Of a stretch of 38,946 nt of DNA, positions 1-38,946 are shown piece by piece; positions within the stretch are counted from its first letter, which is position 1; each line of letters starts with the position of its first letter. Origin of the DNA: Clostridiales bacterium (GTDB lineage: Bacteria > Bacillota > Clostridia > Lachnospirales > Lachnospiraceae); contig JAQXPY010000135.1 of the NCBI GenBank assembly GCA_029100885.1, positions 1 to 38,946 of the forward strand, read 5' to 3'. A program made the position numbers and the translations under genes. Below the pieces are notes generated by a model. That model was not told where the DNA came from, did no database searches, and saw only the letters and a list, made by a program, of their open reading frames with translations.

Positions 1-25
1 AACTTAAATGTGATATAAATATACG

Positions 26-48
26 CAGTGCAATTATACCCCGCACTG
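26..48 (+). promoter_or_regulatory. Small hairpin in the leader upstream of rpsU
   Basis: A 6-bp inverted repeat (CAGTGC at 26-31, GCACTG at 43-48) encloses an AT-rich loop about 50 bases before the rpsU start. The upstream part of the leader is outside the window, so it could be a leader structure or chance. No convincing -35/-10 pair was found in the first 60 bases. Confidence 0.25.
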
Positions 49-100
49 AGTGGCATGTAGGAGATACATAATTCGGCCACCGGAGGGAGGTAAGGGGTCT

Positions 101-277
101 TTGTCAAACGTAATCGTTAAAGAGAACGAGTCTCTCGATTCAGCTCTTCGCAGATTCAAGAGAAACTGCGCAAAAGCAGGTATCCAGCAGGAGATTCGTA
201 AGAGAGAGCATTACGAGAAGCCAAGCGTAAGACGTAAGAAGAAGTCTGAAGCAGCTAGAAAGCGTAAGTATAACTAA
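101..277 (+). CDS. rpsU: 30S ribosomal protein bS21
   Basis: Small-subunit ribosomal protein of 58 residues. It is strongly basic, with the typical bS21 opening ([18 protein letters not shown]) and a Lys/Arg-rich C-terminal tail ([15 protein letters not shown]) that contacts 16S rRNA near the anti-Shine-Dalgarno region. I chose the TTG at 101 as start because it puts the conserved Ser-Asn-Val right after the initiator and has GGAGGGAGG at 82-90 upstream. The upstream ATG at 50 would add 17 residues unlike the family. A hairpin follows the stop and phoH comes next. Identification is near certain; the start is likely. Confidence 0.95.
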
Positions 278-285
278 TTTGAAGC

Positions 286-316
286 ATAGCCTCAATTCCA
301 GCGGAGTTGGGGCTAT
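286..316 (+). terminator. Hairpin between rpsU and phoH (attenuator-like)
   Basis: The arms at 286-299 and 303-316 form a 14-bp stem (ATAGCCTCAATTCC against GGAGTTGGGGCTAT) with two G-U pairs and an AGC loop. Only a weak AAATTTAT follows, not a full U-tract. It is probably a partial terminator or a 3' end protector that lets rpsU be made in excess over phoH, which starts 15 bases later. Confidence 0.6.
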
Positions 317-330
317 AAATTTATCTGAAT

Positions 331-1311
331 ATGATTGATTTACACAGACAGATTCCAGCCGAATATGAAATGCTTATATTCGGCAGCTGTGATTCTTATT
401 TAAAGAAGATAGAACGGGTTTTCGGAGTGGATATTACAGAGCACAACGGAGATGTTATTATTTCGGGCGCCGAGACGGCGGTCCGAAAAGCCGATGCGGT
501 TATTGACGGGCTGACAGAGCTTGTTAAGCGCAACAAGGGGATGACGGAGCAGCAGGTGGATTATACGATCTCTTTATCTATGGAGGGCGAAGGACTTGAA
601 AAGGAAGTGGCAGAGATCGACAGGGATATTATCTGCCGCACCATAAGCGGAAGACCTGTTAAGCCAAAGACTCTCGGGCAGAAAAAATATGTGGATCTTA
701 TCAGAAGCAAAATGATCACATTCGGAACCGGTCCTGCCGGAACGGGCAAGACTTACCTTGCAATGGCTCTGGCAATTAAGGCCTTCAAGGATCAGGAGGT
801 ACAGAGGATCATCCTCACCAGACCTGCCATTGAAGCAGGAGAGAAGCTGGGATTTCTTCCGGGAGATCTGCAGCAGAAGATAGATCCATATCTGAGACCC
901 CTTTATGATGCTCTTTACAGTATTATGGGAGCTGATTCATTTATTGCAAATCAGGAGAAGGGACTGATAGAGGTTGCTCCTCTGGCTTATATGAGAGGAA
1001 GAACCCTGGATAACGCATTTATCATACTCGATGAAGCGCAGAACACCACTCCTGCACAGATGAAGATGTTTCTGACCAGAATAGGCTTCGGATCAAAGGT
1101 AATAGTAACCGGAGACCTGACACAGAAGGATCTTGATAAGGGACAGATATCCGGACTTGAGGTTGCTGTCAGGGTGCTTTCGGGTATAGATGATATCGGT
1201 TTTGCCGAGCTTAACGCAAGCGATGTCGTGAGACACCCTCTTGTACAGAAGATAGTAAAGGCATATGATGCCTATGAGGCGAAACAAAATGAGCGTAAGC
1301 ATAGAAAATGA
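331..1311 (+). CDS. phoH: PhoH family ATPase
   Basis: PhoH-like cytosolic P-loop ATPase of 326 residues, the normal length. The N-terminal 100 residues resemble the KH-like region of the family. Walker A is GPAGTGKT at residues 134-141 and Walker B is FIILDEAQN near residue 230, followed by the family signature TPAQMKMFLTRIG. In Firmicutes it is usually next to ybeY and linked to RNA metabolism; here ybeY follows directly and overlaps by 23 bases, which supports the assignment. No good ribosome binding site precedes the ATG at 331; the rpsU hairpin lies just upstream. The function of the family in RNA processing is known only in outline. Confidence 0.93.
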   Translation: MIDLHRQIPAEYEMLIFGSCDSYLKKIERVFGVDITEHNGDVIISGAETAVRKADAVIDGLTELVKRNKGMTEQQVDYTISLSMEGEGLEKEVAEIDRDIICRTISGRPVKPKTLGQKKYVDLIRSKMITFGTGPAGTGKTYLAMALAIKAFKDQEVQRIILTRPAIEAGEKLGFLPGDLQQKIDPYLRPLYDALYSIMGADSFIANQEKGLIEVAPLAYMRGRTLDNAFIILDEAQNTTPAQMKMFLTRIGFGSKVIVTGDLTQKDLDKGQISGLEVAVRVLSGIDDIGFAELNASDVVRHPLVQKIVKAYDAYEAKQNERKHRK

Positions 1312-1819
1312 ATACAGCGGTTCTCTTAAATGCAGCGGCACGCAGATCGAAGGCTTTATTTCAGAGGAAGAGTATAAGGACATTGCAGTGAACGTTATCA
1401 ACAGAGCCCTCGAGCATGAGAATTGCCCGTATGAGGCAGATGTCAGTCTGCTCCTTACCGACGACGGTGCTATTCATGAGATGAACAGAGAGTACAGGGG
1501 GATAGACAGGAGCACGGATGTTCTCAGCTTTCCTATGATCGATTATGACGCGCCGGCATGCTTTGACGGTTTTGATGACAGAGATGAGCTCTTCGATCCC
1601 GACAGCGGTGAGCTGCTGCTGGGAGATATCGTTATTTCTGTTGATCATGCAGTCAGTCAGGCTGCGGAATTCGGTCATACGGTGATCAGGGAATATGCCT
1701 TTCTCATAGCCCACAGCATGCTGCATCTCATGGGCTATGATCATATGACAGAGGAAGAGGCTGAGGAAATGGAGATTCGTCAGAGCGATATACTGGACAG
1801 CCTCGGATATATCAGATGA
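1289..1819 (+). CDS. ybeY: Endoribonuclease YbeY (rRNA maturation factor)
   Basis: Single-strand-specific, zinc-dependent endoribonuclease that acts in 16S rRNA 3'-end maturation and ribosome quality control. The zinc motif HxxxHxxGxxxH-like is visible as HSMLHLMGYDH, with H142, H146 and H152 as ligands, preceded by the typical STDVLSFP signature. The start at 1289 has GAGG at 1275-1278 ten bases upstream; the longer alternative at 1265 has no such site. The protein is 176 residues. It overlaps phoH at its start and its stop overlaps the next gene (ATGA), so it is translationally coupled on both sides. Confidence 0.95.
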   Translation: MSVSIENEYSGSLKCSGTQIEGFISEEEYKDIAVNVINRALEHENCPYEADVSLLLTDDGAIHEMNREYRGIDRSTDVLSFPMIDYDAPACFDGFDDRDELFDPDSGELLLGDIVISVDHAVSQAAEFGHTVIREYAFLIAHSMLHLMGYDHMTEEEAEEMEIRQSDILDSLGYIR

Positions 1820-3579
1820 ATAAAAACGCAAGATCCAGAAACTTTATAGCACAGGGCAGTATTCTTGCCGCAACGGGTATACTGTGCCGTCTTATAGGAA
1901 TGCTTTACCGCATTCCTCTTGTTGATATTATAGGAACCGTGGGCAATGGATATTATACTTCGGCCTACAGTATCTACAATATTCTTTTGATCATCAGCTC
2001 ATATTCACTTCCGACAGCTATTTCAAAGGTGGTTTCCACCAGACTTGCCAGGGAAAGATATGACGATGTACGAACTGCACTGAAGGCGGCATTTTTATAT
2101 GCGACAGTTATGGGAGGGGCGGCCTGCGCCGTCATGTATTTCGGGAGCGATATCATAGCCGAGTTTATGCAGAAGCCCTTCTGCAGATATGCTCTCAGAA
2201 CCCTTGCGCCTACAGTATGGGTCATGGCCTATCTCGGTATACTCAGAGGATATTTCCAGGGCTACGGCAGTATGGTACCTACCGCAGTCTCCCAGATATT
2301 TGAACAGATCGTAAATGCCGTCGTTTCGATAGTCATGGCAGCTCTGCTATTTGACTATGGAATGAAGGCTGATCTGATATATGCCGATACACAGTACAGT
2401 TATGCATACGGAGCTGCCGGAGGGACCATAGGTACCGGAATGGGGGCTCTGATTGCATTGCTTTTCTTTATTATCATTTTTCTGTTGTATGGAAAAATGC
2501 CTGCCGGAAACGGAGGCTTAGGAACGGTTTCCCGCAGAAGAAGCAGAGGCAGCAGAAGCAGCAATAGAAATGACTATAGAAACGGCCAGGATGTGTATAA
2601 TGCGGGAAGATCCTCCGGAGTCAGAAGCGGTGAGAAAAGAGAAAGCTTTCTCCATCTGTCGAAGGTGCTTATCATTACACTTGTACCTATACTGCTCAGC
2701 TCTACTGTCTATAACATCAGCACTGTGCTGGATGATCTGATTTTCAGCCGTATGATGGCCGGCTTCGGGCTTACTGCCTCAGTAGTATTTTTATGGGGCG
2801 TTTTCGGTGAGTACCGTATTTTGTTTAATATACCTGTAGCTATAGCCAACAGTCTGAGCTCCTCTGTTATTCCGTCACTGACAAATGCCGTTGCGGACAG
2901 GGAGCGTGAACTCATCAGAAAGAAGATCAGGATCAGTATTCAGTTTGTAATGCTTATATCTATCCCTGCTGCAGTGGGGCTGTTTGCTTTGGCTGAGCCT
3001 ATCTGCAATCTGCTGTTTGCCTCGGAGGACAACAGTCTGCTGATCTCTGTTCTCAGACATGGAGCTTTAGCCATCGTTCTGTATTCGCTTTCAACGATCA
3101 CTAACGGACTGCTTCAGGGACTGGGACATTTGGCGGATCCACTGATAAACTCAGTTGTTTCACTTGTTATCCATGTCGGCTCCCTTATAGGATTGCTGTA
3201 TCTGTTCCGCGATATTCATGCAGTCATCTATGCAAACACTGTATTTGCATTTGCGGTATGCGTATTGAATCTGTTCAATCTCCACAGGTATGTTAGCTTC
3301 AGGATAAACAGGCGCAATACATTTGCGGTTCCGGCTGTTGCCTCGGCCTTTATGGGCGCTGCAGTGTTTGGCATATCCAAGCTCCTGATGTGGATAATAC
3401 CGGGTACCGACAGCGGCAGACTGGGACTTACGGCAGTGGTAGTGCTCTGCATTGCAACGGCCGCAGTGATCTATGCTGTTATGCTTGTCGCTCTGAGGGC
3501 ATTTACAAAGGAGGAGCTGCTGGAAATGCCTATGGGACTTAGAATATACAGATTATTAAACAGTTTCGGACTTATGTAA
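1816..3579 (+). CDS. SpoVB/MurJ-like lipid flippase (MOP superfamily)
   Basis: Multi-pass membrane protein of 587 residues with about 14 predicted hydrophobic segments. The start (SRNFIAQGSILAATGILCRLIG) is typical of SpoVB/YtgP-type polysaccharide transporters. These move lipid-linked intermediates, such as lipid II, across the cytoplasmic membrane. An Arg/Ser/Asn-rich hydrophilic loop at about residues 235-275 splits the membrane bundle after roughly the sixth or seventh helix; it is longer than usual. The gene begins inside the ybeY stop codon, so it is coupled to it. I cannot tell from sequence alone whether it serves vegetative peptidoglycan, sporulation or another polysaccharide. Confidence 0.85.
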   Translation: MNKNARSRNFIAQGSILAATGILCRLIGMLYRIPLVDIIGTVGNGYYTSAYSIYNILLIISSYSLPTAISKVVSTRLARERYDDVRTALKAAFLYATVMGGAACAVMYFGSDIIAEFMQKPFCRYALRTLAPTVWVMAYLGILRGYFQGYGSMVPTAVSQIFEQIVNAVVSIVMAALLFDYGMKADLIYADTQYSYAYGAAGGTIGTGMGALIALLFFIIIFLLYGKMPAGNGGLGTVSRRRSRGSRSSNRNDYRNGQDVYNAGRSSGVRSGEKRESFLHLSKVLIITLVPILLSSTVYNISTVLDDLIFSRMMAGFGLTASVVFLWGVFGEYRILFNIPVAIANSLSSSVIPSLTNAVADRERELIRKKIRISIQFVMLISIPAAVGLFALAEPICNLLFASEDNSLLISVLRHGALAIVLYSLSTITNGLLQGLGHLADPLINSVVSLVIHVGSLIGLLYLFRDIHAVIYANTVFAFAVCVLNLFNLHRYVSFRINRRNTFAVPAVASAFMGAAVFGISKLLMWIIPGTDSGRLGLTAVVVLCIATAAVIYAVMLVALRAFTKEELLEMPMGLRIYRLLNSFGLM

Positions 3580-3676
3580 TATACAGTTTCCGACGGCAGA
3601 CAGCGGGACAGTAAAAGAAATAGAGGTTTTTTGGAATAAAGCATTATCGTATTGATCTCTTCAGGGCTCGGGAAGC

Positions 3677-4723
3677 ATGCATAACTCGGTCAAATATCAT
3701 AAAAATAAGGTGCTGATAGTAGGCGCGGGAGCATCCGGAATGATGGCTGCGGCTGTTTGTGCTCTAAACGGAGCAGATGTTCTGGTCATGGAGCATAAGG
3801 AGAGACCCGGGATAAAGCTGTCTATGACAGGCAACGGCAGGTGCAACTATACCAACACCGATGTTTCTTCAAGGCATTATGTGTGCAGGGACACTGCCTT
3901 TGTGGATAAGGTGCTTGAAGGCTTCGGTTATAAGGAATGCACCTGGTTTTTTAAGTCTGCGGGAATAATTCCTGATATAAGGCATTACAGCTATGATGAT
4001 TTCGGTTATGCATACCCGCTAAGAATGAATGCAGCCGGGTTTTGCAGCAGTCTATATGAGTTTTCGGTAAAGGCAGGGGCACAATACAGTTTTTCGGTAT
4101 CCGATGAAGCGGTCACAGATACTGTTTTGAACACATTGGAAAAACGAGACGGAAGTGCTGTGATCATAGCAGCAGGCTCCAATGCATATCCTTCTACAGG
4201 CTCCGACAGCTCTGTATACCCTGTATTTAAGAAGCTGGGCATCAGATTCAACACCTTTCTTCCTGCTTTATGTCCTTTATACTCAAAATCGGAAGTTCTG
4301 TCCGGACTAAAGGGCAAGCGCATCAGGGAATGGGCGGGTCTTGTTATTGACGGAGAGAGGGATCCTCTGCTTCGATGTTTCGGTGAGATACAGTTTAATG
4401 AACACAGTATTTCCGGAATCCCGGTAATGAATCTTTCCGGAAGAGCGGCAGCTGCCCTCAGAGAAAAAAGAAAAGTAGTGCTTGAGGCAGGCCGGGACTC
4501 ATTTGAGATACACAGGACAGCGGGCTTTGATAGAGCGCAGGTCTGTTCGGGAGGCGTGGATATTTCGGAGATAGATCCCTGCACTATGCAGTCGCTGCGT
4601 TTCCCGGGTCTGTTTTTTTGCGGAGAGATCATAGATGTATACGGAGAATGCGGAGGATTCAATCTGCATTTTGCATGGGCAAGCGGATACAAAGCCGGGC
4701 GCTCAGCCGCAGGAGCCTGTTGA
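3677..4723 (+). CDS. HI0933/BaiN-family flavoprotein, internally shortened
   Basis: Predicted FAD-dependent oxidoreductase of the HI0933 (YhiN/BaiN) family, 348 residues. It has the dinucleotide motif GAGASGMMAA near residue 16, the family signature KLSMTGNGRCNYTN around residues 52-65 and the C-terminal GEIIDVYGECGGFNLHFAWASG. Family members are usually about 400-420 residues. Here the helical insert that normally lies between the beta-rich middle domain and the FDRAQV-type strand is almost absent, and the region before AAGSNAYPSTGS is also short. The reading frame is intact. The substrate is unknown; some members act on bile-acid or other enone compounds. Confidence 0.8.
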   Translation: MHNSVKYHKNKVLIVGAGASGMMAAAVCALNGADVLVMEHKERPGIKLSMTGNGRCNYTNTDVSSRHYVCRDTAFVDKVLEGFGYKECTWFFKSAGIIPDIRHYSYDDFGYAYPLRMNAAGFCSSLYEFSVKAGAQYSFSVSDEAVTDTVLNTLEKRDGSAVIIAAGSNAYPSTGSDSSVYPVFKKLGIRFNTFLPALCPLYSKSEVLSGLKGKRIREWAGLVIDGERDPLLRCFGEIQFNEHSISGIPVMNLSGRAAAALREKRKVVLEAGRDSFEIHRTAGFDRAQVCSGGVDISEIDPCTMQSLRFPGLFFCGEIIDVYGECGGFNLHFAWASGYKAGRSAAGAC

Positions 4724-4797
4724 CCGCAGCTGAGGGAAGGCTCTGTAAAGGCAGGTCCGGATAAAAAATGTAAGCATGTGAAAAATGGAGCGGATCA

Positions 4798-6498
4798 ATG
4801 ATCAGGATCAATCAGATAAAGATTCCTGTCTTCGAGGTGGGGACAGATCGGGAAAATGAGAAAAGGCTTGTCCGCGGTGCGGCGGTGAAGCTTTTGGGAT
4901 GCAGATATGATTCGGTGAGAAAGCTTCGTATCATCCGCCGTTCAATTGATGCAAGGGATAAGAACAATATTTTATATGTGTACACGGCGGATATTAAGCT
5001 GCATGACTCTGTTGCGGGACCGGATTCAAATACTGAGGCTCAGTTTATAAGGAGACTCAGAAACAATAATATACGACAGTCTGCAGAGGTTCCTTTCGCA
5101 TTGCCGGAGCCGATAAAGGATACGGCGGACAGGCCTGCTCCGGTCATAGTCGGGTCCGGCCCGTGCGGCCTTTTTGCAGCTTATGTTTTGGCGGAATGCG
5201 GGATACCGCCGGTCATCCTGGAACGAGGGGATGATGTGGATACAAGGCTCAGAAAGACAGAGCTTTTTTTTGAGAGCGGGAAGCTGGATCCGGACTGCAA
5301 CATTCAGTTCGGAGAGGGAGGAGCCGGTACATTTTCAGACGGAAAGCTCAATACATCTATCAAGGACAGAGAGGGATATATCGGATTTGTACTGCGTACC
5401 TTTGTACGCTTCGGCGCGGATCCGGATATTCTGATAGACCAGAAGCCGCATATAGGTACAGATGTCCTGTCGGGTATAATAAAAAGAATGCGGGAGCATA
5501 TTATTGAAAAGGGCGGCAGATACATCTTTAATGCCAGGTTTGATGAGATACGTTCGGAAAACGGACATGTTACACACGCCGGTTATACGGACACCGTGAG
5601 AGGAACGAAAAGCTATATCCGCTGCAGTGAGCTGATCGTCGCTGCCGGACACAGCGCCAGGGATACCTTTGCCATGCTGCTGAAGGCAGGACTAAGAGCG
5701 GAGCCAAAGCCATTTGCAGTGGGAATAAGGGTGCAGCATCCGCAGGAGGCGATCGATGCAGCGCTTTACGGAGAAAGGGATCTGAAGAGAAAGGAAGCTA
5801 TACTGGGACCGGCATCCTACAAGCTTACCCACAGAACCGGAAAGGGCCGCAGCTGCTACAGCTTCTGTATGTGTCCCGGAGGCTATGTGGTCAATTCTTC
5901 TTCCGAGGAGGGGAGATTGTGCGTCAACGGCATGAGCTATAATTCAAGAGCCTCGGGTACGGCAAATTCTGCCGTCATTGTCAATGTGCTTCCGGAGGAC
6001 TACCGTGATTACGGGGAGGATCCGGTGCTTTCAGGCATTGAGTTTCAGAGAAGACTGGAGGAGCTGGCATATAAGGCCGGGGGAGGCGTTATCCCTTATG
6101 AGACCTTCGGTGAGTTTAAAAGGGGAGAGAGCTCTCCTTCGGGAGTCTCCTCGTTTCCGTTTGAGTTTCTCGGCTATGCGGCTTCGGGCGATCTCAGATC
6201 TGTGCTTCCTGAATTTGTTTCCGAGGCGATAATAGAGAGTATGCCGGCCTTTGCCGGAGTGATCAAAGGCTTTGATGACGAGGACACAATAGTTGCCGGA
6301 GTTGAGGCACGCACCTCGAGTCCTGTCAGGATACTGAGGGACGAGAAGCTGCAGTCGGATATCAGGGGAATCTTTCCTGCGGGAGAAGGTGCCGGGTATG
6401 CCGGCGGCATCACATCAGCTGCCGCGGACGGCATCAGAACTGCAATGTATATAGTCGATTCGATTTACGGAGATCAGGACAATGGGAATAAGCGCTGA
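4798..6498 (+). CDS. FAD-dependent dehydrogenase (COG2509-like)
   Basis: Predicted cytosolic flavoprotein of 566 residues, the usual length for this widespread Clostridia family. An N-terminal domain of about 85 residues precedes the Rossmann motif VIVGSGPCGLFAAYVL (about residue 116). A second conserved block NIQFGEGGAGTFSDGKLNT follows near residue 170, and a FAD-closing block FPAGEGAGYAGGITSAAADG lies at the C-terminus. The reaction is not established. The start has GGAGCGG a few bases upstream. The stop overlaps the DUF896 gene by 17 bases, suggesting co-translation. Confidence 0.88.
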   Translation: MIRINQIKIPVFEVGTDRENEKRLVRGAAVKLLGCRYDSVRKLRIIRRSIDARDKNNILYVYTADIKLHDSVAGPDSNTEAQFIRRLRNNNIRQSAEVPFALPEPIKDTADRPAPVIVGSGPCGLFAAYVLAECGIPPVILERGDDVDTRLRKTELFFESGKLDPDCNIQFGEGGAGTFSDGKLNTSIKDREGYIGFVLRTFVRFGADPDILIDQKPHIGTDVLSGIIKRMREHIIEKGGRYIFNARFDEIRSENGHVTHAGYTDTVRGTKSYIRCSELIVAAGHSARDTFAMLLKAGLRAEPKPFAVGIRVQHPQEAIDAALYGERDLKRKEAILGPASYKLTHRTGKGRSCYSFCMCPGGYVVNSSSEEGRLCVNGMSYNSRASGTANSAVIVNVLPEDYRDYGEDPVLSGIEFQRRLEELAYKAGGGVIPYETFGEFKRGESSPSGVSSFPFEFLGYAASGDLRSVLPEFVSEAIIESMPAFAGVIKGFDDEDTIVAGVEARTSSPVRILRDEKLQSDIRGIFPAGEGAGYAGGITSAAADGIRTAMYIVDSIYGDQDNGNKR

Positions 6499-6691
6499 AC
6501 AGATACAGAGAATAAATGAGCTGTACAGAAAGTCGGTTTCGGAGACGGGGCTTACCTTGGAAGAGGCGGAGGAGCAGAAGAAGCTCAGAGACCTTTACAT
6601 TAAGTCGGTACGGGAAAACCTGCGGGGACAGCTGAATAATATAGATATCAGAAATGAGGACGGCACCATAACTCCCCTCGGAAAAAGATGA
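6482..6691 (+). CDS. DUF896 family small protein (YnzC-like)
   Basis: A 69-residue, mostly helical cytosolic protein with the typical DUF896 pattern: an N-terminal helix (IQRINELYRKSVSETGLTLEE), a second helix (EQKKLRDLYIKSVRENLRGQL) and a short conserved tail (NIDIRNEDG). B. subtilis YnzC belongs to this family and is an SOS-associated protein of unclear function. The ATG lies inside the end of the preceding flavoprotein gene. Nothing in the sequence indicates a specific role here. Confidence 0.88.
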   Translation: MGISAEQIQRINELYRKSVSETGLTLEEAEEQKKLRDLYIKSVRENLRGQLNNIDIRNEDGTITPLGKR

Positions 6692-6713
6692 GATCGAAGG
6701 CGGTAGGCTTAGC

Positions 6714-7379
6714 ATGAAGCTGGATTCACTGATATTTGATATTGACGGAACTCTTTGGGATTCGTCCGAAACAATTGCAGAGGCATTTTCCGAGGCTTCG
6801 TCCCTTTTCCCATTCGGAAAAAGGGAATTTTCCGGCGAACGCCTCAGAGCAGAAATGGGAAGACCCCTGAATGTAATATTTAGGCATCTTTATCCCGAGC
6901 TGGATGAGCTGTTTGAAAAAGACATTAAACAGGCCGAGAGGCTGCTGCGCAGAATAAACTCTGTGTCCTCGGAGATGGAATATGAGTTTCTCAGAAAACG
7001 CGGCGGAAAGCTGTACCCGGGAGTCAGGGAGACTTTAGACAGCCTCAGCCGGAGAATTCCGCTGTTCATCGTCTCCAACTGCGAGAAGGGATATATAGAG
7101 ATCATGCTGGAAGCCACGGGAATGGAACCATACTTCAGAGGATGGCTCTGCTACGGAGATAACAACGCCGAAAAGGATAAAAACATCAGGTTTATTGCGG
7201 ATAAGAACGGACTGAAGGCGCCGGCTTATGTGGGAGATATAGATAAGGATGCTGTCAGCTCAGAAAAGGCGGGGGTTCCGTTTATCTGGGCCTCATATGG
7301 ATTCGGCAGTGTCAGTCAGGGAATGTACAGAGAGAGAATAGATGATTTCAGAGAGCTTGAAGGAATTATTGAAGGATGA
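6714..7379 (+). CDS. HAD-superfamily hydrolase (phosphoglycolate phosphatase-like)
   Basis: Predicted cytosolic phosphatase of 221 residues. Motif I is DIDGTLWDS with nucleophile D9 and acid D11. A helical cap follows, then motif II (IVSNCEKG), a motif III Lys in NAEKDKNIRF and motif IV GDIDKDAVSSEKAG. This fits the PGP/Gph-type subfamily with a small alpha-helical cap; the substrate cannot be read from sequence. The end overlaps the likely miaB start by 38 bases, so the two may be coupled, although there is no known functional link. Confidence 0.87.
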   Translation: MKLDSLIFDIDGTLWDSSETIAEAFSEASSLFPFGKREFSGERLRAEMGRPLNVIFRHLYPELDELFEKDIKQAERLLRRINSVSSEMEYEFLRKRGGKLYPGVRETLDSLSRRIPLFIVSNCEKGYIEIMLEATGMEPYFRGWLCYGDNNAEKDKNIRFIADKNGLKAPAYVGDIDKDAVSSEKAGVPFIWASYGFGSVSQGMYRERIDDFRELEGIIEG

Positions 7380-8952
7380 TGTATTTGCTGCCGCTCCGGC
7401 TGAGGAGCCTCAGAGACAGCATTATTTTATTGAACAGCTGAAAAAGGTGTTCGGCGGCAGTGACCGGAGATATACCGCCGCTGTAGTTACTTTCGGCTGC
7501 CAGATGAATGCCAGGGACTCGGAAAAACTGGAAGGAATTCTGTCCGAGATCGGATTTGCAACCGGGGCAGATGAACAGGATGCGGATTTTGTCGCATTTA
7601 ACACATGTACTGTGAGAGAAAATGCAAACGAGCATTTGTACGGAAGACTCGGCCGATTAAAGTCGGCAAAGACAAAAAACCGGGATATGATCATTTCGGT
7701 ATGCGGCTGTATGATGCAGGAAGCCGATGAGATAGAAAAGCTCAGATCCAGATATTCCTTTGTGGATATTATTTTCGGCACCCACAATCTGTATACCTTC
7801 CCCGAGCTGCTGTTCAGGCTGCTGAGAAAGAGGTCCGGCAGCGTGGATGCTTTTGATGACAACGGGATAAGGATGCTCACTTCCTCCTCTGATGACGCTG
7901 TCCGGCTCGACAGGCTAATGAGATATTCAGGAACCGCTTCAGGACAGAAGGATATCGAAAAGCTGCTGAGAAGACCTGTAGTATCTGTCTGGGAGGGCTC
8001 AGACAGGATAGTTGAGAAGCTGCCTTCCAAAAGAAAATACCCGTTCAAGCAGGGAATAAATATCATGTTCGGCTGCAATAATTTCTGTTCCTACTGTATA
8101 GTTCCGTATGTAAGGGGCAGGGAAAAAAGCCGTCTTCCCGAGGAGATATTTGACGAGATACGGGCGGCAGCCTCTGAAGGCGTTAAGGAGATCATGCTTC
8201 TCGGACAGAATGTTAATTCCTATTCCGGCGGGATTAATTTTGCACAGCTGTTGAGACAGATCGACAGCCTTTGCGATGAGACGGGAATCGAGAGGATAAG
8301 GTTTATGACCTCTCATCCAAAGGATCTTTCGGACGAGCTTATAGAGGTCATGGCTTCCTCAAAGCATGTCTGCAGACAGTTTCATCTGCCGCTTCAGTCA
8401 GGCTCCGACCGGATATTAAAGCTTATGAACAGGCATTATGATAAGGAAAGATTTCTCGAAAGAGCCGCTGCACTGAAGGCTGCCATGCCGGATATTTCAA
8501 TAAGCACCGATATTATAGTGGGCTTCCCGGGCGAGACGGAGAGGGATTTTCTTGAGACTCTGGATGTTCTTGGCAGGGTACGTTTCGATTCGGCATTTAC
8601 ATTTATTTATTCCCGCAGGGAAGGAACACCGGCAGCGGCACTGGAGGATCCGACAGAGGAATCTGTTATAAAGGAGAGATTTGAAAGGCTTCTTGGTTTT
8701 CAGAACGGTATCGTTGAGGAAAATCTTAATGCGCTGGCCGGAAAAAAGTGCGGAGTCCTGTTTGAGGAGATCAGCGAGTACGATCCGGGACTTATCACAG
8801 GAAAAACCGAACAGGGTATAACGGTACATGTACCTGCAGATCCGGGCATAATCGGTCAGATCAGAGACGTGGTTCTTGAGGAAAATCATAAGTTTTATTT
8901 TACAGGAAGCCTTGTCGGGAAGGAAAGTAATGCTACCCGAATCGGCGGTTAA
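7342..8952 (+). CDS. miaB: tRNA (ms2i6A37) methylthiotransferase MiaB
   Basis: Radical SAM enzyme that adds the 2-methylthio group to i6A37 of tRNAs. Visible are the N-terminal UPF0004 domain starting TFGCQMNARDSEKLEGIL, the CNNFCSYC radical-SAM cluster followed by IVPYVRGREKSR, and a C-terminal TRAM-like region. At 536 residues it is somewhat long: about 25-30 extra residues lie between the two iron-sulfur domains, just before a VVSVWEG segment. Start 7342 lies inside the HAD gene; nearby in-frame TTG codons at 7357 and 7369 are alternatives. miaA, encoding the enzyme making its substrate modification, lies three genes downstream, past mutS-mutL. Confidence 0.95.
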   Translation: MISESLKELLKDDVFAAAPAEEPQRQHYFIEQLKKVFGGSDRRYTAAVVTFGCQMNARDSEKLEGILSEIGFATGADEQDADFVAFNTCTVRENANEHLYGRLGRLKSAKTKNRDMIISVCGCMMQEADEIEKLRSRYSFVDIIFGTHNLYTFPELLFRLLRKRSGSVDAFDDNGIRMLTSSSDDAVRLDRLMRYSGTASGQKDIEKLLRRPVVSVWEGSDRIVEKLPSKRKYPFKQGINIMFGCNNFCSYCIVPYVRGREKSRLPEEIFDEIRAAASEGVKEIMLLGQNVNSYSGGINFAQLLRQIDSLCDETGIERIRFMTSHPKDLSDELIEVMASSKHVCRQFHLPLQSGSDRILKLMNRHYDKERFLERAAALKAAMPDISISTDIIVGFPGETERDFLETLDVLGRVRFDSAFTFIYSRREGTPAAALEDPTEESVIKERFERLLGFQNGIVEENLNALAGKKCGVLFEEISEYDPGLITGKTEQGITVHVPADPGIIGQIRDVVLEENHKFYFTGSLVGKESNATRIGG

Positions 8953-8979
8953 GGTCAGTGAAGGATAAGGCGGCAATTG

Positions 8980-11595
8980 ATGAACACTGAAAAGCTGTCA
9001 CCTATGATGGTGCAGTATCTTGAAACTAAAAAACAATATCCTGACTGTATTCTTTTCTTCAGAATTGGTGATTTTTAAGAGATGTTTTTTGAGGATGCGA
9101 AAACCGCATCCGAAGAGCTGGATCTGGTTCTGACGGGGAAGGATTGCGGGACGGATGAAAGAGCGCCAATGTGCGGTATTCCTTACCATGCCGCCGATAA
9201 TTATATTGCAAGGCTTGTAAAGAAGGGCTACAGCGTCGCCATAGGCGAACAGGTAGAGGATCCGAAGACCGCCAAAGGCATTGTTAAAAGAAATGTTGTC
9301 AGGGTGATCACTCCGGGAACTATCTGCGATGCCGAAGCCCTCGATGAAGGACGTAATAATTACCTCATGTGCGCTGTGTTCAGACAGGGCACCTTCGGCG
9401 TGGCGGCAGCTGATGTCAGTACCGGTGAGTTCTTTGTTTCCGAAGTGGGAGATGTCAGAAGACTTTATGACGAGATCAACAGATTTATGCCTTCGGAGCT
9501 TATCTGCAATGATGATTTCTATATCAGCGGAGCCGATACTGAGCTTATTAAGAGCAGATGGAATGTTCGTTTTACAAAGGTTCCGTCGGGGTACTTTGAT
9601 GAGGAGCGCTGCAGAAGACTGATCGAAGAGCATTTCCATGCGGAGGCTTCGGGGCTTGGTTTTAAAGATATGTCAGCAGGTCTCACTGCTGCCGGCGCCG
9701 TACTGAAATATATATATGATACCCAGTTTTCCAGTGTGGACTATATTACCTCCGTCAGGCAGTACAATAACTGTGAATACATGGTGATCGATACTGCCAC
9801 CATGCGCAATCTGGAGCTTCTGGAATCAATGAGGGACAAATCCAGAAAGGGGACATTGCTCTGGGTATTGGATAAGACCAAAACCGCAATGGGCTCCAGA
9901 CTTATGAGAAGGATCATTTCCCAGCCTCTTTTATCCAGAACGGCGGTGGAGGAACGTCAGCAGGCGGTGGCAGAGCTCAATGACAGGTTCATTGACCGGG
10001 AGGAGATCTTTGAGTATCTGAGACCTGTTTACGATCTGGAAAGGCTGCTGGCCAGATTCAGCTCCGGAAGGGCAAATCCCCTTGATGCCCATGCCTTCAG
10101 GCAGTCTGTTTCCATGCTGCCTCATATCAAAAGACTCCTGACAGGTTTCGAGGCTGAACTTATGAAAAAGATCTCCGGAGACATCGATGAGCTGTCGGAT
10201 ATCTGTAATCTGCTCGAAAATGCAGTGGATCCGGACGCATCAGTATCAGTCAGGGACGGAGGTATTATCAGATCCGGCTTCGATGAAGAGGTCGACAGAC
10301 TCAGAGCCTCTAAGACCGAGGGAAGAAAATGGCTGATGGAGCTGGAGGCAGAGGAACGGGAAAAAACCGGAATTAAGACTCTCAAGATAAAGTATAACAG
10401 AAACTTCGGTTACTGTATCGAGGTCAGCAACAGCTTTAAGGATCTGACTCCGGAGTACTTTATTCGCAAGCAGACTCTGACTACAGGCGAGAGATATACC
10501 ACAGAAAGGCTGGAGGAGCTCTCATCGGATATTCTCGGAGCCGATGAAAAGCTCAGGAGCCTGGAATACGATATTTTCTGCGGAATCCTCAGGCAGGTCT
10601 CCGGCGAGGCTGTAAGGATACAGAGGACAGCTGCCGCTGTTGCCTATCTGGATGTGCTTTGCTCATTTTCCTATGTGGCTATGAGAAACAAGTATGTCCG
10701 CCCTAGGATAAACGAATCCGGCCGGCTGGATATTACAGGTGGAAGGCATCCTGTGGTAGAGCTGATGCTGAGGGACGGAGCCTTTGTGGCAAATGATACC
10801 CGTCTGAACAGTCATAATGACAGAATAGCGATAATAACCGGACCGAATATGGCCGGAAAATCCACATATATGAGGCAGGTGGCACTGATCACTCTCATGG
10901 CCCAGATCGGCTCGTTCGTGCCGGCTGTCAGCGCCGATATTTCCATATGTGACAGGATATTTACGAGGGTAGGAGCCTCGGATGATCTGGCCAGCGGTCA
11001 GTCTACCTTTATGGTGGAGATGACCGAGGTGGCCAATATTCTGAGAAATGCCACCTCTGAATCACTGCTCATTCTTGATGAGATAGGGAGGGGAACCTCT
11101 ACCTATGACGGACTGTCGATTGCCTGGGCAGTGGTGGAATATATCAGCGACAGAAAAAAACTGGGTGCAAAGGCTCTGTTTGCGACACACTATCATGAGC
11201 TGACCGAGCTGGAAGGAAAGATCAAGGGTGTCCATAATTTCTGTATTTCCGTCAAGGAGGAGAAGGAGGAGCTTATTTTCTTAAGAAAGATAATTCCGGG
11301 CGGAGCGGACAAATCCTACGGAATCGCTGTTGCGAGACTTGCCGGGGTTCCTAAGACCGTGACCGATCGTGCCTCGGATATTGCGGAGCAGCTGGCAAAG
11401 TCCGATATAAATGCAGGCAGCGATGCAGTGATAGCAGCAGATACCGGAACGGTGGATGAGGCGAAGAAAAAAGCGGACAGGGAGAAGAAAGAGATACTGG
11501 ACAGGATAGTAAAAATGGATCTTACCTCCATAACTCCTATGGAGGCGTTTTTCGAACTAAACAGGCTACAGGAAAGGCTTCGCAGCTATGATTAA
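8980..11595 (+). pseudogene. mutS: DNA mismatch repair protein MutS, interrupted by an in-frame TAA
   Basis: MutS recognises mismatches and recruits MutL. The frame from ATG 8980 gives a normal MutS N-terminus ending FFRIGDF, then TAA at 9076-9078, then EMFFEDAKTASEELDL in the same frame to 11595. The stop occupies codon 33, the Tyr of the conserved GDFYE motif, between the mismatch-stacking Phe32 and Glu34. The rest is intact, including Walker A GPNMAGKS (621-628) and DEIGRGTSTYDG. Full length would be 871 residues. An internal ATG at 9082 could restart translation, but lacks a good ribosome binding site and would drop both Phe32 and Glu34. A single T-to-A (or C-to-A) change explains it. Sequencing error is the main alternative. 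Confidence 0.9.
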
Positions 11596-13615
11596 CATAC
11601 TCAGCAAGGACACTATCGATAAAATTGCTGCCGGGGAGGTTGCGGAAAGACCGGAGAGTGTAGTCAAGGAGCTGCTTGACAATGCTGTTGATTCAGGTGC
11701 AGACAGTATCAGTGTCGAGATCAGAGGCGGCGGACTGGAGCTTATCAGAGTCACGGACAACGGATGCGGCATAGAAAGCAGTGAGATACGCAAGGCCTTT
11801 CTCAGACATGCCACCTCAAAGCTTAAGTCCGCGGAGGATCTGGAGCATATCCTGAGCATGGGATTTCGCGGAGAGGCGCTTGCCTCCATAGCTTCAGTGG
11901 CGGCTGTCGAGATGATCACAAAGTCCCGTGAAGCTCTGAGCGGTACCGACTACAGAATTGAATTCGGCAATGAAAAGGATATAAGGGAGGTCGGTGTTCC
12001 AGACGGAACAACTGTTATAGTCAGGGATTTTCTGGAAAATGTTCCGGTCAGAAGACAGTTTTTAAAATCTGCAAAAACCGAGACCGCATATATTGTTAAC
12101 ACTGCCGAGAAGATTGCCCTGGCCCATCCTGATATCAGCATTACACTTAATACGGACGGAAGATGCGTTTTTTCCACTATAGGAAACGGCAGATTAAGGG
12201 ATGTCATATATACGATATTCGGAAGCGGTATCACATCGGCTCTGAGGGAGGTCAGACTGGATAGCGGAGGGATACTTGTGGAGGGGTACACAGCCAATCC
12301 GGAGACTTCGAGAAGCAGAAGAGATCAGGAGATATTCTTTGTCAACGGCAGATGGATAAGCTCCGAGGTGCTGCAGAGAGCTCTGGAAAATGCCTGTGCT
12401 CCGTACCTTATGCAGCACAGATATCCTTTTGCTGTTCTGAATATCAGACTGGCTCCCGGGAAGGTAGACGTCAATGTTCATCCCCGCAAGTCTGAGGTAA
12501 GATTTGCTTCGGATCAGGATGTATATGATGCGGTGTTCTCAGCAGTATCCGAGGCTATGTCACGAAGTGACCTGATAGTAGATGCCGGAAAGGATGTCCT
12601 GAGTAAGCTTAAGCCAGAATCTGATCGGGATCAGAAAGGCTCCCATAGCTCCCAGCTTCCTCCTGAGCCATTTGAAACAAACAGGAGAGGAGACGAAGCA
12701 CAGCTTCATTTGTTTGAAAAGCCAGCGGACTATATCGGAGGTTCCGTAAACAGCGGCCCGACAAGCAGCGGCTCAACAAACAGTAGTTCAACAGGCAGCG
12801 ACCCGACAAGCAGCAGTTCAACAGGCAGCGACCCGACAAGCAGCAGTTCAACAGGCAGCGGCCCTACAAGCAGCAGTTCGACAGGCAGCACCTCAATAAG
12901 CAGAGACACAACGCACAGCGACTCAATAATAAGCAGCTCAATGAACCCGGAAGAGGACGGAGTTTCGGAAGCAGACGTTATTGCAGACAACGCTTCGGAT
13001 GATGTTCATGATTCAAGATTTTTAAGCGCATCCAGTCTGCCTTATTTTAAAATGGTGGGGCAGATATTTGAAACCTACTGGATCATTGAATACAATGACG
13101 AGATGTATATTATTGATCAGCATGCGGCTCATGAAAAGGTAAATTATGAACGCTTTATGTCTCTTATTAATAATCATGAAGCGGAATCACAGATGATCTT
13201 TCCTCCGGTAATCCTGACTCTGAGCGCCAGAGAGTCCGCTCTTCTCGAGGACAGCCTTAGCTGCTTTAATGAAGCAGGATATGACATCGAGCATGCGGGG
13301 GACAGAGATTTTATTGTCAGAGCTGTTCCGTCCAATCTCCCGGAGCTGAATGAAAGAGAGCTGCTGTTAAGCTTTATCGACAGTCTTTTTGAGGATGGAA
13401 AGGCTATGACTCCTGCTGTTCTCAAGGATAAGATCGCTTCCATGTCCTGTAAGGCTGCGGTCAAGGGTCATACATCTCTGTCGGAAGCGGAGATGAAACA
13501 TCTGGTGGAGGAGCTGCTGACGCTTCAGAATCCGTACAATTGTCCTCACGGAAGACCTACCATCATCAGGTTTTCAAAAAAGGACATCGAGAAGCTGTTT
13601 AAGAGAATCGTGTAA
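11588..13615 (+). CDS. mutL: DNA mismatch repair endonuclease MutL
   Basis: MutL, 675 residues, couples MutS recognition to nicking. The N-terminal GHKL ATPase is clear (IAAGEVAERPESVVKELLDN, DNGCGI, GFRGEALASI). The C-terminal endonuclease motif DQHAAHEKVNYE starts at residue 510 and the zinc-site motif CPHGRP is at 652-657, so it is of the nicking type found in bacteria without MutH. The linker at about residues 389-448 is a Ser/Thr/Gly repeat encoded by a 30-bp tandem repeat. It overlaps mutS by 8 bases and miaA by 1 (TAATG), so the genes are coupled. Unlike mutS, its frame is open throughout. Confidence 0.95.
   Translation: MINILSKDTIDKIAAGEVAERPESVVKELLDNAVDSGADSISVEIRGGGLELIRVTDNGCGIESSEIRKAFLRHATSKLKSAEDLEHILSMGFRGEALASIASVAAVEMITKSREALSGTDYRIEFGNEKDIREVGVPDGTTVIVRDFLENVPVRRQFLKSAKTETAYIVNTAEKIALAHPDISITLNTDGRCVFSTIGNGRLRDVIYTIFGSGITSALREVRLDSGGILVEGYTANPETSRSRRDQEIFFVNGRWISSEVLQRALENACAPYLMQHRYPFAVLNIRLAPGKVDVNVHPRKSEVRFASDQDVYDAVFSAVSEAMSRSDLIVDAGKDVLSKLKPESDRDQKGSHSSQLPPEPFETNRRGDEAQLHLFEKPADYIGGSVNSGPTSSGSTNSSSTGSDPTSSSSTGSDPTSSSSTGSGPTSSSSTGSTSISRDTTHSDSIISSSMNPEEDGVSEADVIADNASDDVHDSRFLSASSLPYFKMVGQIFETYWIIEYNDEMYIIDQHAAHEKVNYERFMSLINNHEAESQMIFPPVILTLSARESALLEDSLSCFNEAGYDIEHAGDRDFIVRAVPSNLPELNERELLLSFIDSLFEDGKAMTPAVLKDKIASMSCKAAVKGHTSLSEAEMKHLVEELLTLQNPYNCPHGRPTIIRFSKKDIEKLFKRIV
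12751..12930 (+). repeat. 30-bp tandem repeat in the mutL linker
   Basis: Six 30-base units in register at 12751, 12781, 12811, 12841, 12871 and 12901. Units 2 and 3 differ at one base, unit 4 differs from unit 3 at two, and the outer units are degenerate. The unit encodes the decapeptide SSSTGSDPTS. Being a multiple of three, gain or loss of a unit keeps mutL in frame and only alters linker length. Confidence 0.9.
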
Positions 13616-14559
13616 TGACAGATAACAGACCAAAGCTCATTATTATTGCGGGACCTACGGCTGTGGGAAAGACCTCGGCCGCGGTCAGACTGTGTGAAGA
13701 GATCGGCGGAGAGGTCATTTCTGCCGACAGCATGCAGGTATACAGAGGCATGGATATCGGAACGGCAAAGGTAAGAGAGGATGAAATGCACGGAATAAGG
13801 CATCATCTGATAGATATCCTGGATCCGGACACCGAGTTTTCGGCAGCTGATTTCAAGGAGCTGTCGTTAAAGGCTTGTTCAGAAATATACAAAAGAGGGC
13901 ATATTCCGGTCGTCTGCGGCGGAACAGGCTTTTACATCCAGGGACTGCTGTACGATATTGATTTCTCCGAGGAAGAGAGGGACTGTTCTTATCGGGATCA
14001 GCTGTCAGAGATATTCAGCTCCGAGGGAATCGATGCTCTTGCCGATATGCTGAGGCAGATCGACCCTGAGGCCTGTGAAAAGATCGATATGCATAACAGC
14101 AGACGAATAATCAGAGCCCTTGAGTTTTATAAGAATCATGGCTTCAGCATTGTCAGACATAATGAGAAAGAAGAAAAAAAGAGAGGATCCTCTCCGTTTG
14201 ACTGCAGTTTTTTTGTCCTGACCTCCGAAAGACAGGTATTGTATGAGAGGATCAACAGACGAGTAGATATGATGATGGAGGAGGGGCTGCTTGAGGAGGC
14301 AAGGCTGCTAAAGCAGACAGTCTCTCATTTGAGCAGTACTGCCGGGCAGGCCATAGGCTACAAGGAGCTGTTCGAATACCTTGACGGTATATGCACGCTG
14401 AATACGGCTGTCGAAAAAATAAAGATCAATTCCAGACATTACGCAAAGAGACAGCTGACCTGGTTTCGCCGGGAGAAAAATGCAGTCTGGATAGATGTAC
14501 AAAAAGGAGATCCCTTGGATGATATCAGAAAACATATACAGGAGCTTTGGAATATGTGA
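13615..14559 (+). CDS. miaA: tRNA dimethylallyltransferase MiaA
   Basis: Transfers the dimethylallyl group from DMAPP to A37 of tRNAs reading UNN codons, giving i6A37, the substrate of MiaB. The protein has 314 residues with P-loop GPTAVGKTS (13-21), SADSMQVYRGMDIGTAK and HHLIDILDP, then VVCGGTGFYIQGLLYDID. The C-terminal part has AIGYKELFEYLDG and RHYAKRQLTWFRR, all family hallmarks. Its ATG shares one base with the mutL stop. The cluster mutS-mutL-miaA is common in Clostridia. Confidence 0.96.
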   Translation: MTDNRPKLIIIAGPTAVGKTSAAVRLCEEIGGEVISADSMQVYRGMDIGTAKVREDEMHGIRHHLIDILDPDTEFSAADFKELSLKACSEIYKRGHIPVVCGGTGFYIQGLLYDIDFSEEERDCSYRDQLSEIFSSEGIDALADMLRQIDPEACEKIDMHNSRRIIRALEFYKNHGFSIVRHNEKEEKKRGSSPFDCSFFVLTSERQVLYERINRRVDMMMEEGLLEEARLLKQTVSHLSSTAGQAIGYKELFEYLDGICTLNTAVEKIKINSRHYAKRQLTWFRREKNAVWIDVQKGDPLDDIRKHIQELWNM

Positions 14560-15799
14560 TGAGCTTGCGGAGCTTGTGAGAGCTTCTGAGGCAAAGGTAA
14601 GACACAGATTCGAGGCAATCGATGAAATAGCCGAATACAACACACTGAAGGTTGTCAGGGCCATGCAGGAGTGCGGAGTATCCGAGGCATGCATGCTGGA
14701 AACGACCGGATACGGATACAATGACATCGGCAGAGATAAGCTTGAAGCAGTCTATGCAAAGATATTCGGTGCTGAGGATGCTCTTGTAAGAAGCCAGATA
14801 GTATGCGGTACCCATGCTTTAGCGATTGCTCTTTACGGCAATACCAGACCGGGTGATGAGGTGTATTCTCCGGTGGGAATGCCCTACGACACACTTCAGC
14901 AGGTTCTTGGTGTGACAGAGGGCAGGGGGTCGCTCAGGGAATACGGTGTCACCTTCAGGTACACAGAGCTTCTTCCGGACGGAGGATTTGACTATGAGGG
15001 CATCCGCAGCAGCATAAGCGAGAAAACCCGACTGGTGGAGATACAGAGGAGCAGAGGCTACTCAGATAGAAGAAGCTTTTCTGTAGAGGAGATCGGAGAA
15101 CTGATAAGCTTTGTCAGAAGTATAAAAAAGGATGTATGTATCATGGTAGATAACTGCTATGGTGAGTACACCGAGCTTACGGAGCCTTCCCAGGTGGGGG
15201 CTGATATGGTGGTAGGATCTCTGATCAAAAACCCGGGAGGAGGCATAGCGCCTGTAGGCGGTTATATAGCCGGAACTTCCGAATGTATTGAAAACTGCGC
15301 AGCGAGACTTACCGCTCCGGGTCTCGGAAAAGAACTGGGACCTTCCCTCGGAGCAAACAGGCTTCTCTATCAGGGAACCTTCCTTGCTCCGTCGGTGACA
15401 GCATCCGCGCAAAAGAGCGCTGTGCTTGCCGCAGAGGTATTTTCCGGACTGGGCTTTGCATGCCATCCCGATGCCGAGGACATAAGACATGATATCATCG
15501 AGTCGGTATGTCTGAAGGATCCGGACAGAGTGATCTCATTCTGCAAGGGCATTCAGAAGGCGGCGGCGGTGGATTCCTTTGCTGCGCCTGAGCCTGCGCC
15601 TATGCCGGGGTATGAAAGCGATATAATCATGGCGGCCGGCTGCTTTATTTCGGGCTCCTCCATCGAGCTGAGTGCCGACGGACCTCTGAGGGAGCCATAT
15701 AATGTTTTCTTCCAGGGAGGTCTGAATTATGCTCACGGCAAGCTTGGAATCATGATGGCTGCCCAGCAGCTGCTCGATGACGGACTGATCAGGCTGTAA
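14519..15799 (+). CDS. PF06838 PLP-dependent protein (YnbB; methionine gamma-lyase-like)
   Basis: PLP-fold protein of 426 residues in the family often annotated as aluminum resistance protein or methionine gamma-lyase family protein. The likely PLP lysine is K237 in GSLIKNPGGGIAPVGGYIAG, and the N-terminal block LETTGYGYNDIGRDKLE plus CGTHALAIALYGNTRPGDE is characteristic. The start at 14519 was chosen because AAAAAGGAGA (14501-14510) sits nine bases upstream; the in-frame ATG at 14495 lacks one. It overlaps the end of miaA by 41 bases and follows miaA in many Clostridia. The true substrate is not established. Confidence 0.88.
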   Translation: MISENIYRSFGICDELAELVRASEAKVRHRFEAIDEIAEYNTLKVVRAMQECGVSEACMLETTGYGYNDIGRDKLEAVYAKIFGAEDALVRSQIVCGTHALAIALYGNTRPGDEVYSPVGMPYDTLQQVLGVTEGRGSLREYGVTFRYTELLPDGGFDYEGIRSSISEKTRLVEIQRSRGYSDRRSFSVEEIGELISFVRSIKKDVCIMVDNCYGEYTELTEPSQVGADMVVGSLIKNPGGGIAPVGGYIAGTSECIENCAARLTAPGLGKELGPSLGANRLLYQGTFLAPSVTASAQKSAVLAAEVFSGLGFACHPDAEDIRHDIIESVCLKDPDRVISFCKGIQKAAAVDSFAAPEPAPMPGYESDIIMAAGCFISGSSIELSADGPLREPYNVFFQGGLNYAHGKLGIMMAAQQLLDDGLIRL

Positions 15800-15925
15800 A
15801 GGAACAGTTAAATGCGGTATAGTTCTTTTGCTCTATGCAGCAGAGCGTTATCATCCGGTCTGTCCGGCAGAACGGTGGTCAGCTGTATCAGCCGGTCTAT
15901 TCTTAAGATAATCTGACATTTTTTT

Positions 15926-15962
15926 AAAAAGGCCTGTGTGGTATACACTTGCCTTTTTTTTT
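15926..15962 (+). terminator. Rho-independent terminator after the mutS-miaA cluster
   Basis: AAAAAGGC at 15926-15933 pairs with GCCTTTTT at 15951-15958, with an inner GTGT/ACAC stem, and a run of nine T residues follows from 15954. The A-tract on the left makes it potentially bidirectional, but no minus-strand gene ends here. The 126 bases between the previous stop and this hairpin show nothing else recognisable. Confidence 0.85.
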
Positions 15963-16004
15963 ATGATAAAATCTATAGAATTGTTCTGCGGTCGTACAAT
16001 AATC

Positions 16005-16697
16005 ATGAAGAACAGAAGAATAACCGAAACACCGGAGGAGCTGAGACCCTACGAAAAGTGTCTCAGGTCGGGAGCGGAGTATCTGTCTGATCCGGAGCTG
16101 CTGGCTGTTATTATCAGAACGGGCACAAAGGAAAGCACAGCTGAAGAGCTGGCAAGACAGCTTCTCTACAGAGACGGCAACAGCATCGGCCTGAACAGAC
16201 TGATGCGTTTTTCAGCTGAGGAGCTCATGTCATTCAAGGGCATAGGCAAGGTAAAAGCTCTTCAGCTTTTATGCATAGGCGAGCTGTGCAGACGAATGAG
16301 CAGAGAGAAGGCAACAGCATCGGAGACCTTTTCCTCATCATTCTCTGCAGCTCAATTCTATATGCAGGATCTGAAGGGACTGTCTGAGGAGCATGTGTAT
16401 ATTATGCTGCTTGATACAAAGAACGGCCTTATCAGAAGTGTTCCCGTATCTATGGGAACAGTAAACTGTTCTGCGGTATCCCCCAGAGAGATATTCATTA
16501 CGGCTCTGAGCATGCGGGCTGCCTCATTCCTTCTGGTACACAATCATCCCAGCGGCGATCCTGAGCCGAGCAATGAGGATATCAGCTTTTCGAGACTGCT
16601 GTCGAGCCTGGGAAGGATGATGAACATTCCTATGAGGGACTCTATCATTATTGGTGACAACAGATATATTAGTTTACTTGAGAAAGGTCTCATCTGA
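16005..16697 (+). CDS. radC: RadC family JAB/MPN metalloprotein
   Basis: RadC homolog of 230 residues. The N-terminal part has an HhH-like helical region (ELMSFKGIGKVKALQLL), and the C-terminal JAB domain carries the metal signature HNHPSGDPEPSNED (H179, H181) with the further Asp. A DNA repair role is doubtful for the family despite its name. I chose the ATG at 16005 because KNRRITETPEELRPYEK is the usual N-terminus; the ORF upstream reads through the terminator. It lies 3 bases before mreC, and radC-mre order is common in Clostridia. Confidence 0.93.
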   Translation: MKNRRITETPEELRPYEKCLRSGAEYLSDPELLAVIIRTGTKESTAEELARQLLYRDGNSIGLNRLMRFSAEELMSFKGIGKVKALQLLCIGELCRRMSREKATASETFSSSFSAAQFYMQDLKGLSEEHVYIMLLDTKNGLIRSVPVSMGTVNCSAVSPREIFITALSMRAASFLLVHNHPSGDPEPSNEDISFSRLLSSLGRMMNIPMRDSIIIGDNRYISLLEKGLI

Positions 16698-16700
16698 TAA

Positions 16701-17561
16701 ATGAGCAACAGACATTCAAAACTACTGCTGATAATCATTACGATCTTCTGCGTGTTCTTTATGGCCATTACATATATTGACAGCACTGTGCTCGAACCGG
16801 TCAGGATTTATACGAATTATATACTCGTTCCGATCCAGAAAGGCATCAACAGTCTCGGAACCTCGATTGCAGCCGGTATCAGCGAAAATCTGCATCTTCA
16901 TGAGGTTTATGATGAGAACGAACGGCTCAGGCTGAGAATAGATGAGCTGACTGCGGAAAACAGCAGACTTCGATCGGAGACTCTGGAGCTGGAGAGACTG
17001 AGAGAGCTGTATGAGCTGGATCAGACTTACGGAGAGTATCCTGCAGTGGCCGCCAGAGTTATTTCCCGGGATTCCCAGAAGTATTTCAATGTGTTCAGGG
17101 TAGATAAGGGACTTGCAGACGGTATAACAAAGGATATGAACGTTATCGGCGGCGGAGGTCTGATCGGAATAGTAGTGGAGGCCGGAGCCAACTATGCTAC
17201 TGTCAGGACGATCATTGATGATGAATCCAATGTTTATGCAATGTCCCAGTACAGCAGCGATACATGTCTCGTCAAGGGCAGCATAGAGTCCTACGATACA
17301 GGAAAGATCATAATCAGCAATATCGATAAAAATGCTGTCTTCAATGACGGAGATGCAGTCATTACTTCAAATCTGAGTACAAAGTATCTGCCCGGCATTC
17401 TGATAGGGTATGCTTCGGACATCAGCATCAACTCACAGCATCTGACAAAGTCAGGGCTGCTTATTCCGGCTGCGGATTTTTCCGATATACAGGAGGTGCT
17501 GATCATTACAAAGCTCAAGACAGAGACGGGAATAATAGATGCACAGGATGCGGCCGGCTGA
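16701..17561 (+). CDS. mreC: Rod shape-determining protein MreC
   Basis: Bitopic membrane protein that organises the elongation complex with MreD, RodA and PBP2. It has 286 residues: one N-terminal membrane helix (LLLIIITIFCVFFMAITYID), a coiled coil at about residues 70-105 (ENERLRLRIDELTAENSRL) and the extracellular beta-barrel domains with GGGGLIGIVVEAG. Length and order are standard. mreB is not in the window, which is usual for clostridial loci where it lies elsewhere or upstream. Confidence 0.93.
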   Translation: MSNRHSKLLLIIITIFCVFFMAITYIDSTVLEPVRIYTNYILVPIQKGINSLGTSIAAGISENLHLHEVYDENERLRLRIDELTAENSRLRSETLELERLRELYELDQTYGEYPAVAARVISRDSQKYFNVFRVDKGLADGITKDMNVIGGGGLIGIVVEAGANYATVRTIIDDESNVYAMSQYSSDTCLVKGSIESYDTGKIIISNIDKNAVFNDGDAVITSNLSTKYLPGILIGYASDISINSQHLTKSGLLIPAADFSDIQEVLIITKLKTETGIIDAQDAAG

Positions 17562-17570
17562 AGGTAAACA

Positions 17571-18107
17571 GTGAAAGCAAAGAAGATCATAAAACGTGTA
17601 GCTATATATTTTGTATTTGTCATGCTTGCATTTCTACTGCAGACATGCCTTTTTCCTATGGTGCCGTTTCTATCTGCGGTTCCGAATTTTCTGCTTATTA
17701 TCACCTTTTCCTACGGCTTTATATACGGCGGCACGACCGGAATAGTCTGCGGTTCCTTTGCCGGACTGCTGATGGATCTCTTTTATCCTTCGCCGTTCGG
17801 GCTGTTTGTTCTGCTTTTTACATATCTCGGCTTTTTCAGCGGCTTTTTCTGTGCGGGATACAGAAACGATTCCATGCTGCTGCCCATGCTCCTTTGTCTT
17901 GTCTGCGACGGCGCCTATAATGCTGCGATGATTCTTTACAGGATCGTTGCAACCGGAAAGGCGGAGCTTGTGTATATTTTGAAAAACATCGTTCTTCCGG
18001 AAATGTTTTTCACGCTCATCGTCACCGCAGTAGTTTATCATCTGCTGTTGAAGGCGAACAGGAGACTTGATGCCATAGACGATTTCAGAGGTCAGAATGC
18101 TGCTTGA
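17571..18107 (+). CDS. mreD: Rod shape-determining protein MreD
   Basis: Integral membrane protein of 178 residues with about five hydrophobic segments, typical of MreD. The start is GTG at 17571, with AAGG shortly upstream in the end of mreC. Sequence conservation in this family is weak, and the call relies on hydrophobicity, size and position between mreC and the PBP2 gene. The end overlaps the PBP2 gene by 11 bases, indicating translational coupling. Confidence 0.9.
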   Translation: MKAKKIIKRVAIYFVFVMLAFLLQTCLFPMVPFLSAVPNFLLIITFSYGFIYGGTTGIVCGSFAGLLMDLFYPSPFGLFVLLFTYLGFFSGFFCAGYRNDSMLLPMLLCLVCDGAYNAAMILYRIVATGKAELVYILKNIVLPEMFFTLIVTAVVYHLLLKANRRLDAIDDFRGQNAA

Positions 18108-21027
18108 TAAGATAAAAAATATATTTGAATCATTAAGAGAAAGGATTGAAAAACCCTTTCAGATCAGGATTTTTACTGTTGCCGTTATATTTACCTGTCT
18201 TTTTGCTCTGCTTCTCAACAATCTTTATACACTGCAGGTGGTCAACGGAGACACATATTCAGAGGAATTCATAGAAAAAATCGAAAGATCTGTCAAGCTC
18301 CCCGGTACAAGGGGGAATATTTATGATGCCGACGGAAATATTCTGGCTTATAACAGGCTTTCGTATAACGTTATCATTGCGGATGACGGCTCCTATCCTG
18401 ATTATAATGACAGGAACAACATGCTGTACAGGCTGACATGTATCCTTGAAAAGCATGAGGTGAGTATCACCTCACGTTTTGAGGTGGAGCTGGATGAAAA
18501 CGGGGACTTCCGCTATACATCGTCATCTGATTCTGCAAGAAGAAGATTTATCGCCAATGCCTACGGTGTCCTCCTGTCGAAGCTGGATACGGCTGACAGC
18601 TCCGGCAAAGTCAGATATCCTTCGGATATTTCCGCAGAGGAGCTGGTCAGACTCAAGGCCTCTGACTATGCCTTTGATTCTATAAAAAACGAGGAGGGCT
18701 CTGCGCTGGTGCCTGACGACAGAACGCTTCTTGATATGATCAAAATACTTTATGCGCTGAGACAGACGAGCTTTCAGAAATACGAATCCACTACTATCGC
18801 CGAGGATATAGATGAAAACTGTATGGCTGAGATACTGGAGAACCAGGGCGAGCTCAAGGGAGTTGATGTTGAAGAGACTTATATCAGGAGATATAACAAC
18901 GCCAAATATTTTTCTCATATTATAGGCTATACAGGCGCGATAAAGGACGATACCCAGCTCAAGGAGCTTCAGAAATCCAATCCGGATTATGTGATTTCCG
19001 ATAAGGTCGGAGCCACGGGAATAGAAAAGTCGATGGAGCAGGTACTTCAGGGCAAAAAAGGCGAAAGGCAGATGTATGTGGACAGCTATGGTCAGATACT
19101 TGATGTTATCAGTGAAACCGCTCCCGCTGCCGGTCATGATCTGTATCTTACCATAAGACAGAACCTTCAGATCGGAGTATATCATCTGCTGGAGCAGCAG
19201 CTGGCAGGAATAGTAGCCAGCAAAATAGTGAATATCCCGGCTTCGGAGATACAGATTCCTAAGAAGTCATCGGATGTTGTGATTCCTGCCGACGATGCAT
19301 ATTTTCAGTTTATTAATAACAATATTTTAGACACGGAGCATTTCTTCGATGAGGAAGACCGCGGAGAGGCTGAAGCACAGATGGCTGCGGCGTTCAGCGC
19401 ACATAAGGATGAGGTTCTGGACAGGATATCCCATGAGCTTACCGGCGGATCGGATGTGCCGTTGAATATGCTCTCAAATGAATATATAGCCTATATGGTA
19501 TATATTCTCGATTATCTGTCTCAAAGCAGCGTAGGCATAATAGATACCTCTGCCATAGACGTATACGGCAGTACTTATCTGTCATGGAAAAATGATACGA
19601 TAAGTCTTAAGGATTATCTTTATGCCGGAATATCCGAGGGATGGATAAATATCGACGTGCTTCCAAAGAATGGTCCGGAGCGCTACAGCAATGCCGATTA
19701 CATATATGATGCTATAGCAAAGCTTGTTCTGGATAATCTTGAAAATGATGAAAGCTTCAACAAGCTGATCTACAAATATATGCTTATCGACAGGAAGGGA
19801 GTCACAGGGCGTCTGCTTTGTATGGCTCTGTATGAGCAGGGAGTCATTGAATATGACGAGGAGGGCTACAGGGCTCTGGCCCGCGGAGATGAGGATTATG
19901 CCTTCTCCTTTCTTATAGATAAGATAAGAAGGATAGAGATAACACCTGCTCAGCTTGCTCTGGATCCCTGCATGGGTTCGGTAGTGATAACAGATGTTAA
20001 GACAGGAGATGTTAAGGCTCTTGTTTCTTATCCGGGCTATGATACCAACAAGATCAATGACAGTGAGTATTTTCAGGAGTGTCTCAACAACCTGTCGCTG
20101 CCTCTCATTAATTCGGCAACACAGACCAACAAGGCTCCCGGCTCGACCTTTAAGCCGTTGTCGGCCATTGCGGTTCTTGAGGAGGAAAAGATAGGAATAG
20201 CAGAAGAGGTAAACTGTACAGGTGTATATGAGGAGGTCTCTCCGAATATCAACTGCTGGATCGGAAGACCCGGACATAATCTGCTCACCGTGGAGGGAGC
20301 CATAGAGAATTCCTGCAACTACTGCTTTTCCGAGTACGCCCACAGATTATCCACAGAAAAGGATGATGCTACGGGAGAGGATGTATACAGTACGGCTCTG
20401 GGCATAGAAACACTTCAGAAGTATATGAAGATGTTCGGATTTGACAGGAAGAGCGGCATACAGATCGATGAAAAGGAACCCAAGATGTCGGACAGCGATC
20501 CGGAGAGATCGGCATTCGGTCAGGGAACAAACTCCTACAACAATGTTCAGATAGCCAGATACACTACAGCTCTGGCCAATAACGGCAAGCTGTTCAATTT
20601 GACTCTGCTCCAGAAGGAAACTGATTCTGACGGAAATCTGATCCAGGAATTTCCGGCAGAGCTCATCGATACTATCACGCTCAAGCAGTCCACATGGGAT
20701 GTGGTACATAACGGTCTGAGAAAGGTGATAACCACAGGAGTTGCCGCAGGAGTATTTCAGGGTTATACCACGGTGGAGATTGCCGGAAAAACAGGAACCG
20801 CCGAAGAGGTAAAGACAAGAGGAAACCACGGATTGTTTATTTCCTATGCACCGTATGACGATCCTGAGATATCCGTTTCCGTAGTAATACCTTTTTCATA
20901 TTCTTCGGGAAATGCCGCAAGACTGGCGAGAAAGGTCTATGATTACTATTACGGGGAGACTGATCTTGCTTCTATCATCAATGATGATGCTACAAGTATC
21001 GGGCTGTTTAATGTATCAGACGGCTGA
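18097..21027 (+). CDS. mrdA: Penicillin-binding protein 2 (elongation transpeptidase)
   Basis: Class B PBP that crosslinks peptidoglycan during lateral growth together with RodA. One N-terminal membrane helix (residues about 25-48) precedes a dimerisation domain starting LPGTRGNIYDADGNILAYN. Active-site motifs are SxxK with S683 and K686 (PGSTFKPL), SxN as SCN 739-741 and KTG at 898-900 (AGKTGTAE). At 976 residues it is long because of a large insert (about residues 365-600) between the dimerisation and transpeptidase parts, as seen in many Lachnospiraceae PBP2 proteins. It overlaps mreD and is followed by a promoter and rodA. Confidence 0.92.
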   Translation: MLLDKIKNIFESLRERIEKPFQIRIFTVAVIFTCLFALLLNNLYTLQVVNGDTYSEEFIEKIERSVKLPGTRGNIYDADGNILAYNRLSYNVIIADDGSYPDYNDRNNMLYRLTCILEKHEVSITSRFEVELDENGDFRYTSSSDSARRRFIANAYGVLLSKLDTADSSGKVRYPSDISAEELVRLKASDYAFDSIKNEEGSALVPDDRTLLDMIKILYALRQTSFQKYESTTIAEDIDENCMAEILENQGELKGVDVEETYIRRYNNAKYFSHIIGYTGAIKDDTQLKELQKSNPDYVISDKVGATGIEKSMEQVLQGKKGERQMYVDSYGQILDVISETAPAAGHDLYLTIRQNLQIGVYHLLEQQLAGIVASKIVNIPASEIQIPKKSSDVVIPADDAYFQFINNNILDTEHFFDEEDRGEAEAQMAAAFSAHKDEVLDRISHELTGGSDVPLNMLSNEYIAYMVYILDYLSQSSVGIIDTSAIDVYGSTYLSWKNDTISLKDYLYAGISEGWINIDVLPKNGPERYSNADYIYDAIAKLVLDNLENDESFNKLIYKYMLIDRKGVTGRLLCMALYEQGVIEYDEEGYRALARGDEDYAFSFLIDKIRRIEITPAQLALDPCMGSVVITDVKTGDVKALVSYPGYDTNKINDSEYFQECLNNLSLPLINSATQTNKAPGSTFKPLSAIAVLEEEKIGIAEEVNCTGVYEEVSPNINCWIGRPGHNLLTVEGAIENSCNYCFSEYAHRLSTEKDDATGEDVYSTALGIETLQKYMKMFGFDRKSGIQIDEKEPKMSDSDPERSAFGQGTNSYNNVQIARYTTALANNGKLFNLTLLQKETDSDGNLIQEFPAELIDTITLKQSTWDVVHNGLRKVITTGVAAGVFQGYTTVEIAGKTGTAEEVKTRGNHGLFISYAPYDDPEISVSVVIPFSYSSGNAARLARKVYDYYYGETDLASIINDDATSIGLFNVSDG

Positions 21028-21071
21028 TAAAATAACCATTATTAAATCTTAGTTAAAAACGACGAAATTCG

Positions 21072-21100
21072 GTGACAAATTAAAAGTTTGATAGTATAAT
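21072..21100 (+). promoter_or_regulatory. Sigma-A-type promoter immediately before rodA
   Basis: GTGACA at 21072-21077, a 17-base spacer and a perfect TATAAT at 21095-21100. Transcription would begin near 21107, only about 9 bases before the rodA ATG at 21116, and there is no Shine-Dalgarno sequence between. The predicted transcript is therefore nearly leaderless. Confidence 0.75.
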
Positions 21101-21115
21101 TTCTACAATGCCTAT

Positions 21116-22237
21116 ATGAAGAGTAAATATGTATTTAAAGCCCACAATCTGCTGCTTCTGGCGGTGGTGGCGCTGCTGAACTTTCTTGGGATACTTATAC
21201 TTCAGTCGGCGTCTAACATGGATACTGCCATAGTATCCAAACAGATATTTGCCTCGCTTACCGGCTATGCTGTATGTACGGTCATAATGTTCTTAGACTA
21301 CAACCGGATCATGAGGTATTCGAATATCATATATGCGGTCACCATCGGCATCCTTCTGGCAGTTATTATTATGGGCGTCGCGCATAAGGGTGCGGGAAGA
21401 TGGATAGTTCTGCCGGTTATAGGACAGATACAGCCCGCGGAGTTTGCAAAGGTCGGAATCATTCTGTTTTTCGCCGCTTTATTCGGAAAGAGAGAAGGAC
21501 ATATCAATGAACCGCGTATTCTGATCCCTTCAGTACTGCTTTTCGGTCTGGCTGCCATACTTGTATTTGTAGAGCCTAACCTGAGCACGACGCTGATCCT
21601 GTGTGTGATTTTTTCTGCCATGCTGTTTACGGCGGGATTAGACATACGCATAGTCCTTGCCGTATTGGTTGTCGGAGGTCTGCTTACTGCCTTTATCATG
21701 TTTCTGTTTTCAACCGATAAGGCGGGTCTGATCCCGTTTATCAAGGATTATCAGAAGGAGCGTATTATGAGCTTTCTGTATCCCGATCAGTACTCCGATA
21801 CTTTTTTTCAGCAGAGGAACTCCATTATGGCCATAGGATCCGGAGGATATTTCGGAAAGGGGCTTTTCAATACTGATATCAGCTCGGTCAAGGCCGGAAA
21901 TTTTCTGATAGAAGAGGATACGGATTTTATCTTTGCCATTATCGGTGAGGAGCTGGGCTTCAGAGGCTGCATGGGTATAATATGTGCGTATATTCTGCTG
22001 ATATTGCTGATGCTCTGGATCGCCATGAAATCAAAGAATCTGTCAGGCGCCATAATCTGTACGGGAACAGCTGCGTGGATAGGCTTTCAGACTTTTACAA
22101 ATATCGCCGTTGCCATTGCGCTTTTTCCGAATACAGGAGTTACACTTCCCTTTTTCAGCAGAGGAGCTTCTTCGCTTCTTGCCCTGTATATCGGTGTCGG
22201 GATCGTGCTGAATGTGGGAATGCAGAGCAAGGATTAG
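21116..22237 (+). CDS. rodA: RodA (SEDS peptidoglycan glycosyltransferase)
   Basis: SEDS-family polymerase that elongates glycan strands from lipid II with PBP2. It has 373 residues and about ten membrane segments. Family motifs are GAGRWIVLPVIGQIQPAEF near residues 97-115 and GFQTFTNIAVAIALFPNTGVTLPFFSRGASSL-type text near the C-terminus, including the PFFSRG block. It could be called FtsW/SpoVE-like, but its place after mreCD-mrdA favours RodA. Its own promoter suggests it can be expressed apart from the operon. No ribosome binding site precedes the ATG. Confidence 0.92.
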   Translation: MKSKYVFKAHNLLLLAVVALLNFLGILILQSASNMDTAIVSKQIFASLTGYAVCTVIMFLDYNRIMRYSNIIYAVTIGILLAVIIMGVAHKGAGRWIVLPVIGQIQPAEFAKVGIILFFAALFGKREGHINEPRILIPSVLLFGLAAILVFVEPNLSTTLILCVIFSAMLFTAGLDIRIVLAVLVVGGLLTAFIMFLFSTDKAGLIPFIKDYQKERIMSFLYPDQYSDTFFQQRNSIMAIGSGGYFGKGLFNTDISSVKAGNFLIEEDTDFIFAIIGEELGFRGCMGIICAYILLILLMLWIAMKSKNLSGAIICTGTAAWIGFQTFTNIAVAIALFPNTGVTLPFFSRGASSLLALYIGVGIVLNVGMQSKD

Positions 22238-22338
22238 CTGTAAGTGTAAATGGTAATATTGTGTTTTAATGTATGTCCGGGGTTTAAGCTGTACTTCGGC
22301 AGATAACTGTATTAATTTAAAGAAAAGGAGTCTTGGTT

Positions 22339-22725
22339 ATGAATGTGGGTCTGATTGCGCACAATTCAAAAAAGAAGCTCATGCAGGATTTCTGTATTGC
22401 CTACAAGAGCATTCTGGGAAGAAACAAGCTGTATGCCACTGCCACTACCGGAAGATTTATAGAAGAGGTGACGGATCTGAATATTCATAAATTTCTTCCC
22501 GGTCATCTCGGAGGCAGGCAGCAGATAGCCGCTCAGATTACAAATAATGCAATGGATATGGTCATCTTCCTGAGAAATCCTGAGGAACAGCTGCCTCATG
22601 AGCCGGATGTTAACGATATCATTAAGCTTTGCGATCTTTACAATATCCCGATCGCCACAAATATCGCAACTGCGGAGCTGCTTGTTCTCGCACTCGGAAA
22701 CGGAGATCTTGAGTGGCGTGAATAG
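22339..22725 (+). CDS. mgsA: Methylglyoxal synthase homolog with altered active site
   Basis: MGS normally converts dihydroxyacetone phosphate to methylglyoxal and phosphate. The 128-residue protein has the fold signatures LIAHNSKKKLM, LYATATTGRF and NIPIATNIATAELL. By comparison with E. coli MGS, H19, H98 and D101 are kept (H8, H87, D90), but the catalytic base D71 is R60 (GGRQQ instead of GGDQQ), D91 is N80 and D20 is N9. It may be inactive or have another role. ATG 22339 has AAAAGGAG at 22322-22330 upstream. The end overlaps the next gene by 8 bases. Confidence 0.85.
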   Translation: MNVGLIAHNSKKKLMQDFCIAYKSILGRNKLYATATTGRFIEEVTDLNIHKFLPGHLGGRQQIAAQITNNAMDMVIFLRNPEEQLPHEPDVNDIIKLCDLYNIPIATNIATAELLVLALGNGDLEWRE

Positions 22726-23689
22726 GATCAAGAGTTTAATAATTATAACAGCCGCTGCGGTCTGTGTCTGTACAGGCTGTACAAAATCGGAATTGACTTC
22801 GCAATACAGCTTTCCCGAAGAAAATCTTGTCACTACACAGAATGACCGGATATTTGTCAAGGGCTTTGCGGCGGATCTGTGCGTTTCCGAATCAGACGGG
22901 GATGTTAATACCGATAACGTGAATGCTGCTGCCTTCGGTCTGTTTGATATCAGCAGCGGAACGGTGGTGTCTCAGCATAATATATATGACAGGGTGTATC
23001 CGGCTTCAACGACTAAGATACTTACCTGTCTGATTGCCCTTGAAATGGGAGATCCTGACGATGTGGTAACGATTCCGAAGGAATCCGGAATTACCGTTTC
23101 AGGTTCTTCAATGGCGGATCTTAAGCCCGGAGATAAGATCAGGCTGTCGGATCTGCTGTATGCGCTTATGGTGCCCAGCGGAAATGATGCGGCTGTGGCT
23201 ATCGCCCATTACATCAGCGGAGATACCGCAGCCTTTGCCGAGGTTATGAACAACAGGGCAAAGGAGCTGGGGGCAGTGCATTCTCATTTTACAAATCCAC
23301 ACGGACTTCCGGATGATGATCATTATACGACAGTATATGATATGTATCTGATCTTTAATGAAGCGATCAGGAATGAGGAATTTGTAAAGATAGCCGGCAC
23401 AGCTGAATACAGCTGCACCGTTACAAACGACAGTGAACCGGAGGAAAAACGGGAGAGGACAGTGTCATGGACCTGCGGAAACGGTTTTCTGAACGGTAAA
23501 TTTGATTTTGCAGAGAATATGAATGTCCTGTGCGGAAAGACCGGGCATACGAGCAAAGCCGGCTTCTGTCTGGTTCTGGGCGAGACGGACACACAGGGAG
23601 ACAGATATATCTCGATCATGATGAATTCGCCTGTTTATGAACAGCTTTATGCCGGAATGAGAAATCTCGCAGAGAAAAGCCGGACCTGA
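22718..23689 (+). CDS. D-alanyl-D-alanine carboxypeptidase, lipoprotein (DacA-like)
   Basis: Serine-type peptidase that trims the terminal D-Ala of peptidoglycan stem peptides outside the membrane. Active-site motifs: SxxK as STTK (97-100), SGN (154-156) and KTG (274-276). GTG at 22718 starts a lipoprotein signal MNRIKSLIIITAAAVCVCTGC with the lipobox Cys at residue 21, so it is anchored by lipid rather than by the usual C-terminal amphipathic helix. The alternative start at 22598 lies within mgsA and would destroy the signal peptide. It has 323 residues and no PBP5-type C-terminal domain. Confidence 0.92.
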   Translation: MNRIKSLIIITAAAVCVCTGCTKSELTSQYSFPEENLVTTQNDRIFVKGFAADLCVSESDGDVNTDNVNAAAFGLFDISSGTVVSQHNIYDRVYPASTTKILTCLIALEMGDPDDVVTIPKESGITVSGSSMADLKPGDKIRLSDLLYALMVPSGNDAAVAIAHYISGDTAAFAEVMNNRAKELGAVHSHFTNPHGLPDDDHYTTVYDMYLIFNEAIRNEEFVKIAGTAEYSCTVTNDSEPEEKRERTVSWTCGNGFLNGKFDFAENMNVLCGKTGHTSKAGFCLVLGETDTQGDRYISIMMNSPVYEQLYAGMRNLAEKSRT

Positions 23690-23729
23690 ATGCTGAAAAC
23701 AGCAAATTATAAATAATGTCACAAACAAC

Positions 23730-23758
23730 TTGCTAAAGATTTTTCTGTGTAATATAAT
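23730..23758 (+). promoter_or_regulatory. Sigma-A-type promoter for the P-loop protein gene
   Basis: TTGCTA at 23730-23735, a 17-base spacer and TATAAT at 23753-23758, followed by AGGAGG at 23780-23785 and the ATG at 23792. This is one of the best promoter/RBS combinations in the window. Confidence 0.75.
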
Positions 23759-23791
23759 TTTAACAAAAGTATCCCTTTAGGAGGTAATATA

Positions 23792-24211
23792 ATGGTCCAG
23801 TTAATTGTTGGCGCAAAAGGCAAAGGAAAGACAAAGGAGCTTCTCAGCAGAGCTGAGCAGGCTATCAAGTCCGCAAACGGAACCGTCGTATATATAGATA
23901 AGAGCTCACAGCATATGTATGAGCTTTCCAACAAGATCCGTCTTATCAACATCAGCAACTTCCCGGTCAATTCCGAGGATTCATATATCGGATTCATCAG
24001 CGGTGTTATTTCACAGGATCATGATCTTGAGTATTTGTTCCTTGATGGCTTCCTTAATATCGCAAATCTTCACGGTTCTGATATTTCGGGTGCTATCGCA
24101 AAGATTGCGTCACTTTCAGAGACTTATGGTGTTAATTTCGTGATCAGCATTTCGATGGATGAGCATGCTCTTCCGGAGTCATGCAAGCAGTACGTGGCTG
24201 TCGCTCTTTAA
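23792..24211 (+). CDS. Conserved P-loop protein (clostridial PilT-like annotation)
   Basis: Small cytosolic protein of 139 residues starting with a Walker A motif GAKGKGKT at residues 7-14, and YLFLDGF near residue 90 as a possible Walker B. Orthologs in Lachnospiraceae are often labelled twitching motility protein PilT, but there is no PilT-like domain beyond the P-loop and the protein is far too short. It has a strong own promoter and ribosome binding site, suggesting good expression, and lies 4 bases before an HlyD-like gene. The function is unknown. Confidence 0.8.
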   Translation: MVQLIVGAKGKGKTKELLSRAEQAIKSANGTVVYIDKSSQHMYELSNKIRLINISNFPVNSEDSYIGFISGVISQDHDLEYLFLDGFLNIANLHGSDISGAIAKIASLSETYGVNFVISISMDEHALPESCKQYVAVAL

Positions 24212-24215
24212 TTAA

Positions 24216-25649
24216 ATGTCGGCAAAGAGAGTTTCTTACAGCAGAAGATTATTCAGAAAACTAAAACCATCCGTAGGCAAGCTTTTGGTAATACTTATGC
24301 TTGCCTACTTTGTTTTTGCGTATTTATCCGTCAGAGATAAGGTGACCGTAGGATATTATGAGGTAGAGGAGGGAAGCCTTGTCAAAGAGCATAATTATAC
24401 GGGGCTTATCCTGCGAAGCGAGGAATGTTTTCCGGCTCAGGCAAACGGTTATATTTATTTCAGCGTTGCGGACGGAAGGAAGACGGCAAAGGGCTCAAGT
24501 GTATATGCCATTGATGAGAGCGGAAGGCTCATGAACTATCTGAACACCCATTCCGGGGAGCTGTCGGAGCTGAATTCATCAAAGGCTTCAGATATAAGGG
24601 CCGAGCTGCTGCGGTATTCGAGAGGCTTTTCAAACGATCACTTCAAAAATCTCTATAATATAAAAAATACTTTAGATGCCCGGACGATAGAGTATGCCGG
24701 CATGAATGTATTCGGAACGATCCAGTCAGAGCTTATGAATTCCGGTATAAGATACAATGAGTTTGTATCCGAAAAAACAGGCATTGTATGCTGCTACACC
24801 GATGGCTTCGAGGAGCTTACGGAGGCGGATATCAAACAGACAATGTTTGACAGGGACGGCTATAATAAGGTCAACATCAAATCCGGAGATCTGCTTAAGG
24901 CGGGAGATACCGCATATAAGCTGGTGACGGATGAAAACTGGCAGATCGTATTTCCTCTTGAGGCAGAGGATATGACAGAGTTTGACGGCAAGGATCAGCT
25001 AAAGGTGAGCTTTTCGGACAAGAGCTTTTCCGTCAAATGCAAATATAAGACCATCACCGGCGCGGACAGCAGAAAGTATGGAGTTCTGTCCCTTAGCAGT
25101 TACGTTATTCAGTTCTGTCAGGAGAGATTTGTTGATTTTGAGATAGTGACAAATGATGTTTCCGGATTGAAAATCCCTGTAAAAGCCATTACAAAAAAGG
25201 ACTTTTATGTAATCCCTACTGTATATCTTGTTGAGGATGATAAGGGAAATCCCGGTTTTTACAAGGCCGTACAGGGCGCTTCCGGTACAGCTGCCGAATT
25301 TGTAATGCCTGAAATATTTAACAGAGATGATGAATTCTGCTATATCGAGTGTGATGAAAGCTCAAGATTGAGCCCGGGTGATTTTATTATGTCGTCACCG
25401 ACGGCGGCAGCTGACGGAACGGAGCGTGACACGGGAGACGAGGAGTTTTATCAGATCGGAGAAAGAAGGAGTCTTGACGGAGCCTATAATGTCAACAAAG
25501 GATATGCTGTATTTAAGAAGGTTGAGATGCTCGAAAGCTCCAACGGATATGCGATCGTAAAAAAGGGTTCCGGCTACGGACTTCAGGTGTACGATCATAT
25601 TGTGCTGGATGCCTCTATGGTTTCAGACGGACAGCTGCTGTTCAGATGA
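24216..25649 (+). CDS. HlyD-like membrane protein
   Basis: Predicted bitopic envelope protein of 477 residues. A basic N-terminus and one membrane helix (about residues 20-40, LLVILMLAYFVFAYL) are followed by an extracellular region with weak resemblance to HlyD-type adaptor proteins (VEEGSLVKEHNYTGLILRSE, then KSGDLLKAGDTAYKLV). No transporter partner is adjacent. From memory, in related Lachnospiraceae this gene sits before yggS and sepF and may belong to cell division or envelope assembly; here those genes are absent and a terminator and the BMC locus follow. Confidence 0.75.
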   Translation: MSAKRVSYSRRLFRKLKPSVGKLLVILMLAYFVFAYLSVRDKVTVGYYEVEEGSLVKEHNYTGLILRSEECFPAQANGYIYFSVADGRKTAKGSSVYAIDESGRLMNYLNTHSGELSELNSSKASDIRAELLRYSRGFSNDHFKNLYNIKNTLDARTIEYAGMNVFGTIQSELMNSGIRYNEFVSEKTGIVCCYTDGFEELTEADIKQTMFDRDGYNKVNIKSGDLLKAGDTAYKLVTDENWQIVFPLEAEDMTEFDGKDQLKVSFSDKSFSVKCKYKTITGADSRKYGVLSLSSYVIQFCQERFVDFEIVTNDVSGLKIPVKAITKKDFYVIPTVYLVEDDKGNPGFYKAVQGASGTAAEFVMPEIFNRDDEFCYIECDESSRLSPGDFIMSSPTAAADGTERDTGDEEFYQIGERRSLDGAYNVNKGYAVFKKVEMLESSNGYAIVKKGSGYGLQVYDHIVLDASMVSDGQLLFR

Positions 25650-25738
25650 TCACATACGACTTTATCCATCATGGAAAATACGCAAGCACATTTTCCCTTC
25701 TGTATCAAGTCATATGCTGAATAGTTGCCGCAGTGAAC

Positions 25739-25776
25739 AAAAGGTGCAGTATTCTTTGGATACTGTACCTTTTTTG
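25739..25776 (+). terminator. Strong rho-independent terminator
   Basis: AAAGGTGCAGTAT (25740-25752) pairs with ATACTGTACCTTT (25760-25772) over 13 positions with one G-U pair, then T residues follow to 25775. It closes the envelope gene block and separates it from the microcompartment locus. Confidence 0.88.
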
Positions 25777-25992
25777 CGTCTTGATTTAAACATAGGATGA
25801 TAAAAAAACAGGGAATTATTATGGAGCATATACAAGAATAACGATATTACGAAATGTAAACTATATACAAACTAACGACAAATTTATTAGTGAATATTGA
25901 TTATTTATTTTTATGAACACTTATAGTATTATAAACATAGGATGTTAAGAGCTAAAACTTATTTAAAAGAGGATTTTAAGAGGTAATGTGAA
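25777..25992. other. AT-rich intergenic region before the microcompartment operon
   Basis: No gene is visible between the terminator and 25993. The stretch is much richer in A+T than its surroundings. A 13-base direct repeat (TAAACATAGGATG) occurs at 25787-25799 and 25932-25944. A possible weak promoter is TTGATT at 25897-25902 with TATAGT at 25922-25927 (19-base spacer). An AGAGG (25977-25981 region) and AGAGGTAATG-like text serve as ribosome binding site for the next gene. Regulator operators may be here, but I found no convincing palindrome. Confidence 0.5.
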
Positions 25993-26670
25993 ATGAAGGT
26001 AGGATTAATTTATACCGGAACTACGCCTGAGCTCATTGAGGATATCGAGCGTGAGGTCAGAGCGCAGATCGGAAATGAAGCAGAGCTTTTCAGCCTTGCA
26101 GATCCGTCAATAATTGCGGAGGTCAGAGATGAGGGATATGTTACCACTCCGCCGGCTGCAAGACTTATAACTATGTTTATGAAGGCTGCCGAGGAGGGCT
26201 GTGACGCTGTTCTGAATATCTGCAGCTCGGTCGGAGAGGTTGCCGACTGCGTGCAGGATACCGCAAGATATATCGGAATGCCTATCGTCAGAGTTGACGA
26301 AGAGATGTGCCGTGAGGCTGTACGCGAAGGTGAGAGGATCGGAGTCATGGCAACACTTCCTACGACGCTTGAGCCGACCAAGAACACTATCAAGCGTATG
26401 GCAAGGGAGAACAACAAAAAGATCGAGCTGGTCGACTGTCTTGTTGACGGCGCTTTCGGTCTTGATCAGGAGCAGTTCAGAGCCAGAATGGGAGAGTGTG
26501 CAGGAAGGATCGCAGATAAAGTAGATGTGATCGTATTCGCACAGGGCTCAATGGCATACTGCGAGAAGTATATTGCGGATATGTACGGCAAGGTGGTTCT
26601 CAGCAGTCCGAGATTCGGTGCGGCAGCACTCAGAGAAGCTCTTGTAAAGAAGGGACTCATAAAAGACTGA
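25993..26670 (+). CDS. Asp/Glu racemase-superfamily protein with one catalytic Cys
   Basis: Cytosolic protein of 225 residues related to the Asp/Glu/hydantoin racemase, maleate isomerase and arylmalonate decarboxylase superfamily (LIYTGTTPELIED at the start, GERIGVMATLPTTLEPT mid-protein). The first catalytic Cys is present as C77 in LNICSSVGE. At the place of the second Cys (usually GCTG-like) it has AQGSMAY, so S186 replaces it. That argues against a classical two-base racemase and for a decarboxylase, isomerase or other single-Cys reaction. As the first gene before the TRAP importer, it probably acts on the imported acid or a derivative. The substrate is unknown. Confidence 0.75.
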   Translation: MKVGLIYTGTTPELIEDIEREVRAQIGNEAELFSLADPSIIAEVRDEGYVTTPPAARLITMFMKAAEEGCDAVLNICSSVGEVADCVQDTARYIGMPIVRVDEEMCREAVREGERIGVMATLPTTLEPTKNTIKRMARENNKKIELVDCLVDGAFGLDQEQFRARMGECAGRIADKVDVIVFAQGSMAYCEKYIADMYGKVVLSSPRFGAAALREALVKKGLIKD

Positions 26671-26749
26671 TAACATTATTTATTGATCGTGCGTTGGTAT
26701 ATCGCCTCGTTCAATAAGTGTTTATAGATTTAATGAAAGGGAGAAAACT

Positions 26750-27820
26750 ATGAAAAAGGTACTTTCACTTGCTACAGCAGCAGCTCTTGCAATGGGTCTT
26801 GTTGCATGCGGCTCATCATCAACAGCCAGCACAACAGCGGCAGCTACACAGGCGGCAGCTGAGACAAAGGCAGAGGCAGAGACACAGGCTCCTGCAGCCG
26901 AGGAGCCAAGCGTGACTCTCAAGCTCAGCTTCTCAACAAACGAGGAGGATCCGAGAGCTAAAGGTGCTCAGCAGTTCAAGGCTGAGGTAGAGGAGAAGAC
27001 AAACGGTGCTGTTACAGTCGAGATCTATCCTTCAGGACAGCTCGGAGGAGATGCAGACCTTATCAACTCCATCGCACTTGATTCCGGTACAGTTGATGTT
27101 ATCATCACAGATGCTTCCAACTTCGCTACATATGAGCCTAAGATGGGTATTTCGGCACTTCCGTTCCTCTTTGAGGATTTTGATAAGGCATGGGAGTTCA
27201 TGGACGGTGAGATCGAGGCCGCTGCAGAAGCAGGACTTATCGAGCAGAACATGAGAGTCCTTGCACATTATGATAACGGATTCCGCTGCGTTACAAACTC
27301 CATCGGACCTATCGAGACAGCAGCAGATATGAAGGGACTTCTTATCAGAACTCCTGAGAACCCGGTAATCATGGCTACTATGACTGCTCTTGGCGCTAAT
27401 CCTCAGCCGCTTGCATTCTCAGAGCTGTATCAGGCACTTCAGCAGAAAACCTATGATGCACAGGAGAACCCTATCCCGGTTATCTACAACAATAACCTCT
27501 ATGAGGTTCAGCAGTATCTGAGCGTTACAAACCATATCTATTCCGGTATGTGCTTCACCATTGCAGAGAGCACCTGGAACAAGCTCAGCGACAGCCAGAA
27601 GGAGATTGTTGATGCAGCTGCAAAGGCATCGGCTGATATGGATCGCGAGCTCAACAAGCAGCAGACCACAGACCTTGTTTCAAAGCTTGAAGAGGCTGGC
27701 ATGAAGATCAACTATCCTGATCTTGCAAGCTTCAAGGAGGCTACAGCTTCTGTTCTTACAGACAATGCAGCTACATACGGTGAGCTTATGGATCAGCTTC
27801 AGGCTTGGCTTGGAAAGTGA
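26750..27820 (+). CDS. dctP: TRAP transporter solute-binding lipoprotein (DctP type)
   Basis: Extracellular binding protein of a TRAP importer, which takes up organic acids with a sodium gradient. The 356 residues begin with a lipoprotein signal (MKKVLSLATAAALAMGLVAC, Cys20) and an Ala/Thr/Glu-rich tether to about residue 48. The mature part has typical DctP features: LKLSFSTNEEDPRAKGAQQF, EIYPSGQLGGDADLINSI, and the carboxylate-binding Arg region MKGLLIRTPENPV, with QENPIPVIYNNNLYEVQ. AAAGGGAG precedes the ATG. A GC-rich hairpin follows the gene, before dctQ. The ligand is unknown; the Arg suggests a carboxylate. Confidence 0.93.
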   Translation: MKKVLSLATAAALAMGLVACGSSSTASTTAAATQAAAETKAEAETQAPAAEEPSVTLKLSFSTNEEDPRAKGAQQFKAEVEEKTNGAVTVEIYPSGQLGGDADLINSIALDSGTVDVIITDASNFATYEPKMGISALPFLFEDFDKAWEFMDGEIEAAAEAGLIEQNMRVLAHYDNGFRCVTNSIGPIETAADMKGLLIRTPENPVIMATMTALGANPQPLAFSELYQALQQKTYDAQENPIPVIYNNNLYEVQQYLSVTNHIYSGMCFTIAESTWNKLSDSQKEIVDAAAKASADMDRELNKQQTTDLVSKLEEAGMKINYPDLASFKEATASVLTDNAATYGELMDQLQAWLGK

Positions 27821-27878
27821 TCACAATTCTGACACGATCGTGAAGATCTTTTGTCAACAGTAAAAATACTGACTTTTT

Positions 27879-27905
27879 AACGGGCGGGGCCTTGCCCCGC
27901 CCGTT
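27879..27905 (+). promoter_or_regulatory. GC-rich hairpin between dctP and dctQ
   Basis: AACGGGCGGGGC (27879-27890) and GCCCCGCCCGTT (27894-27905) form a perfect 12-bp stem with a CTT loop. No U-tract follows. Within an operon, such a structure after a binding-protein gene typically protects the upstream mRNA and lets dctP be made in excess over the membrane subunits. Confidence 0.8.
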
Positions 27906-27965
27906 TCAGGGAAAAGGGTTTTTCAGATTTAATTGTGTATGCAACCCGAAAGGAGAATCACTGAT

Positions 27966-28454
27966 ATGAAAAAGATCCAGTCTGCACTGGATAAGGCGAG
28001 CACTTTCGTAGCTGCTGTATTATGTGCCTTAATGATGTGCATTCTGTTGGCCAACGTTATACTCAGATATATTCCGGGTATAGGCGGCTTTAAATGGTAC
28101 ATGGAAGGCGGACAGTATCTGAATGTATTTTCTATGCTTCTTGCCGGTGCCGGAATCACGGTTCAGAGAACACATCTGCATGTTGAGCTTGTGGATACCC
28201 TTGCGGCAAAGCACCCGGCTGTTCAGAAGATACATCAGATAATAGTATCTATATTTATTATTCTGTTCTATGCCATGATGACCTATTCAGGATATCTGCT
28301 CTGCACTAAGGCCAAGCAGGCGGTATCTACCATGCCTCAGTTTACAATGGGACAGGTCTATACCATATTCCCGATAGCTGGAGCTCTCTGCGTACTTGCA
28401 GCTGTTGTCGACCTTATCATATGTCTGACGGATAAAAAGGAGGACGAAAAATGA
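27966..28454 (+). CDS. dctQ: TRAP transporter small membrane subunit (DctQ type)
   Basis: The 162-residue protein has four hydrophobic segments, the usual DctQ layout, with the conserved region YLNVFSMLLAGAGITVQRTHLHVELV. It pairs with the large subunit DctM. The ATG at 27966 has AAAGGAG ending ten bases upstream; the more distal ATG at 27933 lacks a site. The stop overlaps dctM by 4 bases (ATGA), so the membrane subunits are translated in tandem. Confidence 0.92.
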   Translation: MKKIQSALDKASTFVAAVLCALMMCILLANVILRYIPGIGGFKWYMEGGQYLNVFSMLLAGAGITVQRTHLHVELVDTLAAKHPAVQKIHQIIVSIFIILFYAMMTYSGYLLCTKAKQAVSTMPQFTMGQVYTIFPIAGALCVLAAVVDLIICLTDKKEDEK

Positions 28455-29728
28455 TTGCCTGGTTACTGATCTCATTCTTTGTTCTGCTGTTCCTCGGCGT
28501 TCCTATCGCTATGGCTCTCGGTCTGTCTGCCATCGGTGGAATACTCTTTCTCGGAGGAGGCGCACCGGTAACGATCACCCAGCGTATGTTTGAGGGAATA
28601 AACTCCTGGGCTCTGCTTGCGATCCCGCTTTATACTTTTGCCGGCTATACCATGTCAAAGGGAGGCATCTCCAAAAGACTCATGGATTTCTGTTATTCCA
28701 TAGTCGGACACATTTACGGCGGTCTCGCTCATGTAAATGTTCTTTCCTCTATGATCTTTGCGGGCATCTCGGGCTCAGCAGTAGCAGATACAGCCGGAGT
28801 TTCCGGAATGTTCATGCCTGAAATGATACGCAAGGGTTATTCCAAGAAGTTTACTGTAGCTGTTACGGCTATTTCATCAACTATAGGAATCATTATTCCG
28901 CCTTCCATACCGATGGTGGTCATGGCAGGAATCTGCGGCATTTCCACAGGAAAGCTGTTCCTCGGAGGAATTCTTCCCGGTGTGCTCTGCGGCCTGGCCC
29001 AGATGATAGTGTCATATTTTATTGCCAAGAAGGAGGGAGTTGAAAGAGAAGAGGGACACTTCTCCATTAAACCGGTGCTCCATGGCTTAAAGGAAAGCTG
29101 GCCGGCGCTGCTGATGCCTATCATCATTGTCGGCTCCATAACTCTCGGAATCGTATCACCAACCGAAGCGGGAGTTATCGCTGTGGCATACGGTCTCGTA
29201 GCCGGCGGTCTCATCTACCGTGAGCTGACATGGGCAGATATCAAATTTGCTTTTGCCGACACAGTCAGAGTATCGGGACGAATCTTTATCGTCATCGGTG
29301 CCGCTAAGCTTTATACCGTTATGCTTACGACCGCAGGATTTGACAAGTGGATGGCAAATACCATGCTGGGATTCTCCACAAATCCTACAGTGATACTTAT
29401 TATGATACTTCTTCTTTTCTTCGTCGTAACGATGTTTATGGAGAGTATTGCAACGCTGACACTGTTTATGCCTATCCTGTTCCCTATCGCCATGAGTGTC
29501 GGAATCGACCCGATAGTGCTCTGTGTTCTTATAACGGTGGTTATCGGTGTTGGTCTTGTTACACCACCTGTAGGAATGTGTATTTATGTTGCCTGTGATC
29601 TTATGGATATTACAGTCGGAGAGGTATTCCCTAAGCTGGTACCTTTCCTGTGTGCAACCCTGATATGTATAGGACTTATGATAGCATTTCCTCAGATCAT
29701 TCTTCTTCCTACTTATCTTATGTCATAA
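28451..29728 (+). CDS. dctM: TRAP transporter large permease subunit (DctM type)
   Basis: Large subunit of the TRAP importer, 425 residues with about 12 hydrophobic segments. Family text is evident: FLGVPIAMALGLSAIGGI, MIFAGISGSAVADTAG, IIPPSIPMVVMAGI and PVGMCIYVACDL. It forms the sodium-coupled channel with dctQ and receives substrate from dctP. The complete three-component importer sits at the head of the microcompartment genes, which suggests that its substrate feeds the compartment. Confidence 0.94.
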   Translation: MIAWLLISFFVLLFLGVPIAMALGLSAIGGILFLGGGAPVTITQRMFEGINSWALLAIPLYTFAGYTMSKGGISKRLMDFCYSIVGHIYGGLAHVNVLSSMIFAGISGSAVADTAGVSGMFMPEMIRKGYSKKFTVAVTAISSTIGIIIPPSIPMVVMAGICGISTGKLFLGGILPGVLCGLAQMIVSYFIAKKEGVEREEGHFSIKPVLHGLKESWPALLMPIIIVGSITLGIVSPTEAGVIAVAYGLVAGGLIYRELTWADIKFAFADTVRVSGRIFIVIGAAKLYTVMLTTAGFDKWMANTMLGFSTNPTVILIMILLLFFVVTMFMESIATLTLFMPILFPIAMSVGIDPIVLCVLITVVIGVGLVTPPVGMCIYVACDLMDITVGEVFPKLVPFLCATLICIGLMIAFPQIILLPTYLMS

Positions 29729-29734
29729 TTCTGC

Positions 29735-29740
29735 TATAAT
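29735..29740 (+). promoter_or_regulatory. Possible -10 element before the GntR gene
   Basis: A perfect TATAAT lies seven bases after the dctM stop, with only a poor -35 (CTTATC at 29712-29717). It could give the regulator a weak promoter of its own; it may also be chance. Confidence 0.3.
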
Positions 29741-29760
29741 GACTGAGGAGGAGAATGATT

Positions 29761-30462
29761 ATGCAGTGTTTAACGGATGATAATGTAAACTCCGTTGTGG
29801 ATCGTGTCATGAACGGAATAATCAATGATATTATTACCGATAAATATCGACCCGGTGATAAGCTGCCCACGGAGACCGAGCTGAGTCAGCGCTATGACGC
29901 AGGTCGGAATTCAGTCAGGGAAGCGGTCAAAATACTTCAGGCCTACGGAGTGCTTTACATCAAGCGTGCAGACGGGACATATGTAAGCGAAAACTACAAC
30001 CAGAGAATGCTTGATCCGATGCTGTATAGTATTATTCTCCGGAAGAACAGCCGTGATGATTTTGTCGGACTGAGGTCTATGATAGATATCGGAGTTCTGA
30101 GCGTAGTCGTTCAGAGAAGGGATGTGACTGAATATCTTCCCGGAATATATCTGACCTTCGGCGAGCTTTCCGCGGAGCTTCACTGTGAGAATGCGGATCT
30201 TGAAAGAGTCGTGGAGTTGGATAACCGTTTTCATCAGAAGATAGCCGAGGCATCGCGGAACCCGATGATCTGTACTATGGCAGAGTATATCAACAGGATT
30301 ACCATACCGAGCAGACTTGAAACGACAAGGAAAGCTTTAAGCGATAAAAATAATATCGATAACTTTATTGAGCTTCATCGTGAGATCCTTAATGTTATCG
30401 AGAGCAGAAAAACAGAGGATATAGTGAGAGTCGTGAATGAACACTATATCTACTGGAAATGA
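29761..30462 (+). CDS. GntR-family regulator, FCD (FadR) type
   Basis: Predicted transcription factor of 233 residues. The N-terminal winged helix reads IITDKYRPGDKLPTETELSQRYDAGRNSVREAVKILQAYGVL. The C-terminal all-helical FCD domain keeps the likely metal or ligand residues (DNRFHQKIAEAS, HREIL, NEHY). FCD regulators usually bind small carboxylates or sugar acids, matching the TRAP importer. It is likely the local regulator of this operon. I prefer ATG 29761, ten bases after GAGGAG; ATG 29755 is too close to it. Its stop lies 20 bases before the BKACE start. Confidence 0.9.
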   Translation: MQCLTDDNVNSVVDRVMNGIINDIITDKYRPGDKLPTETELSQRYDAGRNSVREAVKILQAYGVLYIKRADGTYVSENYNQRMLDPMLYSIILRKNSRDDFVGLRSMIDIGVLSVVVQRRDVTEYLPGIYLTFGELSAELHCENADLERVVELDNRFHQKIAEASRNPMICTMAEYINRITIPSRLETTRKALSDKNNIDNFIELHREILNVIESRKTEDIVRVVNEHYIYWK

Positions 30463-30482
30463 TTGAACACGGAGTTATTACA

Positions 30483-31328
30483 ATGAGAAAGATTCTGATT
30501 TCGGTTGCCCCTGTTGGGGCATCCGACAAATTGATTAATCCGAGGGCGATCGCCAGAGACGTGTATGACTCATATAAAAACGGAGCGTGCATGGTTCATC
30601 TGCATTGCAGGGATCTCAACGGAAGACTTACTCCGGATATCAGCCTTTTGGAAGAGACGATAATGTATATCCGGGAATTATGCGAGGATATCATTATAGA
30701 GATCTCCACCGGAGGCGTATCAAATCTGACCATAGAGGAACGCTGCCAGACCTGCTACCCGGAATGGGTAGAAACGAACAGTCTGAATGTCGGCTCGGTC
30801 AATCTCGGCACAGCTGTTTACCAGAATCCGATAAAGGATGTGGAGTACTGTGTCGGAAAGATCCTCGAAAATAACAAGACACCGGATATTGAGGTCTTCG
30901 AGCTCGGAATGATAAATACAGTCAGAGAGCTGGATGAAAAGTTTCATTTCAAGCGCCCTATGCTCTTTGCTCTCGTATTCGGACACGGCGGAGAAATGCC
31001 GGCTACCGTACCTGCTTTGGATCATATGATAGGAGCTCTTTACGAGAATTTTCCTGAAAAGAGCGATGTTATCTGGGGCTATACACAGGCTCACAGAGAA
31101 GACTGGGAAATGATCAAGGTGGCTCTCGACAAAGGAGCATCCGCTGTCAGAGTGGGATTTGAGGATTCGGATATGATAGCTCCGGGAGTACATTGCGATA
31201 CAAACTCGGCCATAATAGCGGATCTTGCAGACGTTATCAAGTCCAAGGGCATGATGCCTATGACACCTGCGGAGGCAAGACAGATGCTGGGTATACCTCC
31301 GCTTAAAAAGGAGAGGATGAAATGGTAA
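30483..31328 (+). CDS. Beta-keto acid cleavage enzyme (BKACE, DUF849)
   Basis: BKACE proteins use zinc to condense a beta-keto acid with acetyl-CoA, releasing acetoacetate and a new CoA ester. Here, 281 residues form the TIM-barrel with zinc ligands H39 and H41 (MVHLHCRD) and the later Glu in VRVGFEDSD (E227). Other family text is ISTGG and EARQMLGIP. ATG 30483 has GGAG eight bases upstream. There is no visible encapsulation peptide, so it may act in the cytosol. Substrate specificity varies widely among BKACE enzymes and cannot be read here. The stop overlaps the aldolase start. Confidence 0.9.
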   Translation: MRKILISVAPVGASDKLINPRAIARDVYDSYKNGACMVHLHCRDLNGRLTPDISLLEETIMYIRELCEDIIIEISTGGVSNLTIEERCQTCYPEWVETNSLNVGSVNLGTAVYQNPIKDVEYCVGKILENNKTPDIEVFELGMINTVRELDEKFHFKRPMLFALVFGHGGEMPATVPALDHMIGALYENFPEKSDVIWGYTQAHREDWEMIKVALDKGASAVRVGFEDSDMIAPGVHCDTNSAIIADLADVIKSKGMMPMTPAEARQMLGIPPLKKERMKW

Positions 31329-32341
31329 TACAGGGAGTATCTTATCCTTCTGATTTTGAGGCAAAAAAATCTATCATAGCAGCAGCTGCAGTTCTTTCCG
31401 GAAAGGGAAGCATGCCTGCGGGAGACGGAAGCCTGAGCGTCAGAGTGGGGCCAAATGCCGTATGGATAACAGTAGACGGAGCCGATAAGACCGCACTTAC
31501 ACAGGATATGATGGTCAGAGTTGACCTTGCGGGAAGACAGTCCGCAACAAATAAGCCAAAGCCTTTGGGCTGTGACCTTGAGTCTCATCTCAGACTTTAT
31601 CGTGAAAATAATAATATCAGATCCGTTATCCATGCTTATCCGGTCAGAGCAGTTGTGTTCGGTGCGGAAAACAGGGAGCTGTCACCGGCCTCCCTCACGC
31701 CTGCCGTTCGCAGACTGGGAAGGCTTCAGCTGATCACGGCTTCGGATCCTCAGAAGGCTGCTGAGAATATCGCATTATGCGCCAAGTCTGATCACGGAGT
31801 CCTTATAAAAAATGAGGGCTGTATGATGTGGGGCGGGTCTGTGACCGAGGTACTCAGCTATTTTGAGACACTTGATTATTACTGCAGGGCGCTCAGATAT
31901 CTTGATCGAACCGTACACGCCGAAAGCAAACCTACAGAAACGATCAGCTGCTCAGGTGACTGCCAAGATTGCTCCCGGAAGTCGGTCTGTGACAGCTGCA
32001 ACGGAGAATGCCGTCCATCTGGTGTTTCCTATCCTTCAGCTCTTCCAAAGGGAATGACGGGAATAATCAGACCAGGTGCGCCGCTTCCTTGTATTCCGAA
32101 GGAAAAAAACAACAGCTGCGATGATGCTGTCTCTGCCTCGAGCCTGCCTGAGGCAGCCTCTGAGCAGCCTGAGAATACAGCTGTAATTACTGCTGTGCCG
32201 GTTAGCGGCAATGAAAAAGAAGTGGCTGCTGCCGTTTCCGACAGCAGCGGCAGACATCCTTCGATCTCTGCTTCCGCCGTTGTAAACGCGCCGAAAGCAG
32301 CTGTGATCAGTGAGGTCGTCAGGAGGACTATCTCTTTATAA
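31322..32341 (+). CDS. Class II aldolase/adducin-family enzyme with Cys-rich tail and encapsulation helix
   Basis: The first 200 residues match the L-fuculose-phosphate-aldolase fold: GDGSLSVR (GNLS-like), catalytic Glu87 in LESHL, and SDHG with H158. The canonical HxH zinc pair is instead H104-A-Y106, so one ligand is Tyr. A Cys cluster follows (C210, C214, C217, C223, C226, C230), then a Pro/Ala/Ser-rich linker and a C-terminal amphipathic helix (AAVISEVVRRTISL) resembling BMC encapsulation peptides. Family enzymes cleave aldols to an aldehyde or decarboxylate beta-keto acids. No sugar kinase is nearby, so the substrate may be unphosphorylated. It is the likely aldehyde source for the compartment. 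Confidence 0.85.
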   Translation: MVIQGVSYPSDFEAKKSIIAAAAVLSGKGSMPAGDGSLSVRVGPNAVWITVDGADKTALTQDMMVRVDLAGRQSATNKPKPLGCDLESHLRLYRENNNIRSVIHAYPVRAVVFGAENRELSPASLTPAVRRLGRLQLITASDPQKAAENIALCAKSDHGVLIKNEGCMMWGGSVTEVLSYFETLDYYCRALRYLDRTVHAESKPTETISCSGDCQDCSRKSVCDSCNGECRPSGVSYPSALPKGMTGIIRPGAPLPCIPKEKNNSCDDAVSASSLPEAASEQPENTAVITAVPVSGNEKEVAAAVSDSSGRHPSISASAVVNAPKAAVISEVVRRTISL

Positions 32342-32367
32342 AAATGTTACGAAAGGAAGAATAAAAT

Positions 32368-33849
32368 ATGGATATCAGTTCGCAGGAAATAGAATCCATT
32401 GTTCGTAAGGTTCTGTCCGGAATCGAGCAGAACGGCAGAGTAGAAGCAGTATCGGCTCAGCCTGCTGCGAGACAGACAGTATCATATTCTTCGGCTGCTC
32501 CTGCTGTCAGCAAAGACGGAGATTACGGAGTATTCGATAAAATCGAGGATGCGATAGAGGCTGCAAATAAAGCCCAGAAGGAGTGGAACACCAGTTTCAG
32601 GGTGGAGGACAGAAAGCGTATCGTAGATGCCATCAGAAGAGCTTCAAGACACCACATAGAGGAGTGGTGCACCAGAATAGTAGAAGAGACTGGCATGGGA
32701 CGCTATGAGGACAAGGTGGAGAAGCATCTCGCTGTCATAAACAAAACTCCGGGTCCGGAGTGCCTCAATACCTTTGCGCTTACCGGAGACGACGGTCTTA
32801 TGCTGGAGGAGTTCGGACCTTTCGGTGTGATCGGAGCCATTACTCCTACCACAAACCCGACCGAGACGATCATCAATAATACGATAAGTATGATCTCAGG
32901 CGGCAATTCGGTAGTGTTCAATGTACATCCAAGAGCGAAAAAGGTCTGTGCCGACTGCCTTCAGGTATTGAATAAGGCTATCCAGGATGCAGGCGGACCG
33001 GCAAATCTCATCACCATGACAAAGGAGCCTACTATGGAAAATGTGGACAAGATGTCCGCAAGTCCTTATATAAGGATGATGGTAGGAACCGGAGGAATGG
33101 GCATGGTTAATGCACTGCTCAGAAGCGGCAAGAAGTGTATAGGAGCCGGGGAAGGAAATCCTCCTGTTATCGTTGATGAAACGGCGGATGTAGCACATGC
33201 GGCGCGCATGATCTACCAGGGAGCTTCCTTTGACAACAATATAGTATGCTTTGCCGAAAAGGAGATATTTGCTGTTGACAGCATTTACGACGGTCTTCTT
33301 CATGAGTTAAAGAAGAACGGCGCCTTTGTGGTAAACCGTACTCAGGCGGAACAGCTTACGCGTCTGTGCATAAAGAAAAAGGCAAAAGGTGACGGCTATG
33401 AGCCTAATAAGGATTGGGTAGGAAAGAACGCCTCCGAAATACTCAGGCAGATCCACGTAAATGCTCCGGATACATGCAGACTTGCCATACTAGAGACCGA
33501 TGCAGAGCATCCTTTTGTAATGTGCGAGCAGCTTATGCCTGTAATCCCGATAGTAAGGGTGAAGGATTTTGAAGAAGCCGTAAGATGTGCTGTAAAGGCG
33601 GAAAGAGGCAACAGACACACTGCCTCAATGTTCTCTACAAATGTGAATCATATGACAGCTTTTGCCAAGGCTATTGAGACGACTATATTTGTGAAGAACA
33701 GTGCCACCAAGGCCGGTCTCGGTATAGGCGGTGAGGGTCACTGCACTATGACTATTGCCGGTCCTACAGGCGAAGGAATCACAAATGCAAGAAGCTTCTG
33801 CAGAAGAAGACGCTGCGTGCTGGCAGAGGGCGGACTCAGAATCGTCTGA
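32368..33849 (+). CDS. CoA-acylating aldehyde dehydrogenase, microcompartment cargo
   Basis: Oxidises an aldehyde to acyl-CoA with NAD+ (PduP/EutE type). The 493 residues start with an amphipathic helix MDISSQEIESIVRKVLSGI, typical of an encapsulation peptide, and a flexible linker to about residue 50. The catalytic Cys is C294 in DNNIVCFAEKE, and the cofactor-region text GPFGVIGAITPTTNPTETIINN is clear. It sits between the aldolase and the shell protein. The gene is preceded by GAAAGGAAG. It is the central step of the inferred pathway; the aldehyde is unknown. Confidence 0.94.
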   Translation: MDISSQEIESIVRKVLSGIEQNGRVEAVSAQPAARQTVSYSSAAPAVSKDGDYGVFDKIEDAIEAANKAQKEWNTSFRVEDRKRIVDAIRRASRHHIEEWCTRIVEETGMGRYEDKVEKHLAVINKTPGPECLNTFALTGDDGLMLEEFGPFGVIGAITPTTNPTETIINNTISMISGGNSVVFNVHPRAKKVCADCLQVLNKAIQDAGGPANLITMTKEPTMENVDKMSASPYIRMMVGTGGMGMVNALLRSGKKCIGAGEGNPPVIVDETADVAHAARMIYQGASFDNNIVCFAEKEIFAVDSIYDGLLHELKKNGAFVVNRTQAEQLTRLCIKKKAKGDGYEPNKDWVGKNASEILRQIHVNAPDTCRLAILETDAEHPFVMCEQLMPVIPIVRVKDFEEAVRCAVKAERGNRHTASMFSTNVNHMTAFAKAIETTIFVKNSATKAGLGIGGEGHCTMTIAGPTGEGITNARSFCRRRRCVLAEGGLRIV

Positions 33850-33854
33850 TATTA

Positions 33855-33881
33855 ATGTACAGTCGGATATAAAATGTACAT
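33855..33881 (+). promoter_or_regulatory. Overlapping inverted repeats before the shell gene
   Basis: ATGTACA (33855-33861) pairs with TGTACAT (33875-33881). An overlapping pair, CGGAT (33863-33867) with ATCCG (33879-33883), cannot form together with it. The 122-base gap before the shell gene is the longest in the distal operon and has no clear U-tract or promoter. It may set shell expression by RNA structure or processing. Confidence 0.4.
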
Positions 33882-33977
33882 CCGCTGCCATAAACGCAAG
33901 GATGCCGATATGAATGAAATATTCTGAAGAATAATTATAAATCTAATTTCTACTGCAAATCAATCAGGAGGATGATC

Positions 33978-34565
33978 ATGAAAGCATTAGGTTTTATTGA
34001 AACAAAGGGTCTTGTAGGCAATGTTGAGGCAACAGATGCTATGCTTAAGGCAGCTGACGTTGAATTTATCGGTTCCAACACCATCGGTGCAGGACTTACA
34101 ACAGTAATAGTAACAGGTGAGGTAGGTGCAGTAAAATCCGCAGTTGAGGCCGGCGAGGCAGCTGCATCAAGAGTAGGTGAGTTATTCTGCTCAAACGTTA
34201 TTGCACGTCCACACAACGATATTGAAAAGATCCTTCCGCCGAAGGGTCCGGCTGTAGGCAGATCCGGGGCTCCGGCCGGCGAGCAGGTTCCTGTTATTTC
34301 CGCTCTCGGCATGATCGAGACAAACGGTCTTACAGCTAATATCGAGGCAGCCGACGCAATGCTCAAGGCAGCTGATGTGACACTGGTAGGTCAGGAGAGG
34401 ATCGGAGCAGGTCTTGTAACTGTATTTGTACAGGGCGATGTAGGAGCTGTCAAGGCAGCCGTTGAGGCAGGAAGCAATGCTGCATCACGTATCGGCGAGA
34501 TCGTCAGCGTACATGTTATTCCTCGTCCTCATACAAGTGTCGGTGAGGTAATGCCTGAGCTTTGA
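33978..34565 (+). CDS. Microcompartment shell protein: two fused BMC-H-like domains
   Basis: The protein has 195 residues. Residues 1-90 and 105-195 each form a full, non-permuted PduA/EutM-like BMC domain ([10 protein letters not shown].../[10 protein letters not shown]...), about 60% identical to each other by eye, joined by a short Gly/Pro/Ala linker. Three copies would make a pseudohexamer tile. The pore loops are TIGAG and RIGAG, where PduA has KIGSG, so pore residues alternate. ATG 33978 has AGGAGG six bases upstream. It is the only hexagonal shell gene seen; the pentamer is 35272-35529. Confidence 0.92.
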
Positions 34566-34596
34566 TCCGCAGCATTCGGAAATGAGGTAGTAAAAA

Positions 34597-35256
34597 TTGA
34601 CCTATCAGAATATACAAGAGGAACAGCTTATCGAGATAGTCACACAGGCTGTTCTGAAGGAGCTTCAGAAAAAAACTGACGATATTCCTGTAGGTATTTC
34701 GGTAAGGCATATTCATCTGACCAGAAGTGATGTGGACTGGCTTTTCGGCAGAAACTATCAGCTGACGCCAAAAAAGGCGCTCAGTCAGCCGGGGCAGTAC
34801 GCATGTGAGGAATGTTTAGATGTGATCGGTCCTAAGGGGGAGCTGAAGAAGGTGAGAATACTCGGCCCCGAGCGCAGCTCGGCGCAGGTGGAGCTTTCCC
34901 AGACCGATCTCAGGACGATCGGACTGACAGCACCTGTAAGAAGCAGCGGGGATCTTGACGGGACGCCCGGAGTCAGGCTTCGCGGGCCTAACGGTGAGAT
35001 CACTCTGTCGAAGGGCGTCATCATTGCCGACAGACATATTCATATGACGCCGGAGGATGCTCTCCGTTTCGGAGTAAAGGACGGAGACAGAGTAAGCGTT
35101 GAGGTAGGCGGTATAAAGCCCGGCATTATGGGTAATGTACTGATCAGAGTCAGTGAAACAAGTGCCCTGGATATGCACATCGATACAGATGACGGAAATG
35201 CCTTTATGCTCAGTCAGGGACAGCGTCTGAGGATTCTGAAGCAGACTAATCGATAA
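34597..35256 (+). CDS. pduL: PduL-type phosphate acyltransferase, microcompartment cargo
   Basis: Converts acyl-CoA and phosphate to acyl-phosphate, recycling CoA inside the shell and giving a precursor for ATP. Two PduL half-domains are visible: GISVRHIHLTRSDVDWLFG and ADRHIHMTPEDALRFGV, each with the RHIHxT zinc signature. The N-terminus (EEQLIEIVTQAVLKELQ) is an amphipathic encapsulation helix, as in other PduL proteins. The start is TTG at 34597 with GAGG (34584-34587 area) upstream; no ATG fits. It has 219 residues, the usual length. Confidence 0.94.
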   Translation: MTYQNIQEEQLIEIVTQAVLKELQKKTDDIPVGISVRHIHLTRSDVDWLFGRNYQLTPKKALSQPGQYACEECLDVIGPKGELKKVRILGPERSSAQVELSQTDLRTIGLTAPVRSSGDLDGTPGVRLRGPNGEITLSKGVIIADRHIHMTPEDALRFGVKDGDRVSVEVGGIKPGIMGNVLIRVSETSALDMHIDTDDGNAFMLSQGQRLRILKQTNR

Positions 35257-35271
35257 GTTAGGAGTTAAGGA

Positions 35272-35529
35272 ATGATTCTTGGTGTAGTGAAGGGAACAGT
35301 ATATTCCACACGTAAAATGGAGAATCTTAAGGGACTTAAATTCCTTATGGTACAGCCTGTAAACGGCACAAAAAAAGATATTTTTGTGGCTGCCGATACC
35401 ATAGGAGCAGGAACAGGAGAGCTTGTGCTGGTCACCACCGATCAGACGACTCAGTATGCTCTGGATTATCCGGCACCTGTTGACGCGCTTATCGTCGGTA
35501 TCGTAGATAATCCTCCGGCAATGGAATAA
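35272..35529 (+). CDS. eutN: Microcompartment vertex protein BMC-P (EutN/CcmL family)
   Basis: The 85-residue protein has the EutN/CcmL fold signature: MILGVVKGTVYSTRK at the start, VAADTIGAGTGELVLVT in the middle and VDALIVGIVDN at the end. Such pentamers cap the twelve vertices of the shell. It follows pduL by 15 bases with GGAG/AAGG upstream of the ATG, and the flavoprotein begins 13 bases after its stop. It is the only pentamer gene in the window. Confidence 0.94.
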   Translation: MILGVVKGTVYSTRKMENLKGLKFLMVQPVNGTKKDIFVAADTIGAGTGELVLVTTDQTTQYALDYPAPVDALIVGIVDNPPAME

Positions 35530-35542
35530 TTGAGGTAGCAAA

Positions 35543-36772
35543 ATGAGAATTGTGGTTATAGGCAGTATTGCCGCAGGAGTGTCTGCAGCACAGCAGATCT
35601 CCGGCGGTGATGGCAGCGCCCGTATAACTGTATATGAAAAGGGAGCTTTTTACAGCTGTGGTGTAGACGGACTTCCTTATTATCTTGCAGAGAGCACAGA
35701 GACTCTTAATGAAGCAGTTATGAAAAAGGAGTCGGAGCTTGCATCTGCCGGTATTGACGCCAGACTGCTGCATGAGGTGACAGGAATCGATCCTGTGCGT
35801 CATACGCTGAGGGTGAAGGAGCTTACAACAGGCAGAGAGTTTGAGGACAATTATGACAGGCTTGTCATTGCCGTTGGTTCCTCAAATATCATTCCTGCGG
35901 TACCTGGCTGCGACAGGATCGGCGTACATACGTTAAAGAGTGTTGAGGAGCTTATCTTTATCAAGGAGTTCATCCGTAGTCCGTATGTCAGAGATATAGT
36001 TATTCTCGGAGCGAGCTGGAGCGGACTCGAGATAGCGAAGGCATTTCTTAAGACCGGAAGACATGTGCGCATCATTGACAGCAGCAGACAGCTTCTGCCG
36101 GAATTCGACCCTGAGATCAGCAATATTATCCGTCAGCAGCTGGAGCTTGAAGGCGTAATGTTCAGTCTCGGCGAGAAGGTGCGTTCCTTCCCGGGCAGAA
36201 CATTTGTCGAGCAGGTACAGACCGACAGAAACTCATATTCATGCGATCTGTGCATTGCTGCGGATGCCGCTGTTCCGAATACCTCTGTTTTAAGAGGAAC
36301 CGGTATAGAAACTGATTCAAAGGGCAGAATTGCTGTCAACCGCATGCTGGAAACAAATGTTAAGGATATTTATGCTGTTGGCGATTGCTCGGTATGCAGA
36401 GAAGGAACACTGAATACCTGCAGTATTCGCGTTGGAAACACAGAGATCGCTGTGACAGGTCTTTCCGAGTCGGCGGCAAAAGCAGCCGGAATCAGGGTAA
36501 AGTGTGCTGTGGCTCAGGGTCAGGACAGACCTGGTATCTGTCCGAATCCTAAGAGTATTTCCATCAAGCTTGTATGTGAGGCGGGAACCGGCAGGATCAT
36601 AGGAGCCCAGGCCTGGGGCGGAAAGAATGTAGCGACAAGGATCAATGCGGTCGCAGTAGCTATCTCTGCGGGAATGACTGCCCGGCAGCTCGCATGCACC
36701 GATTTCTGTTTCTCTTCTTCAAGGTGTACTATATGGGATCCTATACAGCTTGTCTGCGGACAGATAAAGTAA
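35543..36772 (+). CDS. CoA-disulfide reductase/NADH oxidase-like flavoprotein
   Basis: Class I pyridine-nucleotide disulfide oxidoreductase-like enzyme of 409 residues. It has FAD motif VVIGSIAAGVSAA (residues 4-16), NAD motif ILGASWSGLEIA (about 153-164) and C-terminal FAD block IYAVGDCSV. The redox Cys of the Nox/CoADR group appears as C39 in YSCGVDGLPYYL, with a three-residue insert compared with the usual CGLPYY. It is about 30-40 residues shorter than typical Nox/CoADR, mainly in the C-terminal dimerisation part. Such a protein is not a usual BMC enzyme; it may rebalance NADH or handle thiol/disulfide state. Confidence 0.85.
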   Translation: MRIVVIGSIAAGVSAAQQISGGDGSARITVYEKGAFYSCGVDGLPYYLAESTETLNEAVMKKESELASAGIDARLLHEVTGIDPVRHTLRVKELTTGREFEDNYDRLVIAVGSSNIIPAVPGCDRIGVHTLKSVEELIFIKEFIRSPYVRDIVILGASWSGLEIAKAFLKTGRHVRIIDSSRQLLPEFDPEISNIIRQQLELEGVMFSLGEKVRSFPGRTFVEQVQTDRNSYSCDLCIAADAAVPNTSVLRGTGIETDSKGRIAVNRMLETNVKDIYAVGDCSVCREGTLNTCSIRVGNTEIAVTGLSESAAKAAGIRVKCAVAQGQDRPGICPNPKSISIKLVCEAGTGRIIGAQAWGGKNVATRINAVAVAISAGMTARQLACTDFCFSSSRCTIWDPIQLVCGQIK

Positions 36773-36826
36773 GCTTCAGTAACCGGACATTTGCATGTTA
36801 AAAACAAAGTAACAAAGGAGCGTTTT

Positions 36827-37984
36827 ATGCCTGAAAGGATCAATGCTGTAAAGACTACATTTTTCGGAAAGGGAGCCATCAGAATGCTTGGACCTGAACT
36901 GAAAAAGACAGGTATAAGCAGAGCGCTTGTTATTACCGATAGATTTCTCTATGAAAACGGTCTTTGCGCAAAGGCTGCAGAGGCTCTTTCGGATGCGGGA
37001 ATCGAGTTTGCGGTATATTATGATGTAAAGCCTAATCCGTCAGTGTATGTCGTCAACGAATGTATAGCTGCGGCAAGAGCAATTGATGCAGGTGCTCTTA
37101 TTGCTTTAGGGGGAGGCTCCGCCATTGATACTGCCAAGGCTGTAAGCATAGTGATAGAGAATGGCGGAAGAGTAGAGCAGTATGAGGGTGTCGATAAGTC
37201 TTCAAGGCCGGGAATGCCGGTTGTAGCGATCAATACAACTGCAGGAACCGGAAGTGAATGTACAAGCTTTTATATCGTCACGGATCCGGAAAGACACAGC
37301 AAGATGGCAATGACCGACAGCAACTGCATGGTTGCCATAGCTGTGAATGATATCGATTTTATGATGTCGATGCCGCCAAAGCTGACTGCCGCAACAGGAA
37401 TGGATGCACTTACCCATTCCATAGAAGCCCTTTTTTCAAAAAATGCTTCTCCGGTCACGGACAAGGATGCAATATGGGCAATAGAGGTAATATGCAGGTA
37501 TCTGCCTCAGGCCGTAAGAAACGGTTCCGATGAAAAAGCCAGAACCATGATGGCTTACGCGGAAAATGTTGCAGGCATGGCCTTCAGCAATGCCGGACTC
37601 GGAATGGTTCATGCCATGGCCCACGCCTTGGGAGGTCATTACAATCTTCCTCATGGTGTGTGCAATGCGGTATTGCTTCCTCATGTACTGAGGTTTGATG
37701 CCGGACACAGCTGCTACGATGACAGATTCAAGCTGCTTGCAAAAGCTATGGGTCTCGAGTATTATAATCGTAGTGCCTCGGAGGCGGTAGTCGATGCGGT
37801 ATGCGCAATGAATTCACAGATAGGGATCAGTCCTTCACTCGCTATGCTGGAGGGTGTCGATCCGTCGGATTTTAAGGCGCTCACGGCGTTGGCAATGCAT
37901 GATACCTGTATGAGTACGAATCTGTATCAGGTCAGCGCAGAGGATGTATCCGAGGTTTATAAAGCGGCTTACAACGGAATCTGA
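36827..37984 (+). CDS. Iron-containing alcohol dehydrogenase
   Basis: Group III (iron-dependent) alcohol dehydrogenase of 385 residues, reducing an aldehyde to an alcohol and regenerating NAD+ for the aldehyde dehydrogenase. The NAD-binding block GGGSAIDTAKA is clear. Metal ligands are D193, H197, H262 and H276 (GMDALTHSIEA, HAMAHALGGHYNLPHG), as in FucO. The start at 36827 has AAAGGAG upstream; the earlier ATG at 36791 has none. No encapsulation peptide is visible; it may be carried by interaction or act outside. It is the last gene of the operon. Confidence 0.93.
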   Translation: MPERINAVKTTFFGKGAIRMLGPELKKTGISRALVITDRFLYENGLCAKAAEALSDAGIEFAVYYDVKPNPSVYVVNECIAAARAIDAGALIALGGGSAIDTAKAVSIVIENGGRVEQYEGVDKSSRPGMPVVAINTTAGTGSECTSFYIVTDPERHSKMAMTDSNCMVAIAVNDIDFMMSMPPKLTAATGMDALTHSIEALFSKNASPVTDKDAIWAIEVICRYLPQAVRNGSDEKARTMMAYAENVAGMAFSNAGLGMVHAMAHALGGHYNLPHGVCNAVLLPHVLRFDAGHSCYDDRFKLLAKAMGLEYYNRSASEAVVDAVCAMNSQIGISPSLAMLEGVDPSDFKALTALAMHDTCMSTNLYQVSAEDVSEVYKAAYNGI

Positions 37985-38072
37985 CATATCCGGAAACAGG
38001 TCTTTTTCTGACGCAGCCGCCTTTGAACCAAGCTTATAATAGCTGAAACACGGTATTGATGCTGTTCAGGAT

Positions 38073-38946
38073 ATGAGTCAGGATTTTGAAAACAAAGAAA
38101 AAGGAAGATCCAGAAGAAGACCTGAACGAAGGGGTTCTGGGTTAAAGAGTTTTTTCAGCGCAGTAATTAAAGCAGCCTTATTTACTGCGTTGTTTTTGTG
38201 TCTGTTAATTGTTCTGTGCGCAGCGCAGTTTACAGGAAGAATTGAAAGCCGTATCCTCGGAAAGATTAATGAGGCGGTTACAGCCAACGAAACGGGAAGA
38301 ATAGCTGTCGAGCAGGCAGCTGTGAGGTTTTTCTCCTATAATGACGGGAACATGGATTCTCAAAGCGCAACATACGATCCGAGAGGTAGTGCCACTGTGC
38401 AGGAATCGAAAGATGACAGCACGGAAAACGGCAGCTTTGAAAATAACAGCACCGGAAACAGCACAACAGGAAGCAGCGGTACAGGAAGCAGCAGTACTGG
38501 ATCTAACAGTACAGGAAATAATACCACAGAAGAGAACAATAAAGGTCTGTCAGGCGGCAGTGGTACAAATAAAGAAAAAGACAAACTATCCGAGCTGCTT
38601 GCCGAGGGCTATATTGCTGTTGAACCAGCCGATCCTGACTTTATTTCGATCAGCTTTGCCGGGGATATTCTGCTGGATGAGCGTTATGCGATTATGGCAG
38701 CTATGCTTCAGCGCTCCGGAGGAGAGGTGCCTGCTGCTGATACGGCATTTGACGAAAAGCTTCTCTCAGAAATGAGGGAAGCAGACATCTTTATGCTCAA
38801 CAATGAATTTCCATATTCTGACAGGGGAGCTCCGCTTCAGGGAAAAAAGTACACCTTCAGGGCAAGACCTTAATACTGAAGCATACTCCGGGATTTTGGT
38901 GCCTATATCGTATCCCTTGCCAATAATCATGTAAACGACTATGGCC
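38073..38946 (+). pseudogene. CapA-family (poly-gamma-glutamate synthesis-like) protein with in-frame stops, cut by the window end
   Basis: The N-terminus is basic with one membrane helix (about residues 28-48), then a Ser/Thr/Asn/Gly-rich linker and the start of a CapA-like metallophosphatase fold (ISFAGDILLDERYA, NNEFPYSDRG, KKYTFRARP). The frame then meets TAA (38871-38873) and TGA (38877-38879), and continues in the same frame with SILRDFGAYIVSLANNHVNDYG to the window end, which matches the family motif LANNH. Two substitutions, or a paired deletion and insertion, would explain it. The conserved phosphatase core is thus cut off from the first 266 residues. Sequencing error is the alternative. 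It lies outside the BMC operon, though 88 bases from it. Confidence 0.75.
38442..38531 (+). repeat. 15-base degenerate repeat coding for a Ser/Thr/Asn/Gly linker
   Basis: Six units of 15 bases encode NNSTG, NSTTG, SSGTG, SSSTG, SNSTG and NNTTE. The peptide pattern is regular, but the DNA is only moderately conserved. It links the membrane helix of the CapA-like protein to its phosphatase domain. The SSSTG pentapeptide is the same as in the mutL repeat. Confidence 0.8.

Follow-up and report, generated by a model that had tools for sequence, protein, structure and literature searches.

Several described systems bear on the operon discussed here. The closest known is the CoAT BMC of Clostridium indolis and its relatives, a microcompartment whose function is left unexplained in the part of the 2014 description that deals with it (PMC4149025). 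There the genes run in the order aldolase, aldehyde dehydrogenase (ALDH), BMC-H, PduL, EutN, FAD dehydrogenase and iron-containing alcohol dehydrogenase (ADH), accompanied by a DeoR regulator, two CoA-transferase genes and an extra binding-protein gene between EutN and the FAD dehydrogenase. PVM-like BMCs, known from Firmicutes and gut species, have a class II aldolase gene together with an ALDH gene; the relevant sections of the literature group them by this aldolase as signature enzyme and describe mostly a DeoR regulator (PMC4207490, PMC8217296, PMC8156839). The MUF and MIC metabolosomes resemble the present locus in having core enzymes with no recognised signature enzyme, and the DUF1537 four-carbon acid sugar pathways share with its relatives a kinase gene, as discussed below.

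The window, the whole stretch of 38,946 nucleotides that was analysed, contains an operon of 13 genes, all on the + strand (25993-37984), with intergenic gaps of -7 to 122 bp. Each product gives a Pfam match above cut-off. All of the genes named in an earlier note on this DNA are in place, along with DctQ, which that note had not singled out. The operon opens with a protein of the Asp/Glu-racemase superfamily (25993..26670; PF01177, 55.8 bits against a cut-off of 31), followed by the solute-binding protein DctP (26750..27820; PF03480), the small membrane subunit DctQ (27933..28454; PF04290, 63.6 bits) and the large membrane subunit DctM (28451..29728; PF06808) of a TRAP transporter, a GntR/FCD transcriptional regulator (29755..30462; PF00392 and PF07729), and a beta-keto acid cleavage enzyme (BKACE, DUF849; 30459..31328; PF05853, 186.8 bits) that overlaps both of its neighbours by 4-7 bp. 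From there on the order is that of the CoAT BMC: a degenerate class II aldolase (31322..32341; Aldolase_II, PF00596), an ALDH of the CoA-acylating type (32368..33849; Aldedh, PF00171), a shell protein with two BMC-H domains in tandem (33972..34565; two PF00936 domains), the phosphotransacylase PduL (34597..35256; PTAC, PF06130, with NF011652 also above cut-off), a BMC-P vertex protein (EutN/CcmL; 35272..35529; PF03319, 84.1 bits), a flavoprotein with a YSCG motif (35543..36772; Pyr_redox_2, PF07992) and an iron-containing ADH (36791..37984; Fe-ADH, PF00465/PF25137). Scans for promoters and terminators did not rise above shuffles (21 against a mean of 17.6, and 11 against 9.0).

Compared with loci L035 and L036, taken to represent the CoAT layout, the window's ALDH, PduL, EutN and ADH are 54-69% identical and its shell pieces 43-79%, but the flavoprotein is only 36% identical, and the CoAT-layout aldolase, which is intact, is 32-36% identical to that of the window. 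There are further differences in gene content. Only 18 bp separate flavoprotein and ADH in the window, where the CoAT BMC has its two CoA-transferase genes, and PF01144 was found in the window genome only on contig C42; the DeoR regulator and the extra binding-protein gene are also absent. Conversely, the CoAT gene table lists no BKACE, TRAP, FCD or racemase gene, all of which the window has (PMC4149025, Table 11). The window also departs from PVM and PVM-like BMCs, as those sources describe them, in having GntR/FCD rather than DeoR and an aldolase homologue that, having lost its active site, is not their signature enzyme. No BKACE-type BMC was found in the literature searched, which took in the main texts of catalogues rather than their supplements and HMMs; the words "TRAP" and "racemase" do not occur in the main texts of two BMC catalogues, nor does "DUF849" in the 2014 text. 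The BKACE-linked BMC is apparently an undescribed, conserved operon type. The earlier note's claim of an unrecognised type is supported, within that literature, for the combination with BKACE and TRAP genes, although the locus may yet equal a catalogued type, as the note itself allowed. The shell and core half is clearly related to the CoAT BMC, which in part is the kind of match that the note had named as refuting its claim.

Six other genomes or contigs share this layout. Five of these (L033, L067, L068, L069 and L070) repeat the order racemase-like gene, DctPQM, GntR, BKACE, aldolase, ALDH, BMC, PduL, EutN, flavoprotein and ADH, their small BMC, PduL and EutN ORFs being detected partly by tblastn only. 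The sixth, L034, is an 8-kb contig that begins inside BKACE and shows the layout in part, with no PduL or EutN seen. Because the order recurs in this way, across six loci with six genus labels and partly in L034, the linkage of these genes is, at the level of sequence, not a matter of chance. The tie between an acid importer, BKACE and a metabolosome core, drawn earlier from the window, is borne out by the single gene run and its retention in relatives.

ALDH, PTAC, ADH and the two kinds of shell domain (PF00936 and PF03319) make up the gene set of a complete metabolosome core. Neither the 13 operon ORFs nor the next ORF gave a Pfam match to signature enzymes of the EUT, PDU, GRM or RuBisCO types, which supports the reading, already proposed, of a complete core lacking a classical signature enzyme. 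The ALDH fits the EutE/PduP subfamily model (NF011927, 654.6 bits, cut-off 403). The flavoprotein was called CoADR-like, and its nearest NCBIfam model is indeed CoA-disulfide reductase, yet it falls below that model's cut-off (NF007123, 316.6 against 458 bits); likewise, the ADH lies near lactaldehyde reductase at 382.5 bits, under the TIGR02638 cut-off of 523. The only PF00936 domains in the window genome are the two in the shell ORF, whose best NCBIfam match is EutM-type BMC-H (204.4 bits, cut-off 133) and whose halves match separate BMC-H genes in relatives. A classical BMC-T was rejected on these grounds, and the ORF is read as a probable fusion of two BMC-H genes.

Encapsulation helices were sought by comparing the hydrophobic moment of protein ends with 1000 shuffles, a weak test because the C-terminus of the ADH stands out (14/1000 shuffles) much as the amphipathic N-terminal peptide of the ALDH does (13/1000). 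Neither the N-terminus of PduL (305/1000) nor the C-terminal tail of the aldolase (634/1000) was singled out by it, and neither end of BKACE was amphipathic beyond shuffles, giving this enzyme no clear encapsulation peptide.

Among the proteins compared, the aldolase has changed most. Where class II aldolases have an H-H-H metal set and a catalytic Glu, that of the window has H-Y-E and D. All seven BKACE-linked loci have other residues in place of the second and third metal His and of Asn and Ser at the phosphate site, and five of the seven have lost the catalytic Glu as well; the first metal His is retained in six. In 24 loci without BKACE, three of which gave no readable ORF, the active-site set is retained wherever it could be read (21/21); decay tracks BKACE linkage in every locus read. 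The aldolase is also the least conserved of the seven proteins compared within the BKACE type, its core averaging 49% identity against 73% for ALDH, 76% for BKACE and 79% for the sister-type aldolase, and in a tree the BKACE-type aldolases form one group on long branches (support 100/100). The window protein is an aldolase by fold, matching the fuculose-aldolase type in Foldseek, and not by active site. It also has a Cys-rich linker. The encapsulation helix ascribed to it earlier is backed by the homology of its C-terminal tail to encapsulation peptides and by a low-confidence predicted helix at 325-338, if not by its hydrophobic moment. Judged from its sequence, it is most likely a retained, non-catalytic cargo protein.

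What the operon takes up is suggested by its importer and by the neighbours of BKACE. The best sequence match of DctP is 4PDD, whose ligand we take to be D-erythronate; the structure model of DctP (mean pLDDT 36.0) is too poor to use. DctP retains, as R179, R200 and N240, all three carboxylate-binding residues described for 4P47 (R152, R173 and N213; PMC11668362). The racemase-like protein has one conserved CSS motif and no PDB match at E 0.01. At the alignment place that we take as the usual site of the second racemase Cys, none of 10 aligned sequences has one, in agreement with its earlier description as a single-Cys protein. BKACE keeps the HxH zinc motif, STGG, and R[VI]GFEDS, which fits the RxGxED motif of BKACE enzymes. 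All five relatives with upstream sequence carry a DUF1537 kinase in the operon, relatives also add a cupin, and cupin, racemase and kinase cluster without shell genes in L128. The BMC operon differs from the DUF1537 pathways in lacking a decarboxylase or FBA-like aldolase, and the relatives' kinases score far below the cut-off of the NCBIfam kinase models. In the window genome a kinase of the same subfamily is encoded on a different contig, and a tree with modest support separates it from the operon-linked kinases. Outside BMCs, two of four BKACE relatives from other families (L142 and L143) lie near such a kinase; that none was seen at the other two counts against the explanation favoured below. 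The neighbours in these four stretches read mostly as sugar genes, and a BKACE of carnitine or lysine type was set aside, the curated BKACE models that match scoring far below cut-off. Sulfonate metabolism was also considered, and nothing specific was found in the portion of the source covered (PMC11659671).

The explanation to which we give the highest probability, roughly 0.4, is of a conserved metabolosome type derived from the CoAT BMC or from a shared ancestor. It looks like a CoAT offshoot rewired to a TRAP-imported acid of sugar type, with BKACE cleaving the chain. The transporter would bring in a carboxylic acid that is hydroxylated and probably a short sugar acid, which the racemase-like protein, with the kinase and cupin in relatives, would convert in the cytosol to a 3-oxo acid. 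BKACE, which we infer to be cytosolic, would cleave this with acetyl-CoA to a short acyl-CoA, glycolyl-CoA in the case of a tetronate-like acid. Within the shell, which would retain the aldehyde, PduL, ALDH and ADH would convert the acyl unit in part to alcohol and in part to acyl-phosphate, and the old signature aldolase, its catalysis lost, would survive as an encapsulated, probably structural partner. A more pointed version, in which the signature enzyme has been swapped, the dead aldolase is a cargo scaffold and BKACE supplies the shell with acyl-CoA so that the core runs from acyl-CoA and not from an aldehyde, is tentative, and we would lean against it in that full form. Kinase linkage in relatives and at two BKACE loci outside BMCs, the DctP residues and, in the weak test above, the non-amphipathic ends of BKACE count in favour of the sugar-acid route. 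On the other side, acyl-CoA would need to pass through the shell unless BKACE works at the shell itself, and we know of no BMC fed by acyl-CoA in this way. Kinase and cupin are also missing from beside the window operon, and the acetoacetate route is not uniform, since CoA-transferase domains occur in three of six genomes and thiolase C-terminal domains in five.

Other accounts leave more work to an aldolase. The earlier note had it cleave an imported, unphosphorylated keto acid inside the shell; fold and tail fit, but with two metal ligands and the phosphate-site residues gone from every BKACE-linked copy, and the catalytic Glu from most, a working signature enzyme was rejected and this view deserves almost no credence. 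It is rather unlikely that the altered enzyme has acquired new catalysis, working without metal or through a different ligand set, and remains the aldehyde source. In the six full-length BKACE-type members, 11 alignment columns carry a fixed new residue, including Ser for Asn at position 37 and Tyr for His at the second metal site (106), and non-haem-iron enzymes that share the fold, such as TqaM, are among the Foldseek matches; yet the third metal His gives way to E, D or N in different members (R in L070, whose frame is broken), P or G stands in place of the first serine, and none of the seven proteins compared is less conserved. The 11 columns may reflect a new function rather than none, and they and the retained first His weigh against a non-catalytic partner.

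The aldehyde could instead come from a canonical class II aldolase whose gene lies elsewhere, leaving the degenerate copy as its targeting or assembly subunit. About 0.6 kb after the ADH, L034 has an intact aldolase, the C-terminal tail of which can be aligned with encapsulation peptides. A further class II aldolase gene of the window genome, truncated by the end of contig C169, keeps its SSE, HTH and NHG motifs, and PF00596 is matched at least once outside the locus in each of the six genomes searched. That said, none of the six has a second PF00596 within 20 kb of the operon (the nearest is about 23 kb away, in G313), and the listed neighbours of the C169 gene are not shell genes, so this account seems decidedly unlikely. 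Highly doubtful, too, is the idea that TRAP, racemase and BKACE serve one pathway and the shell half another, the two sharing an operon by location only. BKACE, racemase and TRAP relatives do occur without a shell gene in the stretches fetched, and BKACE has no evident targeting peptide by the weak test, but the shared order, the tight spacing of BKACE (-35 to 65 bp from its neighbours in relatives) and the coupling of aldolase decay to BKACE disfavour independent genes. Nor does anything in the sequence of this one gene run point to separate regulation of BKACE and TRAP, the outcome that the earlier note had named as telling against its reading.

If the sugar-acid reading is true, a bacterial organelle would have changed its substrate by replacing its signature enzyme while keeping the dead enzyme inside, and BKACE chemistry would be joined to microcompartments. 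It also brings a prediction for the sister system. All four CoAT-layout loci fetched (L035, L036, L071 and L072) lie beside mtnK-mtnA, and because their aldolase is intact, the CoAT BMC probably handles methylthioribose or 5-deoxyribose.

The microcompartment operon comprises 13 ORFs on the + strand (25993-37984), with intergenic gaps of -7 to 122 bp, on contig C135 of a genome of 1.96 Mb, 183 contigs and 92.8% completeness. Pfam matches above cut-off were obtained for all 13, so the gene content described in the earlier note, shell and core genes alongside an aldolase, a BKACE (DUF849) and a TRAP importer, stands as described. A promoter and terminator scan gave no clear excess over shuffles and is uninformative about transcription. 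In the open-licence literature searched, no paper was found that joins a microcompartment with BKACE or DUF849; for 3-keto-5-aminohexanoate the match was a paper on airway co-cultures. The locus type may stand in the BMC catalogue as PVM-like, MIC or MUF.

Beyond the two PF00936 domains of one shell ORF (33972-34565, +, 197 aa), the window's genome gave no PF00936 match, and all PF00936 matches in three relatives (4, 4 and 2 in G037, G054 and G149) likewise lie within the BKACE-type locus, as separate BMC-H genes. Because every PF00936 domain in these four genomes sits in the locus, BMC-H and BMC-P appear to be the shell's sole components, though an incomplete genome could hide a missing gene. 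The one other same-genus genome in the sample (G117) gave no PF00936 match. We interpret the 197-aa ORF as two adjacent BMC-H genes fused into one, like that of the related contig L034 (3395-4012); the two genes are separate in L033, L067, L068 and L069.

Aldolase matches were found in 120 of 397 genomes of the family. Among the 30 loci returned and inspected, six (L037-L041, L045; own genome included, six genus labels) carry a BKACE beside the aldolase, and contig L034 supplies a seventh such locus; L033 and L034 are from Lachnospiraceae. The order from the racemase-superfamily gene to ADH is the same in the wider stretches of L033, L067, L068, L069 and L070. Several frames in L070 (genome G205) are broken (DctP, BKACE, ALDH, PduL), through either poor assembly or decay. 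L034 begins within BKACE; no PduL or EutN was found in it, and an intact class II aldolase with an encapsulation-peptide-like tail (7096-7896) directly follows its BKACE-type locus. In L033 the flavoprotein and ADH form one 672-aa ORF (14564-16582), the flavoprotein part being shortened and without the YSCG cysteine.

The aldolase of the window is degenerate, judging by its residues. All seven BKACE-linked loci carry other residues where fuculose aldolase has its phosphate-site Asn and Ser and its second and third metal His; five also lack the catalytic Glu and six retain the first metal His, the residues of frame-broken L070 carrying less weight. We take these roles from fuculose aldolase; PDB titles record E. 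coli FucA mutants at N29, S71 and E73. The residue set is intact, once with Thr for Ser, in all 21 readable ORFs among 24 other loci from the aldolase search (three had none). Over the first 200 residues, mean pairwise identity is 49% in the BKACE type (15 pairs) against 79% in the sister type (6 pairs), while ALDH gives 73% and 69%; within the BKACE type the flavoprotein ranks second lowest (55%, L033's shortened copy left out). In the tree, the aldolases of the BKACE type cluster together (100/100); their end branches measure 0.37-0.95, those of the sister type 0.01-0.13. That said, a new residue has become fixed at 11 core columns, Tyr for His at 106 among them; the protein may thus have taken on a new, constrained role, which counts against simple loss. 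The aldolase model (mean pLDDT 52.6; about 80 at residues 11-100, low elsewhere) best matches fuculose-aldolase structure 2irp (E 3e-10) and includes a low-confidence C-terminal helix (325-338).

The sister type differs in its intact aldolase. Its loci, L035 ([Clostridium] aerotolerans), L036 (Lacrimispora algidixylanolytica), L071 and L072, have their genes in the order tabulated for the CoAT BMC (PMC4149025), and a ten-row ALDH tree separates them from the BKACE type with modest support (79/88). Methylthioribose kinase and methylthioribose-1-phosphate isomerase genes adjoin all four on the upstream side: in L035 (6541-8913) by model scores (412 bits, cut-off 275, and 406, cut-off 279), in the others by ORF lists. 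Their presence beside intact-aldolase loci suggests that methylthioribose or 5-deoxyribose is what the CoAT BMC removes. L073 has the core, without methylthioribose genes or CoA-transferases. In the open-licence literature searched, no paper was found that joins a bacterial microcompartment with 5-deoxyribose. A paper on Acetobacterium woodii reports a methylthioribose kinase gene adjoining its pdu cluster and regards that gene as having no connection with BMC function (PMC7593272).

Homologous DctP proteins bind the ligand carboxylate through Arg, Arg and Asn (PMC11668362). The window's DctP retains all three, so the imported ligand is probably an acid; a sugar-type acid is a guess at its identity. 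The acid would be converted to a 3-oxo acid, which BKACE would cleave with acetyl-CoA, leaving a short acyl unit that the shell core would dispose of. The nearest ALDH to the window's is that of the sister type, where the aldehydes are presumed to have two carbons; glycolyl-CoA would fit this. Two weak points tell against this route: an acyl-CoA would have to enter the shell, and acetoacetate genes are patchy (CoA-transferase domains in 3/6 genomes, thiolase domains in 5/6). Were the cleavage product hydroxylated, CoA-transferase and thiolase would not be required.

A DUF1537 kinase lies upstream of the racemase-superfamily gene on the same strand in all five relatives with upstream sequence (about 2.5 kb away in L068), preceded by a cupin (Pfam for L067, BLAST for L107, ORF reading for the rest). 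Neither gene was found upstream of the window's operon. Its genome holds one same-subfamily kinase on contig C151 (L104:2727-6126), flanked by a tartronate-semialdehyde-reductase-like gene on one side and an FBA-like aldolase on the other, with 56-59% identity to the four linked kinases compared; it falls outside their group (87/96; open forks, long branches).

BKACE relatives (E <=1e-40) occur in 5 of 391 genomes of the class, own included, and a same-subfamily kinase lies nearby in two of the other four (L142, L143). L142 (7579-12711), with GH127- and GH106-like hydrolases and no shell gene seen, is possibly a sugar-acid BKACE pathway. BKACE accompanies an FGGY kinase and lyxose-isomerase-like protein in L143 (a 5.5-kb contig), a lyxose-isomerase-like gene in L145 (ORF reading), and a TRAP system with genes reading as a split transketolase in L144. 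The racemase-superfamily protein was found in 13/391 genomes, own included, and 10 of 15 other places were examined. It occurs with a TIM-barrel isomerase-like gene, transaldolase and apparent split transketolase in L125-L127 (first two calls by Pfam in L125, ORF reading in L126 and L127), and L125 adds a TRAP system with a DctP 63% identical to that of the window. At E 1e-90, relatives of DctP were found in 2/391 genomes, own included. L128 groups cupin, racemase-superfamily gene, reductase, kinase and FBA-like aldolase; an FBA-like aldolase is also present in L129-L132, with BLAST kinase matches in L129 and L132, and L133 and L134 showed neither nearby. Taken from gene neighbourhoods, the company of BKACE, the racemase-superfamily protein and DctP makes sugar-type acids a better candidate for the substrate class than amino acids or carnitine.
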